Below the pieces are notes generated by a model. It saw nothing but the letters and a program-made list of their open reading frames with translations, was not told where the DNA came from and ran no database searches. The position numbers were made by a program, and so were the translations under genes. Of a DNA stretch of 64,000 nt, positions 1-64,000 are shown one piece after another; the first letter of the stretch is position 1; each line of letters begins with the position of its first letter. This stretch comes from Methylobacterium sp. 77 (GTDB taxonomy: Bacteria > Pseudomonadota > Alphaproteobacteria > Rhizobiales > Beijerinckiaceae), in NCBI RefSeq assembly GCF_000372825.1, contig NZ_KB910516.1:1644011-1708010 (forward strand). Reading direction: 5' to 3'.

Positions 1-869
1 TCGTGGTGCCCACCGGCCCGTTCCTGCAGCGGCTGATCAAGGCGGGCGTGTTCCGGCCACTCGACAAGGCCAAGATCCCGAACCTGAAACACGCCTGGCC
101 CGAGATCGCCCAGCGGCTTTCGGTCTACGATCCCGGCAACGCCTACGCCGTGGATTACATGTGGGGCACCACCGGCATCGGCGTGAACCTCAAGGCGGTG
201 CGCGAGCGCCTCGGCCCCAATCAGCCGCTCAACACCTGGACCCTGGTGCTCAATCCCGGCCTGATGGCCAAGCTGAAGGATTGCGGGGTGATGATGCTCG
301 ACAGCCCCGAGGACCTGATCCCGAGCATGCTCCCGGCCTACGGCTTCAAGCCCGACACCAAGCGCTGGGACGACATCTCCCAGGTCACCGACGCGCTGTT
401 CAAGGTGCGCGGCTCGGTGCGGAAGTTCCACTCCTCGGAATACATCAACGGGCTCGCCAACGGCGACCTCTGCCTCGCGGTCGGCTATTCCGGCGACGTG
501 ATGCAGGCCAAGAAACGCGCCGACGAATCGAAGAACGGCGTCGAGATCGCCTATTTCATCCCGAAGGAAGGCGCGCTGATGTGGTTCGACGCCCTCGCCA
601 TCCCGAAGGACGCCCCCCACCCGGAGGAAGCCCACATCTTCATCGACTACATGATGCGCCCCGAAGTGGCGGCGGCCAACACCAACTTCGTCGCTTATGC
701 CAACGGCAACCTCGCCGCCAAACCCCTGGTGAAGCCCGACATCCTCTCGAACCCGGGCATCTACCCGGACGACGCGACGATGCAGCGGCTGTTCACCAAC
801 CAGGCTTGGGATGACCGGACGCAACGGTTTGTCACGCGGAGTTGGACGCGGGTGCGGACGGGACGGTGA
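1..869 (+). CDS. potF: Polyamine ABC transporter substrate-binding protein PotF (3' part)
   Basis: C-terminal 288 or so residues of a periplasmic putrescine/spermidine-binding protein; the reading frame is open through the left window edge, so the start and signal peptide lie outside. Family-typical stretches are GTTGIGVNLKAV, LCLAVGYSGDVMQA and the C-terminal QRFVTRSWTRVRTG, which matches the usual PotF end, so the 3' end looks intact. It would deliver polyamine to a PotGHI importer in the inner membrane. No potGHI genes follow: the stop is 7 nt from the end of an AT-rich gene on the opposite strand, so foreign DNA abuts this gene directly. The rest of the transporter may lie upstream or may have been separated by the insertion. 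Confidence 0.9.
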   Translation, partial: VVPTGPFLQRLIKAGVFRPLDKAKIPNLKHAWPEIAQRLSVYDPGNAYAVDYMWGTTGIGVNLKAVRERLGPNQPLNTWTLVLNPGLMAKLKDCGVMMLDSPEDLIPSMLPAYGFKPDTKRWDDISQVTDALFKVRGSVRKFHSSEYINGLANGDLCLAVGYSGDVMQAKKRADESKNGVEIAYFIPKEGALMWFDALAIPKDAPHPEEAHIFIDYMMRPEVAAANTNFVAYANGNLAAKPLVKPDILSNPGIYPDDATMQRLFTNQAWDDRTQRFVTRSWTRVRTGR

Positions 870-876
870 GTAAAGT

Positions 877-1785
877 CTAGCAACCTGCTTTATTCAGCCA
901 ATAATCAGCGCTGGCATGCATATCGCGTTCAGCATCGGGTCTGCTAAATTTATAAATCCCTGGGAATAATAATACTGTAGATGATCTTCTGTTAAAAATA
1001 GCATTTTGAAGTTCGCGTGATTTGGTCTGACATTCTTTCTCAGAGCATCCTGTGTTTATAATGCTCTCGATTAGTTTTTCTGCTTCAATAAGTATAGGAT
1101 TGTTCGCGTCGATGGCATCAGCTTGGCGAAACCGCTCGCGTATCGCCCATATTGCAAATGGTGCAGCAAGAACCCAGCCTGCTGTAATAAAATCTCCGAA
1201 AGTTTGCTCGCTGAGCATCCCTACAGATATCAATGCAACTATGACTATTGACGCAATTATTGTGAGGGCATTTATATATAAGTTGCGAAGGCTATTGTCA
1301 TAGGATAAATTCGTTCGTTGGCATATTGCTCTCGCTAGTTCCCAAGAAGCCCGGTCTACAGCGGGGGAATACCAATCGCGAATCCCCTTTTCGTTGGAAA
1401 CCCCAAATTTTTTGTCCCAATTGCGTGCTGCTCGATCAGTTTCTTCAGGTTTTGGTCTAGCGCCCGCCGCTAGGCTATTCCAAGGAAGATTTAATAACTC
1501 GGTATCAAAAAGCTCGCTCGCGCGTGCTGCGCTTTTCAATGCTTGACGATATTTTCTATCGATCCATGCAACATCCAGAAGAGCTAGAACAACAGCCAAA
1601 AACGACACCGTTGGCTTGAGGCTTGGTAGTAATAGCGCTACGCCCAGAACGCAAAGGGGTGCAATAATGACAAGCGCAAGTTGTGCGCATTGCCAATACG
1701 ACGCGACTAGCCATCGCCATTGTCGTGCTTTCAGAAGCTTCAAGTTTATCGAGGTATTCTGTTTAGAACCGATTTCGGATATCAT
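877..1785 (-). CDS. S-4TM family pore-forming CBASS effector
   Basis: About 302 residues with four hydrophobic segments at roughly 35-54, 59-75, 170-190 and 196-215, split 2+2 around a soluble region of about 95 residues. This is the layout of the SMODS-associated 4TM (S-4TM) effectors, which are thought to permeabilise the inner membrane when bound by a cyclic nucleotide signal. I chose the ATG at 1785 because GAGG lies 9 nt upstream; a longer TTG start at 1809 has no such support. It follows the CD-NTase gene by 29 nt on the same strand, as expected for a two-gene type I CBASS operon. Codon use is AT-rich, unlike the neighbours. Family assignment is by eye from topology and context. Confidence 0.8.
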   Translation of the reverse strand: MISEIGSKQNTSINLKLLKARQWRWLVASYWQCAQLALVIIAPLCVLGVALLLPSLKPTVSFLAVVLALLDVAWIDRKYRQALKSAARASELFDTELLNLPWNSLAAGARPKPEETDRAARNWDKKFGVSNEKGIRDWYSPAVDRASWELARAICQRTNLSYDNSLRNLYINALTIIASIVIVALISVGMLSEQTFGDFITAGWVLAAPFAIWAIRERFRQADAIDANNPILIEAEKLIESIINTGCSEKECQTKSRELQNAIFNRRSSTVLLFPGIYKFSRPDAERDMHASADYWLNKAGC

Positions 1786-1814
1786 AATTTGGCACCTCAA
1801 TATTTGCAAGGCTG

Positions 1815-3281
1815 CTATTGAATCACAACATGAAATGGCATGCTTTGACCAACGATTTTATCGTCCCTATCACGTATTATGAACGCTTCGACAAGATGTA
1901 TTCCTCGATACTCTAGGTTCTCCCAGCGTCTTGAAAATTCTTGCGGTGTTTCAAAGCCGCCTCGACCTTTTTTTAGTGCAATCGCTACCGCACCGGTGTT
2001 TGTTACCCGGTATCGTACTCTATGCTCAGGCGGAAGAGATGCTCCGTTGTTGACTAAAACGTCAAACCATATGCCTCCTGTATTTGAAAGTTCATCAAAA
2101 TCACGGATCTTTGTTGATACTGGAGAATGTCGACTTGGCTGCCAGCTGGCAATTACTTCGACACGGTCGGATACAATATCTGCTCGCGCCCAAATGGGTG
2201 CGCTCATATGTTTTGGACGATCAAACTTAGGTTTCCAGAGCCAACGACCGTAAGTTCGCACTAGATCAACTATCGTGCTATCATGATCTGCATTTGGCTT
2301 TGCAACGTCAGTTAAAAAGGTGTCTTCGGATTTGTCGAAACCAAGCTGTTCGTTAACGCTTGCAATAGCAACAATACTATGGCCCTTCGCAAAATTTTGT
2401 CCGAAAATGTCGCGCCAAGCCGTAATGCTTGCATATTTTCCTTCTATATCATAAGCATAATCGATCTTTGAACGCATTTGATGAATTGTGTTTCGGAATT
2501 TTGAGTAAGAATTTTGTGTAAAATCTTTTGCAAAATCCTCGGAGCGTAGATGAGGATTATATATTGATGGTTTAATCTGATGAAGCTGGAGCCAATCATC
2601 CAGCCTGCCAATAATGGTTTTTAGCGTAGTGGGCACGTCAACAAAATTAGCAGAACCATCATCATTCCAGTTTATTCTTTCGCCGATTAATGTCGTAAGT
2701 ATAATCGATGGGCATTCAAAACCACCCTCAATATCACGTAGATATTTTATAAGTCTGGTGACTTTTCTAAAAGTATTTGATCCAGAATAGGTATTTTTTG
2801 TATTAAACCATTCTGTATATTGTAATGGTTCGCTGCGTTCGAATGTGTCTTCTCGTTTGTTGCAAACTTCCAGTTGGCCATCGAGTAATCGTCCGCGCAC
2901 GCAAGGCGCGATATCGATTTTGCGATATCCAGCGTACGTAATAGTGATACAATAATCAAAAATTTGAACTTTATCGACATATCTTCCGCTTGAAATGAAT
3001 ATTCTTCCTAGTGAATCGATGTAATCACTGGGGTTCCAGCCGTCGATAGGCTCGACAATAACTAGTAGGTCGGCATCAAATTCGCCGCCTTCGACTGGCC
3101 GGATGATGGTATTATGTGCCCAAGATCCCTGCTCGATAAATTTCCAAACTCTTGGTTCCCAATTGGACTCTCGGACAAACTTTTTAATAGCTTCAACGCT
3201 ACTGTCTAAATCATCAATTCGCGTCTGATTAAGATTCACCGTATCTCTTAGAAAATTGGTAAAATGTGAAATTAGTTTCAT
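1815..3281 (-). CDS. CBASS CD-NTase (SMODS nucleotidyltransferase with AGS-C sensor domain)
   Basis: A 488-residue cGAS/DncV-like nucleotidyltransferase. The catalytic core is visible: GS at residues 52-53 in QGSWAHNT, the metal-binding pair D69/D71 in EFDADLLV, and a third acidic residue D123 in YRKIDIAPC. The last 140 or so residues fit the adenylyl/guanylyl-cyclase and SMODS C-terminal sensor domain (AGS-C). On phage infection such enzymes make a cyclic di- or trinucleotide that activates the partner effector, here the S-4TM protein immediately downstream. The start is supported by GAGAGG 4 nt upstream of ATG. No Cap2/Cap3, HORMA or TRIP13 genes are nearby, so this would be a minimal type I system. 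Base composition is far more AT-rich than the flanks, suggesting horizontal transfer. Confidence 0.88.
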   Translation of the reverse strand: MKLISHFTNFLRDTVNLNQTRIDDLDSSVEAIKKFVRESNWEPRVWKFIEQGSWAHNTIIRPVEGGEFDADLLVIVEPIDGWNPSDYIDSLGRIFISSGRYVDKVQIFDYCITITYAGYRKIDIAPCVRGRLLDGQLEVCNKREDTFERSEPLQYTEWFNTKNTYSGSNTFRKVTRLIKYLRDIEGGFECPSIILTTLIGERINWNDDGSANFVDVPTTLKTIIGRLDDWLQLHQIKPSIYNPHLRSEDFAKDFTQNSYSKFRNTIHQMRSKIDYAYDIEGKYASITAWRDIFGQNFAKGHSIVAIASVNEQLGFDKSEDTFLTDVAKPNADHDSTIVDLVRTYGRWLWKPKFDRPKHMSAPIWARADIVSDRVEVIASWQPSRHSPVSTKIRDFDELSNTGGIWFDVLVNNGASLPPEHRVRYRVTNTGAVAIALKKGRGGFETPQEFSRRWENLEYRGIHLVEAFIIRDRDDKIVGQSMPFHVVIQ

Positions 3282-4170
3282 TTGCCTCTCTCAATTTCAA
3301 TGGTTATTTGTTTTATTACTTTAATTTCACCGAGCGGTAATAATTTTACTTTTGTAGAATCGACGGGTTACAGGACGATCGAATGCAAGAGTCGTCACAA
3401 TATAGGTGGCGCTTTTTCTAGCAAAGTCAGACTATTAATGAACACGCGAGCAGAATGTCGATCGGCATGATCCAGTGTCACCATCCATGATTAACTCCTG
3501 TTACCCACACGTCAACAGCGCTTCTGTCGAACTAAAAAATTGTCTTGACAAAATTCCTATTTCATGCCTATATACCCACACCTGCCACCCAGCGAAGGGG
3601 GCCTGTCCGGTGACCGACCGGGTGGGCCGGAGGGGTGGTGGGGCGGTGCCCGCGTCGGTGGTGTCGGTCACCATCGCCCCGGGCGGCGGTTCGATAGGCT
3701 GGGGGCTCGGAGCGGGGCGTGAGAGCCGGGAGTAAATGGCCCGGCAGCGACCCAGGTCTGGGCTGCCATGACGAAGATTGCGACCCCTCCAATACGAGAG
3801 GGCGTGCGGGGCAAAGTCCGTTCGAACAGCCGGGTGGGCGTGAAGAACGACCAGCACCAGAGCGCGACGCAACGCGAGGCCGTTGGAGACACCGCGACGT
3901 GAAAAGGACCCCGGCGGTCACGCCGGAGCCCGATGGGACGCCGGGGAACCGGCAATCAAACTACAGCGCTCAATGGGTTCCGCGGCGTCCCGCGTCCCCC
4001 TTCTCAAGGCTTGTCTTGGGTCGAGGTTCTTGGGCCATGCCCCCGGCGCTGTCGCGCGCGGGGGTGAAGGTGTTTGGAGAGCCGGTGGTGCAAGTGTCCG
4101 TCTCCCCTCCGCGGGGGACGATGGCCCGCGAGCCAGGTCGGATGAGGGGAACGCCGTATCCGTAAAGCGT
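3282..4170. other. Intergenic stretch: AT-rich island edge, then GC-rich segment without credible gene
   Basis: Up to about 3590 the sequence keeps the AT-rich character of the CBASS island and should hold its promoter. From about 3590 it turns abruptly GC-rich. Overlapping open frames on both strands have no consistent start signal and low-complexity Arg/Pro/Gly translations, so I do not call a gene. Inverted repeats are present, for example CCCCGGCG at 3909-3916 with CGCCGGGG at 3939-3946, and an alternative CCGGCG/CGCCGG hairpin at 3911-3926. It could be a structured RNA or a degenerate dispersed element; nothing I recognise. Confidence 0.5.
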
Positions 4171-4231
4171 CGTCCCCTCTCCCGGTCGCTCCGCGACCAC
4201 CCTCCCCCGCATTGGGGGGAGGGTTCAAGCG
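4171..4231. repeat. Probable dispersed intergenic repeat with palindromic core
   Basis: The segment combines CCCCTCTCCCGGTCGCTCCG, a GGTCGctccGCGACC palindrome and a C-tract/G-tract stem ending in GGGGGGAGGGT. From memory this style of element recurs between genes in many high-GC alphaproteobacteria. Only one copy is seen here, so the repeat status is based on recognition, not on copy number. Confidence 0.5.
4199..4224 (-). terminator. Strong hairpin just after the DUF3597 gene
   Basis: ACCCTCCCCC at 4199-4208 pairs perfectly with GGGGGAGGGT at 4215-4224 around a 6-nt loop. It lies 11 nt past the stop of the minus-strand gene ending at 4236. There is no clear T-tract, so it may act as a weak terminator or 3'-end stabiliser. 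It is also part of the repeat described at 4171-4231. Confidence 0.45.
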
Positions 4232-4235
4232 GCGA

Positions 4236-4643
4236 TCAATCCTTCAGATCGGCCGGCACCTTGCCGCCGTTCTCTTCGAGCTTCTTGATGACCTGCTTGT
4301 GCAGCCAGACGTTCATCGTGGCCGAGTCTTCCTTGTCGCCGGTATAGTGCAGCTCGTCGGCCAGCGATTTACGGGCGCTGAGGCTCGAATCGATGTCGAG
4401 GAGCTTCATCAGGTCGACGATGGAGGTCCGCCAGTTGAGGGTCTGCGAGTTCTTCGCGGCCATGCCGTTCAGCACGGCTTCCACGTCGACGGGCTCGCCG
4501 GACGGGGCGGCCGACCCGGTGGAGGCGGGGGCGCTGGAGCCGGTCGAGCCGGTGGAGGTGTCCGCCGGAGCGGCATCCGCGCTGGTGCTTCCGCCACCGA
4601 ACGGGTGGAGGATCTTGCTGACGATGCTGCCGAGAAAGCTCAT
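4236..4643 (-). CDS. DUF3597 domain-containing protein
   Basis: 135 residues. It begins MSFLGSIVSKILHPFG, then has a Ser/Thr/Ala/Pro-rich low-complexity linker to about residue 50, then a conserved helical domain containing VLNGMAAKNSQTLNWRTSIV and a C-terminal HKQVIKKLEENGGKVP. That is the DUF3597 layout, resembling small LysM-associated or phage-tail-like soluble proteins of unknown role. I chose the ATG at 4643 because the family starts MSFLG and AGGGAC lies upstream; a longer frame to 4673 adds unconserved residues. It stands alone between the repeat and a divergent ABC operon. Function unknown. Confidence 0.85.
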   Translation of the reverse strand: MSFLGSIVSKILHPFGGGSTSADAAPADTSTGSTGSSAPASTGSAAPSGEPVDVEAVLNGMAAKNSQTLNWRTSIVDLMKLLDIDSSLSARKSLADELHYTGDKEDSATMNVWLHKQVIKKLEENGGKVPADLKD

Positions 4644-4912
4644 GGCGTATGGTCCCTGTCGTTGACCGGCCACCGAGACGGGCGGCCGAGTTCCTGTCTT
4701 AACAGAATAGGGCCGGTGCCGTTCCGGTTTGCCGCACCCTGCCGGCGAAGAAAGGCTCCGTCTCGAAGCGTGGCCGGAGAAGTCGCTTCCCGATTGGGCC
4801 GGCGGGGCCGATCTTGGGCCCTCGGGTGTTTGCGGAATCCGGCGGCTGTGGCATGGCCGGGCGACGGCTCCTCGCGAGCCGGCCCGTCCCGCCCCGGAAT
4901 CCGGATTTCCCG

Positions 4913-5941
4913 ATGCGCCCTGCCCTCCCCGTCATCGCGACGCTCCTGGCTTCCCTCGCCGGATGGTTGATCGCGGCTCCCGCCTCTGCCCAGACGGCGC
5001 CGATCCCCATGCGGATCGGTGTCATCCCGGTCATCGGCGCCTCGCCGATCTTCGTCGCCAGCGGCGAAGGCTGGCTCAAGGAGGCGGGCCTCGCCCCCGC
5101 CTTCACCACCTTCGAATCCGGCCCGAACATGATCCAGGCCCTCGCCTCGGGCACGATCGACGTCTACGTCGCCGGGATCGCCCCGCTCGCCGTGGCGCGG
5201 AGCAAGAACATCGACGTCCGCGTCATCGCCGCGACCGCGGTGGAGGAGATGGTGTTCGTCGCCGGCCCGAAGCTCGCCCCCTATTTCGCCGGCGGCGCGA
5301 GCAAGGCCGAGGCCTTCGCCCAGTTCAAGGCCAAGGAAGGCCGCGCCGCGCGGCTCGCCACGCAGCCCCTCGGCTCCGTGCCCAACACCACCCTGCAATA
5401 CTGGCTCTGGCAGGTGGCCAAGGCCGACAAGGCCAATGCCGATGTGGTGCCGATGGGCATCGACGCCACGCAGCAGGCGATGCTCGCCGGCGCCGTCGAC
5501 GGCGCCTCGATCCGCGAGCCGGCCCTCACCATCGTCCAGGGCCGCAACCCGGCGATCACGCTGATCGCCACCGGGGCCGAGATGTTCCCCGACCAGCCGG
5601 GCACGGTGGTCGCCGTCTACGGCGCCTATGCCGACAGGAACCCCGGCGCCGTGGAAGCGCTGGTGCGCTCGCTCATCCTCGCCAACGACATGCTGAAGAC
5701 CGACCCGGCCAGGGCCGCCCCGCACGTGGTCGCCGCCCTCGGCAAGGGCATCGTCGACGCCGCCACCATGCAGAAGGCGATCACCTCGCCGGCGGCGAAG
5801 TTCACCGTCGATCCGCGCGCCATCGTCGCCGCCACCCGGGCGATGCAGGCCTATCAGGTCTCCATCGGCGCGCTCGAGAAGGACGTGCCCCTCGATGGGC
5901 TGTTCGACGCGCGCTACTACGAGAAGGCGATCGCGCGCTGA
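4913..5941 (+). CDS. ABC transporter substrate-binding protein (SsuA/TauA/NMT1-like)
   Basis: 342 residues with an N-terminal signal peptide (MRPALPVIATLLASLAG... ending near ASAQ), then a periplasmic binding domain of the nitrate/sulfonate/taurine class: RIGVIPVIGASPIFVASGEG, GPNMIQALASGTIDVYVAG and QQAMLAGAVDGASIREP are family landmarks. It captures a small anionic or thiamine-precursor-like ligand for the permease and ATPase that follow. The ATG at 4913 was chosen because it gives a clean signal peptide; an upstream ATG at 4814 would add 33 unlikely residues. First gene of a three-gene operon. No sulfonatase (SsuD/TauD) is adjacent, so the substrate cannot be named. Confidence 0.85.
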   Translation: MRPALPVIATLLASLAGWLIAAPASAQTAPIPMRIGVIPVIGASPIFVASGEGWLKEAGLAPAFTTFESGPNMIQALASGTIDVYVAGIAPLAVARSKNIDVRVIAATAVEEMVFVAGPKLAPYFAGGASKAEAFAQFKAKEGRAARLATQPLGSVPNTTLQYWLWQVAKADKANADVVPMGIDATQQAMLAGAVDGASIREPALTIVQGRNPAITLIATGAEMFPDQPGTVVAVYGAYADRNPGAVEALVRSLILANDMLKTDPARAAPHVVAALGKGIVDAATMQKAITSPAAKFTVDPRAIVAATRAMQAYQVSIGALEKDVPLDGLFDARYYEKAIAR

Positions 5942-5945
5942 TCGG

Positions 5946-6698
5946 ATGGCATCCCTTCGCGCCACCGCCCTCGCGGCTCTCGGACTCGCCGCCTTCCTGC
6001 TGTTCTGGGAGGCGATGCCCCGGCTCGGGCTGATCAACCCGGCCTTCCTGCCGCCGCCGAGCACGATTCCCGCCGCCTTCCTCAACGAGCTCCGCCTCGG
6101 CGTCTGGGGCGAGGCGGTGTGGTCGAGCCTGAGCCACTACCTCGTCGGTCTCGCCGTCGGCGCCGGCGCTGGCATCGCCCTCGGGGTCGTCGTCGGCATG
6201 TTCCGCGGCTTCGAGGCGCTGACCGCCTGGATCGTGCGCCTGCTGCGCCCGATCCCCGGCCTCGCCTGGGTGCCCTTCGCCATCATCTGGTTCGGGGTCC
6301 AGCCCTCGGCCGCCGTGTTCATCATCGCCATCGGCGTGTTCTGGATCGTGTTCTTCGCGACCCAGGGGGCGGTGCGCGGGGTCGACCGCGACCTCGTCGA
6401 GGTCGCCCAGGCCTTCGGCTTCCGCTCGCCCCTCGCGCGCCTCACCAAGATCCTGCTGCCGGCCGCGACCCCCGGCATCCTCGTCGGCCTGCGCACGGCG
6501 CTCGGCCAGGCCTGGATGGCGGTGGTGGCCGCCGAGATCTTCGGCGTGCCGGGCGTCGGCGCGCGGATGATGCAGGCCTCCAGCCTCCTCTCCACCGACA
6601 TCGTGGTCGTCTACATGCTCACCATGGCCGGCCTCTACGGCCTGTTCGACACCGGCTTCGTCGCCCTCCAGGGCTGGCTCCTGCGGTGGCGCGCGTGA
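5946..6698 (+). CDS. ABC transporter permease (SsuC/TauC-like)
   Basis: 250 residues with about six membrane segments, starting MASLRATALAALGL. The BPD-type inner-membrane coupling region is at EVAQAFGFRSPLARLTKILLP, the EAA loop that contacts the ATPase. It is the transmembrane channel of the importer whose binding protein ends 4 nt upstream. The next gene's ATG overlaps its stop codon by one base (TGATG), so translation is probably coupled. Length and topology fit the SsuC/TauC/ThiX group; the ligand is unknown. Confidence 0.88.
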   Translation: MASLRATALAALGLAAFLLFWEAMPRLGLINPAFLPPPSTIPAAFLNELRLGVWGEAVWSSLSHYLVGLAVGAGAGIALGVVVGMFRGFEALTAWIVRLLRPIPGLAWVPFAIIWFGVQPSAAVFIIAIGVFWIVFFATQGAVRGVDRDLVEVAQAFGFRSPLARLTKILLPAATPGILVGLRTALGQAWMAVVAAEIFGVPGVGARMMQASSLLSTDIVVVYMLTMAGLYGLFDTGFVALQGWLLRWRA

Positions 6699-7453
6699 TG
6701 GACCCGATCATCGACATCCGCGGCCTCAGCCTCGCCTACGAGCGCGACGGCCTCCGCAACGTCATCCTGTCGGAGCTCGACCTCTCCATCGCGCGCGGGG
6801 AGTTCGTGGTCATCGTCGGCGAATCCGGCGTCGGCAAATCCACGGTCCTGCGTGTCCTCATCGGCCTCGCGGCGCCCAGCGGCGGTACGGTCCGCCTCGC
6901 CACGCGCGAGGGCTGCCGCACACCGATGGCGCTGGTGTTCCAGGACGCGCGCCTGCTCCCCTGGCGCCGCGTCGTCGCCAACGTCGCCTTCGGCCTCGAG
7001 GGAAGCGGACTGTCGAAGCCCGAACGCCTCGCCAAGGCGCAGGAGATGCTCGCCCTCGTCGGTCTCGGCGACCTCGGCCATCGCTGGCCGCACCAGCTCT
7101 CCGGCGGCCAGCGCCAGCGCGTCGCCATCGCGCGTGCGCTGGCCGTCGACCCGGACGTGCTCCTCATGGACGAGCCGTTCTCAGCGCTCGACAGCTTCAC
7201 CCGCGAAGGCCTGCAGGACGAGCTGCAGCGCATCCAGGCGACGACGGGCAAGACCATCCTGTTCGTCACCCACGACATCGACGAGGCCGTGACGCTGGCA
7301 GATCGTGTCGTGGTGCTCGCCGGCAGCCCCGGGCGGGTCGCGGCCGAGATGGCCATCGACGTGCCTCGCCCGCGCCGCCGCCGCGACGCGGCTCTCACCG
7401 ATGCTGCCCGGCAATTACGAGCGGAATTGTCGGGTCGCTCGGCGGAACTGTGA
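6698..7453 (+). CDS. ABC transporter ATP-binding protein (SsuB/TauB-like)
   Basis: 251 residues. Walker A GESGVGKST is near residue 40, Q-loop VFQDARLLPWRR, signature LSGGQRQRVAIARAL, Walker B VLLMDEPFSALD and H-loop FVTHD are all intact. LPWRR after the Q-loop is typical of nitrate/sulfonate/taurine importers. It powers uptake together with the two preceding genes and ends the operon; the next gene is convergent, 16 nt away, with no obvious terminator between. Start ATG overlaps the permease stop codon. Confidence 0.9.
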   Translation: MDPIIDIRGLSLAYERDGLRNVILSELDLSIARGEFVVIVGESGVGKSTVLRVLIGLAAPSGGTVRLATREGCRTPMALVFQDARLLPWRRVVANVAFGLEGSGLSKPERLAKAQEMLALVGLGDLGHRWPHQLSGGQRQRVAIARALAVDPDVLLMDEPFSALDSFTREGLQDELQRIQATTGKTILFVTHDIDEAVTLADRVVVLAGSPGRVAAEMAIDVPRPRRRRDAALTDAARQLRAELSGRSAEL

Positions 7454-7469
7454 GCCCGCCGAGGCGTGA

Positions 7470-8975
7470 TCAGGCGACGACGAGGAAGTCGGTGTAGGTC
7501 AGCGCGAGGTTGGCCTTGAGGTGCGCGAACGCGACCTGGGCGCCTGCGCCGGATCCGTCTGCATCGTAGGAGAGTAGTCCGCTCGCCACATCGTAGATCA
7601 TGTGGTCCGAGCTGTCTCGAGCCCCGGTACCGATGCGGAATTCCGACGCCGACAGAGTGCCGTCGTTGAGGGCGGTGAAGATGTCGTCGTCGAGGACGAT
7701 CGTGTCGAGACGGACCTTGAAGTCGGTGAGCGTGTCGACGTTGGTGCGACCGATCTTGGTATCGAAGTAGAACCGATCGCCACCGCTCCCACCCGACAGG
7801 ACATCCGATCCGGCGCCGCCATAGATCAGGTCGTTGCCCGCTTCGCCTGAAATCGCATCCTGGCCGGCGCCACCCCTCAGGACGTTCGAGACGCCGCTTC
7901 CGACCAGGGTGTCCGCGCCTTTCCCACCGGTGATGTTCTCGATGCTGATCAAGGTATCGCGGCCGATATCGACGCCTTTGGCGAAATATTGCGCGTAGAC
8001 ACCGTTGCTGTAGTCACCGATGCCGGACAGGTTCACCGTCACCGCGGAGACCACGGCGCTGTAATCGACCGTATCCTTGCCGTCCGTCGTCGAACCGAAG
8101 CCGTTGCCGCCGTCCAGCCGATCGTCTCCGGTGCCGCCAATGAGCGTATCGTTGCCGTCGCCGCCGAAGAGCGTGTCGTTGCTCGATCCGCCGTCCATCG
8201 TGTCGTTGCCGTCTCCCCCGAGAAGGATGTCTTTGCCGGCCATGCCGTGCATCACATCCGCCGTCGTCACGCCGCGGATGGTGTCGGCGCCGCTGCCGCC
8301 GGTCTGTGTCAGGGTATGGGTGCGAACGTTCCAGTCCCAGCTCGCCACCTGCTTGCCGTCGCTTCCGTCGGTCCCGTACAACGCTCGCGCCGCTGCAATA
8401 TCCAACGGGCCGAGATCCGGGGCGTAACCGGTATAGCTCATCACCGTATAGCTGGTGTTGTCCAGCTTGGGATCGAGGACGACGCTTCCGTCGAACGAGT
8501 GCTTCAGGCCGATCGCATGCCCGATCTCGTGAATCATGACGTGCTGCATGTCGTCGGTCGAGTATTGCATCACCGATTTATCGATGAACACATCGCTGCC
8601 GATTTTGGATTGATAGACGTAGGTCTCGCCGATGGACATCCCGGGATAGTAGGCATAGCCCGCGGCGCCGGCCGAACGGCTCAGGGAAAAGTCGTAATTC
8701 CCGAACCGGATCTCGCCCTGCCCGGCCGGCACTTCGAGAAAGCGAATTCCACTCGCATCGTCCCATTGCCCCAGTGCCTCGAGGGCCGACCGGCGTTCCG
8801 CTGCCGTGAAGGCGGCGAACGAATTGATGAAGGCGGACGATTCACCGCCCTCCGAGACATAGTCGGACGGCTTGGTATCGAACGAATAGGTGATGAAGAT
8901 CGGCTTCTTGGCGGTCGTTCCGCCCCAGAGATCGCTTCCGGAAATTAACGCCGTATAATCAGAGACAATGGTCAT
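7470..8975 (-). CDS. Serralysin-like M10B metalloprotease with RTX repeats
   Basis: 501 residues. The zinc site HEIGHAIGLKH is at residues 149-159 and a Met-turn VMSY at 178-181, the arrangement of M10B serralysins. From about residue 225 come glycine/aspartate nonapeptides of the RTX type (GGDGNDT, GGTGDDR, GGAGSDV) that bind calcium, followed by a hydrophobic C-terminal end (TYTDFLVVA) acting as the type I secretion signal. There is no Sec signal peptide, as expected. Role: an extracellular protease of unknown target. Start ATG has GAGGG 8-9 nt upstream. No exporter is adjacent; the type I pair at 25335-28456 is a candidate partner. The M10B call is secure, the substrate is not known. Confidence 0.9.
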   Translation of the reverse strand: MTIVSDYTALISGSDLWGGTTAKKPIFITYSFDTKPSDYVSEGGESSAFINSFAAFTAAERRSALEALGQWDDASGIRFLEVPAGQGEIRFGNYDFSLSRSAGAAGYAYYPGMSIGETYVYQSKIGSDVFIDKSVMQYSTDDMQHVMIHEIGHAIGLKHSFDGSVVLDPKLDNTSYTVMSYTGYAPDLGPLDIAAARALYGTDGSDGKQVASWDWNVRTHTLTQTGGSGADTIRGVTTADVMHGMAGKDILLGGDGNDTMDGGSSNDTLFGGDGNDTLIGGTGDDRLDGGNGFGSTTDGKDTVDYSAVVSAVTVNLSGIGDYSNGVYAQYFAKGVDIGRDTLISIENITGGKGADTLVGSGVSNVLRGGAGQDAISGEAGNDLIYGGAGSDVLSGGSGGDRFYFDTKIGRTNVDTLTDFKVRLDTIVLDDDIFTALNDGTLSASEFRIGTGARDSSDHMIYDVASGLLSYDADGSGAGAQVAFAHLKANLALTYTDFLVVA

Positions 8976-9334
8976 GGCAGCCCTCGCAGCTGCGAAACCC
9001 TAGATAGCACGGTCCGTGGCGGCAAGATGGAGCCGCTGTGTCAGTAATCGTCCAGCGACGGGCTTGCCTTCGGACGTCGATCTCCAGACACGGCGTCCAA
9101 ACATTTGACCAAGCTGCTTTTTTGGTTTCCGCCCGCCTTGCTTTGGAACCATGGCGCGGGTCACAGCGTCGAGAAATTCTCAACGCGTCGCCCACAACCT
9201 TCCTCGATCCCGGTTAGCGGATCGTAACGTCGTCGTCCCGCACCGGACGGCGTGCCATTGCATCCCAGGTGCAAAGGCTGCATCGATCCGCACCCGAGGC
9301 CGCAACGACGGTCGATCGGTACGGAGACCCTGCC
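8976..9334. other. Intergenic region between protease and small-gene pair
   Basis: Upstream region for two divergently oriented transcription units. A short inverted repeat GAGAA-A-TTCTC occurs at 9171-9181. I see no gene, tRNA or convincing promoter boxes. Confidence 0.5.
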
Positions 9335-9550
9335 ATGACGCCCGACGAGATTGCCGACCTCAACCGCGCCCGCGCCAGCCTGTCGCGGCAGCGCAGTGCG
9401 TTGGCCAAACGGATCGGATCGAGCGAACTCGCAGCCGCCTCCGCCGCCGAGGATTTCATGCGCATCCTGCTCGCGATCGAGGCGGTGGATCGGGCACTGA
9501 CCAATGCCGGCCAGCCCTACATGCCCCCCGTCACCGATGCCGGGGCCTGA
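9335..9550 (+). CDS. Conserved-looking small protein, unknown function
   Basis: 71 residues, predicted helical and charged in the middle (NRARASLSRQRSALAKRI), no membrane segment and no signal peptide. Start ATG at 9335 is backed by GGAGA 7 nt upstream. It ends 3 nt before the PhnA-domain gene, so the two are probably co-transcribed. I do not recognise the family. Codon use matches the chromosome. Confidence 0.6.
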   Translation: MTPDEIADLNRARASLSRQRSALAKRIGSSELAAASAAEDFMRILLAIEAVDRALTNAGQPYMPPVTDAGA

Positions 9551-9553
9551 GCC

Positions 9554-9769
9554 ATGGCCGACACGAAGGACGCCAACGGCACGAAGCTCGTCGATGGAGA
9601 TTCGGTGACGCTGGTGAAGGATCTCAAGGTGAAGGGCACCTCCACCACTTTGAAGCGCGGGACCCTGGTCAAGAACATCCGTATCACCGACGACCCGGAC
9701 GAGATCGAGTGCAACGCCGACAAGGTGAAGGGACTCGTCCTGAAGACGCAATTCCTCAAGAAGGCGTGA
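9554..9769 (+). CDS. PhnA/YjdM C-terminal domain protein
   Basis: 71 residues closely resembling the C-terminal domain of alkylphosphonate-utilisation protein PhnA (YjdM): DGDSVTLVKDLKVKG, LKRGTLVKNIR, DDPDEIECNADKVKGL and the terminal FLKKA. The N-terminal zinc ribbon present in full-length PhnA is absent, a single-domain form common in alphaproteobacteria. Despite the name the family's direct role in phosphonate use is not established. It sits 3 nt after another small gene and converges on the next one. Confidence 0.8.
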   Translation: MADTKDANGTKLVDGDSVTLVKDLKVKGTSTTLKRGTLVKNIRITDDPDEIECNADKVKGLVLKTQFLKKA

Positions 9770-9772
9770 GGG

Positions 9773-10030
9773 TCAGTCGTCGGAATCGCTGCTGGTCACG
9801 CGCGCCGGAGAGCGGCTGAGACTGCGGATCGCGCGGGAAGGACGACCCGACTTCTCGGCGATGGCGCGATCCTGCTCTTCGATCAACTGCCGGGCCGGCT
9901 CGTCGCCATCGAGACCTCCGAGGATTTCCATGGGAACCCGACGGTTCGATGCGCGGGACTCGTCTTCGTAGACGACGTCGAACAGGACGGAGCCCCGCTC
10001 CTGCGGTTTCGACTTGGTGCGCTTGGCCAT
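9773..10030 (-). CDS. Small basic protein, unknown function
   Basis: 85 residues, starting MAKRTKSKPQERGSVLFDVV. Charged, with an acidic stretch in the middle (LDGDEPARQLIEEQDRAIAEK) and a Ser/Arg-rich tail. No membrane segment or recognised domain. The open frame extends much further upstream, but that part overlaps the adenine deaminase gene and is a shadow; the ATG at 10030 gives a self-contained protein. It converges with the PhnA-like gene, the stops being 3 nt apart. Function unknown. Confidence 0.55.
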   Translation of the reverse strand: MAKRTKSKPQERGSVLFDVVYEDESRASNRRVPMEILGGLDGDEPARQLIEEQDRAIAEKSGRPSRAIRSLSRSPARVTSSDSDD

Positions 10031-10333
10031 GACGGATGCTCGATCAAGGAAATCTGGAAAATCTAAGGTCGCAAGCCTGGGAAGCGGAATGTCCGGCGTT
10101 CGACCCCTTGGTCCCGTCGGCACTCTGACATCGTGGCCATCACCGATCGATCGGTGAGGTCCCGACCGGACTCGCAGCGCTACATGGTCCCGGCGCAAGA
10201 GGTTGGCAACCCGCTTCGCGCCGGCATCCGGTCGCGCGGGGCATGGCTGCCTGTGGCATGATGCGTGCGCGCCGTTCGACGGATCGGTCCGCCATGGCGG
10301 CGTCACCGATCGACGCGAGGAGCCGGACAGACG
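10031..10333. other. Divergent intergenic region upstream of adenine deaminase
   Basis: No gene seen. Holds an 18-bp palindrome (listed separately) and a second, partial copy (TCACCGATCGA) at 10303-10313 just before the ade ribosome-binding region. Likely regulatory space for ade and the minus-strand small gene. Confidence 0.5.
10140..10157. promoter_or_regulatory. 18-bp perfect palindrome, candidate operator
   Basis: TCACCGATCGATCGGTGA is perfectly self-complementary. Its first 11 bases recur at 10303-10313, about 20 nt before the adenine deaminase start. Repetition of a palindrome between divergent genes is typical of repressor sites; the binding protein is unknown. Confidence 0.35.
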
Positions 10334-12148
10334 ATGACCGATCAGACGCCGCTGACACGTTTTTCCGTCGCGCCCCTGAGCCGGATGACCCGGCATCTCG
10401 CGGGCGTTGCCGGTGGACGGACGGAGCCGGACCTCGTCATCACCGGTGCGCGTATCCTGTCTACATATTCCGAGCGTATGCAGCCCGACCGCGAGGTCTG
10501 GATCGCCGGAGGGCGCATCGCCGCCGTGAAGCAGGCTGGCGCCTATAAAGGATCTGCCCCCCGCTACGATGCAGGGGGCGGCATTCTTGCCCCCGGATTG
10601 GTGGATCCGCACCTCCACATCGAGAGCAGCATGGTGACGGCCTGCGCCTATGCCGAGGCGGCGCTCTTGAACGGAACGACGACCATCGTCTGCGACAGCC
10701 ACGAGATCGGGAACGTCCTCGACGCGGACGGGATCGCCTGGATGCTGGAGGATGCGCGCCAAGCGCCACTCAACATCTATCTGACCGTTCCGAGCACGGT
10801 CCCGGCCACCTCGCCGGAACTGGAGACCGCCGGCGGTGATCTCACGGCCGAGAAGATCGGGGCTCTGTTCGATGCGTGGCCGGAGGCGATCGGCCTGGGT
10901 GAGAAGATGGACTTCGTCGCCGTGGCCGAGGGCGATGAGAGGGCGCATGCCATCATCGAGTCGGCCTTGCGGAGGGGGCGACCGGTCTCCGGCCACATCT
11001 ACGGGCGCGGCTTCGTCGCCGCCTATGCCGCGAGTGGTGTTACCGATACCCACGAGGCCATCGACAGGGACATCGCCGACGATCTCCTCGAGGCGGGGTT
11101 ATGGATCTACCTGCGCGGCGGGCCGCCGACCACTCCATGGCACAGCCTGCCCAAGGCCATCGGTACGATCATCGAACTCGGCGCTGCGGCCAAGCGGGTC
11201 TGCGTCTGTACCGATGACCGGGACGCGCAGGATCTTCTCGCCTACGGACTGGACTGGGTGGTGCGCGAAGCCATCCGCATGGGTATCCCGCGCGAACAGG
11301 CATGGTCGATGGGCTCGCTGCATCCGGCAACCCGCTATGGGCTCGATGGCGAGATCGGCGGCTTTGGTGGTGGACGGAGGGCGGACCTGGTGCTCCTCGA
11401 CGACGACTTCATCCCGCAGACCACCTGGTACGGTGGCCGCTGCGTCGTCGAGAACCGGGCGATCACCCCGCTGCTCGATGCTGCGCTCTCGCGTCCCTAC
11501 CGATACCCGGCCCCTGCTTACGCGACGATGCATATGCCGCAGCCGTTGCCGGCCCTTGTCCCAGCGCTTCCCGGCGGCCCCTGCGTCGTCAACGCCATCC
11601 GCACCACGCTTCCGGGAATCGAGCTGACGCACGAGCGGTACGCCCTGAATCCAGGGCCCGATTGGCAGACGACGCTTCAGGATAACGACATGTGCTTCGT
11701 CACCGTGATCGAGCGCCACGGTGGAGCCGGTAACGTCGCACACGGATTGTTGCGCGCCTTCGGGTTGAAACGAGGCGCGGTGGCGAGCAGCGTCGGCCAT
11801 GATTCCCACAACGTGATCGTCGCCGGGCTGAACGAGCAGGACATGCGCGTCGCGCTCGATACCCTGTCTGCAATTCAGGGCGGCGTCTGCGTCGTCGAGG
11901 ACGGCCAGGTCGCGGCCATGGTTCCATTACCCGTCGCGGGACTCCTCTCCGACAAGCGCGTTGGAATCGTCGCCGAGGAGGTGCGCCTTCTGAAAGAGGC
12001 TTGGGAGCGGGCAGGATGCACGATTCCTTATATGGGGTTCAACCTGATCCCTCTGTCGGTCATTCCCGAAATCCGGATCACCGATAAGGGTCTCGTGCTC
12101 GTGCCCGGCATGCGCATCGTTCCACTGTTCGAACCAGCCGACGCCTAG
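10334..12148 (+). CDS. ade: Adenine deaminase
   Basis: 604 residues, the usual size for Ade-type adenine deaminase, which converts adenine to hypoxanthine plus ammonia in purine salvage. The metal-dependent amidohydrolase fold shows the HxH site in [13 protein letters not shown] (H93, H95), then [19 protein letters not shown] and the C-terminal domain with [12 protein letters not shown] and [20 protein letters not shown]. Binds Mn or Fe in relatives. The ATG at 10334 was chosen as it begins the family-like sequence; the frame runs further upstream without conservation. It is monocistronic. The palindrome at 10140 and its partial copy at 10303 suggest local repression. Confidence 0.93.
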
Positions 12149-12304
12149 GACGCTCCGGGGAAGGAACCGGATGGGCGGCTGCCTCGTTAGGGTTGCAGGT
12201 CTCAACAGCCTTTCCCATGTCGACTCGTTCAAACGGCATAATACTAGATCGGCCAGTCGAATTGTCCGTTCAGACGATTCGCTGGCCGCTTTGCGTTGTC
12301 TTCT

Positions 12305-12323
12305 ACAGGGGCACCCTGTTTTT
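12305..12323 (+). terminator. Short GC hairpin followed by a T-run
   Basis: ACAGGG (12305-12310) pairs with CCCTGT (12314-12319) over a 3-nt loop, then TTTT. It could terminate ade transcription, 157 nt after its stop, or act in the leader of the small membrane protein that begins 31 nt later. A second inverted repeat, CGGCCAG/CTGGCCG at 12250-12288, precedes it. Confidence 0.4.
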
Positions 12324-12353
12324 GGAGAAAACGCTCTTCTTTGGAGTGAGTTT

Positions 12354-12536
12354 ATGCGGAATATCCTGACGCTCATCGTCCTTGGCTTCGTGGGTTTCGT
12401 CCTCGTCGCGATGTTCGTTGCACCGACTCAGCCGGACCTGAGGGCGTGGTACCTCAAGAACGCCTGTGAGCATCTCGACAAGGTGTCGGCCAAGATCTGC
12501 GATCCCCTGCGTCAAGGGAGCGGTCAGCCGCTCTGA
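12354..12536 (+). CDS. Small single-pass membrane protein, unknown function
   Basis: 60 residues, MRNILTLIVLGFVGFVLVAM then a short soluble tail with two cysteines (CEHLDKVSAKICDPL). One N-terminal hydrophobic helix, either an anchor or an uncleaved signal. The ATG at 12354 is preferred because GGAGTGAG lies just upstream and the protein then begins with the membrane helix; the longer open frame upstream is unconserved in character. Downstream of hairpins that could control its expression. No family recognised. Confidence 0.6.
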   Translation: MRNILTLIVLGFVGFVLVAMFVAPTQPDLRAWYLKNACEHLDKVSAKICDPLRQGSGQPL

Positions 12537-12907
12537 ACTCTATGCGCGCCTTCTTCCGTGGAGGCGGTCACGGGGACCGACGCTCGCTTCGGCATGAAAT
12601 GGCTTGAGAGAGCGCCGTCCAGCCCATAGGCCCCGCGGGTGGCCTTCTCAGAAAGCACCGATCCGTGTTGGATGTCGGCTGCCGTTCGCTGCTTGTTCAG
12701 CTCTAAATCGCAGAATCGCGAGTAGGAGCTCGTCATAGACGGAAATGACGAGTGCGTGGCGGTTCTTCGGGTATCGGGATCCCTATCCCGCGAATACAGC
12801 GATAGCTTTTTGGATGGATCGCTCCACCCAAAGAGAAAGCCCGGTTTCCAATGTTATGGAACCAAGCTTTCTCATTCAAACCGGTCGCTTACCGACCGAT
12901 CATCCGA
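12537..12907. other. Intergenic region with convergent 3' ends
   Basis: Contains CTCGTCAT/ATGACGAG (12729-12736 and 12745-12752) and the larger hairpin at 12833-12873. A 70-residue open frame on the minus strand lacks a ribosome-binding site and is not called. No other feature seen. Confidence 0.5.
12833..12873 (-). terminator. Long imperfect hairpin, terminator of the 12908-13168 gene
   Basis: Outer arms GAGAAAGC (12833-12840) and GCTTTCTC (12866-12873) match perfectly, with an inner GGTTTCCA/TGGAACC stem. It lies 35 nt past the stop of the minus-strand gene and is followed on that strand by a short T-rich run. Confidence 0.65.
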
Positions 12908-13168
12908 TCAGTAGCCGTAGCGCCAAGCGCGCCGGCGCGAGTCATAGTAACGGCGCTGCTGCCGACGGATGTCCTGACGAACGGCTTTGCGGTGAAGGTA
13001 GCGTGCGCTGTGGCCGTAGCCGTAGCCATAACCGTATTGAACATGTTCCACTGCGCTCGACGGAGCGACGTCCACGTTGCCGAGCGACATCGGTGCAGCC
13101 TGGGATGCTGAGGCGAAGCCAGCACAGGCTACGAACGCCGTGAGAGCGGCAATCCGGAATGATTTCAT
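12908..13168 (-). CDS. Small secreted Gly/Tyr- and Arg-rich protein
   Basis: 86 residues. A clear signal peptide (MKSFRIAALTAFVACAGF, cleavage near SQAA) is followed by a YGYGYGYGH repeat and an Arg/Tyr-rich basic tail (RRQQRRYYDSRRRAWRYGY). The ATG at 13168 has GAAGGA 8 nt upstream. Such short cationic, tyrosine-rich exported proteins occur in methylobacteria and rhizobia without known role. Ends in its own hairpin terminator. Function not assigned. Confidence 0.75.
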   Translation of the reverse strand: MKSFRIAALTAFVACAGFASASQAAPMSLGNVDVAPSSAVEHVQYGYGYGYGHSARYLHRKAVRQDIRRQQRRYYDSRRRAWRYGY

Positions 13169-13267
13169 CGCGTCGTATTCCTTCGGTCTTGAGTCAGCGG
13201 ATTGGGAGCTGAGACGGATATGAAGGGCAGAAAAAGTTACCAAAATCCCTCCGATCCGTCACAGCTC

Positions 13268-13402
13268 TCAGACCAAATAGAGCGTTGCCGTCGCGCGGAA
13301 CACCTTCGGACAATGAGCTTCGTTCACGATCCGGAGAGCCTCTTCCACCGTGATGCGGCGGTTCAAGGCCAGTTCCTCGATCGTCATCCAGGTTGAAGTC
13401 AT
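13268..13402 (-). CDS. 44-residue protein, unknown function
   Basis: A short open frame with strong translation signals: GAGGGAG 7 nt before ATG at 13402, stop TGA at 13268-13270. It begins MTSTWMTIEELALNRRITVE, is helix-rich and ends ATLYLV. The TIEELALNRRITVEEALRIV stretch resembles one half of a helix-turn-helix but is too short to assign. It lies between the secreted Gly/Tyr-rich protein and the 3' end of the biosynthetic cluster, on the same strand as both. Whether it is conserved was not tested. Confidence 0.5.
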   Translation of the reverse strand: MTSTWMTIEELALNRRITVEEALRIVNEAHCPKVFRATATLYLV

Positions 13403-13509
13403 GCGATTGCTCCCTCGCTTTCGTTAACTCAACAATGATGGATCGGATTGGTTCATCGCGGCTGTCGGTGACGAACCACGGTCAGATCCGCGACGGCGCC
13501 GGCCGATGA

Positions 13510-14643
13510 TCACGCCTCTTTCCGGAGAATGTAATAGCCGCTGTCGCGACGTCCCGGCCCCAGATTGACGTAGAGGTCTTTCAGCAGACGGATGCCGAGG
13601 AGCCGCAAGGATCGTCCGAAAGATCGATAGGATCCGACGTCGACATCGATATGGTGCCCCCCGAAGCGCCCCACGGTGACGGTCATTCCGGCCCGTGACG
13701 CGAGCACCTCGACCGACTTTCTCGAGAACGAGTTCACGTGCTCGAGCGGAAGGATCGTATTGTAGTCGTTGAAGCGCCGTCGCCGCTGAAAATCGAACTC
13801 GAACGGTGACCAGTCGATGAAGCCGTTCTTTCTCAAAAGGTCGCGGATCCGGCCCTGGCGGGGCACCGCGATCTTGAACAGGCCGCCCTCCGCCACACAA
13901 TCCGCCAGCATGTCGAAGACCGCGACCGGGTCGGTCAGGTGCTCGAAGACCTGCTCGGTATGGACGATGTCGAAGCGGCGGTTCTTCAGTTCCGCATCGG
14001 TTAGAATTGTCACTCCGATGGAGCGCGCAAAGGCGATCTTCTCCGGCGAGATTTCGGTGGCATAGACGCTCATGCCCATTCCCACCGCCACCCGCGCCCA
14101 GCGCCCGTAGCCGAAGCCGAAATCGAGCAGGCTGACATCCTTCGGCTCCTTGCCGAGAATGGCAAGCAGGTCGATCAGGCGGCGTGAGACGTCCTGGAAA
14201 TTGTCGGCCGTGAGCCGATCGAACTCGAATCGCTTGAGTTTATCGGGGTCAATGAATTGGTCGTAGATGACACTCAGCATTCGGTCCGAGGGCGTATTCT
14301 TCTGGTAGATCAGTTCGCAGTTCGGACATTCCATGATCGTGTAGTCGAATCCTTTCAGGATGTCGCAATTGACCGTTCCCTGATTCCGGTAATGGCTCTC
14401 GACATGCCGGCGCACCTGCGGCGCCTCGTATCCTGCGGTGAACAGTGTCGCTGAATGGATCGAGCCGCAAACGGGACAGGCGATCCGCGCCTCGAAGAGC
14501 GCACCGTCTCGCGCGTCGGCACTGCTGCCGATGGTCGTAACATTCTCTGTATGCCTCGACTGCCGCGGCGCCTTGGCGACGGCATCGTCCGGGTCCTGGC
14601 ATGTCAGCGACGCGATCTTCTGCGGGGGGGAGGCCTTGTCCAT
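13510..14643 (-). CDS. Class I SAM-dependent methyltransferase with N-terminal zinc ribbon
   Basis: 377 residues. Two Cys pairs, CPVCGS near residue 56 and CPNCEL near residue 107, form a zinc-ribbon-like region, followed by a Rossmann methyltransferase domain with motif I LLDFGFGYGRWA and post-motif FDIVHTEQVFEHL. This architecture is seen in methyltransferases of sugar and natural-product pathways acting on C, N or O of nucleotide-sugar or carrier-bound intermediates. The ATG at 14643 has AAGGAG 5 nt upstream; an upstream ATG at 14730 lacks one. It is the last gene of the minus-strand cluster that starts with asnB. Substrate unknown. Confidence 0.85.
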   Translation of the reverse strand: MDKASPPQKIASLTCQDPDDAVAKAPRQSRHTENVTTIGSSADARDGALFEARIACPVCGSIHSATLFTAGYEAPQVRRHVESHYRNQGTVNCDILKGFDYTIMECPNCELIYQKNTPSDRMLSVIYDQFIDPDKLKRFEFDRLTADNFQDVSRRLIDLLAILGKEPKDVSLLDFGFGYGRWARVAVGMGMSVYATEISPEKIAFARSIGVTILTDAELKNRRFDIVHTEQVFEHLTDPVAVFDMLADCVAEGGLFKIAVPRQGRIRDLLRKNGFIDWSPFEFDFQRRRRFNDYNTILPLEHVNSFSRKSVEVLASRAGMTVTVGRFGGHHIDVDVGSYRSFGRSLRLLGIRLLKDLYVNLGPGRRDSGYYILRKEA

Positions 14644-14916
14644 GACAGCTCCTTGAGACTGCTGACGAAGTGAGTTCCGCAGACTTGTTAAGAATGATCG
14701 CCGCTGGTCGCCTACTTGCCAATTGTCCATTGTGAGTATCGTGCCGGCATAAACTGTCGGCCAAACGTATAAGAGGATAGAACGATTCTATGATGACGTA
14801 GATTTGATGCAACGTCGCTTCTCATCGCTCTGGAAGCGCGGCGTCGGTCGGGAACCGCAGGAAGGCTTTCCCGAAACGGCTCCCACGGGGTTTCCTTGCA
14901 GATCAGGCAAGCTGAT

Positions 14917-15597
14917 TCAGGACATCTCCGCTCTACGCCTAGCGCGCACGACGCGGGGGATGGCGTGCCCATCGCAGAGGAAATCCGGCGCCTCGTAGCC
15001 TCGGGCACGCCTGAACAGAGTCGCGATCTGTAGGTGCTGGCCCTCGCCGAACTCCATGGCGAGCCACCCATCCGGCTTCAGGAAGCTCAGTCCTTCCTGG
15101 ATGACGCGCTGATGGACGGACAGACCGTAGGGGCCGCCATCGAAGGCCTCGCGCGGTTCTGCCGCGAGCAGATAGGCCTTCTCCGCAGCGAGCCGTCCCG
15201 TCGAGATATAGGGCGGGTTGCAGACGATGAGGTCGGCTTCGCCCTTTGCGAGGTCGGGAGCGATCGCAGCGAAGAGGTCTCCCTGCCGCACCGTGATCCG
15301 GTTCGTCAGACCGAGGCGCACCACATTGGCCGAGGCGGCGGCGACCGCCCCGCTCGTGAGGTCGCTCGCCAGGATTTTCGTCTCCGGGAAGGCCGTCGCC
15401 AAGGCGCAGGCGAGATTGCCGGCCCCGCAGCACATGTCGACCACGGTCCCACGGTTGCCGCGTTGCCGCAGAATCTCACAGGCGGCACGACCGAGGAGCT
15501 CGGTTTCTTCGCGGGGGACGAGGACGTCCTGCCCAATCTCCATCTCGACTCCCAGGAAACTCTTCGTCCTGGCGACGGCGTGTGACGGCTCCATCAT
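14917..15597 (-). CDS. HemK/PrmC-like N5-methyltransferase family protein
   Basis: 226 residues. SAM-binding motif VVDMCCGAGNLACALA, and the diagnostic NPPY motif in IVCNPPYIST, which in PrmC positions a glutamine side-chain amide. There is no separate N-terminal PrmC helical domain, and a cluster location away from prfA argues against the housekeeping release-factor methylase; it may methylate an amide or amine of the cluster product. It follows the GNAT-like gene by about 90 nt. The reaction is inferred only from the motif. Confidence 0.8.
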   Translation of the reverse strand: MMEPSHAVARTKSFLGVEMEIGQDVLVPREETELLGRAACEILRQRGNRGTVVDMCCGAGNLACALATAFPETKILASDLTSGAVAAASANVVRLGLTNRITVRQGDLFAAIAPDLAKGEADLIVCNPPYISTGRLAAEKAYLLAAEPREAFDGGPYGLSVHQRVIQEGLSFLKPDGWLAMEFGEGQHLQIATLFRRARGYEAPDFLCDGHAIPRVVRARRRAEMS

Positions 15598-15687
15598 CTC
15601 CTCCCCTGTTGAAGGTTCACGGGTGCGTTTCCGAGGATGGGGCCATGCTCTCGCCTGGGCCGTTGCCCCGTTCCGTCGAAGCGATCG

Positions 15688-16890
15688 TCAGCATTTCGAA
15701 GGCGTGTACGGACCGGTCCAGCATGGGATCGTGCGCTGGAGCAGCAATTCCGGAATCGCCGCGCCGCCGGCCTTCCGGCCGCCGACGTCGAAGGCCACGA
15801 TACTGGTCTCTGTCGCCGTTGCCCGGCAGTCCCGCCGGTAGCGGACTGGGCTCGTCCACTCGCTTTCGGAAAATCCGGCCGCGAGGTCGGTGTATCCGAG
15901 CAGGAAGCGTCCTCGCGGCTGCGCGTCATGTAGGGACTTGAGCAGATGCAGGATGAGAGCCCATCCCGCCCCCGCGCAATCCTCACGCGAACCGCCGTCG
16001 AGGTAGTAAACGTTCCGGCCGAACGCGACGGTGCCGGCCGTCGCCAGCGGTGCCCGATCGCCGTAGGCGATCGTCGTCGAGACGTGCCTGTGCAGCATCA
16101 GACACCTCAGGACGTAGCCGGCGGCTGCCCAACTCTGGCTGAAGGCGATCGACTTCCGGTTGTACATGGTCCCGCGCAGGCCCAGCGCGACTGGCAAGGA
16201 GAGGACCGCTTCGGCCCCCGATCTGGCGGGCATCTCCGTCACGCTCGACTTCCGGGCGTTGCGCAGGACGTTCTTGCTGATGGTCTTGAGGAAATCATCC
16301 CATTGTGGCCAGCGCGCGAAGTCGACCGCTTCGACCGCGAGCGGACGGGAGGCGACGAGCTCGACGCCTGTCATGGCTTCCAGCATGCGTTCCCGCGGCT
16401 CTTCTGTGCTCCAGAACGACCCGTAGACGTAGCGGCCCGGCCCGAGCGTATCGAGGACGGCCTTCATCGCCTTGGGCCAGAGCGGCGCGAAGGCGGGCAG
16501 GAGATGAAGCCCGTCCGAGAACGCCTTGATCCGAGGACCGATACCGACCGCACATTGCCCGATCTTGCACTCTCCGGCACCGCGCCGGACGGCGAAGACC
16601 TCGAAGCGCCTCAGGTGGAAGAGCGAATGCAGCTTCATCTGCCACATGCGCATGCCGCCTCCGGCACACCAGAACGAGGCGTCGCATGCTTGAGCGAACC
16701 GTTCCCAATCCTCGGTCGAGCCCATGAACGGAACGACCTTGATGGTGCCGTCGACGGAATGACCGGCGAGGTCCACGGAGGCACCGACGTCCTTCCGGGG
16801 CAGATTTAGCTGATGCAGGCGGAAGGAAGCTCCGAGTATCGGCGTGTGCAGGATCGGCTCGATCATCTGAGACCATTCGGCATCGATCAT
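15688..16890 (-). CDS. GNAT/FemAB-like acyltransferase
   Basis: 400 residues. The second half (about 225-355) carries a GNAT-type fold signature: basic LRNARKS helix, TTIAYGDRAPLATAGTVAFG strand pair, YYLDGGSRED loop and helix ALILHLLKSL. The layout resembles BioF2-like or FemAB-related transferases that move an acyl or aminoacyl group to an amine. I chose ATG 16890 (GAGAGGGGC upstream) over the longer frame to 16953. In exosortase-associated polysaccharide clusters a FemAB-like gene accompanies AsnB, ligase and carrier-protein genes, the same company as here. Specific donor and acceptor unknown. Confidence 0.65.
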   Translation of the reverse strand: MIDAEWSQMIEPILHTPILGASFRLHQLNLPRKDVGASVDLAGHSVDGTIKVVPFMGSTEDWERFAQACDASFWCAGGGMRMWQMKLHSLFHLRRFEVFAVRRGAGECKIGQCAVGIGPRIKAFSDGLHLLPAFAPLWPKAMKAVLDTLGPGRYVYGSFWSTEEPRERMLEAMTGVELVASRPLAVEAVDFARWPQWDDFLKTISKNVLRNARKSSVTEMPARSGAEAVLSLPVALGLRGTMYNRKSIAFSQSWAAAGYVLRCLMLHRHVSTTIAYGDRAPLATAGTVAFGRNVYYLDGGSREDCAGAGWALILHLLKSLHDAQPRGRFLLGYTDLAAGFSESEWTSPVRYRRDCRATATETSIVAFDVGGRKAGGAAIPELLLQRTIPCWTGPYTPSKC

Positions 16891-17302
16891 GATGGCCTGC
16901 CCCTCTCGCCACACTTGGACTTGCACGCGAGATCGCGTGGCGGGTTCACCCATTCCTCGGCATGGGAAAGAGGAGCGCGTCTTTGGTCCGGCCGTCCATG
17001 TCTTGGGCTGAAGGCCGGTGGAGCGAAATCATCCCGATCGGTGGGTTCGCTCGTTCCTGAGGGGCTCTCGTCGGTCACGTCGGCCCGTGATCCAAGACCG
17101 TCTTTCCACCGCGCCGCCCGGACGAAACCGCGACGCGGGCTTGGCTGAAGGTGCATCACGATCCGAGCCGGGGATCGGCGGCACCGGTCAGGTGATGTGC
17201 TCCCATCTCCAGATCCTGCTCGGACCATGTCTTCGGGGCAGCGGTAGGGCGGGCGCCAGCCGGCGAGGGACGAAGGAGGGCATGGCGCTCCGCGAAGGAA
17301 GC
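16891..17302. other. Gap inside the biosynthetic cluster
   Basis: 412 nt between the thioesterase and GNAT-like genes. It has open frames on both strands but they are Arg/Pro-rich and lack start signals, so none is called. An internal promoter is possible. Nothing else identified. Confidence 0.45.
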
Positions 17303-18421
17303 CTACAAGGGGGATGGTAAGGAGGCGTGCCGCTGGTCGCCACGCTCCGGGGTGGCCGAGGAGAGGACGATCGTGCCTGTGCCGCTCGATGCTGTTCGAC
17401 ATGGGATCTCGCTCGAAATCTCGATGCGTTGATGGTGGGATGTCCGAGGGAAGTGGAATGCGTCCGAGAGCGCGTGCGCCAGTTCCGGCGCATGATCCGC
17501 GATGCAGGTGTAGTGGTTGCCAGGGACCGGGACGTAGGTGACGTCGGGGCACAGTTTGGCCCAGGATCGGCCGTCATAGGCGGCGTCGTAATTCTCTCCG
17601 CGCCGCCCTGCTGCATCGACCCCGGTCCCGAGCACGACGATCCGCACCGGGAGGGAGGGCGGAATGTACGAGTACAGCGCGCGCTCGTAGGCGCTGGTGA
17701 GGGACAGGTGCTTCTCGCTGATCGCCAACTCTTGCGCGCGCGCGGCCGCGGGGACGGCGGCATCCGCGACCAGCCGCATCTTGCGTGCGGTCCTGAGTCT
17801 TCTCTTCCGGTCGAGGACCACCCGCATCTCGTGCAGCGAGAAGCCCATGACCCGTCGCAGGGCGGTCAAGCGCGTCATGGCTGTGCCGACCCGATACTGG
17901 CGCATGGGAGAGGAGCCGGGGCTGGATGGCCCGAGCGCCCTGTCGGTGATCGCGAAGAGGCGCCGAAAGGCACGTCCGGCATTCAGCGATGGGGGGGCGA
18001 CGAGGGCCACCAACTCGACATCCCGCCCGCTCTGAATCAGCAGGCGCGCCGCCTCATAGGCAACCATGGCGCCGTTGCAGAATCCGCCGAGGCGGTAAGG
18101 TCCGTCCGGTTGCGCGACGAGGAGGTGTTGCACACGGTCCGTTGCCATCTCGTGGACGGTGGCGGGGACGGGCTCGAGATGCGGGGCGATGCCGATGACC
18201 GGGAAGCCGAGCTCTGCCGCCAATCTCGCCATGTAGAGACCGCCATTATCCCAATCACCATGGAAGAAATGCAGCGGCGCGGCGTCGGGAGCGAACGAAC
18301 TGCCCGGCGCACCGATGTAGCGTGTCACCACCGTACCTTCCGCGGCACAGGCATAGCGCCAGAACCGCAGCTTCTCGAGGCGTCGATGTCTCGCCAGTTC
18401 CTTCTGAACGTCATCCGTCAT
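17303..18421 (-). CDS. Alpha/beta-hydrolase thioesterase with Cys in place of the catalytic Ser
   Basis: 372 residues, thioesterase domain of the polyketide/peptide type. The nucleophile elbow reads GGFCNG (normally GxSxG), so the nucleophile would be Cys. The His appears in PVPGNHYTC near the C-terminal third. Type II and terminal thioesterases release or edit acyl groups on carrier proteins; a Cys nucleophile is known in some that make strained or amide products. A 45-residue low-complexity tail follows the fold. It is placed after the NadE-like gene by about 95 nt and shares its direction. Function in the cluster is inferred: off-loading from the carrier protein at 21101. Confidence 0.8.
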   Translation of the reverse strand: MTDDVQKELARHRRLEKLRFWRYACAAEGTVVTRYIGAPGSSFAPDAAPLHFFHGDWDNGGLYMARLAAELGFPVIGIAPHLEPVPATVHEMATDRVQHLLVAQPDGPYRLGGFCNGAMVAYEAARLLIQSGRDVELVALVAPPSLNAGRAFRRLFAITDRALGPSSPGSSPMRQYRVGTAMTRLTALRRVMGFSLHEMRVVLDRKRRLRTARKMRLVADAAVPAAARAQELAISEKHLSLTSAYERALYSYIPPSLPVRIVVLGTGVDAAGRRGENYDAAYDGRSWAKLCPDVTYVPVPGNHYTCIADHAPELAHALSDAFHFPRTSHHQRIEISSEIPCRTASSGTGTIVLSSATPERGDQRHASLPSPL

Positions 18422-18517
18422 GCCGTTCGTCCCATTCGCCTTGAGCGCGATGCCGATCCGCGCGTCGCGAGGATCGTCTTGGTGGCGGGAGCCTGCCGTC
18501 TCGTGATCCCGCTTTGG

Positions 18518-19534
18518 TCAGGCGCCGCACAGCAGCGGCGGCAAGTGAAGGGCGGCGGTCGCCGTCCGCTTCGCCTCGATGTCGCGCCAGATGCGCATGA
18601 CCTGATCCTCTCGAAGATCTGTGCAGGCGGCCACCGCATGAGGTGGTGCGTGGAGCGAGAGCCCCGCGAGGCAAAGATCCATCGCTTGCCAGGGCAACGC
18701 GAAGTAGAATTCCTCCTGGGTCTGCGGCAGCGACCAGGTGTCCGTCGTGGGCGGCCGGCTTCGGATGCCGATGGGCACGCCGACATGCTCCGCGAGCTGA
18801 TAGACCTGCGCCTTGTAGAGATGCGCGATCGGTTTGACGTCGGCCGCCCCGTCGCCGTTCTTCACGAAGAAACCCTGGTCGTATTCGAGCTTGTTGGGCG
18901 TGCCGAGCACTGCATAGTTCAATCGATCGGCATGGTAATATTCCATCTGCTTGCGAGTGCGCTGCTTCATGTTGGTCGCGGCCACGATCGCTTGGTAGGT
19001 GGCCGCCCGCAGTCGGATCTTGCGCATCTGTCCGGTGGGCGATTGCACCACGAGCGACGAGATGCCGTATTCGGCGCCCGCCAGGGGATTGGCGATCACG
19101 ACCTTGGATCTCCAGTCCTCGGCATAGGCCGGTTCGACCGTTCGAATGGCGTCATCGCGCCGGGCGTAGCAGCCCATCGCCTGAAGCGTGTCGCCGATAT
19201 CCTCGATCGTCGACCGGATCCCGAAAGCATCCGCCACCTCCCGGCCGAGGGTTAGGCTCTCCGGATCGGAATCGTGCTCCGGCATCAGCAGGCCGAGGAC
19301 ATGCTCGGCGCCGACGGCCTGGACCGCGAGGGCGGCGCAGAGACTGGAATCGACTCCGCCGGAGAGGCCAAGGACGATGCCGCGCTTGCGCAACGTCCCC
19401 TGGACCTGTCGACGAAGGCTTTCGACGATGCGGTCGGTCTCCGCGCCCGGATCAAGCCTCAGGCTCGCGGCGGAGAAGTCGGGCTCGACAGTTAAGGCTG
19501 TGAGACCGGAGAGGGAGGCGAGACCCGTTTTCAT
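18518..19534 (-). CDS. NadE-like ammonia-dependent amidating enzyme
   Basis: 338 residues with the ATP-pyrophosphatase P-loop GLSGGVDSSLCAAL and the NAD synthetase-like NYAVLGTPNKLEYDQGFF and KNGDGAADVKPIAHLYK motifs. There is no glutaminase domain, so ammonia must come free or from a partner. Housekeeping NadE converts deamido-NAD to NAD. Here it lies in a cluster with an AsnB and an adenylating ligase, and its start overlaps the ligase stop by 4 nt, so a specialised amidation is plausible. Whether the chromosome has another nadE cannot be seen from this window. Either a true NAD synthetase or a repurposed one. Confidence 0.8.
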   Translation of the reverse strand: MKTGLASLSGLTALTVEPDFSAASLRLDPGAETDRIVESLRRQVQGTLRKRGIVLGLSGGVDSSLCAALAVQAVGAEHVLGLLMPEHDSDPESLTLGREVADAFGIRSTIEDIGDTLQAMGCYARRDDAIRTVEPAYAEDWRSKVVIANPLAGAEYGISSLVVQSPTGQMRKIRLRAATYQAIVAATNMKQRTRKQMEYYHADRLNYAVLGTPNKLEYDQGFFVKNGDGAADVKPIAHLYKAQVYQLAEHVGVPIGIRSRPPTTDTWSLPQTQEEFYFALPWQAMDLCLAGLSLHAPPHAVAACTDLREDQVMRIWRDIEAKRTATAALHLPPLLCGA

Positions 19535-21090
19535 GCTCCCATCTCCATGCTGTCGTCGGCTTTGATGCCCTCGGCGGCGAGCCTGCGACTCACCTTGCCG
19601 GTATCGGTCATGGGAAGTTCGGACCTGAACTCCACAGATTGCGGCACCATGAAATCCTCGAGATGCCGCTGGCAGTGGCGCAGCACGTCGAGAGTGGTGA
19701 TCGCCGGATCGGAGGCGACGACCAGCGCGCGGATCGATTGGCCAAGGACGGGATCGGGCAGCCCGATCACGACCACCTCGTCGATACCGGACATCGCATG
19801 AATCACAGCCTCGACTTCCTTCGGAGCAACCTTTTCGCCCCGCGTCTTGATGATGTCGTCCTTGCGCCCGATGAAGTATAGGAAGCCATCGGCGTCCGCG
19901 TAAAACAGGTCTCCCGTGTAGAGAACCTTCTCCCAGCTGTTCCATCCGGGTCTCAGGGCAACGCGCGTGGCTTCCTCGTTCTGCCAATAGCCCTGCATGA
20001 CGTGAGGCCCGCGGATGACGAGTTCGCCGACGACGTGCGGAGGGACCGGCCGGCCGGCTGCATCGACGACGACGGCTTCGGTGCCGGGGATGGCGATCCC
20101 GACCGACCCGGCATGGGTTTCGATCCGCTCCGGCGGGAGCCATGTGCAGCGCTTGCACTCTGTCAGCCCATACATCGAGTAGAGCGCGGCATGCGGGAAG
20201 AGTTGGCGCAGCCGTTCGATATGGGCGACCGGCAGGGCGGCCGCAGTGTTGGTGAGGTAGCGCAGGTCCGGCAGCGAGTCCGGCTGGAAGGAGCGCAGTT
20301 TCAGGATCATCGCCACCATCGTCGGAACCAGGGGCAGACCCGTGACGCGCTCGGTGCGCATCAGCCCGAAGATGGCATGCGGATAGGCAAAGGACGTCGC
20401 GAGGACGATTCGGGCGCCGACCTTCACTGCCATGAGGACCTGATACAGTCCGTAATCGAAAGCGATGGGCAGCACGTTGAGGATCACGTCCTCTTCGACG
20501 TTGCGCAGGTAAGTAGTGATCGAACTTGCCGCCGCATCGACGTTGCGATGGGTCATCATCACGCCTTTCGGCCGGCCGGTAGAGCCCGACGTGTAGACGA
20601 GCATCGCGAGATCCGAGTCGATCCCGCCATGCGGCAACTGCAGTGGGGGCGCGGCCTCGAGGCAGCCCGCGAAGGAGACGGCATTCGGAACGGTTTCCGT
20701 CGCGCCGTTCGCGACGACGAGGATGACGCTCGGGGCCAATGCGAGGACGGACCTCGCGGCGACGGCGAGCGGAGCCTCAATGAGCACTGCGCGGGCCTCA
20801 CAATTACGCAAGATATAGTCGAGCTTCTCTGGTTTCACTGACGGATTGACCATGCTGAAGACGGCGCCGGTCTTCAGCACGGCGAAGATGGCGACGACCG
20901 CCTCCCAGATGTTCCCCATCTGGATGACCACGCGGTCGCCCCGCTCGATGCCGCGGGCCTGGAGTACTCCCGCGAGGCGATCCGACAGCAGGTCGAGCTC
21001 GGAATAGGTGAGACGGCGTTCCGACGTGACTAGAGCAACCTTCGATCCGAGGCGGCGGGCGCTCTCGCGGAGATAATTCTCGATGCGCAT
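19531..21090 (-). CDS. Class I adenylate-forming ligase (acyl/aminoacyl-AMP synthetase)
   Basis: 519 residues. ANL signatures: P-loop YTSGSTGRPKGVMMTH (A3), SMYGLTECKR (A5), TGDLFYADADGFLYFIGRKDD (A7-A8, hinge) and the C-terminal catalytic Lys in MTDTGKVSRR (A10). It activates a carboxylic acid with ATP and most likely loads it onto the carrier protein whose gene ends 10 nt upstream. Length and lack of extra domains make it a stand-alone adenylation enzyme rather than an NRPS module. Related ligases are found in exosortase-associated and rhizobial polysaccharide or lipid clusters. Substrate cannot be predicted reliably by eye. Confidence 0.88.
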   Translation of the reverse strand: MRIENYLRESARRLGSKVALVTSERRLTYSELDLLSDRLAGVLQARGIERGDRVVIQMGNIWEAVVAIFAVLKTGAVFSMVNPSVKPEKLDYILRNCEARAVLIEAPLAVAARSVLALAPSVILVVANGATETVPNAVSFAGCLEAAPPLQLPHGGIDSDLAMLVYTSGSTGRPKGVMMTHRNVDAAASSITTYLRNVEEDVILNVLPIAFDYGLYQVLMAVKVGARIVLATSFAYPHAIFGLMRTERVTGLPLVPTMVAMILKLRSFQPDSLPDLRYLTNTAAALPVAHIERLRQLFPHAALYSMYGLTECKRCTWLPPERIETHAGSVGIAIPGTEAVVVDAAGRPVPPHVVGELVIRGPHVMQGYWQNEEATRVALRPGWNSWEKVLYTGDLFYADADGFLYFIGRKDDIIKTRGEKVAPKEVEAVIHAMSGIDEVVVIGLPDPVLGQSIRALVVASDPAITTLDVLRHCQRHLEDFMVPQSVEFRSELPMTDTGKVSRRLAAEGIKADDSMEMGA

Positions 21091-21100
21091 CCCGGCCTCC

Positions 21101-21382
21101 TCAGGCTGCCTGGGAGGACGGGGACACCACGGCGAAACGCTTTCGTGCGACGAAGGCGTCTACCTTGGCGATGGAATCGAAATTGGCCGGCAGAATTTCG
21201 TCATCGGCAACGACGATCCCGAACGTATCTTCTACGAAAGCTACGAGTTCGAGGATGCCGGTGGAGTCGATCACGCCATGCTCGATGAACGATCCGTCGT
21301 AGGTCAAAGGAGAGGTCACATCGCCGAAGAGAAACGTTTCGACGACGAATGAATGAACCTGGTCTGAAATGCTGGATGACAT
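21101..21382 (-). CDS. Acyl carrier protein-like phosphopantetheine protein
   Basis: 93 residues, one four-helix carrier domain. The attachment serine is in GVIDSTGILELV, the DSxxxxELV pattern of ACP/PCPs. It would carry the acid activated by the ligase. Two start codons are possible; ATG at 21382 has GGGGAG 7 nt upstream, while ATG at 21388 is too close to it. It lies between asnB and the ligase on the same strand with short gaps. No phosphopantetheinyl transferase is seen in the window, so it must use one encoded elsewhere. Confidence 0.85.
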   Translation of the reverse strand: MSSSISDQVHSFVVETFLFGDVTSPLTYDGSFIEHGVIDSTGILELVAFVEDTFGIVVADDEILPANFDSIAKVDAFVARKRFAVVSPSSQAA

Positions 21383-21457
21383 CTTCATTCTCCCCGAATA
21401 AAACTTGATATGATCTGACTTCGCCGACTTTCGACGTGTCCCTGGTCCGATTCTTTC

Positions 21458-23419
21458 TCAGATCGCGGCGGCGAGCGCGGTGGCTTCGCCCTCATGCGTC
21501 CGCGCCTCGGCGAAGCTGCGATGCCAGAGTTGCGTCGACAGGATCCCCACGAAGGCCGCGTTGTCCCGGAACCCACGGCTGCCGAGGGTGCGGCATTTCT
21601 CGGCGAGCCGCGTCACGGAGGCCGGATTGAAAAGACCGGTCCTGCGAACCGCCTCGGACGAAAGCATCGCGGCGACGTAGTCGGGCGCGTCCGGTCCCGC
21701 GAAGGAGCTGCTGTCGGGCGCTCGGTAGGGCTGCTTTGGTCGATCGATGATCGCAGCCGGGACGATGTCCCGCGCGGCCCGCTTCAGGATATGCTTCTCC
21801 GCGAGGCCCCGTAACTTCAGGCCCGGTGGAAGTGCGGCGGCGAACTCGATCAGGCGATGATCGAGGAACGGGAAGCGGCCTTCGACGCCATGAGCCATCG
21901 CCATTCGGTCGCCCTGGCTCGAGAGGATGTAGCCGGGCAAGAGGTATCGGGTTTCCAGGTATTGCGCCTGATGCAGCGGGTGCCAGCGCCGCATCTCGGC
22001 AGGCAGCGCGGCCGCGAGTTCCTCGGTTGCATCGTAGTCGCCCAAGGTAGCCTTGAGATCACCCGAGAAGAATATCTTCGTGGCCGCCGTGCCCCGGAAG
22101 CGCGGGCGATGCGAATAGAGCGGGTCGTCGAGGGCATCCTCGCCGGCCCCGAAGAACGCACCCAGCGATTCCGGCGTCTGCTGCTGAAGACCGGACATAT
22201 AGGGATAGAGCCGGCGCAGCAGGTGAGGCCGCATCCGTGAGGTCGGCTGGCGCGCACAGAAGCGCCGAACCCTGGCCTCCTTGAAAATGTCGTAGCCGGC
22301 AAAGACTTCGTCGGCCCCTTCTCCCGTGAGGACGACCTTCATGCCGTTCTCGCTGACGAGCCTCGAGAGCAGGAAGAGCGGCGCCGGGGCCGTCCGCAGG
22401 ATTGGGCGCTCAGTGTGGCGGATGACGTCGGGGAAGGACTGCGCGATCTCGCGGGCACCGCAGGCGACGGCAGCATGGCGCGTGCCGAGGTGGTCCGCCA
22501 TGATCCGCTGGTAGGCGCTCTCGTCGTGCTCCGCCGAGTCGAACGTCACCGAGAAAGTGCGCAGGTTTTCCGGAGCCTGGCGCGCCGCGAGCGCAGCGAC
22601 GAGGGAAGAATCGAGCCCGCCCGACAGATAGGCCCCGACCGGCACGTCTGAGCGCATCCGGATGGCGGTGGCGTGTTCGAGGAGGGCGAGGGCCTCTTCG
22701 CACAGGTCTTCGTCGGAGCGGGTCGTTTGCGGCGCGTCCCGGTCCGGGAAGGTGAGCTGCCAGTACGGCCGTATGGTCTCCTGCCCGTCCTCAATCAGCA
22801 TCATGTGGGCAGGCGGCAATTCGGCGATGTCCTTGAACATCGTCCGTGGCGGGATCGGCGCCCACAACGTGAAGGTTTGATCGAGGGCGATCGGGTCGAT
22901 CTCCGTGGCGATGCCGGGGAATCTCAGCAGCGCCTTGATCTCCGAGGCGAAGACAATGATTTCGCCCCGTCGCGCATGGAATAGCGGACGGACGCCGGCG
23001 CGGTCACGGGCCAGCATCATCCGCCGGCGCCTGCCGTCCCAGATCGCGAAGGCGAAGTCGCCGTTCAGCGCTTCGACGCAGTCGGGGCCGTATTCCTCGT
23101 AGAGGTGCAGCAAGACCTCTGTATCCGATTCCGTCCGGAAGCGGCGGCCCCGCTGGCGCAATCGGTCGCGCAACTCGACGAAGTTGAAGATCTCGCCGTT
23201 GAAGCTGACGCAGATGGCTCCGTCCTCACTCGCCATCGGCTGGATTCCGCCGTCGATGTCGACGATGGCCAAGCGGGTATGGCCGAGCCCGGCCCCTTCG
23301 AACGTCGTAGCTCCCCGGTCATCAGGCCCCCTGTGAGCCAGCGACAGCACCATGTTCTGCAAGACGGAGCTGCTCTCGTCCGAAGAAACGCTTCCGACGT
23401 ATCCGACCAATCCGCACAC
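21458..23419 (-). CDS. AsnB-type glutamine-dependent amidotransferase
   Basis: 653 residues. With the GTG at 23419 as start (GGAGG upstream) the protein begins M-C-G-L-V-G-Y-V, placing the N-terminal nucleophile Cys2 of class II glutaminases; starting further upstream would bury it. Glutaminase motifs LAHRGPDD and SFNGEIFNF are present; the synthetase half has SGGLDSSLVAAL and TGEGADEVFAGYD. It adenylates a carboxylate and amidates it with glutamine-derived ammonia. Relatives in biosynthetic clusters amidate sugars or peptides rather than Asp. It is the first gene of the cluster and is likely expressed from the promoter in 23420-23758. Confidence 0.92.
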   Translation of the reverse strand: MCGLVGYVGSVSSDESSSVLQNMVLSLAHRGPDDRGATTFEGAGLGHTRLAIVDIDGGIQPMASEDGAICVSFNGEIFNFVELRDRLRQRGRRFRTESDTEVLLHLYEEYGPDCVEALNGDFAFAIWDGRRRRMMLARDRAGVRPLFHARRGEIIVFASEIKALLRFPGIATEIDPIALDQTFTLWAPIPPRTMFKDIAELPPAHMMLIEDGQETIRPYWQLTFPDRDAPQTTRSDEDLCEEALALLEHATAIRMRSDVPVGAYLSGGLDSSLVAALAARQAPENLRTFSVTFDSAEHDESAYQRIMADHLGTRHAAVACGAREIAQSFPDVIRHTERPILRTAPAPLFLLSRLVSENGMKVVLTGEGADEVFAGYDIFKEARVRRFCARQPTSRMRPHLLRRLYPYMSGLQQQTPESLGAFFGAGEDALDDPLYSHRPRFRGTAATKIFFSGDLKATLGDYDATEELAAALPAEMRRWHPLHQAQYLETRYLLPGYILSSQGDRMAMAHGVEGRFPFLDHRLIEFAAALPPGLKLRGLAEKHILKRAARDIVPAAIIDRPKQPYRAPDSSSFAGPDAPDYVAAMLSSEAVRRTGLFNPASVTRLAEKCRTLGSRGFRDNAAFVGILSTQLWHRSFAEARTHEGEATALAAAI

Positions 23420-23758
23420 TGAGCATTCCTCCCCCAAGGAAAACCCAAGGACATGCCTCAGGAAGATCTGAGACGAACGATGAGTTGCTCCAGTCTGGAT
23501 GCGATCTCGGTAGGATCTTCTAAGAACCGCCCGCCGCAGCCGCGCTTCGACACTTGCAGAGTGACGGTGCGTTCGATCCGCGCGCAATTCGCTCTGAGGG
23601 ACTAGGCCATTGGGCTAGCGCGAATGGCGGGCCGACGGATGGGACTGTGTCGGCGTTTCGGTAAACCTCCCCCGAACGGATATGCTTTCGCGCCGCGTCA
23701 TGCTTGGAAACGAGAAAGGGGGGTTAAGGCGCAGCTTTCCGCGCCGGCTCCAGCCCGC
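23420..23758. other. Upstream region of the asnB cluster
   Basis: 339 nt between the AraC regulator's stop and the asnB start. It probably holds the promoter of the cluster. No clear boxes or palindromes stood out, and no gene is seen. Confidence 0.5.
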
Positions 23759-24793
23759 TCACGCACGCGATTCGCGGCGTACCGCCAGTGGCACCCTGCC
23801 GGTCCATCGCTTGAAAGCCACGATAAACGCGCTCGGATCGCGGTAGCCGAGCCGCCAGGCGATCTGCGAGACCGGCATCGTCGTGTCGCGGACATAGCGC
23901 AGAGCCAGATCCGCCCGAAGCTGATCGAGGATCGAGCGGAAGCTGACCCCCTCTCCTGCGAGCCGGCGGCCAAGGGTCCGCGCACTCATGCCGAGCGTCG
24001 TCGCCACCAGCGTGACGTTCCCCTGGCCTTGAGCGAGCAGCGGTGTGAGAAGCGAGGCGACACGAACCGCGATCGAGTTCGATTCGGACACCGACCGCGT
24101 CAGCAGTTCGTCGTGAAAGCGCGTCAGGAAGGCGTTGAGATAGGGGTCCGTCTGCATGAGAGGCAGGCCGGCTACCTGATCGTCGAAGACGATGCTGTCT
24201 CTTTCCGCCTGAAAGACCGGCGTCCTTCCGAAATAGTCACGCATTTCTGAGATGTCGCCCCGGTGCTCGTGCCGGAATTCGATTCGCGACGGGTTCAGCT
24301 CCAGCGTCGTCAGCTTGCGCGACATCCGCAGGACCGAGGTGATCCAGAACTCGATCTCCTGGGTGCAGAGGTCGCGGTCGATGCCCTCGGTATGGAACTC
24401 CAGCGCGAGCAGGGACGGCGGTCTCTCGACGCTGCAGGTCAGTCCTCGATTGACGGTCGGCAGGTAGTGAGCCTGCTTCGAGAGCGCATCGCCGAGATCG
24501 GCGCTGGAGGCGAGAAGATAGTGTAGCGGGCCGAAGGCCCGGCCATCGGTCTCCTTGGCCATGTGGAAGCCGAGAAGGCCGTCTTCGAGAACCCGCGAGG
24601 CGAGTTCGAGGAAACTCGCCTCCTGGATCGCACCGACCGGTTCGGGGTGATCCATGACCGAGGTGGGCAAGCCGACCTCGCGAAGGAGTGCGTGCACTGG
24701 CAATCCGGCATGCGCGATCCGGCCCGATGCGAGCCGGACGAGGGTGGCGTCCGTCACGGGCAGAGCGGCATTGATGGCGTCAGCGTAGGGCAT
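23759..24793 (-). CDS. AraC family transcriptional regulator (arabinose-binding-type N-terminus)
   Basis: 344 residues. The C-terminal AraC DNA-binding region has the two helix-turn-helix units: VTLVATTLGMSARTLGRRLA and MPVSQIAWRLGYRDPSAFIV with the trailing FKRWTGRVPLAVR. The N-terminal two thirds resemble the OruR/ArgR-type AraC-binding domain (Arabinose_bd). ATG at 24793 starts the family-like sequence. It sits upstream of, and on the same strand as, the asnB cluster, so it probably regulates that cluster; this is inferred from position only. Confidence 0.85.
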   Translation of the reverse strand: MPYADAINAALPVTDATLVRLASGRIAHAGLPVHALLREVGLPTSVMDHPEPVGAIQEASFLELASRVLEDGLLGFHMAKETDGRAFGPLHYLLASSADLGDALSKQAHYLPTVNRGLTCSVERPPSLLALEFHTEGIDRDLCTQEIEFWITSVLRMSRKLTTLELNPSRIEFRHEHRGDISEMRDYFGRTPVFQAERDSIVFDDQVAGLPLMQTDPYLNAFLTRFHDELLTRSVSESNSIAVRVASLLTPLLAQGQGNVTLVATTLGMSARTLGRRLAGEGVSFRSILDQLRADLALRYVRDTTMPVSQIAWRLGYRDPSAFIVAFKRWTGRVPLAVRRESRA

Positions 24794-25334
24794 TGTGCAG
24801 AGCCTTGTTGCAGAGCCTTGCGAACTGGCCTGTCGCCGATGCTGTTCGGCCTCCTGGGCAGCACCCGCCCCTTCCCGACGCATCCCGGCATGGGTGCTCC
24901 GGTCGGAACGGTGCCGTCCCCGCCGCGGACGGCCCCGAGGGACGCCAGCGGAAAAGCGCGCGCCTTACCTGTCGAGATGAGTGTCGATTCGAATCGGTGG
25001 GATGGGTGCGGCGATGCAGCGGTGGCTGCCCCGACGCGATCGGCAAAGAAGCCTAGCCTGTGCGGCTCAGCAGCGAAATCGCCCGGCCGTCCTACCCCGT
25101 CGGAAGGACCGCCGCCGCCTTTGGCTAAGCCGAAGGGGCGATGCTTGACCGGGTATCCCGGCTTTTTGGCGCGGAAAGACGATTTCGAGCTCGGCCAAGC
25201 CCCAACCTAGCCATGTTCCGAACTGAGTTTGCACACTGATTTCAATCTAAATCTCAATATTACTAACTGCAAATAACGTTATATTACAAATTAATACTTC
25301 TACTTGAGATTATAACCTTGGGAAAAGCGATAGC
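24794..25334. other. Divergent intergenic region, AraC regulator / type I secretion genes
   Basis: 541 nt. The first 400 nt are GC-rich; from about 25205 to 25330 it is strikingly AT-rich, a likely promoter zone for the exporter operon. No gene is seen. Confidence 0.5.
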
Positions 25335-27152
25335 ATGAGCGTCTTGGAAATCGGAAAGATCAAGGCATTTCTGCCGAACACTCTCATGGCCGGGTTTGGC
25401 GTCGGCGATTTCGTGCGGAAAGATGTCCGAGCCCGAGCCCTCATCGAGGTCCTTCGCCCCTGCCGTTCGGCGCTTGCCGCGGCGGCCATCCTGAGCGGGA
25501 TGCTGAACCTCCTGGCGCTTGCCGGTTCGTTCTACATGATGGAAGTGTACGACCGAGTCCTCCCGAGCCACAGCGTGCCGACGCTGCTCGGTCTGACGGC
25601 ACTGATCGTCTTCCTCTACGGTTTTCACGGAATCTTCGATCTGCTTCGCGGCCGGCTCCTTCTGAAGGTCGGAACCCATGTCGACGAAGCGCTGAGCCGC
25701 CGCGTCTTCCGGGCCTCGGTGGCGGTGCCGGCGGGCGGGCGCCCGAATGGCGATGCGTCGCAGCTCATCAGGGATCTCGATCAGGTCCGCAGCTTCCTGT
25801 CGGGCAGCGGTCCCGCCGTGTTCTTCGACCTGCCGTGGTTGCCGATCTACCTCGCCCTCTGCTTTCTGTTCCACGTCTGGATCGGGGCGGTCGTGCTCGG
25901 CGGAGCCATCCTGATGGTAGGGCTGACCCTGGCGACGGAACTCGCGGTGCGTGAGCCGACACGCGAGGCCGTGGCAGCCGGTGCAACACGCCAGCGCGTC
26001 GCCGAATCGGCTCGCCGAAACGCCGACAGTATTCGGGCAATGGGAATGCAGCCGGAGCTTTCCCTGATCTGGGATCGCGTCAACCTGCCCTATCGCACGA
26101 GCCAGGAGAGCGTATCCGCCGTGACGGCGGGGCTTGGATCGGCCGCTCGCGTCCTTCGCTTGCTGCTTCAATCCCTCGTCCTCGGCGTCGGCGCTTTTCT
26201 CGTGATCCGGCAGGACGCCACAGGCGGTGTCATCATCGCGAGTTCGATCCTGACGGCCCGTGCTCTGGCGCCGGTGGACCAGGCGATCGGGCATTGGAAG
26301 GGGCTCACCCTCGCCCGCCAGAGCTGGCAGCGCCTGTCCGCCCATCTCTCCCTCACCCGCGACGAGCCGGTGCGGATGCCGCTTCCCGCTCCGCGCCAGA
26401 CCCTGATCGTCGAGGGCGCCTGCGCCGCGCCGCCCAACGTCCAGCGGCTGACCGCGGCCGATGTCAGCTTCACCCTGAACGGCGGACAAGGGCTTGGGAT
26501 CATCGGTCCGAGCGCCTCCGGGAAGTCCAGCCTCGCGCGTCTCCTTGTCGGCATCTGGGCCCCCGTCCGGGGCAAGGTGCGCCTCGATGGCTCGGCCCTT
26601 GAGGATTGGGATGCCGACGCGCTCGGGCGACATGTCGGATACATGGCCCAGGAGATCGAGCTTTTCCCAGGAACGGTCGCCGCCAATATCGCCCGATTCC
26701 GCCCGGACGCCACTGCGGAGGCCGTGATTGCGGCGGCACAGGCCGCCAACGTTCACGCCATGATCCAGGCGCTTCCCGCGGGTTATCAAACCCTCGTAGG
26801 CGACCATGGTGCAGATCTTTCGGCAGGTCAGCGCCAGCGCATCGCCCTGGCACGGGCCCTCTTCGGGGAGCCTTTCCTCGTCGTCCTCGACGAGCCGAAC
26901 TCGAACCTCGACAGCGAGGGCGAGCAGGCCCTGACGGATGCGATGGTCGCGATCCGCCGTCGCGGTGGGATCGTGGTCGTGGTGGCTCACCGACCGAGCG
27001 CGCTCGCCGCCATCGATTTGGTCCTGGTGATGACCGAGGGCCGCATGCACGCACTGGCACCGAAGGAGGAGATCTTCGCCCATACGCTGAAGGCCGTCCC
27101 TCCGGCGCGCGGCGACCGTCCCTTGAGAGCCGTGGGGGGAGCGCAATCATGA
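25335..27152 (+). CDS. Type I secretion permease/ATPase (PrsD/PrtD-like)
   Basis: 605 residues. An N-terminal membrane domain of about 340 residues is followed by an ABC domain with Walker A GPSASGKSS, signature LSAGQRQRIALARAL, Walker B FLVVLDEPNSNLD and H-loop VVAHRPS. There is no N-terminal peptidase C39 domain, so it exports RTX-type substrates with uncleaved C-terminal signals. In rhizobia PrsD/PrsE export the polysaccharide glycanases ExoK and ExsH, and here the next secreted protein is an RTX-tagged GH16. Its stop overlaps the adaptor's start (ATGA). Its outer membrane partner, TolC-like, is not in the window. Confidence 0.92.
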   Translation: MSVLEIGKIKAFLPNTLMAGFGVGDFVRKDVRARALIEVLRPCRSALAAAAILSGMLNLLALAGSFYMMEVYDRVLPSHSVPTLLGLTALIVFLYGFHGIFDLLRGRLLLKVGTHVDEALSRRVFRASVAVPAGGRPNGDASQLIRDLDQVRSFLSGSGPAVFFDLPWLPIYLALCFLFHVWIGAVVLGGAILMVGLTLATELAVREPTREAVAAGATRQRVAESARRNADSIRAMGMQPELSLIWDRVNLPYRTSQESVSAVTAGLGSAARVLRLLLQSLVLGVGAFLVIRQDATGGVIIASSILTARALAPVDQAIGHWKGLTLARQSWQRLSAHLSLTRDEPVRMPLPAPRQTLIVEGACAAPPNVQRLTAADVSFTLNGGQGLGIIGPSASGKSSLARLLVGIWAPVRGKVRLDGSALEDWDADALGRHVGYMAQEIELFPGTVAANIARFRPDATAEAVIAAAQAANVHAMIQALPAGYQTLVGDHGADLSAGQRQRIALARALFGEPFLVVLDEPNSNLDSEGEQALTDAMVAIRRRGGIVVVVAHRPSALAAIDLVLVMTEGRMHALAPKEEIFAHTLKAVPPARGDRPLRAVGGAQS

Positions 27153-28456
27153 TCGAACTCAGCCCCACCACGGCGCGCAGCATCCGCCATCACCTCATCG
27201 CCACGTCGGCCGGCCTCGCTGCGCTGGTGGTCAGTGCCGGGGGATGGGCCGCGAATGTCGAGTTTTCCGGTGCGGTCGTTACATCGGGCCTCCTTGTCGT
27301 CGAATCCCAGGTCAAGAAGATCCAGCATCCGACCGGCGGAGTCGTGGGCGAGCTTCGCGTCCGTAACGGCGATGCCGTAACCGCGGGCAGCATCCTGCTC
27401 CGCCTCGACGACACCCTGCTGCGGGCCAACCTCGCCATCGTGACGAAGGCCCTCGACGAGTCGATGGCGCGGCGCGCACGTCTCCAGGCCGAGCAGGAAG
27501 GATCCACCGAACTGGTGTTTCCGTCCGATTTGCTCGCCCGAAAGGGGGAGACGGATGTCGATCGGCTGATTCGCGGCGAACGGACCCTGTTCGAGATGCG
27601 ACGCTCCGCGCTCGACGCCCAAAAGGCGCAGCTGTCCGAGCGAATCGCCCAATCGGAGGAGCAGATCAAAGGCCTCAACGAACAGATCGAGGCTAAGGGC
27701 AGCGAGATCGCGCTGATCGAGAGCGAGATCGGCGGCGTCCGTGAGCTCTGGCAGAAGAAACTCGTCCCGATTCAGCGTGTGACCGCCCTCGAGCGCGATC
27801 TCGTTCGCATTCGCAGCGAGCGAGGCTCCCGCGTCTCCGACATCGCGCAGGCACGCGGACGCATCAGCGAGACGCGCCTTCAACAGATCCAGCTCGAACA
27901 GGACATGCGGACGAAGGTCGGCCAGGAACTCGCGGACATCTGGAACCGCATCTCCGAATTTGTCGAGCGGAAGGTGTCGGCGGAGGACCAGCTGAAGCGC
28001 GTCGACATCCGCGCGCCCCAGGACGGCATCGTTGACCAACTCGCCCTCCACACCGTGGGCGGCGTCGTCAGCGCCGGGGAAACCGTGATGCGGATCGTTC
28101 CGGCGGAGGACCGCCTCGCCGTCGAGGCCCGGCTCTCGCCGCAGGACCGCGACCAGACCTATCCCGGCCAGCGCGCGATCCTGCGCTTTTCCGCCCTCAA
28201 CCAGCGGACGACGCCAGAGATCGAGGGCGCCGTGTCCCTGATCTCGGCCGACATCACCACGGATCCGAAAACTGGCCAGGGATACTACACCACGCGCGTC
28301 GCGGTGACCGATGACCAGATCGCCCGCCTCGGCGGCGTGAAGACCCAGCCCGGCATGCCCGTCGAGGTCTTCGTCCAGACACACCCGCGAAGCGTGCTTT
28401 CCTACTTCACGAAGCCCTTCGCCGATCAGGTTGCGCGCGCCTTCCGCGAGAAGTGA
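27149..28456 (+). CDS. Type I secretion membrane fusion protein (HlyD/PrsE-like)
   Basis: 435 residues: short cytosolic N-terminus, one membrane helix at about 15-35, a lipoyl/barrel half-motif KKIQHPTGGVVGELRVRNGD, a long coiled coil at about 100-290 with repeated heptads (SERIAQSEEQIKGLNEQIEA), and the second barrel half RVDIRAPQDGIVDQLALHTV. It bridges the inner-membrane ATPase and an outer-membrane TolC. Its start overlaps the ATPase stop by 4 nt with GGGGGAG upstream, so the pair is translationally coupled. Length fits the HlyD/PrtE family. Confidence 0.93.
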   Translation: MIELSPTTARSIRHHLIATSAGLAALVVSAGGWAANVEFSGAVVTSGLLVVESQVKKIQHPTGGVVGELRVRNGDAVTAGSILLRLDDTLLRANLAIVTKALDESMARRARLQAEQEGSTELVFPSDLLARKGETDVDRLIRGERTLFEMRRSALDAQKAQLSERIAQSEEQIKGLNEQIEAKGSEIALIESEIGGVRELWQKKLVPIQRVTALERDLVRIRSERGSRVSDIAQARGRISETRLQQIQLEQDMRTKVGQELADIWNRISEFVERKVSAEDQLKRVDIRAPQDGIVDQLALHTVGGVVSAGETVMRIVPAEDRLAVEARLSPQDRDQTYPGQRAILRFSALNQRTTPEIEGAVSLISADITTDPKTGQGYYTTRVAVTDDQIARLGGVKTQPGMPVEVFVQTHPRSVLSYFTKPFADQVARAFREK

Positions 28457-28875
28457 CAGCGCCCTCTCCCCTTCGCGCCGGCCCTAACCCGACAGGATAG
28501 CGGCCCGGCGCGTCGATTCCGCCAACCAGACCAGGAGGTACGATTGCCGCTCACATAACGATACCGCTCTGCCAGCCTAGTCCCATCGGGGTAGGCGCCG
28601 GCACCCCCCGTCGACGAGCGAACTTCCAGACCCGGCGCGGCCTGCACGCTCGACGATGTCCGTTCTTGCTCCGGGAGACTCGGACTCCTGCCTTCCCCTT
28701 CGGTGTGCACTTCCCCCGTCAGGACCCGTCACGCACTGACGGCGCCTGAGGTTCCATGCTGCTTCCAGTCTGCGTCACGGCAGCATGGCCGGTCCATCTC
28801 CGGAGCAATCCAAACCCAACCGAATCAGCAGGCCCCGGTCTTCGAACCGGGAACACTGCCGCATGAGGATAATTC
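28457..28875. other. Intergenic region with a G+C-rich hairpin
   Basis: CGCGCCGG (28474-28481) is complementary to CCGGCGCG (28505-28512), 17 nt past the adaptor stop; it may terminate the exporter operon although no T-run follows. The remainder precedes the GH16 gene and may hold its promoter. No gene seen. Confidence 0.4.
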
Positions 28876-30528
28876 ATGGCTATCAACCCGAACAACCTAG
28901 CAACGACCGCGACGCTGACCTTCTCGGACGAGTTCAATACGACGACGCTCGATTCCAGCACCTGGGGGACGGGATATCCCTGGGGCGCGGCGAACGGCAG
29001 CACCAACACCGCGAACGGTGAGTCCGGGTGGTACATCAACGCGAATTACGCGCCGACCTCGCAGCTCGACACCTACACGGTCCATGACGGCGTGCTCGAC
29101 ATCAAGGAGGCTCCAGCTAGCGCAGCGACGCAAGCCCTGATCAACGGCTACGATTTCACCTCGGGAATGGTGAATACCCAGCAATCGTTCAGCCAGACCT
29201 ATGGCTACTTCGAGATGCGCGCCGACATTCCAGCCGGCGAAGGAATGTGGCCGGCCTTCTGGCTTCTGCCGACATCGGGTGGCTGGCCGCCGGAACTCGA
29301 CGTCATGGAGGTCGTGGGAACTGCGCCGGACGCCCTCGTGACCACCGTGCACTGGGACGCCAACGGACACCAGATGGTCAACAGGGCGACCAACGTGCCC
29401 GGCCTCTCGAGCGGGGGGATGCACACCTACGGAGTCGACTGGCAGGCGGACACGATCACTTGGTATCTCGATGGCAAGGCAGTCTTCGAGGCGGATACGC
29501 CGGCGGACATGCATGACCCGATGTACATGCTCGCCAATCTGGCGACCGGCGGGGCCTGGGCCGGTGAGCCGAACGGCAGCACGAACCACATGCTGATCGA
29601 CTACATCCGAGTCTATTCCGAGATGCCCGGCGGAGGAACGCCGCCACCCACCGAGACGGACCCTGCCACGACGCCCACGACCCCGGTCACGCCGACCGAC
29701 CCGGTCGTGACACCGGTGGTGGATACGCCGACTACGCCGACGGTTCCGGTGACGACGCCCACGCCCGTTTCGCCGGATACGCCGACCGACCCGGTCACGA
29801 CGCCGACGACCGAGCCGGGCACGGATCATATCACCGACCTGACCTGGACGGCGGACCCCACCCGTACGGTCACGGGACACGGGCAAAACGACAGGCTTTG
29901 GGGTAGTTCGGCGAACGAACTCATCGATGGCGGCCACGGTGCCGACACGACGAGAGGCGGAGGTGGCGACGACACCTACATCGTCGACAATGCCGGCGAC
30001 CGAGTGATCGAATGGAACAATCGGGGTGACGATCTCGTCAGGACAACCCTTACGGAGTACTCCCTTCCGAAGAACGTCGAAAACCTACAACTCAACGGGA
30101 GCGGTCCGCAGACCGGCATCGGCAATGCGGGGGACAACAACATCGTCGCTTCCGCATGGAACGAGGCCGACCTGCGTGGCGGCGACGGCAACGATACGCT
30201 CGTCTCCAAGCACGGTGCCGCGACGATGACGGGTGGTCATGGCGCGGACAGCTTCCGCTTCGATGAACTGCCCTCGCAGGCCGGCCACGTGACGGACTTC
30301 AAGTCCGGCTCGGACAAGCTCGATCTGCGGAGCCTGCTCACCGGTGCGGGCTATCACGGCACCGACCCGCTCGCAGACCACACGCTCACCCTGACCGCGA
30401 ACGGTTCGGGCGGCACGGACGTGTCCTTCGACGCGGACGGGACCGGGGGGCACGCAGCGGTCCCGCTGACCACCCTCGACCACATCCTGCCAAACCAGCT
30501 CCACCAGGCCGACTGGATGTTCGCCTAG
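28876..30528 (+). CDS. GH16 beta-glucanase with RTX C-terminus (ExsH-like)
   Basis: 550 residues. Residues 10-245 form a GH16 beta-jelly-roll with the catalytic ELDVME (E140 nucleophile, E145 acid/base) and the preceding PAFWLLPTSGGWPP. A Thr/Pro/Asp-rich linker (about 250-315, TDPATTPTTPVTPT style) joins RTX repeats (GHGADTTRGGGGDDTYIVDN, GGDGNDT) and a C-terminal domain with DFKSGSDKLDLRSL. No Sec signal, so it should leave by the type I exporter encoded just upstream. It would cleave beta-linked polysaccharide such as the EPS made by the following genes, as ExsH does for succinoglycan. Linkage specificity unknown. Confidence 0.92.
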   Translation: MAINPNNLATTATLTFSDEFNTTTLDSSTWGTGYPWGAANGSTNTANGESGWYINANYAPTSQLDTYTVHDGVLDIKEAPASAATQALINGYDFTSGMVNTQQSFSQTYGYFEMRADIPAGEGMWPAFWLLPTSGGWPPELDVMEVVGTAPDALVTTVHWDANGHQMVNRATNVPGLSSGGMHTYGVDWQADTITWYLDGKAVFEADTPADMHDPMYMLANLATGGAWAGEPNGSTNHMLIDYIRVYSEMPGGGTPPPTETDPATTPTTPVTPTDPVVTPVVDTPTTPTVPVTTPTPVSPDTPTDPVTTPTTEPGTDHITDLTWTADPTRTVTGHGQNDRLWGSSANELIDGGHGADTTRGGGGDDTYIVDNAGDRVIEWNNRGDDLVRTTLTEYSLPKNVENLQLNGSGPQTGIGNAGDNNIVASAWNEADLRGGDGNDTLVSKHGAATMTGGHGADSFRFDELPSQAGHVTDFKSGSDKLDLRSLLTGAGYHGTDPLADHTLTLTANGSGGTDVSFDADGTGGHAAVPLTTLDHILPNQLHQADWMFA

Positions 30529-30537
30529 GACTCCGTA

Positions 30538-30554
30538 CCGGATATCGTATCCGG
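30538..30554 (+). terminator. Hairpin 10 nt after the GH16 gene
   Basis: CCGGATA-TCG-TATCCGG, a perfect 7-bp stem with 3-nt loop, 9 nt past the stop codon. Probably the terminator or 3' stabiliser of the glycanase message; no T-run. Confidence 0.5.
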
Positions 30555-30577
30555 GACATTGCAGAGTGTCTTGGTTT

Positions 30578-30657
30578 GCATAGGCCAGAAAGGCGGCGTC
30601 CGCTTTTCAGGCCTATGCTCCCAGGCGATCGACGGCGGCGGATGTCTCCGCCGCCGT
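30578..30657. repeat. Two tandem strong inverted repeats
   Basis: GCATAGGCC (30578-30586) pairs with GGCCTATGC (30610-30618), with an inner GCGG/CCGC stem; then ACGGCGGCGGA (30632-30642) pairs with TCCGCCGCCGT (30647-30657) over a 4-nt loop. Either could be a terminator, the second being followed by TT. Strong structures in tandem are unusual for a simple 3' end. Confidence 0.55.
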
Positions 30658-31169
30658 TCGGCGCATTCGTGTGATGCGAAAACAAGGGCTTAGCGCATGA
30701 GACGGGATGCCATGCCCGATCCGACGCGCTGATCCGGACCTCCGACCGAGATCGCGGCAGATGCCCCCTTCCGAGGCCGCCGAGTCTTCCTACCCGATGC
30801 TCCGCCGACCTGCGTAGCCTCCTAACCCGGGGCCACTCGCCCATAGCTTCCTCGGGGTTTTCATATTCGCCTCACGGATGCTCTCGCATGCTGCAAAACG
30901 GGCGGTTCGTCGGCATTAATACTTCCGCACATATTGTGATTTGCCGCCGAAATGGTGCTCTCTCTAAGCGTCACTAGACGGGTCAGGGACTAGAGGCAGA
31001 TCAATAAACAAGTCCAGTTCTTCAAGATCTGGGCGCATAACATCCTCGCGCCGACATTTATCGAGCTGAATGCTTGTGTTGTTGCGGCCACCGCGCTGCT
31101 GACGGCGAGCTGTCTTGCCCGGAAATGGAGGCCATCCCTGACCTGTGTCGAATACCAGGAGGATTCGGG

Positions 31170-31925
31170 ATGGATCATCAATTGGTGGAATCGAATGCCC
31201 GTTCGGAGTCGATTCCGTTCGGGGATGTGAGGTCCTCGGCAGTCTTCAGCCTGTCTGAAACTTTCGGCACCGAACAGAACAGACTGACGCAGCGTCGGCC
31301 CAAAGCCATCGATGCGGGGGCTCATCTGACGAAGTGGGCCATCGATATGACAGGTGCCCTCATCCTCCTCGCCATCCTGTGGCCGCTCTTCCTGATCATC
31401 GCCGTGATGGTTGCCCTCGACGGCGGTCCGGTCTTCTATGGGCATCGCCGGATCGGCAAGGACGGCAGGGCTTTCGACTGCCTCAAGTTCCGCACCATGA
31501 TCCCCGGTGCGGAAGAGTGCCTGGGCGAATACCTCTCCTACCACCCGTTGGCGAACACCGAGTGGCGGGCGAGCCAGAAGCTCGTTCGTGATCCCCGCGT
31601 GACTCCGATCGGCGCGCTTCTGCGGGAATGGAGCCTGGACGAGCTGCCGCAGCTTCTGAACGTGCTGCGCGGCGAGATGAGCCTCGTCGGACCCCGGCCG
31701 GTGACACGCTCGGAGATGATCCATTACGGCCCGACCGCAGCCCTCTACATGAGCGTGCTGCCCGGCATGACCGGCCTCTGGCAGGTCAGCGGTCGCAGCG
31801 ATCTCAGTTATACGAGCCGCGTCGCCCTCGACCGGACCTATGTCGAGCGCTGGAGCCTGGTTCGGGATCTGGCGATCCTGCTCTCGACACCGCGTGCCGT
31901 CCTGCGCCGCTCCGGCGCGAAGTAG
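31170..31925 (+). CDS. Exopolysaccharide initiating sugar-phosphate transferase (ExoY/WcaJ family)
   Basis: 251 residues. An N-terminal soluble stretch, one membrane helix at about 65-85 (GALILLAILWPLFLIIAVMV), then the catalytic bacterial sugar transferase domain with FDCLKFRTM, WSLDELPQLLNVLRGEMSLV and GPRP. It transfers a sugar-1-phosphate from a UDP-sugar to undecaprenyl phosphate, the first step of EPS repeat assembly. ATG at 31170 has AGGAGG 7 nt upstream; an earlier frame start is not supported. First gene of the EPS operon, followed by glycosyltransferase, chain-length, flippase, export and polymerase genes. The sugar, glucose or galactose, cannot be told from motifs. Confidence 0.92.
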   Translation: MDHQLVESNARSESIPFGDVRSSAVFSLSETFGTEQNRLTQRRPKAIDAGAHLTKWAIDMTGALILLAILWPLFLIIAVMVALDGGPVFYGHRRIGKDGRAFDCLKFRTMIPGAEECLGEYLSYHPLANTEWRASQKLVRDPRVTPIGALLREWSLDELPQLLNVLRGEMSLVGPRPVTRSEMIHYGPTAALYMSVLPGMTGLWQVSGRSDLSYTSRVALDRTYVERWSLVRDLAILLSTPRAVLRRSGAK

Positions 31926-31934
31926 GGGGTGGCC

Positions 31935-32783
31935 ATGTCGAGCCCGATCTCGCCGCCGACCGACCGACCCAGCGTAAGTGTGCTGATGTCCACCTACGTC
32001 CGCGAGACTGCCGCCAACCTGGAGGCCTCGCTGGACAGCTTATGGTCGCAGACGCTCCTTCCTGATCAGGTGGTCCTCGTCCTCGACGGTCCGGTCGGCC
32101 CGGACCAGGAGGCCGTCATCGCCAGGCATGTGGCGGGCGAGCACGGCTCACGCCTGGAGCTCGTCCGGCTGCCGACGAACCAAGGTCTCGCGCGTGCCCT
32201 CAATGCCGGGCTCGCGCATTGCAACGGGACGTATACGGCGCGGATGGACAGCGATGATCTCTGTCTTCCCGACCGTCTCGAACTCCAATCCCACTATGCG
32301 GTCCGCTCTCCAGACCTAGACTTCATCTGTTCGTGGAACGATGAATTCTTCGACGAGGGCGGTCCCACTCGCCTGAAAGTGGCGCCCGTCACTCATGACG
32401 CTCTGCTGGCGGCGCTGAAATGGCGCAACGTCATCCAGCACTCGACGGTCTTCGTGCGCACTGAGATCCTGCGGTCGGTCGATGGGTACCGGGCGAAGTA
32501 CGGCCTACTCGAGGATTACGACCTGTTCGTGCGCCTCGCGGTGAAGGGGGCCAGGTTTCGGGTCATCCCCAAGGTTCTCGTACGGATCAGGAGCAGTATC
32601 GACCAGCGCCGAAGGCGTGGAGGTGCGCGCTACGCGCTGAACGAGATCCGTTTCCGCGTCGATTGCTTGCGCGCCGGCTTTCTCAACACCCGCGAATTTC
32701 TCGTGGTCACCGGCCTCTACACGATCTTCCGGCTGGTCTCCGGCGGCATGCGCAACCGCCTCTACGCCCTGACGCGGACCTGA
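31935..32783 (+). CDS. Glycosyltransferase family 2
   Basis: 282 residues. GT-A fold motifs: VSVLMSTYVRE near the start, the DxD-like ARMDSDDLCLPDR and the acceptor-side EDYDLFVRL. Adds a sugar to the lipid-linked EPS intermediate at the cytosolic face. ATG at 31935 is chosen because GGGGG lies 5 nt upstream; an in-frame GTG two codons earlier is possible. 9 nt after the initiating transferase, same operon. The sugar donor is unknown. Confidence 0.9.
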   Translation: MSSPISPPTDRPSVSVLMSTYVRETAANLEASLDSLWSQTLLPDQVVLVLDGPVGPDQEAVIARHVAGEHGSRLELVRLPTNQGLARALNAGLAHCNGTYTARMDSDDLCLPDRLELQSHYAVRSPDLDFICSWNDEFFDEGGPTRLKVAPVTHDALLAALKWRNVIQHSTVFVRTEILRSVDGYRAKYGLLEDYDLFVRLAVKGARFRVIPKVLVRIRSSIDQRRRRGGARYALNEIRFRVDCLRAGFLNTREFLVVTGLYTIFRLVSGGMRNRLYALTRT

Positions 32784-32833
32784 GACACCGACCCGACGTG
32801 AGCGCGCCGACGCGGTACAATGGGGACATACTC

Positions 32834-34192
32834 ATGGACGACCTGACTTCCCGCCGCCTACCCCCGCATGAGCGCGTCACCGCGCCCTGGCCGCGCGACC
32901 TGGACCTGTTCGCGACGGACGCGATGGCGGGCGCCGTCAGACGGTTCATGTTCGGGTTCTTCGTCGTGATGTGTGCGGCCGCGATCGCATGGCCGCTTCT
33001 GCCCCGACGCTACGAAGCGGCGGGCAGCATCGTCCTGCGCCCAACCGATCGCGAGGGGCAGTCGGATTCGGTGCAGTCGATGCGCCAGCCGCTGGACGAC
33101 AATGCCGTCCAGTCCGAAATGGACGTCGTCGCAGCGACCAAGATCGTCGATGCGGTGATCGCGCATCACGACATCGCCATCGATCCTGAATTCGCGGCGA
33201 TCTCCTCCGTCGCCCGCTTGAAGGACTGGCTCAGGCCCGGCCCGACCCCCCTCCGCCTGACCGAGGCAGAGCTTCGCAGCGCAGTTCGCTCCCATATCCT
33301 GACGGCACGCGATCGGCGATCCTATACGGTCAAGGTCGGATTCTGGTCGTCGGACCCGGCCAAGGCCTATGCGATCTCGCGCACGATCCTCGATACCTAT
33401 CTCGACGAGCAGATCGCCCGTAAGCGGCGGGTGGCCGAACAGCTGTTCAAATGGCTCGAACAGCGTGTCGACCTGATCCGGGCCAAGCAGCAGGCCAGCA
33501 CCCAGGCGATGGAAGATTTCGCCACGAGTTCCGGTCTGGTCGATCGCGGCGCCCAGATCTCGTTGGATGCCCAGCTCGTCACCTTGAGCCAGGAGGCAGC
33601 CCTCGCCAAGGCCCGGGCCATCGACGTCTCGACCCGCGCGTCCACATTGGCGGCCATGCGCACCGCGAACGCTCTCGATGGTGCGCCGGAGGTGCTCGCT
33701 TCCACCACGATCCAGGCCCTCAAGCAGAACCTCAGCGCCGCGCTCGGCCGCACCGTGGTCATGTCCCCTGAGCAGCGGGCGGTGAACGAGCAGATCGCCA
33801 ATGAAAGCGATCGCATCGTGCGGAGCGTCGATGCCGAGGCTCGGAACTGGATCCTTCGCGCAAGCGCTCTGCAGGATCAGATCCTCTCGATCCGCGCGAC
33901 CCTGACCTTGCGCCAGAAGGCCACGATGACCCTGGAGCGGTTGCAGCAGGAGGCTGCCAGCGATCGCAGCGCGCTCACCGACGCACTCACCCGGATGAAG
34001 GCGCAGATCGCGAATGACGGAGCTCAGCGCGCCGATGTCGACGTGGTCTCGCAGCCTGAGGTGCCGACCCAGGCGGCGTTTCCGAGCTTGCCCCTCTACG
34101 CCATCGGCGGTGTCCTTGCCGCCTGCCTAGCGGGCGCCGCGATGAACGGCCGTCTGCTGTTCTCGCGAGCGCGCCGCCTTCTGGCGCTCTGA
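32834..34192 (+). CDS. Polysaccharide chain-length determinant (Wzz/GNVR-type co-polymerase), no kinase domain
   Basis: 452 residues with a membrane helix at about 38-58 and another near the C-terminus (416-437, LYAIGGVLAACLAGA), flanking a long periplasmic coiled-coil region (VAEQLFKWLEQRVDLIRAKQQ). This is the PCP layout that sets polymer length. Unlike BY-kinase types (ExoP, Wzc) no Walker A or tyrosine cluster follows the second helix. ATG at 32834 has GGGGAC upstream; the frame upstream overlaps the previous gene. Same operon. Confidence 0.82.
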   Translation: MDDLTSRRLPPHERVTAPWPRDLDLFATDAMAGAVRRFMFGFFVVMCAAAIAWPLLPRRYEAAGSIVLRPTDREGQSDSVQSMRQPLDDNAVQSEMDVVAATKIVDAVIAHHDIAIDPEFAAISSVARLKDWLRPGPTPLRLTEAELRSAVRSHILTARDRRSYTVKVGFWSSDPAKAYAISRTILDTYLDEQIARKRRVAEQLFKWLEQRVDLIRAKQQASTQAMEDFATSSGLVDRGAQISLDAQLVTLSQEAALAKARAIDVSTRASTLAAMRTANALDGAPEVLASTTIQALKQNLSAALGRTVVMSPEQRAVNEQIANESDRIVRSVDAEARNWILRASALQDQILSIRATLTLRQKATMTLERLQQEAASDRSALTDALTRMKAQIANDGAQRADVDVVSQPEVPTQAAFPSLPLYAIGGVLAACLAGAAMNGRLLFSRARRLLAL

Positions 34193-34255
34193 GCTTCGCC
34201 GTCACTGCGAATTTTGCCCGAAGCCCATCCTACCGCCGCACAGAGGACGCCGCCG

Positions 34256-35344
34256 ATGCCCCTCAGACGACTGGACACCCGGACGCTCTCGGTCGGTAGG
34301 GGCTCCTGCCCTGCGCTGATGGTCGTACGAAACGAGGCCCTGCGCCTTCCCTTCGTCCTGGACTATCACCGCGACCTCGGAGTCGAGCGTTTCTTCGTCG
34401 TCGACAACGGCTCCACCGATGGAAGCCTCGAATTCCTCCTCTCACAGCCCGATTGCTACGTCTTTCGCACTGAGGAGAGCTTTCGCGATGCGAATTTCGG
34501 CATGGATTGGATCAATGGACTCGCAGAGCGGCTGCCGGCGGGGACCTGGTGCCTGTTCATCGATGCCGATGAGCTGCTGGTCTATCCCCATTCGGAGAGC
34601 CTGAAGCTCCCGCGCTTCTGCGCCTTCCTGAACGAAGCGGGAAGTGAAGGTCTCTCGACGCTGATGCTCGACATGTACAATGCCGGGCCGATCCGGGATG
34701 CCAAATACGAGACTGGCACGTCGTTCCTGACGACCTGCCCCCATTTCGACAGGACATATCGCGAGCGTCCGAGCCTCGTTCCAGGCCACGAGCCCGAGAT
34801 CGTCGGCGGCCCGCGCCAGCGGCTGTTCTATCCCGAACTCGCACGGACCGGGCGCCTCGGAATGGCGATGCGGCGCGCGTTGCGCTCCCTCCGCCTCAAC
34901 CCGATCGGATCGCATCTCGGCCTGGATCGGACGCGTTTGGGAGCGGGGCTTCCGCCCGAACTCCGGAAGGTGCCCCTGCTCAAGGTCCGGCCCGGCCTTC
35001 GCTGGATCGGCAACCACCTGACGACGCCCTTCATTCCCGCTCCCGTGACCGGAATCTTGCTTCACTTCAAGTTCTTCTCCGATTTCCATGCTCGCGCGGT
35101 CCAGGAGGCGGCGCGGGGCCAGCATTGGGACGGGGCCGCTGAATATGCCCGCTATGCCGCGATCATCGCGGCCCGGCCCGAAACCGGCTTCTTCCATGCG
35201 GAGAGCGAGACGTTCACCTCCTCGACGCAACTCGTCGCCCTCGGCCTGATGCGGGATTCCCTCCGTCTCGGCCGCGCGCTCGACGGGATGCATTCTCTTC
35301 GCCAGGTGCTGTTCGCGCAGCCCAGGGGGCGACAGGCCCTATGA
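34256..35344 (+). CDS. Glycosyltransferase family 2 (Glyco_tranf_2_4 type)
   Basis: 362 residues. MVVRNEALRLPFVLDYHRDL, FFVVDNGSTDGS and CLFIDADELLVYP (the DxD metal site) define this GT2 branch, also called GT92-like. It would extend the EPS repeat unit. ATG at 34256 (GAGGA upstream) is preferred over the longer TTG frame at 34214. Overlaps the following flippase gene start by 4 nt, giving tight operon organisation. Donor sugar unknown. Confidence 0.85.
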   Translation: MPLRRLDTRTLSVGRGSCPALMVVRNEALRLPFVLDYHRDLGVERFFVVDNGSTDGSLEFLLSQPDCYVFRTEESFRDANFGMDWINGLAERLPAGTWCLFIDADELLVYPHSESLKLPRFCAFLNEAGSEGLSTLMLDMYNAGPIRDAKYETGTSFLTTCPHFDRTYRERPSLVPGHEPEIVGGPRQRLFYPELARTGRLGMAMRRALRSLRLNPIGSHLGLDRTRLGAGLPPELRKVPLLKVRPGLRWIGNHLTTPFIPAPVTGILLHFKFFSDFHARAVQEAARGQHWDGAAEYARYAAIIAARPETGFFHAESETFTSSTQLVALGLMRDSLRLGRALDGMHSLRQVLFAQPRGRQAL

Positions 35345-36768
35345 GCGCGGAACTCGACATCCTCGACATCCCCCGCTCCGCTGCCCTCAGGGGCATCCGG
35401 CGGCGGATCGGTCTCGATTGGCTCGGGCACCCGTCCGCCTACGCAATCGGCGTATGCCTCGTCAGTCTTCTCAGCATGGGGACGACGCTGATCATCCCGC
35501 GCCTCCTCGATCCCGCGGCCTTCGGTTCTTTCGCGCTCCTCGGCACTCTGTTCCAATATGCCGCCCGGTCGGATCTCGGCCTGTCCCAGCTCGCCGACCG
35601 CGATCTGGCGAGCCGGCCCCACGCCGCGGCAGCGCGCAGCGCGGAGATTCTACAGGCCTCCTGGGCCCTCGGGCTGATCGGTGTCGTGGTGCTCACACCG
35701 GTCGCCGTCGCCGCCGCTCTCGCCAGCGGGCGCTTCGCTCCGCTGGATGCGGCCCTCGCCGTCATCGGCGGCGTGCTGGGAATGGTCGCGCATGCGCCGA
35801 CGATGATCTACCGGGCCGCCTCCCAGCATTGGGACTTCACGCTGCTCGCCCTGGTTCAGCAGGCCGGACTCACCGCACCGCGCCTCGCCGGCCTGGTCCT
35901 CGGTGGCGTGACTGGCTGCTTTGCCGCCCTGGCTCTGTGGTCGGTGCTGCTCTTGGCGCTCTTCGGCCAACCGCAACGCGCCTTCGCCTGGAAGATCGGA
36001 CCTCTCGCCGGCATGGTCCGGCAGGCGTTGCCGCTCTTCGTCTTCAACGGTCTCTGGCTCGCCTACATGACCTCCAACCGCTGGGTCTCGGCGTTCCTGT
36101 CCGCGCCCGAACAACTCGGATTGTTCGCGTTCGGCGCGAACCTGGCGATGGTCGGCCTCGCGATCGTCGGCGCCGTCGCCCAGGTGCGTTACCCCAAGCT
36201 TCTCAGCGGAGTGGCCAGCACGCCGGAGGCGACCTCGGCGATGTTCGAGCATGAGGCACGCCGTGTCGGCCTCGTCCTCGCCGGGATCGCCCTTCTCGCC
36301 ATCTTCCTCACCGGCCCGGTCATCGCGCTCCTGTTTCCGGGCTACGAGGCTGCGACGTCGGCCACGATTGGCCTCGCCCTCTCCTGCGTGCCGCTCGGTG
36401 TCGTCGCATGGACCATTCCCATGGCCATGGTGTTGACGGACAAGCCCCTGGTCGAGGCTCTGCGCCTCTTCGTGCCCGCGCTCGTCGTTCTCGTCGCCCT
36501 CATCGTCGTCGGAGATTCCTACGCAGGGATTGCCGGTCAGGGCTGGGGCTGCGCGCTCGCGGGGCTGCTCACGTTTGTCGGGCTCGTGGCGATGTTGAGA
36601 CGCGCCCGCATCGTCGCCGCTGTCGAGGCCCGTCGCATGGCCGCGACACAGATCGTTCTGGCGAGCGTCATCGCCCTGACGGCCGCCGTGTGGAGGCAGC
36701 AGACTGCCCCCTCCGCTGAGCGCACCCATTCCGCAACGTTCACGGCCCAAACTTCGAGCGATCGATGA
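35341..36768 (+). CDS. Polysaccharide flippase (Wzx/MOP superfamily)
   Basis: 475 residues, about 12 hydrophobic segments spread over the length, no soluble domain. Topology fits the polysaccharide transporter group of MOP exporters that flips undecaprenyl-linked repeat units to the periplasm. The ATG overlaps the stop of the preceding glycosyltransferase (ATGA). Identity rests on topology and position between glycosyltransferase and export genes; the sequence is diverged and I see no family-specific motif. Confidence 0.8.
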   Translation: MSAELDILDIPRSAALRGIRRRIGLDWLGHPSAYAIGVCLVSLLSMGTTLIIPRLLDPAAFGSFALLGTLFQYAARSDLGLSQLADRDLASRPHAAAARSAEILQASWALGLIGVVVLTPVAVAAALASGRFAPLDAALAVIGGVLGMVAHAPTMIYRAASQHWDFTLLALVQQAGLTAPRLAGLVLGGVTGCFAALALWSVLLLALFGQPQRAFAWKIGPLAGMVRQALPLFVFNGLWLAYMTSNRWVSAFLSAPEQLGLFAFGANLAMVGLAIVGAVAQVRYPKLLSGVASTPEATSAMFEHEARRVGLVLAGIALLAIFLTGPVIALLFPGYEAATSATIGLALSCVPLGVVAWTIPMAMVLTDKPLVEALRLFVPALVVLVALIVVGDSYAGIAGQGWGCALAGLLTFVGLVAMLRRARIVAAVEARRMAATQIVLASVIALTAAVWRQQTAPSAERTHSATFTAQTSSDR

Positions 36769-36776
36769 GGCTTCCC

Positions 36777-38009
36777 ATGAGACCGGTCCTTTGTGCCTTC
36801 TCGACCCTGATCTGCTTCACCGCCGCTGTCCCATCGGCCCGAGCGGAGTATCGCCTCGGCACGGGTGACATCGTCGAGGTGGCGATCTTCGGGATGTCGG
36901 ACTACCGGCGCCGCGTCACCGTCAACATCGACGGAACGGTGTCCCTGCCGTTTCTCGGCGAGGCGAAGGCATCCGGACTGACGCTGGCCGAATTGCGCAA
37001 GACCGTCTCGACGGGGCTCGATGCGAGTGGCACCGTGCGTAATCCCGACGTCACGGTGGAGCTGATCGAGCACCGCCCCTTTTACATCAGCGGTGACGTC
37101 GCCCGCCCCGGTTCCCAGGTCTATCGGCCGGGCATGACCGTCCGTCACGCGGTGGCGGTGGCCGGCGGTTACGACGCCCTTCGCTTCCGAGCCGAAAACC
37201 CGCTGCTCGCCGGCCCTGAGATGCAGAGCCAATACGATTCGCACTGGGTGGAATTGGTGCGTCGCAAGGCACGGGTTCTGAGTCTCCAGGCCGAGATCGA
37301 CGGACGGGACAGTATCGATCTCGCGGTGCTGAAGGAGGCGCCGGTCGATCCGCGCGTCGTCGCGCAGATCGGTCAACTCGAATCCCGCGACCTCGCCATC
37401 CGCACCGCCAATTTCCGTAACGAGCGCCAGTCGATCGAGCGGCTGATCCAGCAGACGCAGACGAACATTGCCTCTCTCGAACGCTCGCTGCGTGAAAGCC
37501 AAGCCACCCTTGTACAACAGGGGCAGGCGATCGAACGGACGGCCGGCAACGCCGCAAAGGGTCTGACGCCGACCTATCGCCTCGAGGAGGATCGTCGTTC
37601 AGTCGCCTTCCTGAGGTCCCAGGAGGTCGATGCGACGGCGCGTCTCGCCCAGGCTCGGCGGGACCTGTCCGAACTGGAACGCAGGCTCGAACGGTCCATT
37701 GACGAGCACAGGTCGACAGTGACCCAGACCTTGCAGACCATGGTCGTCGAGCTGGAGCGCGAGCGCGCCCAGGTGCGGTCGGCGGGTGAGCGGCTGCTCT
37801 ATACGGGAGCCCTGAAGGCGCAGCTGCGCGGGACCGGGCGCGCGCCTGACGTGGTGATCTACCGCAAGAATCCGGAGGGGACCGTCCGTGTCCCGGCGGA
37901 GGAAGGCACCGAGATCCTGCCCGACGACGTGATCGAAGTCGTGATCCGCCCCGAGCAGCTCGTCGTCGGCGCCACGGGCAGCACAAAGGTCAGCGAGCTC
38001 GCGCGATGA
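36777..38009 (+). CDS. Polysaccharide export OPX protein (ExoF/Wza-like)
   Basis: 410 residues. Signal peptide MRPVLCAFSTLICFTAAVPS, then Poly_export domain (YRLGTGDIVEVAIFG ... DGTVSLPFLGEAKASG), an SLBB-like segment (YISGDVARPGSQVYRPGMTV) and a long coiled coil at about 150-330. ExoF of succinoglycan clusters has the same order. It should form or line the periplasmic to outer-membrane export path. ATG at 36777 has GAGG 6 nt upstream and gives a clean signal peptide; an in-frame ATG at 36765 overlaps the flippase stop. No lipobox Cys stands out, unlike Wza. Confidence 0.85.
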   Translation: MRPVLCAFSTLICFTAAVPSARAEYRLGTGDIVEVAIFGMSDYRRRVTVNIDGTVSLPFLGEAKASGLTLAELRKTVSTGLDASGTVRNPDVTVELIEHRPFYISGDVARPGSQVYRPGMTVRHAVAVAGGYDALRFRAENPLLAGPEMQSQYDSHWVELVRRKARVLSLQAEIDGRDSIDLAVLKEAPVDPRVVAQIGQLESRDLAIRTANFRNERQSIERLIQQTQTNIASLERSLRESQATLVQQGQAIERTAGNAAKGLTPTYRLEEDRRSVAFLRSQEVDATARLAQARRDLSELERRLERSIDEHRSTVTQTLQTMVVELERERAQVRSAGERLLYTGALKAQLRGTGRAPDVVIYRKNPEGTVRVPAEEGTEILPDDVIEVVIRPEQLVVGATGSTKVSELAR

Positions 38010-39418
38010 CTCCGTCCCGCGCGTCCGGCCTGCTCGGTTCAATCGCGCTGCCGCTCGCCTTTACCGCGGCATGGGCCGCTTACCTCGCCACTGCCGGCAA
38101 TCACGGCACGATCGCCTATCTCGCGCCGCTTCTCGTCGCAGGGGGATTCGCGGTCGCACTGATTCTCTGGGGCCTGATGGCGGCGCGGCCGATGGCCCTC
38201 CTGATCATGTTGGCCATCGTCGTGCTCGGGCTCAACATCGCATTTGCCCCTCGGGCGGAGGGAGAGGTCGGACTGACTCCACAGAACGGGGTGAAGCTCG
38301 TGGTCTGGCTGGTCCTCGCCGTCGTCGCGATCCTGCACGGGCGCAGGATCGCGGAGATGTTCCGCGACCCCGTCCTCGCCTTCGCCGGCGCCCATGTGGC
38401 GGTGGCGCTGCTCTCGACGCTCTGGTCCCTGACGCCGGTCTACACGATGGTGAACGGGCTCGGACTGCTTGGCTATCTCGGCTTTGCCTGCCTCCTGGCC
38501 GCGACCGTGCCGGACCGGACGGCGATCCGCGTGATGACGGGAAGCCTGTTCGGTTTGATGGTTGGCGGGTTCGTCATCGGAACGCTGTTTCCGGAGATCG
38601 GGTGGCTTCCTCCTTCGAACGAAGAGCCGCAATGGCGTTTCCAGGGCATCTCCGGGCATCCCAACGTCTGCGCGCAACAAGCCGGATACTTTCTGACGCT
38701 CGCCGTCTGTGCACGTCGCCGCTCACAGATCGGCAGGGGCATGGCCCTCGTCTGTATCGTCACCGCGTGCTCCGCTATCTGGATGACCAATAGCCGGACG
38801 ACCCTGTTGGCCTGCCTGCTCGCCTGGGGCGTGATCGGCCTGCGCGGGCGCGGTCTTCTTATGCTCGCCGCGATCCCCGTGTGTCTCGCGGGATCCTTCG
38901 CCGCGCTCTTCCTCGCGGTTGCCGACCTGTCGCACTTCGATGCGCTGCTCGGTGGCGTGACCCGGAGCGGCTCGATCAGCGAATTGACGACGCTGACGGG
39001 GCGCACGGAAATCTGGTCCGTCGCTGCGGACCTCATTGCCCAGCGCCCCCTGTTCGGATGGGGCTACAACGGAACCGAGCAGCTGATCTCCGACAGCGTG
39101 CCGACGACCTTCTACGGAAGCCATCTCAACGCGCACAACATGAGTGTGCAACTCGTCCTTACCCTCGGGTTCATCGGGGCAATTCCCGGCTTCTGCTTCG
39201 TGGCCGGCCTGCTCCTGCGGATGATCACCACACCCGACCCGACCCGCGACCAGGTGACGATCTTCATGGTGGTCTCCGGCCTGAGCGAGGCGCCGATCTT
39301 CATCCTGCCGGCACTGCAGAACCTCATCGTCTTCTATGTCATCGCGCGGGATGCCCAGTGGCTGCTGCCGCGCATCGGCAAATCACCTCCCCCAGCCGAG
39401 CCGTCCTCCGCGGAGTAG
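38006..39418 (+). CDS. O-antigen ligase/polymerase family protein (Wzy/ExoQ-like)
   Basis: 470 residues with about 10-12 membrane segments and a periplasmic loop in the second half bearing TGRTEIWSVAADLIAQRPLF and HNMSVQLVLTLG, the Wzy_C/RfaL-like region. In ExoQ-type proteins this loop joins repeat units into polymer. Start ATG overlaps the preceding stop by 4 nt. Being next to OPX, PCP and flippase genes makes polymerase more likely than ligase. Confidence 0.85.
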   Translation: MTPSRASGLLGSIALPLAFTAAWAAYLATAGNHGTIAYLAPLLVAGGFAVALILWGLMAARPMALLIMLAIVVLGLNIAFAPRAEGEVGLTPQNGVKLVVWLVLAVVAILHGRRIAEMFRDPVLAFAGAHVAVALLSTLWSLTPVYTMVNGLGLLGYLGFACLLAATVPDRTAIRVMTGSLFGLMVGGFVIGTLFPEIGWLPPSNEEPQWRFQGISGHPNVCAQQAGYFLTLAVCARRRSQIGRGMALVCIVTACSAIWMTNSRTTLLACLLAWGVIGLRGRGLLMLAAIPVCLAGSFAALFLAVADLSHFDALLGGVTRSGSISELTTLTGRTEIWSVAADLIAQRPLFGWGYNGTEQLISDSVPTTFYGSHLNAHNMSVQLVLTLGFIGAIPGFCFVAGLLLRMITTPDPTRDQVTIFMVVSGLSEAPIFILPALQNLIVFYVIARDAQWLLPRIGKSPPPAEPSSAE

Positions 39419-39424
39419 ACCGCC

Positions 39425-40351
39425 ATGATCACTGATCTCATCCGTCCGAGGGCGTCAGGGGCTTCGACGCGCGCAGGCTGGGTCATTCTCGGCCTCGTCG
39501 CCATCACGGCGCTCGGCGCATGGACGATCCCGAGCGGCCCGTGGGCAGCCGAATCGGCCGCTCCCCTCCCCCCCTCCGGCTGGCGGCTCGCGTTCGACGA
39601 GACCTTTGACAAGCTCGATACGGCCCAAGCCGATCAGGGGCGATGGGACTACGCCTATCCGGACGGGTCGCGGACCAACCGGGGCAATCAGGAAATGGAG
39701 TATTACGTCGATCCGCGGCCCGGACGCGAGGCGCCGGGGCTTGCCGCCCTGAGCCCGTTCTCGGTGAGCGACGGCATCCTCACGATCCGCGCACGGCCGG
39801 TGCCTCGGGCGGATCGGCATGCCAGCTCCGGTCTCGCCTACGCCTCGGGCATGCTCACGACATACCGCAGCTTCAGCTTCCTCTACGGTTACGTCGAGAT
39901 GCGGGCGCGCGTGCCGAAGGGGCGCGGTCTCTGGCCGGCGCTCTGGCTGCTGCCCCGTGCCGGCGGCTGGCCGCCCGAGATCGATGTGATGGAAGTCTAC
40001 GGCGACCGCACCTCCACTCTCGATGTTACCCTGCATACCGGCGACATCGGCCGTCACCGTCAATCGCAGCGCAAGATCGACGTCTCGGACCTGTCGGCGG
40101 GGTTCCACGTCTATGCGGTCAAATGGACGATGGAGGAGATCACTTGGTACTTCGACGGCGCGCCCGTCTTCACCGAGAAAACGCCGTCGGATTTGCACCA
40201 GCCGATGTTCCTGCTCGTCAACCTCGCCGTCGGCGGCACATGGACGGGGACACCAGACGCCGCGACCCGCTTCCCGGCCGATTTCGAGATCGATCGGATA
40301 CAGGTCTTCCTCCCGGACGCCGCCTCGCAGAAACGGGCGCTGCGCGACTGA
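39425..40351 (+). CDS. GH16 glycanase with N-terminal membrane anchor (ExoK-like)
   Basis: 308 residues. An N-terminal hydrophobic segment (GWVILGLVAITALGAWTI) may be a signal or an anchor; the GH16 domain follows with catalytic EIDVME (E185, E190), preceded by ALWLLPRAGGWPP. Unlike the RTX-tagged GH16 upstream it would cross by Sec. ExoK in Sinorhizobium trims nascent succinoglycan, and this enzyme likely cleaves the EPS of this cluster. Six nucleotides after the polymerase, end of the operon. Glycosidic bond specificity not predictable here. Confidence 0.9.
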   Translation: MITDLIRPRASGASTRAGWVILGLVAITALGAWTIPSGPWAAESAAPLPPSGWRLAFDETFDKLDTAQADQGRWDYAYPDGSRTNRGNQEMEYYVDPRPGREAPGLAALSPFSVSDGILTIRARPVPRADRHASSGLAYASGMLTTYRSFSFLYGYVEMRARVPKGRGLWPALWLLPRAGGWPPEIDVMEVYGDRTSTLDVTLHTGDIGRHRQSQRKIDVSDLSAGFHVYAVKWTMEEITWYFDGAPVFTEKTPSDLHQPMFLLVNLAVGGTWTGTPDAATRFPADFEIDRIQVFLPDAASQKRALRD

Positions 40352-40525
40352 GCAGGCGCAATTTTTCGCTGATGGAAGTCGATCACGGCACCGCCTCGGA
40401 AATTCTATCCGGGCCGATGACCGAGATGCTTGGTTGTGATCAGTTTCGCCGTCTGGCGCTGGCGTCGCGTCGCAATTGCCGACAGCGGAGCCGATGAGTT
40501 CGGACTCATCGGCTCCGGAATCGGA

Positions 40526-41377
40526 TCACTGAATCTTGGCGACTCCGTTCATCACTTGGATGTCGCTGTCGAGCGCTGCCGTCAGAGGCAGGGGGAGATG
40601 GTGCATCGGCTGATCGGGCTCGGCTCGCATCAGTGCCCAGATGGCTGCCTGGGTGCGATTGGCGGCGCCGATCTTGCGAAATACGCCCTTGACGTGAATC
40701 TTGACCGTTGATTCCGCGATATTGAGCTTGCGCGCGATTTCCTTGTTGGATGCGCCGTTGGTGAGAAGGAAGAGAATTTCCCGCTCGCGGTTCGAGAGCG
40801 TCCTCATCTCGTTCAGGAGGACGACCTCGTCCGGCCGGGGCGCTTGAACGCACTCGATCTGCATCGGTTCCGGCTTCTGCAGCACCCTCATGGTCTGCAT
40901 CAATCCCATCGACGTGACCGCGAAATCATCCCAGACCAGATACAGCAGGCTCACGAGTGCCGAAGAGCTGATGCTGCGCGGCACGAAGGCGTTGATGATG
41001 CCGAGATTGGCCAGATGCCAGAGGCCGGTCGCTTCCGGGGCTGCCAGCACGACGATCCTGATCGACGACGTACAGCTCTGAATCTGTGTTGCGAGATCGG
41101 ATATCAGCGCCACCTCGGCCTCGGTCGCACAATCGATCAGCACGATCGCTTCCTCGCGAAGCGAATCCTTCGATGCCTGTAGCTCCATCACGCTATCGAA
41201 ACACATGCTGACCTTGATCCGGCACCCCGCAATGACGCTTCTCAGTCCTTCGCGGAAGACTTCGTTCGGAACAACCAGGACAACTTCCTCGGTTCCGCGG
41301 GGCCGAGACTTCTTGAGGCCTACGCGAAGACTGATGTTGCCAATGCCGCCAATCGGTCGGTGCGGACGCTTCGTCAT
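40526..41377 (-). CDS. LuxR-type regulator with degenerate receiver domain
   Basis: 283 residues. N-terminal receiver-like domain: VVLVVPNEVFREGL, in which the acidic pair of ordinary receivers is missing, and IVLIDCATEA, which keeps an Asp at the phosphoacceptor strand. The C-terminal LuxR HTH is intact: LSNREREILFLLTNGASNKEIARKLNIAESTVKIHVKGVFRKIG. ATG at 41377 has GAGGTGG upstream; longer frames are not supported. It lies tail-to-tail with the EPS operon and upstream of it is a 12-bp palindrome (41504-41515). Likely an EPS regulator by position, possibly phosphorylation-independent. Confidence 0.85.
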   Translation of the reverse strand: MTKRPHRPIGGIGNISLRVGLKKSRPRGTEEVVLVVPNEVFREGLRSVIAGCRIKVSMCFDSVMELQASKDSLREEAIVLIDCATEAEVALISDLATQIQSCTSSIRIVVLAAPEATGLWHLANLGIINAFVPRSISSSALVSLLYLVWDDFAVTSMGLMQTMRVLQKPEPMQIECVQAPRPDEVVLLNEMRTLSNREREILFLLTNGASNKEIARKLNIAESTVKIHVKGVFRKIGAANRTQAAIWALMRAEPDQPMHHLPLPLTAALDSDIQVMNGVAKIQ

Positions 41378-42025
41378 TTTGTCCACCTCGCTATGACCTG
41401 ATGCAGACGCTGCCTGCAGAGGATGAGAGAACATAGGAATATAGGTTCTAAATCTTACCCTTCGACGAGACCTGCGATGCCGGTAAATTGCCTGATAAGT
41501 ATCCACCATATGGTGACATAAAGATATTGGCTTCCCATCCGATAGTTCTGCAAAATCCATCGATCAATGCAGAGTGTCAGCTTTCACGAACAGTGTTTTG
41601 TGTCTATGAAAACCGTATCCGCCTGCGATTTTCTTGTCCGGTATCCCATCCGTAATGAGGAAATCCTGGCATGAATCCTTCAGTTTCTGTGGACGGATTA
41701 TACAGTTATGATCGGATGCAGACTGCGTAGACGAACTCGAACGAGGCTATCGAAGTTTCAGTACTGTTATAGAAAAATAAACAAAAGTTAATTTAAGCTT
41801 CGGTCTTGCCGTGAAATCTCGATTTTTCATTCGAGAGATAAATCAGCGCAAGTGAGCATTATATGTCTGTTCCAAAAAGAACATTGAATGCAAAAAATTA
41901 TTGTTTATCCTCAAGGCATTGGATCAAGCGAGGATACCAAACCTGCGCATCGGTCCAACCTGCGGCGAGATTAGGTTCGGGTTACTATCATCACAGATAG
42001 GGCATTAATCGAGTCGTCGCCGGAC
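41378..42025. other. AT-rich divergent regulatory region between LuxR- and Crp-type genes
   Basis: 648 nt without a credible coding frame. It holds the CACCATATGGTG palindrome (listed separately) and TCTCGA/TCGAGA at 41817-41836. A long AT-rich stretch at about 41770-41920 suggests promoters for either gene. No RNA gene identified. Confidence 0.45.
41504..41515. promoter_or_regulatory. 12-bp palindrome, candidate operator
   Basis: CACCATATGGTG is perfectly symmetric and lies 127 nt upstream of the LuxR-type regulator. It could be an autoregulatory or Crp-family site. Only one copy seen. Confidence 0.25.
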
Positions 42026-42703
42026 ATGGAGCGTAGGGCAAGCACGATGCCTCGTAAGCAATTGAAAATATTGGGTTTCAAGGAATTTCTGCTCAGTCTA
42101 GGTTCCGGTGTGTCGGAATATTTTCTTGAAGAACGGCATGTCATCTACAACCAGGGGGATCTCGCGGATTCTGTATTCTACGTATCGGGAGGTCAGATTA
42201 AACTCGTCGCCTTCTCGATAAGCGGCAAGGAAGCCATCATTGGTATTTCTAACGCCGGCCAGTTCTTCGGCGAAGGCTGCCTCATCGCAGGACATTCCAG
42301 GCGTGCGAGCGACGCGGTTGCGATCGGGCCTGCGACGATTCTCAGAATCGAGAAGGCGCTCGTCATCCGCCTGCTGCGAGAGGATGACATTTTCTCGGGC
42401 AGTTTCCTGGCTCATCTGCTCGCCAGATCGAAGCGCATCGAAGAGGATTTGATCGACCAGTTGTTTAATTCCAGCGAGAAACGCTTGGCCCGTACGCTGC
42501 TTTTGTTGGCGAATTTCGATACCGACGATGATCTGACCGCCGTGATCCCGAGGCTGAGCCAGGCAAGTCTCGCACAGATGGTCGGTGCGAGCCGTCCGAG
42601 AGTTAGCCAGTTCCTCAACAAGTTCCGGGATCTGGGATTCATCGAATACGATGGCGAAATTCGCGTCCACAGATCGCTGGGCAAGATACTCCAGAAGGAT
42701 TGA
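42026..42703 (+). CDS. Crp/Fnr family transcriptional regulator
   Basis: 225 residues. A cyclic-nucleotide-type beta-barrel (VIYNQGDLADSVFYVSGGQI ... GQFFGEGCLIAG) is followed by a winged HTH (SLAQMVGASRPRVSQFLNKFRDLGF). Only one cysteine is in the sensory half, so an oxygen-sensing FNR Fe-S cluster is unlikely. A shorter start ATG at 42047 with GTAGGG upstream is equally possible. Divergent from the LuxR-type EPS-linked regulator. Ligand unknown. Confidence 0.9.
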   Translation: MERRASTMPRKQLKILGFKEFLLSLGSGVSEYFLEERHVIYNQGDLADSVFYVSGGQIKLVAFSISGKEAIIGISNAGQFFGEGCLIAGHSRRASDAVAIGPATILRIEKALVIRLLREDDIFSGSFLAHLLARSKRIEEDLIDQLFNSSEKRLARTLLLLANFDTDDDLTAVIPRLSQASLAQMVGASRPRVSQFLNKFRDLGFIEYDGEIRVHRSLGKILQKD

Positions 42704-42951
42704 ATCCGAGCTTCCGGTTTAGTCCGGTGAGCGAGGCGGGCTGGGAGATAGGGGCCGCTTCGTCGAAATGGTCCTGTCCAGCCACTTCATGAGGCGGCGA
42801 CGCGGGGAGTCGGTGCCTTCACGACGATCCGCGTGGCGGCGTCGCGATCCTCTGGGTGTACCGGTGGTGCCACTCGATCGTTCGAGCCGACCGGCACATC
42901 GCCAAGCCATCGGGAGCTCAACTGCGAGCCGCGAACGGCTTCGACAACGCC

Positions 42952-42981
42952 AAAAGCGACAGTCGTTCAACTGTCGCTTTT
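42952..42981 (-). terminator. Intrinsic terminator of tRNA-Gly
   Basis: AAAAGCGACAGT (42952-42963) is a perfect 12-bp complement of ACTGTCGCTTTT (42970-42981), loop of 6. It lies 22 nt past the tRNA on the minus strand and ends in TTTT there, a standard Rho-independent terminator. Confidence 0.85.
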
Positions 42982-43003
42982 ATCTGCATCGGGAATGAAA
43001 AAT

Positions 43004-43078
43004 TGGAGCGGGCGAAGGGATTCGAACCCTCGACCCCAACCTTGGCAAGGTTGTGCTCTACCCCTGAGCTACACCCGC
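43004..43078 (-). tRNA. tRNA-Gly (anticodon GCC)
   Basis: 75 nt on the minus strand including an encoded CCA. The acceptor stem GCGGGTG pairs with CGCCCGC (one G-T pair), D-arm GCTCAGGGGTAGAGC, anticodon loop TTGCCAA with GCC, and T-arm GGGTTCGAATCCC are all recognisable. Discriminator base is T. Followed by an intrinsic terminator. Confidence 0.97.
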
Positions 43079-43206
43079 TCACAATGCCGTGCCGCTGGTG
43101 GTGAAGACCGCCGGCGGCCCCGGACGGCGTCTCTAAACAACATTCTGGCGGGCGTGGCAAGGGCTGTTTCCCGCTTCTTTTGCCGACGCCCATCTTTCTT
43201 CCGCGC

Positions 43207-43686
43207 TCACCATGTGGCGGCCGGGGACGCTCCCTCGGCGATCTCGCGCAGGCGCTCGCGCGTGGCCCGCGTCGTCTCCTCAGGCAGGGCGTCGAGGGCA
43301 AAGAAGCCGCTTTCCGCGATTTCGCGGTCGGGATCCTTCGGTCCGAGGAGCCTGAAGGTAGGGGCGACATAGACCGCGATATGGTCGCGTCCCGCTGCCG
43401 CCGTGCTGCGGAAGAAGCCGTGCAGCCGCAACGGCACGCGTTCATTGACCGCGACCTCCGCTTCCTCCCGAAACTCCCGGATCATGGCATCGACGGCGGA
43501 CTCTCCGACCTCGACCCCGCCACCGGGCAGGTGCCATCCGGCCACGTAGGTATGGCGCACGAGGCAGACGCGACCTCGCTCGTCGAAGGCCGCTCCCCGT
43601 ACGCCGAGGGTCATTCCGCGGGTGGCGAGGGCGCCGAGCTGAAACAGCCGTTGGAGCAGCGGCCTGTCGAAGAGCGTGCCGATCAT
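43207..43686 (-). CDS. Nudix hydrolase
   Basis: 159 residues with a full Nudix box, GGVEVGESAVDAMIREFREE(A) around residues 56-78, which binds metal and hydrolyses a nucleoside diphosphate-linked substrate. N-terminus TLGVRGAAFDERGRVCLVRH and WHLPGG are normal for the fold. Its ATG overlaps by 4 nt the stop of the FAH-family gene upstream, forming a two-gene operon. Substrate cannot be assigned from the box. Confidence 0.9.
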   Translation of the reverse strand: MIGTLFDRPLLQRLFQLGALATRGMTLGVRGAAFDERGRVCLVRHTYVAGWHLPGGGVEVGESAVDAMIREFREEAEVAVNERVPLRLHGFFRSTAAAGRDHIAVYVAPTFRLLGPKDPDREIAESGFFALDALPEETTRATRERLREIAEGASPAATW

Positions 43687-44381
43687 ACGACGTTGAGGCG
43701 TATGGCGCCGAAGCCTTCGATGGCCGCTTCCATCACCTGTCCGCGCTCGACCGCGCCGACTCCCGAGGGAGTGCCGGTGAAAATCAGGTCGCCGGGATGG
43801 AGCTCGAAATAGCTGGACAGGAGCGCGATCTGGTCGGGGATCGACCAGATCATCTCCGACAGGTCACCCGCTTGGCGGGGAGCATCGTCCACGGCGAGCG
43901 CGATGGCGCCGCGCACCGGATGTCCGCGGAGTTCGGCCCGGTGGAGCGGTCCGATGGGTGCCGAGGCATCCGCAGACTTGGCGAGATCCCACGGACGGGC
44001 GAGGCGCTTGGCCTCGTCCTGGACATCGCGCCGGGTCATGTCGAGGCCGACGGCGTAGCCGTAGACATAGTCGAGGGCCTCATCCGCCGGGATGTCCCGC
44101 CCTCCCCTCCCGAGGGCCGCCACGAGTTCCACTTCGAAATGGTAATTGGCGGTGCGGGGCGGATAGGGGTGATCGACCGCCTCCGCACCCGGAACGATCT
44201 GGAGTGCGTCGGCGGGTTTCATGAAGAAGAACGGTGGCTCGCGGTCGGGGTCCTTGCCCATCTCGCGCGCATGGGCGGCGTAGTTTCGACCCACGCAATA
44301 GACGCGGCGCACGGGGAAGAAATCCTCGCTGCCGACGATGGGCAGGGCGATGCGGGGTGGGTTTGGGATCACGGACAGCAT
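43683..44381 (-). CDS. Fumarylacetoacetate hydrolase family protein
   Basis: 232 residues. Family signatures YCVGRNYAAHAREMG, PFFFMKPADAL, YHFEVELVAALG (metal ligands) and the C-terminal LIFTGTPSGVGAVERG. Such proteins cleave C-C bonds in acylpyruvates or decarboxylate/hydrolyse related ketones; many are acylpyruvases. First gene of a pair with the Nudix gene (4-nt overlap). Substrate not known. Confidence 0.93.
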   Translation of the reverse strand: MLSVIPNPPRIALPIVGSEDFFPVRRVYCVGRNYAAHAREMGKDPDREPPFFFMKPADALQIVPGAEAVDHPYPPRTANYHFEVELVAALGRGGRDIPADEALDYVYGYAVGLDMTRRDVQDEAKRLARPWDLAKSADASAPIGPLHRAELRGHPVRGAIALAVDDAPRQAGDLSEMIWSIPDQIALLSSYFELHPGDLIFTGTPSGVGAVERGQVMEAAIEGFGAIRLNVV

Positions 44382-44519
44382 CGGTCGGGTGCCTTGTCAC
44401 GGGTTCGCGCTGATCGGTTGCAGGTCGGCTTGGCGCCCTGCAAAGACGGGTCACGACGCTTATCATAGGGGGACAGTCTACCGACGCCATCTCCCGAACA
44501 CCCGCCCACCGAGACGCCA

Positions 44520-45965
44520 GTGACCGCTTCCCACGATCTCCTCTCTCGTCTCGCCGAGCGCCTGGGGGACAAGCATGTCCTCACGGCAGAGGCGGATATC
44601 GCGCCCCATCTCCTGGAATGGCGCGGCCTGTTCCAGGGAAGCGCGCTCGCCGTCATCCGGCCTGCCGATACCGGCGAGGTCGCCTTCGTCGTCGCGGCCT
44701 GTGCCGAGGCCGGAATCGCCATCGTCGCCCAAGGCGGCAATACCGGTCTCGTCGGCGGCGGCGTTCCTCATGGCGGGATCGTCCTGTCGCTGGTGCGCCT
44801 TTCCCGCATCCGAGCCGTCGACCCGCTGAGCGCTACCATCACCGTGGAGGCCGGCGCGCTCCTCGCCGACGTTCAGGCGGCGGCCGATGCGCAGGGCATG
44901 ATGTTTCCCCTGTCGCTGCCATCGGAAGGGTCCTGCACAATCGGCGGCAACCTCGCGACCAATGCCGGCGGGACCGGAGTGCTCGCCTACGGCAACATGC
45001 GCGACCTGGTGCTCGGCCTCGAAGTGGTGCTGGCCGATGGACGCGTCTGGAACGGGTTGAGCGCGCTCCGCAAGGACAATGCCGGCTACGACCTCAAGCA
45101 CCTGTTCGTCGGTTCGGAGGGCACGCTCGGCATCATCACCGCTTCGGTGCTGAAGCTCTATCCGAAGCCTTCGTCGCGGGCGGTGGGCTTCGTCGGCCTG
45201 TCTTCACCGCAAAAGGCGCTCGCGCTGTTCGAGGCGCTGAGACGGGCGGGCGGCCGCGACCTCACGGCGTTCGAGTACATCCCGCGTTTCGGCCTCGACA
45301 TCGTCCTGAAGCACCGGTCCGGGTTGCCGCGTCCCCTGTCCGGAGATCACGCGGCCTACGCGCTTGTGGAGATGTCCACCACACGGCCCGGCGCGGGTTC
45401 CCTCGACGGACTGGAGGCGGCACTCGCGGCCGCTATCGAAGATGGCCTCGCGGAGGATGCTGTGATCGGCTCCAGCGAGGCGCAGAACGCGAACTTGTGG
45501 GCGCTTCGCGAGAATCTGTCCGACGTTCAGTCCCTCGAAGGCGGCTCGATCAAGCACGATGTGTCGGTGCCACTGTCGCGTCTCGCCGATTTTCTCGATG
45601 CGGCAACGTCAGCCTGCGAGGCCGAGATGCCGGGCCTGCGCGTCTGCGCCTTCGGGCATTTCGGCGACGGCAACATCCACTTCAACCTCAGTCAGCCCCT
45701 CGGCATGGAAAAGACCGCGTTCTTGAAGCAATGGGGCCGTTTCAATCGGGTCGTTCACGACATCGTGCACGGGATGGGAGGGTCGATCGCCGCCGAGCAC
45801 GGGATCGGCTTGCTCAAGCGCGACGAACTCGGCCGTTACGGCGATCCGGTTGGATTGGATCTGATGCGCCGGCTCAAGCTTGCCCTTGACCCGAAAGACC
45901 TGCTGAACCCCGGCAAGATCGTCGCGTTGTCGCTGAACCCTCCTTCCGCGTTGCCCCAGGAATAG
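44520..45965 (+). CDS. FAD-binding oxidoreductase (D-2-hydroxyacid / glycolate dehydrogenase type)
   Basis: 481 residues. FAD_binding_4 domain with AQGGNTGLVGGGVP and GGNLATNAGGTGVLAYGNMR, then the FAD-oxidase C domain with FGHFGDGNIHFNL and the C-terminal AEHGIGLLKRDEL. This is the D-lactate/D-2-hydroxyglutarate/glycolate dehydrogenase (GlcD-like) group that oxidises a 2-hydroxy acid and passes electrons onward. Start is GTG at 44520. It stands alone, divergent from the FAH/Nudix pair. Substrate unresolved. Confidence 0.92.
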   Translation: MTASHDLLSRLAERLGDKHVLTAEADIAPHLLEWRGLFQGSALAVIRPADTGEVAFVVAACAEAGIAIVAQGGNTGLVGGGVPHGGIVLSLVRLSRIRAVDPLSATITVEAGALLADVQAAADAQGMMFPLSLPSEGSCTIGGNLATNAGGTGVLAYGNMRDLVLGLEVVLADGRVWNGLSALRKDNAGYDLKHLFVGSEGTLGIITASVLKLYPKPSSRAVGFVGLSSPQKALALFEALRRAGGRDLTAFEYIPRFGLDIVLKHRSGLPRPLSGDHAAYALVEMSTTRPGAGSLDGLEAALAAAIEDGLAEDAVIGSSEAQNANLWALRENLSDVQSLEGGSIKHDVSVPLSRLADFLDAATSACEAEMPGLRVCAFGHFGDGNIHFNLSQPLGMEKTAFLKQWGRFNRVVHDIVHGMGGSIAAEHGIGLLKRDELGRYGDPVGLDLMRRLKLALDPKDLLNPGKIVALSLNPPSALPQE

Positions 45966-46290
45966 ATCGGGCGCCTGAGGGGATTCGCCGCAGCGCCGGT
46001 TTGAGCGCTGCCTGCGTTATCAAGTTGCCCCATTGTGCATCGCACAAGATGGCGTCACAATCTCTCTTGCGATGCGCCATAAATCGGCTCGAAATTCCGG
46101 TCTAAGGCTCTGTCGCAACGAGCGTGCTCCGTGGGTGCGCTGCAGCGTCTTATTGGGGTGTTAACGGTCTTGAGCACTTCATCGAGGGACGGATCACACT
46201 TCTGAGGGCGTCCGCGACGGCCTGATTGGCCGGGCGACGACCATGGCGCAGCTGCGCTGACGGACAACAGGGACCGAAGGAGACGACACG
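45966..46290. other. Intergenic region with weak inverted repeats
   Basis: Contains TTGTGC-atc-GCACAA near 46034 and a spaced CATCGC.../...GCGATG pair at about 46041-46075. It may terminate the oxidoreductase gene or hold the DUF2218 gene promoter. No coding frame is credible. Confidence 0.4.
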
Positions 46291-46584
46291 ATGCCGACCT
46301 CGCAGGCGAGAGTTCCCACAGCCGAGGCGAGCCGCTACCTGAAGCAGCTCTGCCGACACTGGAGCCACAAGTTTCCCGTAGAGACCACGGACGCGTCCGG
46401 CACCGTGCCGTTCGGCGAGAACCGCGTGTGCACGTTCCAGGCGGAAGCAGACGCGCTGCTGATGCGCGTGGCGACTCCCGATCCGGCCGGCCTCACCCGC
46501 CTCGAAAACGTGGTGGCTGATCACCTGATGCGCTTCGCCTTCCGCGAGAATCTTGGGGAGATCACCTGGTCGCGCGCGGCCTGA
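46291..46584 (+). CDS. DUF2218 domain-containing protein
   Basis: 97 residues matching the DUF2218 family throughout: PTAEASRYLKQLCRHWSHKF, then a mid section with RVCTFQAEADALLMRV and a C-terminal NVVADHLMRFAFRENLGEITW. Members are small cytosolic proteins often next to siderophore or iron genes, with unknown function. ATG at 46291 preceded by GGAGACGAC. It lies before the M29 aminopeptidase. Confidence 0.92.
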   Translation: MPTSQARVPTAEASRYLKQLCRHWSHKFPVETTDASGTVPFGENRVCTFQAEADALLMRVATPDPAGLTRLENVVADHLMRFAFRENLGEITWSRAA

Positions 46585-46702
46585 TCTGCCTGCGTGCAGC
46601 CGTTGCGCTTGAATCCTTGCGCTTGAATCGCCGGCTCGACACCCGATCTTGCTGAGCGCCGTCCGCACGGCCTATGCGGGACGGAGCTGAGGAGACACGG
46701 TG

Positions 46703-47968
46703 ATGACGATTCGCGCGGAGTCCAACACGACGACCCTGTCCTTCGACGAGCGGATCGAGCGCCTCGCCGAGGTGGCCGTCCGAATCGGGTTGGGTCTGAA
46801 GCACGGACAGGAACTGGTGATGACGGCGCCGCTCGAGGCTGCGCCCCTCGCCCGAGCGATCACCACCGAGGCCTACAAGGCTGGCGCGTCGCTCGTAACA
46901 ACCTTCTACTCCGACGATGCCGCGACCCTTGCGCGCTTCGTCCACGCTCCCGACGATGCGTTCGATACGGCTGCGGGCTGGCTCTACAGCGGCATGGCCG
47001 AGGCATTTCGCAACGGGGCCGCTCGGCTCGCCATCGCCGGCGACGATCCCTCTCTACTGGCCGGGCAGGATTCGCAGAGGGTTGCCCGGGCCAATCGCTC
47101 GCGCTCGAAGGCCTATGTGCCGGCTTTGGAGCTGATCGCGAACTTCGCCACCAATTGGACCATCGTGTCGGCGGCGAACCGCTCCTGGGCGCGAACCGTC
47201 TTTCCGGATCTCCCCGAGGACGAGGCCTTGTCGCGCCTGTGGGATGCGATTTTCTCGGCGTCGCGTGTCGATGGAATCGACCCCGTTGGGGATTGGAAAG
47301 CCCATAACGACGCCCTCCATGCCCGCATGAATATCTTGAACGAGCATCGTTTCGCGGCGCTTCGCTTCCAGGGGCCGGATACCGACCTGACCGTGGGCCT
47401 CGCTGACGATCACGAATGGTGCGGCGGCGCGTCCGTTTCGCGCAGCGGTATCCTGTGCAACGCCAACATCCCCACCGAGGAGGTGTTCACCACGCCGCAC
47501 AAGGCGCGGGTGGACGGCTATGTGACCAGCACCAAGCCTCTCTCCTACCAGGGCACGCTGATCGACGGCATCCGAGTGCGGTTCGAGGAGGGATGCATCG
47601 TCGAGGCGACGGCTCGCACGGGCGGCGACGTCCTCGCGCGCGTTCTCGATACGGATGAGGGCTCACGCCGCCTCGGCGAGGTGGCACTGGTGCCGGCCTC
47701 CTCCGCGATCTCCGCCTCGGGCCTGCTGTTCTACAACACCCTGTACGACGAGAACGCCGCGAGCCACATCGCTCTGGGGCAGGCCTACAGCAAGTGCTTC
47801 CGCAATGGCGGCGAGACTTTCAGCGAGGACGACCTGGCCGCGCGGGGCGCCAACCGCAGCCTGATCCATATCGACTGGATGATCGGCTCAGCCGAGATCG
47901 ATGTCGACGGCCTCACCGCCGAGGGCCGCGCCGTACCGGTGATGCGCGCGGGAGAATGGGTGGGCTGA
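46703..47968 (+). CDS. M29 family aminopeptidase (AmpS/AmpT-like)
   Basis: 421 residues. Metal-site regions of M29 are visible: LKHGQELVMTAPLEAAPLAR at the start, FTTPHKARVDGYVTSTKPL with GTLIDGIRVRFEEG in the middle, and NTLYDENAASHIALGQAY with HIDWMIGS near the end. These enzymes remove N-terminal residues from peptides using a cobalt or zinc pair. A GTG at 46700 is an alternative start; GAGGAGA upstream serves either. Monocistronic. Confidence 0.92.
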   Translation: MTIRAESNTTTLSFDERIERLAEVAVRIGLGLKHGQELVMTAPLEAAPLARAITTEAYKAGASLVTTFYSDDAATLARFVHAPDDAFDTAAGWLYSGMAEAFRNGAARLAIAGDDPSLLAGQDSQRVARANRSRSKAYVPALELIANFATNWTIVSAANRSWARTVFPDLPEDEALSRLWDAIFSASRVDGIDPVGDWKAHNDALHARMNILNEHRFAALRFQGPDTDLTVGLADDHEWCGGASVSRSGILCNANIPTEEVFTTPHKARVDGYVTSTKPLSYQGTLIDGIRVRFEEGCIVEATARTGGDVLARVLDTDEGSRRLGEVALVPASSAISASGLLFYNTLYDENAASHIALGQAYSKCFRNGGETFSEDDLAARGANRSLIHIDWMIGSAEIDVDGLTAEGRAVPVMRAGEWVG

Positions 47969-47996
47969 CTTCCTTGCTGCGGAGGAAAGCCTGGGA

Positions 47997-48746
47997 TCAG
48001 ACCCCCGGCCCCTTCGCGGCACCGAGGATATGGGCGGGATGTGCCAGCGTCCCGCTCTGGAGCACGACCACATAGCCGTCGGCATTGCCCGAGCGAGCAA
48101 GATTTCGCGGAATATCGTAATGCGCAGCTTGACCGGTCCAGGCCCCGACCTTGTGCATTCCGCGGACAACGTTGACGTAGTCCACCACCTGTCCCTTGTT
48201 CTCGCCACGCGCTACGGCGGCCCTATGTCGACGCAGGATCGGCAATAGCCAGACCTCGCCGGTACCGCGCCCGGCGCCGACGTCGATGACGATACGGTCC
48301 CCCTGTTCCACCGCCTTTACCGGTATGGTGAGGCCACCCGCCTGCCTCGCCGTGCGGATGCTGCGTTCGAGGAAGGCACGGTCCGAACGGACCGTCGATG
48401 GCTCGCCGTTGACGATGGCTTGGGGCGTGAAGAGTTGGCGCTCGCCGTGGCTGTTGGCATAAGCGCGCTGCCGCTCGGTGAAGGCCGGAATCGCGAACTC
48501 GTCCTTCCAGCCGAGATAGTCCCAATAGGTCACCGGAAGGGTCAGGGCGATGACGTCCGCCTGTTGCGCATAATCGCCCATCATCCGCGACGCCGGCGGG
48601 CAGGCGCCGCAACCCTGGCTGGTGAAGAGTTCGATCACGGCGCGGGGCGGCTCGGCATGGGCCGGACCCATGACGGCCGAGACGCAGGCGGAGAGTGCCG
48701 TAAGGCTGAGCGCGAAGCGGCGCAGGCGTGAAGCGGATCGGCCCAT
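47997..48746 (-). CDS. DUF1223 domain-containing secreted protein
   Basis: 249 residues with a signal peptide (MGRSASRLRRFALSLTALSA, cleavage near AHA). Begins VIELFTSQGCGACPPASRMM, a CxxC thioredoxin-like site, followed by the family's YWDYLGWKDEFAIPAFTERQ. DUF1223 members have a thioredoxin fold and are exported; function unknown. ATG 48746 chosen over a frame extension. It starts 4 nt after the acyltransferase stop, at the end of the VLCFA operon. Confidence 0.9.
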   Translation of the reverse strand: MGRSASRLRRFALSLTALSACVSAVMGPAHAEPPRAVIELFTSQGCGACPPASRMMGDYAQQADVIALTLPVTYWDYLGWKDEFAIPAFTERQRAYANSHGERQLFTPQAIVNGEPSTVRSDRAFLERSIRTARQAGGLTIPVKAVEQGDRIVIDVGAGRGTGEVWLLPILRRHRAAVARGENKGQVVDYVNVVRGMHKVGAWTGQAAHYDIPRNLARSGNADGYVVVLQSGTLAHPAHILGAAKGPGV

Positions 48747-48750
48747 GTGC

Positions 48751-49770
48751 CTATGTGACAGCGCCTTCGCCTGCAACGGAAGTCACGTTGCCTTGATGAA
48801 CCGTGGATGACTCCGCCTGCTGTGGCGGGGCGACCTTGGGCTTCGGCAGCATATTCGGACGCCAGCGCCGGTGCATCCACAGCCATTGGCCGGGATTGTC
48901 GCGGACCCACTCCTCCACGACGCGGGTCATCGCCTGCATCGCGCCTTGAACGTCGATTTCACCCTTGGCGTCGCGCGGCAGATCGAGGGGGGGAGTGAGT
49001 TCGAGATGGAAGTGGGCCTTGTCCTTGCGCACCACGCGAACCCCATGGACGGGGCATTCGTAGTGTTTCGCGAGCTTGGCAAGCAGCGGGTTCACCAGCA
49101 CGGGACGGCCGAAGAACTCCACCACGACGCCGCGGGTGAAGTGCTGGTCGATGAGCTGGCCGAGATGGCCGCCGCGCTCGACCACGCCCTGCATCGAGAA
49201 CACGGCGCCCTGTCCGGCTGCGGCCAACCCGCCCATGGTCTCGCGGCGCACCTCCTGGACGAGGCGGGCCGAGGCGAGGTCATTGGGCGGTCGGAAGATC
49301 GCCGTGGCTTCGAGCCCGTAGCGGGCGGCGCAGATCGCCGGCAGTTCCCAATTGGCGAGATGGGCGGCGAAGATCAGCCCCGGCTTGCCGTCGTCGCGCA
49401 AGGCGTCGAAATGCTCGGCGCCGGCCACCGACATGCGCTGGCTCGACGGATCGGTCGGGTCGAAATCGAACAGGGTGGCGAGATGGGCGTATTCCGCTCC
49501 CGTGCGGCCGAGATTGTCCCAGGCTTCGCGCGCGATAGCCTTGATCGCGGCCTCGTCCTTCTCGGGATAGGCGGCGCGCAGGTTCGCCAATGCGATGCGG
49601 TTCGCCGGCAGGAAGGGCCCGACCCGCCGCGCGATCGCTCCGCCGGTTCGGCTCGCCCGCTCGGTCCCGAGCATCCGCGCCAGCCAGAACAGGCAGCGCA
49701 CCAGGGGAATCATGGCAAGCCCCGCCATCCGGGGCAGATGGCGGTTCAGAACAAGGGCAAGACGCAGCAC
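48751..49770 (-). CDS. lpxXL: Lipid A acyltransferase, VLCFA-specific (LpxXL-like)
   Basis: 339 residues of the LpxL/HtrB family, inner membrane with one N-terminal hydrophobic segment. The HX4E catalytic motif is in FAAHLANWELP, and MHRRWRP near the C-terminus is the family's conserved end. In rhizobia LpxXL transfers the 27-hydroxyoctacosanoyl chain from AcpXL to lipid A. Its place at the 3' end of an acpXL-fabZ-fabF2-fabF1-adh2 block supports that role. The C-terminal 30 residues are low-complexity and variable. Confidence 0.9.
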   Translation of the reverse strand: MLRLALVLNRHLPRMAGLAMIPLVRCLFWLARMLGTERASRTGGAIARRVGPFLPANRIALANLRAAYPEKDEAAIKAIAREAWDNLGRTGAEYAHLATLFDFDPTDPSSQRMSVAGAEHFDALRDDGKPGLIFAAHLANWELPAICAARYGLEATAIFRPPNDLASARLVQEVRRETMGGLAAAGQGAVFSMQGVVERGGHLGQLIDQHFTRGVVVEFFGRPVLVNPLLAKLAKHYECPVHGVRVVRKDKAHFHLELTPPLDLPRDAKGEIDVQGAMQAMTRVVEEWVRDNPGQWLWMHRRWRPNMLPKPKVAPPQQAESSTVHQGNVTSVAGEGAVT

Positions 49771-49840
49771 GATAATTTCCGGGGAGTGGCTATCGCGCTC
49801 GTTTAGAACATTTTTTAGGAGAGGGGCAGCCTGAGGTTAA

Positions 49841-49928
49841 TGAGAGCTGCGGTTACCCCGACGGCGTGCATGTTTCGTCGCTCGATGAATTAGGAGAGAT
49901 CGGAACCCGTCCATCTCCGCAGCTCTCA
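49841..49928. repeat. Spaced 12-bp perfect inverted repeat
   Basis: TGAGAGCTGCGG (49841-49852) and CCGCAGCTCTCA (49917-49928) are exact complements separated by 64 nt, in the gap between adh2XL and lpxXL. It could form a long-range stem in the operon transcript. Purpose unknown. Confidence 0.5.
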
Positions 49929-50010
49929 GAAGTGACATTGGCTCGATGCGACGGTCGAGTTTTGACCGATCTGATATCCAACCGCAGCCCGCATCATCGG
50001 ACACGGAACT

Positions 50011-51033
50011 TCAAATCGTCACCAAGATCTTTCCGAACACTTTTCGCGATTCCAGCCGCTCCAACCCCTGCGAAAAGTCTCCGAGCGGGAGAACCGTGTC
50101 CACCACCGGTGTGATCCCCTCGGCCATCTTGGCGAGCGATTGGCGAATGTTGGCCATGGAGCAGCCGAAGGAGCCGGTGATGCGGTATTGCTGCTGGAAC
50201 AATTGCATCAGGTTCATGGTGGTGGAGACACCGGAGGTGGAGCCGCAGGTGACGAGGCGGCCGCCGCGCTTGAGGCAGAGGAGCGAGCCGTTCCAGGTGT
50301 CCGGGCCCACATGCTCGAACACCACGTCGACGCCCTTTCGCTTGGTCAGCCGGCGGACCTCGCCTTCGAAGCGTTCGTCGCGGTAGTTGATGACGTGATC
50401 GGCGCCGAGCGCTTTCGCCATCTCACCTTTCCTGTCGTCGCCGACCGTCGTGAACACGGTGCAGCCGATCGCCTTGGCCATCTTGATCGCGGCGGTGCCG
50501 ATGCCGGAGCCGCCGGCATGGACGAGGATGCTCTCGCCGGGCTCCAGCTTCGCGTTGTCGAACAGCATGTGCTGCACCGTGCCGAAGGCGATCGGAGCGC
50601 AGGCGGCGTCGGTGAAACTCACGCCGTCCGGCACCTTCACGACGAGGCGGGCCTGCATGGTGACGCGTTCGCGCGCGAAGCCGTCGATATGAAACCCCAT
50701 GACGCCGGACACGTCCTCGCAGAGGTTGTCGCGCCCCTCCGAACACGCCTTGCAGCGGCCGCATGTCTGCGCGCCGTACATCACCACGCGGTCCCCCTCG
50801 CGCAGGTCCGTCACCCCCTCGCCGACGCAGACGATCTCGCCCGAGGCTTCGGCCCCCACCGCGAGCGGCAGCTTGCGCTTGGCGAAGGCCATGCCGCGAA
50901 AGCCCCAGACGTCGATGAAGTTCAATCCCACCGCGCGCACGCGGATCTGGACCTCGCCCGCGCCGGGAGCCGCCGGCGGGTCGACCTCGCCGAGGCGCAG
51001 ATCGCGGTCACCGAAGAGTTGCAGGGCTTGCAT
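50011..51033 (-). CDS. adh2XL: Zinc-binding alcohol dehydrogenase of the VLCFA cluster (Adh2XL-like)
   Basis: 340 residues, MDR superfamily. The structural zinc loop CGRCKACSEGRDNLC is intact, the Rossmann segment is VHAGGSGIGTAAIKMAKAIG. In the rhizobial C28 cluster an Adh2-type enzyme takes part in making the 27-hydroxylated chain; its exact step is not settled. It lies 240 nt upstream of lpxXL and downstream of the SDR and the small SH3-like protein. Start ATG at 51033. Confidence 0.87.
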   Translation of the reverse strand: MQALQLFGDRDLRLGEVDPPAAPGAGEVQIRVRAVGLNFIDVWGFRGMAFAKRKLPLAVGAEASGEIVCVGEGVTDLREGDRVVMYGAQTCGRCKACSEGRDNLCEDVSGVMGFHIDGFARERVTMQARLVVKVPDGVSFTDAACAPIAFGTVQHMLFDNAKLEPGESILVHAGGSGIGTAAIKMAKAIGCTVFTTVGDDRKGEMAKALGADHVINYRDERFEGEVRRLTKRKGVDVVFEHVGPDTWNGSLLCLKRGGRLVTCGSTSGVSTTMNLMQLFQQQYRITGSFGCSMANIRQSLAKMAEGITPVVDTVLPLGDFSQGLERLESRKVFGKILVTI

Positions 51034-51077
51034 CGGGCTCGTCTCTCATCGGGCGCTTCGGGCTCCGAAACTCCTTC

Positions 51078-51180
51078 GAACCACCTCATTCTGAGGCGCC
51101 CGCGTCAGCGGGCCTCGAAGAAGGGCTCCGGGGCCCGCTTGCCATCCGGCGCCCTCATTCGAGGGCTCCGCGTTGCTCCG
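51078..51180. repeat. Probable dispersed intergenic repeat
   Basis: CCACCTCATTCTGAGGCGCC followed by CGCGTCAGCGGGCCTCGAAG and a CCCTCATTCGAGGG hairpin. I recognise this style of sequence as scattered between genes in methylobacteria and related Rhizobiales. Only one copy here; status rests on recognition. Confidence 0.5.
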
Positions 51181-51242
51181 TGACCTCGGAACGAGGCGCT
51201 CGGAATGGATAAGCGGCCTTATCGACCGAAAGGCGTCACATC

Positions 51243-51518
51243 TCAATCCGGCGCGAGGTAGCGTCGCCGCGCCCAGCCGAGGATCGGGCCGGCCTTGACG
51301 CGGCACCATGTCAGCCCGCTCGGCGTCTCGTTGGTGCAGCCGAAGCCGCGCAGGCGCGCCCCTTCCGGGGCCTGTCCGAGAACGGGGGCCGAGGCATCCG
51401 GCGTCTCGCGGATGCTCAAGGCATCGCCACGCGGTAGGCCGTCGACGCGGAAGGCGCCGGTCTCGGCGAGGGCCTGAGCCGCTGCCAGGGTGAGCGCCAG
51501 GATGAGAAGGGACCGCAT
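51243..51518 (-). CDS. Small secreted SH3b-like protein
   Basis: 91 residues: signal peptide MRSLLILALTLAAAQALA, then an SH3b-like domain (FRVDGLPRGDALSIRETPDA, GQAPEGARLRGFGC, TWCRVKAGPILGWARRRYLA). Two internal cysteines may pair. It lies 14 nt downstream of the SDR gene inside the VLCFA block, same strand. Not known from the rhizobial C28 cluster; its link to lipid A is unproven. ATG at 51518. Confidence 0.75.
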   Translation of the reverse strand: MRSLLILALTLAAAQALAETGAFRVDGLPRGDALSIRETPDASAPVLGQAPEGARLRGFGCTNETPSGLTWCRVKAGPILGWARRRYLAPD

Positions 51519-51532
51519 CGCCGTTGCCCGCC

Positions 51533-52297
51533 TCAGGTCCGGTGGATGCCCATCATCGCCGTCAGGCCGCCATCGACGGGGAGGACCGCGCCGGTAATGT
51601 AGGCCGCGCCCTCGCCCATGAGGAAGGCCGCCAGCGCCGCGACCTCCTCCGGCTTGGCGAAGCGCCCGGCGGGGATCTGCTTCTCCATGCCGGCACGGTG
51701 CGCGGCATAAGGGGCCATCATGTCGGTGTCGATGAAGCCCGGCGCGATGACGTTGACCGTCACCCCGCGCTTGGCCGATTCGATCGCCAGGGTGCGGCAA
51801 TACGAGATCAGCGCCCCCTTCGTCGCGGCATAGGCGGCATTGCCCGGATTGGCCTGGATTGCCGCCACCGAGCCGATGGCGACGATGCGGCCGGAGCGCC
51901 CGCGGATCATGCCGCGGACCAGTGCTTTCGCGAGGCGGGTCAGCGACCAGAAATTCACCTGCATCGCCGCCTCGGCCTTGTCCTGCGCCATCATCGCGGC
52001 CAGCACGTCATAGGATTGGCCGGCATTGTGGACGAGGCCGTAGAACCCCTCCCCCTCCTGGGCCTCGCAGAAGGCCTCCAGGGCGTCGCGGTCGGCAAGA
52101 TCGAGAGCGTGGGCGGTGATCGTGCGCTCGGGGACAGTCTCGGAGAGTTCGGCGACGAGGCGCTCCGCCGCCTCCCCCGACGAGCGGTAGGTGAAGGCGA
52201 CGTCGTAGCCGGCGCCTGCAAGCGCCCACACGATGGCCGAGCCGAGGCCGGAGGCACCGCCGGTGACGAGGACGCGTCGGGAGGTGTCGGTCGTCAT
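51533..52297 (-). CDS. SDR-family 3-oxoacyl-ACP reductase (FabG-like)
   Basis: 254 residues. Classical SDR: cofactor motif TGGASGLG, NAG in LVHNAGQ, catalytic IGSVAAIQANPGNAAYAATK (Ser, Tyr, Lys) and VIAPGFIDTDMM. It should supply the keto-reduction step of VLCFA elongation in place of a housekeeping FabG. Its ATG overlaps the fabF1 stop by 4 nt, so it is coupled to the synthase. Not part of the minimal rhizobial six-gene set, but fits the pathway. Confidence 0.88.
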   Translation of the reverse strand: MTTDTSRRVLVTGGASGLGSAIVWALAGAGYDVAFTYRSSGEAAERLVAELSETVPERTITAHALDLADRDALEAFCEAQEGEGFYGLVHNAGQSYDVLAAMMAQDKAEAAMQVNFWSLTRLAKALVRGMIRGRSGRIVAIGSVAAIQANPGNAAYAATKGALISYCRTLAIESAKRGVTVNVIAPGFIDTDMMAPYAAHRAGMEKQIPAGRFAKPEEVAALAAFLMGEGAAYITGAVLPVDGGLTAMMGIHRT

Positions 52298-53595
52298 GCC
52301 GGCTCGTCTCCGAGGACGAGGCAGGTATTCTGCCCGCCGAAGCCGAAGGAGTTCGAGAGGACGCGGCTGACGCGGGCGTCGCGCGCGCGCGTCACCACGT
52401 CGAGGGAGAGGGCCGGGTCCGGTACCGCATAGTTGATCGTCGGCGGGATGCGGCCATGGGCGATGGTGAGGAGCGAGATCACCGCCTCGATGGCACCGGC
52501 GGCCGTCAGCGTATGGCCGATCATCGACTTGTTCGACGAGATCGGCAGGGTGCGGATGCGCTCGCCGAATACGGCCGCGCAACCCAGAGCCTCCATCTTG
52601 TCATTCTCCGGCGTCGACGTGCCGTGGGCGTTGATCGTGTCAATGGAATTTGGCTCCGTTCCGGCATCGTCGAGGGCTGCGCGGATGGCTGCGATGCCCG
52701 GCGCCCCGTCCGGACTAGACCGCGTGCGATGGAATCCGTCACCCTTCTCACCGCATCCGAGAACGTAGCCGAGGATCGTCGCACCACGCGCCCGGGCCGA
52801 TTCGGCATTCTCGAGGACCAGGGCGGCGGCGCCCTCGCCCATGACGAAGCCGTCGCGGTTCTTGGAGAACGGCTTCGAGGCGCCCTCCGGCGGGTCGTTC
52901 TGGGTCGAAAGCGCCGACAGCAGCGAGAAGCGGATCAGTGATTCCGGGTTCACCGAACCGTCGGTGCCGATGCAAAGGGCAGCTTGCGTCTCGCCCCGCC
53001 GGATCGCCTCGACGCCGAGCTGGATCGCGGTGGCGCCCGAGGAACAGGCGGTGGACAGCGAGATCGGCGAGCCCTTGGTGCCGAACCGGTCGGCGATGTT
53101 GTCGGCTACCGTCGCGAAGATGAAGAGGTCGTGCCAAGCGTCGAACCGGCGGCTCGATGCAGCGCGCTGGAGGTCGGAATAGGTGACGTCGCCATTCTGG
53201 CCGGAGGCCTCGGCCATGGCCTGGCGCTGGGGCCATTCCATTTCCACGGGCGGCACGGCGATGAACAGGGCGCCGGGGAAGTCGCCTTTTCCGCCGATGC
53301 CGGATTGGGCGATGGCTTCCTCGGCCGCCTCTTCGGCGAAGCGCTGCGACAGGGCGGGCGCCACCAGCGGGTCGGTATCGAGGAAGTCGACCGTGCCGGC
53401 GATACGGGTGCGCAGGCCCTCGGTGGGAAAACGCGCGATGGTGTGGATGCCGGAGCGTCCGGCGGTGAGGGCGGCCCAGTTGTCGGCCTGTCCCTGGCCG
53501 AGGGAGGTGACGATGCCGAGGCCCGTCACCGCCACCAGGGGGCGCCCGTAGCTGTCCCTGAATTTATCGGCATCACGGGGAGAAGGATTGGTCAT
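52294..53595 (-). CDS. fabF1XL: Beta-ketoacyl-ACP synthase (FabF1XL-like)
   Basis: 433 residues. KAS II-type active site: Cys in STACSSGATA, His in NAHGTSTPEND and His in NKSMIGHTLTAAG. It condenses malonyl-ACP with the acyl chain on AcpXL to elongate the lipid A VLCFA. Overlaps the SDR gene by 4 nt and follows fabF2 by 129 nt. Complete catalytic triad, unlike its neighbour. Confidence 0.92.
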   Translation of the reverse strand: MTNPSPRDADKFRDSYGRPLVAVTGLGIVTSLGQGQADNWAALTAGRSGIHTIARFPTEGLRTRIAGTVDFLDTDPLVAPALSQRFAEEAAEEAIAQSGIGGKGDFPGALFIAVPPVEMEWPQRQAMAEASGQNGDVTYSDLQRAASSRRFDAWHDLFIFATVADNIADRFGTKGSPISLSTACSSGATAIQLGVEAIRRGETQAALCIGTDGSVNPESLIRFSLLSALSTQNDPPEGASKPFSKNRDGFVMGEGAAALVLENAESARARGATILGYVLGCGEKGDGFHRTRSSPDGAPGIAAIRAALDDAGTEPNSIDTINAHGTSTPENDKMEALGCAAVFGERIRTLPISSNKSMIGHTLTAAGAIEAVISLLTIAHGRIPPTINYAVPDPALSLDVVTRARDARVSRVLSNSFGFGGQNTCLVLGDEPA

Positions 53596-53724
53596 CGCGC
53601 CGTCTTGCTATCGTTTCGACCGAGCGGCCCTGAACGTGCCCCGCCCCGCACAGCTGGGCCGATCGATCACGGTTGCGCCCGTCTTAGATCATTTTCGATT
53701 GGCTGACAGCCGCGTCGCTGTCGG

Positions 53725-54891
53725 TCACGACACCGCGCTCAACCGAACGACGCCCTCGCCGCGGCGATGCCCGACGGTGGTGACCGCGACATTGCGCGCC
53801 CTGCCCTCGGCGATGAGCGCGGCAGCGAGTGCCGCCCCGAGTGGCGCCGTGACTTCGAGCGAATGGCCGGTAACGTCCCCGAGGGCGGTGACGAAGACGC
53901 CGGGTGCCAACTCGGCCAAGGCCGCGCCCTCTTCGCCGGTGATCCCGCCGACGCCGGTGGCGCCGGAGATCACCGCGTCCGGCGTGATCCCGGCCTTGTC
54001 CCACAAGGCGGAGAGGCTGCGCCCCACGCTGCCGGGCTCCCGTCGGGGACGGTCGCTTTCCACCGGGAGTAGGCGTGCGAAAATCTTCGCGTTGCGCGCG
54101 GCGGCGGCCTCGGCGGCTTCCAACATGAGGAAGGCAGCGGCACTGCCGAGGATGAAGCCGGCCTCGCTTTCGCCCTCACGTTCGAAGACCGGACGGAAGT
54201 CGCCCTTCCGCAGGTATCCGCCCATCTCATGGACGACGAGCACGTCGGGGCGTTCCGCGCTGTAGGAGCCGCCCACCAGCATCGTGTCGATCTGACCCGA
54301 GGCGATGCGACTCTGGGCGATGCGGAGAGCGTCGACGCCCGAGGCCTCCTCGCCCATGAAGGTGCGCGACGCGCCGGTGACGCCGTGGACGATGGCGATG
54401 TTGCCCGCGAGCAGGTTCGAGAGTTGGGCCAGGAAGAGGGTCGGGCGCAGGTCGTTCTGCAGGCGCTCGTTGAGGTAGGCGCCTGGATCGGCTGCATCGC
54501 GCAGGCCGGTGAGGATCGCACCGTCCACTGCCGTGTCGCGCTCGCCGCCGCCGCAGGCGACGACGAGATGCATCGCCGCCTTGAAGGTCGCGTCCTGCTT
54601 CACTCCCGCCGAATCGAGGGCCAGGCCGGCAGCGTAGACGCCGAGGCGCTGCCACGCCTCCATCTGCCGCTGATCGGATTTCTTCGGAATTTGGCCATCG
54701 AGCACCAGCGTCGGGGCGGGGTGGACGGGATAGGGCGCGAAGCGCTCCGTATCCGTGGCCTTCGGTCGGCCAGCCGAGAAGGCGTCGAGATGCGCGGCGA
54801 TTCCCTCACCGGCGCAGGAGACGAGGCCGATGCCTGTGACGACGACGTCACGCCGGTTCATGCTGGTGTTGCTCATGAACGCCGTGGTCAT
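53725..54891 (-). CDS. fabF2XL: Beta-ketoacyl synthase homologue lacking the catalytic Cys (FabF2XL-like)
   Basis: 388 residues. KAS-fold landmarks are present (VVVTGIGLVSCAGEG, GHSLEVTAPLGAAL) but at the active-site position the sequence is FMGEEASGVDAL, so the Cys is replaced, by eye with Glu, and the first His is absent as well (SGATGVGGI). It is likely a non-catalytic partner, analogous to a chain-length factor, for FabF1. Overlaps fabZ by 4 nt. The start at 54891 is ATG; later in-frame ATGs are possible. Confidence 0.87.
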   Translation of the reverse strand: MTTAFMSNTSMNRRDVVVTGIGLVSCAGEGIAAHLDAFSAGRPKATDTERFAPYPVHPAPTLVLDGQIPKKSDQRQMEAWQRLGVYAAGLALDSAGVKQDATFKAAMHLVVACGGGERDTAVDGAILTGLRDAADPGAYLNERLQNDLRPTLFLAQLSNLLAGNIAIVHGVTGASRTFMGEEASGVDALRIAQSRIASGQIDTMLVGGSYSAERPDVLVVHEMGGYLRKGDFRPVFEREGESEAGFILGSAAAFLMLEAAEAAAARNAKIFARLLPVESDRPRREPGSVGRSLSALWDKAGITPDAVISGATGVGGITGEEGAALAELAPGVFVTALGDVTGHSLEVTAPLGAALAAALIAEGRARNVAVTTVGHRRGEGVVRLSAVS

Positions 54892-55385
54892 GCCGGCACG
54901 GCTCCCCCGGGAGGTGCTCCCGAGGCGGTCGCGCGATCCATCAGGCCGATCCGTCGGGCTCGCTCGCGCATCGGCGCATCGAGTCCTTCCGGGAACGGCA
55001 TAGTCCGGAACCGTAACTCCGCGTCGGCGAGAGGCTTGCCTTCGTGGCGGATGGAGGCCTTGGTCACCGCGTAGCCGGAACCGTCATGCTCCAGGCTCGC
55101 CTGGACGAGCAGCGTCGCGCCGGGGCCGACGAAGGAGCGGAACCGCGCCTTGTCCACGGCCATCAGGAACGGCATCTGCACGAAGTCGAGATGGGCGAGA
55201 AGCAGGTATCCAGAGGCCTGCGCCATGGTCTCGGTGAGGAGCACGCCGGGCACCAGGGGGTGGCCGGGAAAGTGCCCCTCGAAAACCGGGCTCTCCATCG
55301 GCACATGTGCCAGCGCCTCGATCCGGCCGGCGGCCTTGTCGAGACTCGTCACCGTGTCGATCATCTCGAAATATTCGAGCCGCAT
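54888..55385 (-). CDS. fabZXL: 3-hydroxyacyl-ACP dehydratase (FabZXL-like)
   Basis: 165 residues, hotdog fold. The FabZ/FabA active-site His lies in FEGHFPGHPLVPGVLLTE. Removes water from the hydroxyacyl chain on AcpXL. Overlaps fabF2 start by 4 nt; 72 nt after acpXL. Position between acpXL and fabF2 matches the rhizobial C28 gene order. Confidence 0.9.
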   Translation of the reverse strand: MRLEYFEMIDTVTSLDKAAGRIEALAHVPMESPVFEGHFPGHPLVPGVLLTETMAQASGYLLLAHLDFVQMPFLMAVDKARFRSFVGPGATLLVQASLEHDGSGYAVTKASIRHEGKPLADAELRFRTMPFPEGLDAPMRERARRIGLMDRATASGAPPGGAVPA

Positions 55386-55457
55386 GGCGTCAAAGGCTCC
55401 GCTGGGGTCAAACGCTCCGCTGGGATCTGAAGGGCACGGCCCGGTCGGGCTCGCCCT

Positions 55458-55760
55458 TCAGGCCTTGGCCGCTTTCTCCGCGACGAGCGCGTCGATGCGG
55501 GCGCAGAGGTTCTTCAGCACGAAGTATTCCTCGGCCGGCACCTTGCCCTCGTTGACCTCCTGGGTCCAACGCTCCAGCGGCAACTTGATGCCGAAGGCCT
55601 TGTCCACCGCGAAGGCGATGTCGAGGAAGGCGAGCGAATCGATCCCGAGATCCTCGATCGCGTGGCTCTCTGGCGAGATGGTGTCGCGCGGGATGTCGGC
55701 AGTGTCGGCGATGATGTCCGCGACGCGGTCGAACGTAGCGGTGGTCGGCTGGTCAGACAT
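55458..55760 (-). CDS. acpXL: Very-long-chain acyl carrier protein AcpXL
   Basis: 100 residues, phosphopantetheine serine in [15 protein letters not shown], and a C-terminal extension [15 protein letters not shown] that is typical of AcpXL and absent from AcpP. It carries the 28-carbon chain to LpxXL. First gene of the VLCFA block, divergent from the AI-2E transporter. Confidence 0.93.
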
Positions 55761-56081
55761 GCGTTCTCGCCGTTTTCTTCTCTATGGCGCGCCGTGGCAG
55801 ATCCGGTTTCGGATCATGGGGCCGGCGCGGCCGGTCCGAGGCTGGCGCATGAGCCCGGCGCCCCCCGGGTCGCGCAGCATGCCCCCGGAGCGGCCTCGCG
55901 CCGCTTCCGATCGAAGGCGGTCCCTTACACGAGGGGGGGATGGCCGGCAACCTTGGCAGGGCTCGCGCCTTCGTGCGGTCGAGGGCGGGGCTGAACCATT
56001 CCGCCTTTCGATGCGCTGATCTACATGCGGATGCGCGTCGGGGAGGCGTGAGCGTTCCCCAGCCCAGCAAGGGTAATGAGT
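55761..56081. other. Divergent promoter region, VLCFA operon / AI-2E transporter
   Basis: 321 nt, no gene. It should hold promoters in both directions. No obvious palindrome. Confidence 0.5.
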
Positions 56082-57206
56082 ATGGAACGGCCTTTTTCCT
56101 CCGACGATGACGCCGAGCTTCCGATGGATGGTCGGACCCGTGCGCAGGGGGGCGCCCGCATCGCTCTGGTCCTGGCGCTTTCCGCCCTCGGCCTGTGGGT
56201 GTTGCATCCGTTCCTGCCGGCTTTGGCCTGGGCCGTGATCCTCACGATTGCGCTGTGGCCGCTCTACGCGAAGGCGGAGCGCCGTTGGCCCCCCGGCGGC
56301 CACAACATCCTGCTGCCGAGCCTGTTCACCCTCGCCGTGGCGCTGGTTTTCCTCGCGCCCCTGGTGGTTCTCGGCGTCCAGGCGGCGCGGGAAGCGCATG
56401 ACGCGATGATTTGGGCGAAGTCGGTGGAGCAGAGCGGAATTCCCGCGCCCGAGTTCCTGTCCCACCTGCCCTATGGGGCGGCCAAGGCCAGCGCCTGGTG
56501 GAATGAGAATCTCAGCCATCCCTCCGCCGGTTCCGAGATTCTGCATAAGCTCGACAATTCCACCACGATCGGCCTGACCAAGAGTCTCGGCGCGCAGGTG
56601 GTCCGGCGAGTGGTACTGTTCGGTTTCACCCTTCTGACGCTGTTCTTCCTTTTTCGCGACGGTCGCGTGGTCATCGCCCAGACGCTGAGGGCCAGCGCCC
56701 GCCTGTTCGGCCCGCGCGGGGAGCGCGTCGCTCGACAGATGGTCGCCTCCGTCCACGGAACCGTCGATGGGCTGGTTCTGGTCGGCCTCGGTGAGGGTGT
56801 GCTGCTCGGGATCGTCTATTACTTCGCCGGAGTACCGCACCCGGTTCTACTCGGCGCACTGACGGCGGTGGCGGCGATGATCCCGTTCGGGGCACCGCTG
56901 GTGTTCGGCATCGCCGCGCTGATTCTTCTCGCCGGGGGCGCCGTGGTGCCGGCCATCGTCGTCGTGGCGGCGGGTTTCGTCGTCACCTTCGTCGCCGATC
57001 ATTTCGTCCGGCCCGTCCTCATCGGCGGCACGACCCGCTTGCCCTTCCTCTGGGTGCTGCTCGGCATCCTCGGTGGCGTGGAGAGCTTCGGCCTGCTCGG
57101 CCTCTTCCTCGGCCCGGCCGTGATGGCGGCCCTGGTGCTGCTGTGGCGGGAATTCACCGATGGTGACGACGACACCGCATCCAAGTCGTCGATCTCACCG
57201 GAATGA
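56082..57206 (+). CDS. AI-2E family transporter (PerM/TqsA-like)
   Basis: 374 residues with 7-8 membrane segments. Landmarks: an N-terminal pair of helices, the central soluble region, then VHGTVDGLVLVGLGEGVLLG and PFGAPLVFGIAALILLAGGA and the family's DHFVRPVLIGG. Members move small molecules or act as antiporters; autoinducer export is shown only for a few. AAGGG is 8 nt before the ATG at 56082; an ATG at 56076 is too close to it. Its 3' end overlaps the convergent gene at 57195 by 12 nt. Confidence 0.9.
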   Translation: MERPFSSDDDAELPMDGRTRAQGGARIALVLALSALGLWVLHPFLPALAWAVILTIALWPLYAKAERRWPPGGHNILLPSLFTLAVALVFLAPLVVLGVQAAREAHDAMIWAKSVEQSGIPAPEFLSHLPYGAAKASAWWNENLSHPSAGSEILHKLDNSTTIGLTKSLGAQVVRRVVLFGFTLLTLFFLFRDGRVVIAQTLRASARLFGPRGERVARQMVASVHGTVDGLVLVGLGEGVLLGIVYYFAGVPHPVLLGALTAVAAMIPFGAPLVFGIAALILLAGGAVVPAIVVVAAGFVVTFVADHFVRPVLIGGTTRLPFLWVLLGILGGVESFGLLGLFLGPAVMAALVLLWREFTDGDDDTASKSSISPE

Positions 57207-57623
57207 CGATCCATCCCAGCGGACCGTGTGTTCCTTGTATTCGAAGCTGACGAGCGTGATTCGGGGGATACGTCCCGGCCCGATCCGGGCGCCGATGGAG
57301 GCGATCTCGTCCTTCAGGACAAGCAGGTCGCCTTGCCGCACGAAAAACAAGACCGGGCAATGGGCTGCGCCGCATTCGTCGTTCAATCCCTTCGGATCTC
57401 CACGACAGGAGAGTTCGGCGAGATTGAGAATGAGATCGGCCTTGCCGTCGCCGGTCAGGTCGCGCTCCATGATGCCGTCCGGTTTGAACTGGCCGCCCTT
57501 CGGACACAACTTGGCAACCTGTTGGGAGACGAGGTAGCGCGCTGCCGCCGATGTCGCCTGTGCAGGCGCGAGTCCTGAACCGAATGCGATGCAGACGAGG
57601 ACAGCAAGGCCCGTACGCATCAT
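57195..57623 (-). CDS. Small secreted protein with Ca-binding-like loop
   Basis: 142 residues. Signal peptide MMRTGLAVLVCIAFGSGLAP, then a soluble domain with ERDLTGDGKADLIL, an EF-hand or VCBS/FG-GAP-like DxDGDG-type loop, and four cysteines (LSCRG, DECG, AHCPV, KLCPK) likely disulfide-bonded. ATG at 57623 with GAGG 7-8 nt upstream. Convergent with the transporter. I do not recognise the family. Confidence 0.72.
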   Translation of the reverse strand: MMRTGLAVLVCIAFGSGLAPAQATSAAARYLVSQQVAKLCPKGGQFKPDGIMERDLTGDGKADLILNLAELSCRGDPKGLNDECGAAHCPVLFFVRQGDLLVLKDEIASIGARIGPGRIPRITLVSFEYKEHTVRWDGSSFR

Positions 57624-57735
57624 GTCGCAACCTCGCCGAATCCAAGTGTTCGCGGACGCTCGAGCGCGCCATCTGAACATGGCCGCTGCAACCTAACCGA
57701 TTCTGATGAGGTCGGGACGACAGGCGGAAACGAGA

Positions 57736-57762
57736 GAGGCCTCTCCCATTCGGAGAGGCCTC
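57736..57762 (-). terminator. Perfect 11-bp hairpin after acnA
   Basis: GAGGCCTCTCC and GGAGAGGCCTC, arms of 11 bp with a 5-nt loop, 39 nt past the acnA stop. On the minus strand it is followed by a T/C-rich run. Likely terminates acnA. Confidence 0.75.
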
Positions 57763-57801
57763 GCATCGTGGTCGTCATGAATGGAAGCAGAACCTACGGG
57801 A

Positions 57802-60501
<2,700 letters not shown>

Positions 60502-60861
60502 GGCTGGTCTCTTCCTCACGAGCGGTTGTCGAACACGCGCAGGCATGACCTGCGCCACGAAGTCGTGTTCGGCTGGAGCGCTTCTAAAAAAAGCGCGCGC
60601 CGCTCCGGGGGTGCCCGGACAGGATGTTGCGCGACGAGCGATTTGGACACTCGGGACTCGCGCGGCGCAGCCTGCGGTCCGTATAGAACACTTCGAAACT
60701 GGCGGCTATGCCTGCCTGTGACACGAGCGCGAGAGTGTCGGAGCCTGCGTGGACGCGGGGGCCGGTGCGGCCTATGGAAAGCCCGTAGTGCCGGAGACCT
60801 TTCATGCTCGCGTGCAGAGGGGTGACAGACGCTCGTTGCTGAATACCGATCAGGACATGTC
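60502..60861. other. Divergent promoter region acnA / ccmA
   Basis: 360 nt, no gene. Presumed to carry promoters for aconitase on one side and the ccm operon on the other. No strong element stood out. Confidence 0.5.
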
Positions 60862-61518
60862 GTGCGGCTGACCGCCAACAATCTTGCCGCCCGACGCTCC
60901 GGCCGCCGTATTTTCTCCGGCCTGTCCTTCGTTCTGGATCCCGGCGAGGCGCTGATGGTGACCGGGCGCAACGGCGCCGGCAAATCCACCCTGCTCAGTC
61001 TGCTCGCCGGACGATTGAAGCCTGATGCCGGCACCGTCACTGTCTCCGATGTCGGCGAGGCGACGCTGCCTGAATGCCTCCACGTGGTCGGCCATCGCGA
61101 CGGGCTCAAGAGCCCGTTGACGGCCGAGGAGAACCTCGTCTTCGCCCGCGATCTCCTCGGCGCGCCGACGGCGAGCCCGCGAGAGGCGCTGGACGAACTC
61201 GGCCTCGGCCACGCTCTCCGGCTTCCCGTCGCCTATCTCTCCGCCGGGCAGCGCCGCCGTGTGGCGCTCGCTCGGCTCCTCGTCTGCCGGCGGCCGCTCT
61301 GGCTCCTCGACGAGCCGACGGCGGCCCTCGACACCGCCTCGCAGGCCGTGCTCGCCGGTTTGATGGCGCGCCACCGGGCCGAGGGCGGCCTCATCGTGGC
61401 GGCCACCCACCAGTCCCTCGGCTTGGACGATGCCCGGGAACTGCGCATCGACGAGGCATTGAAACCCGTACCCGCCTCGACCGGCGCGAGTTCCGCCGGT
61501 TCGGAGGTCTGGTGGTGA
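60862..61518 (+). CDS. ccmA: Heme exporter ATP-binding protein CcmA
   Basis: 218 residues. ABC ATPase with Walker A GRNGAGKST, signature YLSAGQRRRVALARLL, Walker B LWLLDEPTAALD and H-loop ATHQS. Small size and neighbours fit CcmA of cytochrome c maturation system I, which with CcmB energises release of holo-CcmE. Start is GTG. Its stop overlaps the start of ccmB. Confidence 0.93.
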   Translation: MRLTANNLAARRSGRRIFSGLSFVLDPGEALMVTGRNGAGKSTLLSLLAGRLKPDAGTVTVSDVGEATLPECLHVVGHRDGLKSPLTAEENLVFARDLLGAPTASPREALDELGLGHALRLPVAYLSAGQRRRVALARLLVCRRPLWLLDEPTAALDTASQAVLAGLMARHRAEGGLIVAATHQSLGLDDARELRIDEALKPVPASTGASSAGSEVWW

Positions 61519-62183
61519 TCCGTGTGATGCGCGCCCTCATCGCCCGCGATCTGCAGCTCGCCGCCCGCGTCGGAGGCTCGGGCGCCCTGTCGCTGGTGTT
61601 CTTCCTGATGATCGTTGCCCTGGTGCCGTTCGCGCTCGGGCCCGATCTCAACCTGCTGTCACGGATCGGCCCCGCCATCCTCTGGCTCTCGGCGGTGCTC
61701 GCCACCCTGATCGGGCTCGACCGCCTGTTCCAGGCCGACGAGGAGGACGGCTCCCTCGACCTGATGACAGGCGCGCCCGCCCCGATGGAGATGGTGGTGC
61801 TTGCCAAAGTCGTGGCGCACTGGCTCACCACCGGCCTGCCGCTGGCCCTGGCCTCGCCGCTCTTCGGCCTGCTCGTGGCGCTCGACGGCACTGCCATGGC
61901 CTCGACCTCCCTGACGCTCTTGGTCGGGACGCCGGCCCTCACCTTCATCGGCGCGGTGGGCGCGGCGCTCACCGCCTCGATCCGCCGCGGCGGCCTGATC
62001 CTCGCGGTACTGGTCCTGCCGCTGATGATCCCGACGCTGATCTTCGGCGTTTCGGCGACGGAGGCGGCCTCCGGCGGCACGGTGCCCTTCGCGACGCCCC
62101 TGCTGATCCTGTCGGCTCTCAGCCTGATCGCTGCGGTGATCGGCACCTTCGCTGCGGCCGCGGCCCTGCGCTGGTCGGAATGA
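61515..62183 (+). CDS. ccmB: Heme exporter membrane protein CcmB
   Basis: 222 residues with about six membrane helices. Landmarks: LIARDLQLAARVGGSGALSL, GLDRLFQADEEDGSLDLM and LPLMIPTLIFGVSA. Membrane partner of CcmA. A GTG at 61515 overlaps the ccmA stop; an in-frame ATG at 61527 is the alternative. The convergent SOUL gene ends one base after its stop. Confidence 0.92.
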   Translation: MIRVMRALIARDLQLAARVGGSGALSLVFFLMIVALVPFALGPDLNLLSRIGPAILWLSAVLATLIGLDRLFQADEEDGSLDLMTGAPAPMEMVVLAKVVAHWLTTGLPLALASPLFGLLVALDGTAMASTSLTLLVGTPALTFIGAVGAALTASIRRGGLILAVLVLPLMIPTLIFGVSATEAASGGTVPFATPLLILSALSLIAAVIGTFAAAAALRWSE

Positions 62184-62795
62184 TCAGCGCCCTTCGGCGA
62201 CGGGGATGACGATCTCGTTGCGCCGCAGGAACGGGAGTGCGAAAGGCGGATCGTAGCTCAGCACGCTCGCCGGGCCCGTCGTCTCGCGGGCCATCTTCGC
62301 CAGGACCTGCCGGAGAACCGCCTCGCGTTTTTCGCGCGCCCTGGCGTCGAGAGTGCCGGAGAAGCGGAGCGCCGCATAAGTCGAGGCGGGCAGCCGGGCG
62401 ATCCGGACCTTCGGGTCGGTCGGGACCGGCGGACCGGCCGTCGCCACGGAGGCGGGCAGGAAGAAGCGCATGACGCGCAGATCGCCGCCTTGTTCCACCG
62501 GCACGGTCATGGCGATCAAGGTGCCCTGTTCCACCGGCACCGTCATCGCGATGCGGCTGTCTCCGCCATTGGTGCCGGTGATGTACCGGAACAGCCTGCG
62601 AAACGCTTCCGCATCGCCCGACCCCGCCATGTCGGTTTCCACCGCGACACGCGGTTCGTAGCGGCGGATCTCGACGTTGCGGGGCAAATGCTCCACCACC
62701 TCGTAGCGCGGCTGCTCGTAGGTGGCACGGATGCCGACAACGGACAGGATCGATTCCGCAAAGGTCAGGGCGTAGTAGAGGGCTTTGTCGAGCAT
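62184..62795 (-). CDS. SOUL heme-binding family protein
   Basis: 203 residues. SOUL/HBP domain: EVVEHLPRNVEIRRYEPRVA, FRRLFRYITGTN, two consecutive IAMTVPVEQG segments and VMRFFLPASV. The N-terminus has a hydrophobic stretch (ALYYALTFAESILSVVG) that may anchor it. Binds heme or related tetrapyrroles in relatives. It sits on the opposite strand inside the ccm operon, between ccmB and ccmC, which may be coincidence or may hint at a heme-related role. Confidence 0.92.
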   Translation of the reverse strand: MLDKALYYALTFAESILSVVGIRATYEQPRYEVVEHLPRNVEIRRYEPRVAVETDMAGSGDAEAFRRLFRYITGTNGGDSRIAMTVPVEQGTLIAMTVPVEQGGDLRVMRFFLPASVATAGPPVPTDPKVRIARLPASTYAALRFSGTLDARAREKREAVLRQVLAKMARETTGPASVLSYDPPFALPFLRRNEIVIPVAEGR

Positions 62796-62804
62796 GGCGC
62801 CGCG

Positions 62805-63017
62805 TCAACGCCCCATCGGCGGCCCTGTTTCCAGGCCCTCCGCCAGACGCCGCCATTCCGTCGGCGGCAGACCGGTCCAGCCACGGAAAGCACGGGTGAA
62901 ATGGGCGGCGTCGGCATAGCCGAGATCGAGGCCGATCCGCCAGGCGAGGACGTGCGCGAAGAAATGATCGACGCGGCCGGGGCTGCGCGTAACGCCCGCA
63001 TTGATGCTGCACCGCAC
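62805..63017 (-). pseudogene. AraC-family regulator remnant (C-terminal HTH only)
   Basis: Only about 70 residues, matching the last helix-turn-helix of AraC-type regulators: WRIGLDLGYADAAHFTRAFR and GWTGLPPTEWRRLAEG. The first HTH and the whole sensor domain are missing; upstream on this strand lies the start of ccmC. It is not likely functional as a DNA-binding protein by itself. A decayed remainder left when ccmC and ccmB were separated. Confidence 0.6.
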
Positions 63018-63038
63018 CCTGGGCTAGGTCCGCAGACC

Positions 63039-63815
63039 ATGTGGACTCGTCTCGCCCATCCCGGTCATTTTCTGCGCTGGACCGGCCCCGTGATGCCCTG
63101 GCTTGCCGGGCTCTCGGCCGCGCTCATCGCCGTCGGTCTGTACATGACGTGGTTCGTGGTGCCGCCCGATTACCAGCAGGGCGAGACCGTGCGGATCATG
63201 TACATCCACGTTCCGGCCGCCTGGCTCGGGGTGTTCTTCTACGGGTCGATGGCCCTTTCGGCGATCGGCACCCTGGTCTGGCGCCACCCCCTCGCGGACG
63301 TGGCGCAACGCGCCGCCGCGCCGATCGGGGCGGCCTTCACCCTGATCTGCCTCGTCACCGGCTCGCTTTGGGGCAAGCCGATGTGGGGCACCTACTGGGT
63401 CTGGGACGCGCGGCTGACCTCGATGCTGATCCTGTTCCTGATCTATTGCGGCATCATCGCCCTGTGGCGGACCATCGAGGACCCGAACCGGGCCGCCCGC
63501 GCCATCGCGATCCTGACACTGGTGGGCGCCGTGAACCTGCCGATCATCAAGTTCTCGGTGAATTGGTGGTCCACCCTGCATCAGCCGGCCTCGATCATGC
63601 GCATGGGAGGCTCCAGCATCGATCCCTCGATGCTCTATCCCCTTCTCGAGATGATCCTGGCCTTCACCCTGCTCGGAATCACGCTGCACCTCTACGCCAT
63701 GCGCACCGAGATCCTGCGCCGTCGCGTCAGGGCGCTCACCATCCGCGAGGCCGAGCGCCTGGATGCCGATCTCCGTCCTGCCCGGCCCCTCGGCCAGGCG
63801 ATCCAGGGTCTCTGA
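63039..63815 (+). CDS. ccmC: Heme exporter protein CcmC
   Basis: 258 residues, six membrane helices. The heme-handling tryptophan-rich WWD-like motif is in WGTYWVWDARLTS, with conserved histidines in MYIHVPAAW and WWSTLHQPAS. Delivers heme to CcmE in cytochrome c maturation. ATG at 63039. Separated from ccmB by the inserted minus-strand genes, then followed by ccmD. Confidence 0.95.
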   Translation: MWTRLAHPGHFLRWTGPVMPWLAGLSAALIAVGLYMTWFVVPPDYQQGETVRIMYIHVPAAWLGVFFYGSMALSAIGTLVWRHPLADVAQRAAAPIGAAFTLICLVTGSLWGKPMWGTYWVWDARLTSMLILFLIYCGIIALWRTIEDPNRAARAIAILTLVGAVNLPIIKFSVNWWSTLHQPASIMRMGGSSIDPSMLYPLLEMILAFTLLGITLHLYAMRTEILRRRVRALTIREAERLDADLRPARPLGQAIQGL

Positions 63816-63818
63816 ACG

Positions 63819-63974
63819 ATGATCGCGCTCGGGCCGCATGGCGGCTTCATCCTCGGCGCCTACGCCTTCACCGCCCTCGTGATCGGCGCCCTGATCTGGC
63901 GCTCGCTCATCGATCACCGGGCGCAGAAGCGCGCATTGGCGTCCCTCCAAGGCGATGCGGGAGGTGAGGCGTGA
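63819..63974 (+). CDS. ccmD: Heme exporter protein CcmD
   Basis: 51 residues. One membrane helix (FILGAYAFTALVIGALIW), then a basic cytosolic tail (RSLIDHRAQKRALASL). Typical CcmD size and topology; it links CcmC with CcmE. ATG at 63819 is 3 nt after the ccmC stop. Its stop overlaps the next gene start (GTGA). Confidence 0.92.
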   Translation: MIALGPHGGFILGAYAFTALVIGALIWRSLIDHRAQKRALASLQGDAGGEA

Positions 63975-64000
63975 GCACGACCTCGTCACCGGCGCCGGTG
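63971..64000 (+). CDS. Probable CcmG/DsbE thiol-disulfide protein, N-terminal start only
   Basis: A GTG overlapping the ccmD stop opens a frame (MSTTSSPAPV) running off the window. In this operon order the next gene is normally ccmG (DsbE). Only 10 codons are visible, so identity is from position. Confidence 0.5.
   Translation, partial: MSTTSSPAPV

Follow-up and report, generated by a model that had tools for sequence, protein, structure and literature searches.

What does a run of eight genes in Methylobacterium sp. 77, at 13510..23419 of a 64,000-nucleotide stretch (hereafter the window), build on its standalone carrier protein, and where does the product go? Re-reading of the sequence bears out the original prediction of eight co-directional minus-strand genes, all with intact open reading frames. 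In minus-strand order, these are:

21458..23419, minus strand: AsnB-type glutamine-dependent amidotransferase with a GTG start, a CG N-terminus (Cys2) and the motif SGGLDSS (TIGR01536, 518.6 bits, cut-off 267.1)
21101..21388, minus strand: standalone acyl/aminoacyl carrier protein (ACP), motif IDSTG, with DSTG in relatives (below-cut-off NCBIfam matches to carrier proteins)
19531..21090, minus strand: VinN-like adenylating ligase with the pocket D-Y-T-K-R (PF00501; best solved-structure match 3wvn, E 3.7e-81)
18518..19534, minus strand: NadE-like amidating enzyme of the ammonia-using type, in the PRK00876 subfamily and bearing an insertion of ~50 residues (NF002048, 481.7 bits, cut-off 313; AF2 model with the NadE fold)
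17303..18421, minus strand: thioesterase whose nucleophile elbow, GFCNG, contains a Cys (PF00975; Cys in 8 of 8 aligned sequences)
15688..16890, minus strand: FemX-fold candidate aminoacyl transferase (AF2 model; top Foldseek matches to FemX)
14917..15597, minus strand: HemK/PrmC-like N-methyltransferase with NPPY (above the TIGR00536 cut-off, below that of TIGR03534; PrmC-model match starting at profile position 44)
13510..14730, minus strand: class I SAM methyltransferase whose N-terminus carries CxxC pairs, judged Zn-ribbon-like by eye (PF13489)

The earlier calls for AsnB, NadE, the ligase, the thioesterase and the HemK-like protein are thus backed by curated models, and Pfam and NCBIfam profiles agree with the earlier statement that none of the eight genes encodes a PKS or NRPS module; the proposal of carrier-protein loading combined with amidation is consistent with this gene content. 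Two details did not hold. Only the ligase and NadE-like genes overlap by 4 nt, where several such overlaps had been described, and the remaining gaps are, in cluster order, 69, 10, 96, 412, 90 and 186 nt, so that the cluster possibly comprises more than one transcript. The protein called GNAT has no Pfam or NCBIfam match, and its predicted structure is closest to FemX. Apart from this fold and the single overlap, the aspartate-type ligase pocket and the broad rhizobial spread of part of the cluster are additions to the original prediction.

The ligase, whose gene lies 10 nt downstream of that for the ACP, offers the most specific clue to the substrate. It is 34% identical over 482 aligned positions to VinN, the protein listed for 3wvn in PMC11253843. 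According to PMC7756342, PMC11253843 and PMC12186527, which describe the roles of the pocket residues, Asp230 of VinN-type enzymes binds the amino group of the substrate, and Ser299 and Arg331 bind its alpha-carboxyl. The residues at positions 230/231/299/330/331 are DFSKR in VinN and DYTKR in the window ligase; by alignment to VinN, Asp230, Lys330 and Arg331 are retained, as is a loop of VinN length, and Ser299 is replaced by Thr. The Asp230/Lys330/Arg331 combination is that of enzymes for amino dicarboxylates, and the window ligase probably acts on such a substrate, as far as residues can tell. The ACP itself has no Pfam match and only sub-threshold NCBIfam carrier-protein matches; candidate assignments as an ornithine-lipid or a cispentacin carrier protein were rejected, both models scoring below cut-off.

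Comparison of related loci reveals that AsnB, ACP, ligase and NadE form a conserved core common to many rhizobia and their relatives. All four genes occur together in 78 of 80 related loci (the ACP and ligase genes are likewise both present in 78/80) and in 13 of the 14 loci of a separate sample, the remaining one lacking AsnB; of these 14 loci, counted besides the window's own, all 14 have ligase and ACP and 13 have AsnB, and at least three different gene orders are seen. Arg331 is present in all 78 core ligases, and position 230 is Asp in 52, Asn in 4 and another residue in 22. The NadE subfamily is found in 15 of 398 Pseudomonadota genomes at an E limit of 1e-40. Co-occurrence is above chance, given the four core genes together in 78/80 loci and the full eight in M. 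oryzihabitans, where they lie within 12 kb, with the last gene ~2 kb apart. Non-linkage in relatives, named beforehand as something that would refute the original prediction, is therefore not seen for the core, although the other four genes are linked far less often: the thioesterase gene in 7/80 loci, a FemX-like gene in 1/80, the CxxC class I methyltransferase gene in 1/80 (M. oryzihabitans) and the HemK-like gene in 33 of the 56 loci with Asp or Asn at position 230 against 0 of the 22 with other pockets.

The transferase gene was read as a 421-aa ORF (15688-16953), but the likelier start is at 16890, which gives the 400 aa of the protein database. A Foldseek search started with its AF2 model (pLDDT 83) identifies 7z6a with an E of 1.8e-12 and a probability of 1.00 (TM 0.57/0.67); the nearest folds also include aminoacyl-phosphatidylglycerol synthases and aminoacyl transferases of the streptothricin type. 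One distant relative matches PF13480. Orthology with F0, a 370-aa family of rhizobia, was rejected (profile comparison probability 0.2%), and sequence searches with either protein found no solved-structure relative at E 0.1. The HemK-like methyltransferase scores 169.9 bits against the PrmC cut-off of 199.1 (TIGR03534) and contains the motif DMCCG, found in 26 of 29 aligned sequences; a different gene elsewhere in the genome exceeds the PrmC cut-off.

At higher coordinates than the cluster, on the opposite strand, lies a secretion and exopolysaccharide (EPS) neighborhood:

25335..27152, plus strand: PrtD-type type I secretion ABC transporter (TIGR01842, 695 bits)
27149..28456, plus strand, start approximate: HlyD-like type I secretion adaptor (named by eye from the translation)
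28876..30528, plus strand: GH16 endo-beta-glycanase, EglC-like, with an RTX-like C-terminus (61% identity to an M. oryzihabitans counterpart)
31929..39418, plus strand: EPS module of GT2, 509-aa protein, GT2-like protein, flippase, export protein and Wzy-type polymerase
39425..40351, plus strand: second GH16 endo-beta-glycanase

The EPS module has a syntenic counterpart in M. oryzihabitans (67-74% identity), and the two genomes share the same divergent cluster/EPS layout; the intervening AraC and type I secretion genes were not found in the two stretches of M. oryzihabitans DNA searched. In a sample of 99 genomes from the genus, both the NadE-like gene and the EPS Wzy polymerase are confined to these same two, so that the co-presence amounts to one other genome and may reflect hitch-hiking on an island. 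Beyond the genus, at least two EPS places occur in 33 of the 56 Asp/Asn230 loci, in 0 of the 22 other-pocket loci and in 0 of 20 arbitrary control stretches, counts that overstate independence because nine of the 14 EPS queries were taken from the loci under count and the loci are related. In the separate sample, at least one EPS place is found in 8/14 loci and at least two in only 5/14. An S. medicae locus has none of the listed EPS families. The 22 core ligases with neither Asp230 nor EPS neighbors indicate that the core is not always bound to EPS. Of the two products proposed originally, an amidated small molecule or an EPS decoration, linkage and co-presence favor the latter.

Gene linkage, pocket residues, folds and co-occurrence with EPS genes are the direct observations from which we tentatively favor, at somewhat short of even odds, a carrier-protein module that makes an aspartate-derived amide and attaches it to the neighboring exopolysaccharide. 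Judging from the pocket, the VinN-like ligase would adenylate an aspartate-type amino acid at the beta-carboxyl and load it onto the standalone ACP. AsnB and/or the NadE-like enzyme would then amidate the free alpha-carboxyl, and the other of the two might target a different carboxyl or convert the amide to an amidine. The PrmC-like enzyme, from a family that methylates amide nitrogens, might N-methylate the amide, so that the group built on the carrier is perhaps aspartate-derived, amidated and N-methylated. The FemX-fold transferase would transfer the ACP-bound aminoacyl group to an EPS repeat unit, a step perhaps performed in many rhizobial loci by the unrelated F0 family, and the Cys-thioesterase may remove wrong loads or participate in release. 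A more specific version, which we consider rather unlikely, has the FemX-fold enzyme taking an (N-methyl-)isoasparaginyl group from carrier protein, not tRNA, to exopolysaccharide, fed by the VinN-type ligase and a NAD-synthase-family amidase of carrier-bound acids, with the same core so used across Rhizobiales; in a bolder extension still, the Cys-thioesterase could form a four-membered ring from the beta-amino thioester. The presence of two amidating enzymes for a single free carboxyl is unaccounted for. The pocket yields a concrete and cheap prediction, aspartate on the ACP, which, if true, would assign a new function to the PRK00876 subfamily of NadE.

The favored EPS attachment competes with release of a natural product, a diffusible small-molecule amide set free by the thioesterase, the EPS neighborhood being a shared genomic island. 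This is unlikely but deserves weight: VinN, BolO and AfcQ all serve small-molecule pathways (PMC7756342, PMC11253843, PMC12186527), the cluster does encode a thioesterase, and all 22 other-pocket loci and 23 of the 56 Asp/Asn230 loci have fewer than two EPS places. However, none of the eight genes provides an assembly line, the thioesterase is rare among the loci, and EPS linkage recurs both in the Asp/Asn230 loci and in the separate sample. Somewhat harder to credit is transfer of the aminoacyl amide to a different acceptor in the envelope (LPS, peptidoglycan, lipid or protein). The nearest folds of the transferase, and core loci without EPS genes, would suit such an acceptor, whereas the cluster's neighbors and the recurrent linked families point to EPS assembly, with EPS genes as the queries.

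The core genes carry labels such as AsnB, acyl-CoA/AMP ligase, NAD synthase and FadD homologue, which steer experimenters to fatty acids and NAD. Sinorhizobium meliloti 1021 carries the core on pSymB near 1.45 Mb, and its ligase-ACP pair SMb20650/SMb20651 very probably belongs to it; SMb20651 was reportedly the subject of a 2009 study by Ramos-Vega. Published work (PMC7232532, PMC10315480) treats SMb20650 as a fatty-acid-activation gene, as expected if the ligase were a fatty acyl-ACP synthetase and the cluster made an N-acyl or amide lipid. We regard this as improbable. In its favor, ACP becomes acylated in E. coli with the pSymB pair (earlier work cited in PMC7232532), and the window ACP weakly matches the ornithine-lipid ACP model; against it, SMb20650 does not replace FadD (PMC7232532), the ligase pocket fits amino dicarboxylates, and the ACP score is 50.9 bits (cut-off 130). 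Aspartate on the ACP could, if true, explain this unassigned S. meliloti pair. An incomplete literature search for a NadE/AsnB/ACP cluster returned nothing on topic by title and beginning of abstract, and a search on OlsH returned no paper meeting all three terms. Finally, it is very improbable that the NadE-like protein is simply an extra NAD synthase and AsnB an extra asparagine synthetase, both riding along: the former passes curated NAD(+) synthase models (also TIGR00552, 145.4 bits, cut-off 63.65), its catalytic loops SGGxDS and GFFVKxGDGxAD are invariant in 33 sequences, and NF002048 also matches in the control genome of Methanosarcina acetivorans, but the protein has the extra insertion, and is linked to ligase and ACP in all 14 loci of the separate sample, and another NAD_synthase-family gene lies elsewhere in the Methylobacterium sp. 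77 genome.

Among known systems, the S. meliloti locus shares the core with the window, whereas the thioesterase, FemX-like, HemK-like and last methyltransferase genes were not found in the two stretches of S. meliloti DNA examined. FemX acts on a peptidoglycan precursor; the window protein shares the predicted fold of FemX/FemABX but is only 14-15% identical in the top matches, and its donor would be an aminoacyl-ACP. With PrmC/HemK, the release-factor glutamine N5-methyltransferase, the window methyltransferase has NPPY and a HemK-family score in common and differs in its shorter N-terminus, sub-cut-off PrmC score and DMCCG motif. VinN/VinL (vicenistatin), BolO/BolC and AfcQ adenylate aspartate at the beta-carboxyl with a standalone ACP, and the window resembles VinN/VinL in the three pocket residues, the loop length and the adjacent ACP; it departs in having Thr for Ser299, no PKS or NRPS and, in place of a PLP decarboxylase of the VinO/BolN type, AsnB and a NadE-like enzyme. 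The exosortase-associated XrtA/PEP-CTERM cassette consists of a TIGR03098 ligase, TIGR03099 decarboxylase, TIGR03108 amidotransferase and FemAB. The resemblance noted in the original prediction is real, since TIGR03098 is the best NCBIfam match of the ligase and an AsnB-type amidotransferase, a FemAB-like transferase and an EPS neighborhood are shared; membership was rejected, given 445.2 bits for the ligase (cut-off 592.35), 441.6 bits for AsnB against TIGR03108 (cut-off 816.9) and no match to the exosortase family PF09721 at E 0.001 in the genome. Seven correctly read ligases above the TIGR03098 cut-off keep Asp230 and Arg331 and have Phe330 where the window ligase has Lys330. This reading of the pocket would tie exosortase-associated ligases, too, to VinN-like carrier chemistry.

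The window occupies positions 1644011-1708010 of contig C1 in the source genome (G000), a single-contig genome of 4.66 Mb. The cluster, from AsnB to the CxxC methyltransferase, comprises eight intact ORFs, all on the minus strand, and an exopolysaccharide (EPS) module diverges from it:

21458-23419, minus strand, AsnB, first gene of the cluster
13510-14730, minus strand, methyltransferase with CxxC pairs, last gene of the cluster
28876-40351, divergent from the cluster, EPS module

Only the ligase and NadE-like genes overlap by 4 nt (the original prediction had several such overlaps). Given this one overlapping pair and the gaps of 412 nt before the FemX-like gene and 186 nt before the last methyltransferase, a single transcript is not evident.

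Contigs of bacterial and archaeal genomes were scanned with the NadE-like protein, and among the best 80 of 352 stretches encoding relatives, 78 contain the AsnB, ACP, ligase and NadE-like genes (the core). No ligase was found in L023, one of the two incomplete loci, and neither AsnB nor ACP in the other, L086, which is cut by its contig end. Outside the core, the best 80 loci include the HemK-like gene in 33, the thioesterase in 7, and the FemX-like gene and the last methyltransferase in one each; M. oryzihabitans (G055, locus L020) possesses all eight genes, the last methyltransferase being about 2 kb apart. In a separate sample, the NadE subfamily is present in 15 of 398 Pseudomonadota genomes (E limit 1e-40), counting the window's own and M. 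oryzihabitans. Among 14 sampled loci (own locus excluded), ligase and ACP are close to NadE in all 14, AsnB in 13 and the HemK-like gene in 6. The core genes stand in different orders here (NadE-AsnB-ligase-ACP, AsnB-ACP-ligase-NadE or AsnB-ligase-ACP-NadE), an indication that they form a functional set. In genome G375 (locus L127), the order is ACP-ligase-NadE, with AsnB unmatched within the fetched 20 kb. The NadE-like gene is also matched by 12 Azospirillum plasmid records and by a plasmid titled Roseateles sp. XES5 (NZ_CP084753.1, 231353-232276; 64.5% identity). A contig titled Bacillus subtilis (JAHREI010000008.1, L087) carries the alphaproteobacterial core; this assembly is probably mislabelled or contaminated.

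The best solved relative of the window ligase is 3wvn, and 3WV4, 3WV5 and 3WVN are assigned to VinN in PMC11253843. In VinN, whose substrate 3-methylaspartate is activated at the beta-carboxyl and loaded on VinL, Asp230 makes contact with the amino group, and Ser299 and Arg331 with the alpha-carboxyl (PMC7756342, PMC11284099, PMC11253843, PMC12186527). In VinN numbering (the published numbering being taken to differ by 16 from that of the chain, a shift under which the three published sites are D, S and R), the window ligase pocket consists of Asp230, Tyr231, Thr299, Lys330 and Arg331, compared to D, F, S, K and R in VinN. Where a core ligase ORF is present (78 loci), the pocket reads DYTKR in 52 and NYTKR in 4, and 22 are without Asp/Asn230. 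Arg331 is present in all 78 core ligases, or in 78 of 81 when three ligase-like ORFs that lie outside the core (L060, L025 and L038), left out of this set, are counted in. As Arg331 is common to the 78, AsnB and NadE are likely to act on a carboxyl group left free in the carrier-bound acid.

According to PMC7232532, earlier work showed that the S. meliloti SMb20650/SMb20651 pair (SMb20650 on pSymB) yields acylated ACP in E. coli; SMb20650 does not replace FadD (PMC7232532). The pSymB of S. meliloti strain 1021 carries the core near 1.45 Mb, and an S. medicae ACP query has 150 matching places across 147 plasmid records, roughly one in each; the strain 1021 core appears to correspond to this pair. 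In pSymB of S. meliloti ml56 (L199, 7470-9004), the ligase is matched as two overlapping pieces and its CDS is absent from the listing, so that the gene may be broken there.

The catalytic loops of the NadE-like protein are invariant across 33 sequences, and its AF2 model (pLDDT 87) adopts the NadE fold (match to 2e18, E 1.3e-17), with about 50 residues more than 2e18 between the two conserved halves, where the model places strands. Another NAD_synthase-family match, within a 718-aa frame, lies at C1:1617049. The HemK-like proteins contain NPPY in 29 of 29 aligned sequences and DMCCG in 26 of 29; the window protein scores under the PrmC cut-off, which a different gene, at C1:4452469, passes. 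The thioesterase nucleophile position is Cys in 8 of 8. For the FemX-like protein, labelled GNAT in the original prediction, Foldseek searches with the AF2 model (pLDDT 83) give FemX of Weissella as top matches; its relatives extend to 5 of 99 genomes sampled from the genus, with identities of 30-32% in three cases. Rhizobial loci instead contain an unassigned family of about 370 aa (F0; 84 ORFs, spread over 63 of the 80 loci), three tested members of which have no Pfam or NCBIfam matches. By profile comparison, F0 is unrelated to the FemX-like protein.

A search with 14 EPS queries, nine from these loci and five from the window, found at least two EPS places in 34 of the best 80 of 352 loci: 33 of 56 with Asp/Asn230, 0 of 22 with other residues and one of the two in which the core ligase ORF is absent (kinship uncorrected). 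The HemK-like gene is likewise found in 33 of 56 versus 0 of 22 (kinship uncorrected). The amine pocket (Asp/Asn230) accompanies the HemK-like and EPS genes. One or more EPS places lie in 8 of the 14 sampled loci, and two or more in 5; none occurs in 20 arbitrary 20-kb stretches, taken from the window's own genome and from 13 of the 14 genomes of that sample. In M. oryzihabitans, nine EPS-side proteins, ordered as in the window, adjoin the same cluster; the best pieces of eight show 61-74% identity and that of the ninth (window 30990-31724) 49%. The two M. oryzihabitans stretches searched have no match to the genes for type I secretion and AraC that separate cluster and EPS module. Among 99 genomes sampled from the genus, two have the NadE-like gene (E 0.001), and the same two are the ones with the EPS polymerase (E 1e-20).

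Two GH16 endo-beta-glycanases (28876-30528 and 39425-40351; EglC/ExoK-like, under equivalog cut-offs) flank the EPS genes. With PrtD/HlyD-like genes present at 25335-28456, an M10-type metallopeptidase with RTX repeats (7470-8975, minus strand) may be exported as a type I substrate. A low-GC stretch encodes a CBASS-like pair, an SMODS/AGS_C oligonucleotide cyclase and a 4TM effector (877-1809 and 1815-3281, both minus strand).

Given that Asp/Asn230 accompanies the HemK-like and EPS genes and that Arg331 is shared by all 78 core ligases, the Asp-type locus is read as an aspartate-to-EPS route. Its genes, linkage, pocket and folds are observed; for substrate, order and acceptor, we infer that aspartate would be loaded onto the ACP, amidated there, subsequently N-methylated and finally transferred to EPS.

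In 200 genomes, TIGR03098, the ligase profile of the exosortase (XrtA/PEP-CTERM-associated) cassette, has 8 matches above cut-off, of which the 7 read (L162 left out) contain Asp230, Phe330 and Arg331. A second VinN-like ligase of the source genome (G000:C1:580546-583363, in L184; pocket DYSFR) adjoins a TIGR03099-like PLP decarboxylase (407 bits, cut-off 478); exosortase is unmatched in this genome, which carries the pair. The cluster does not belong to the exosortase cassette. It is a conserved carrier module built of ordinary-looking enzymes, which would work in the manner of VinN/VinL and, in part, of the exosortase cassette.
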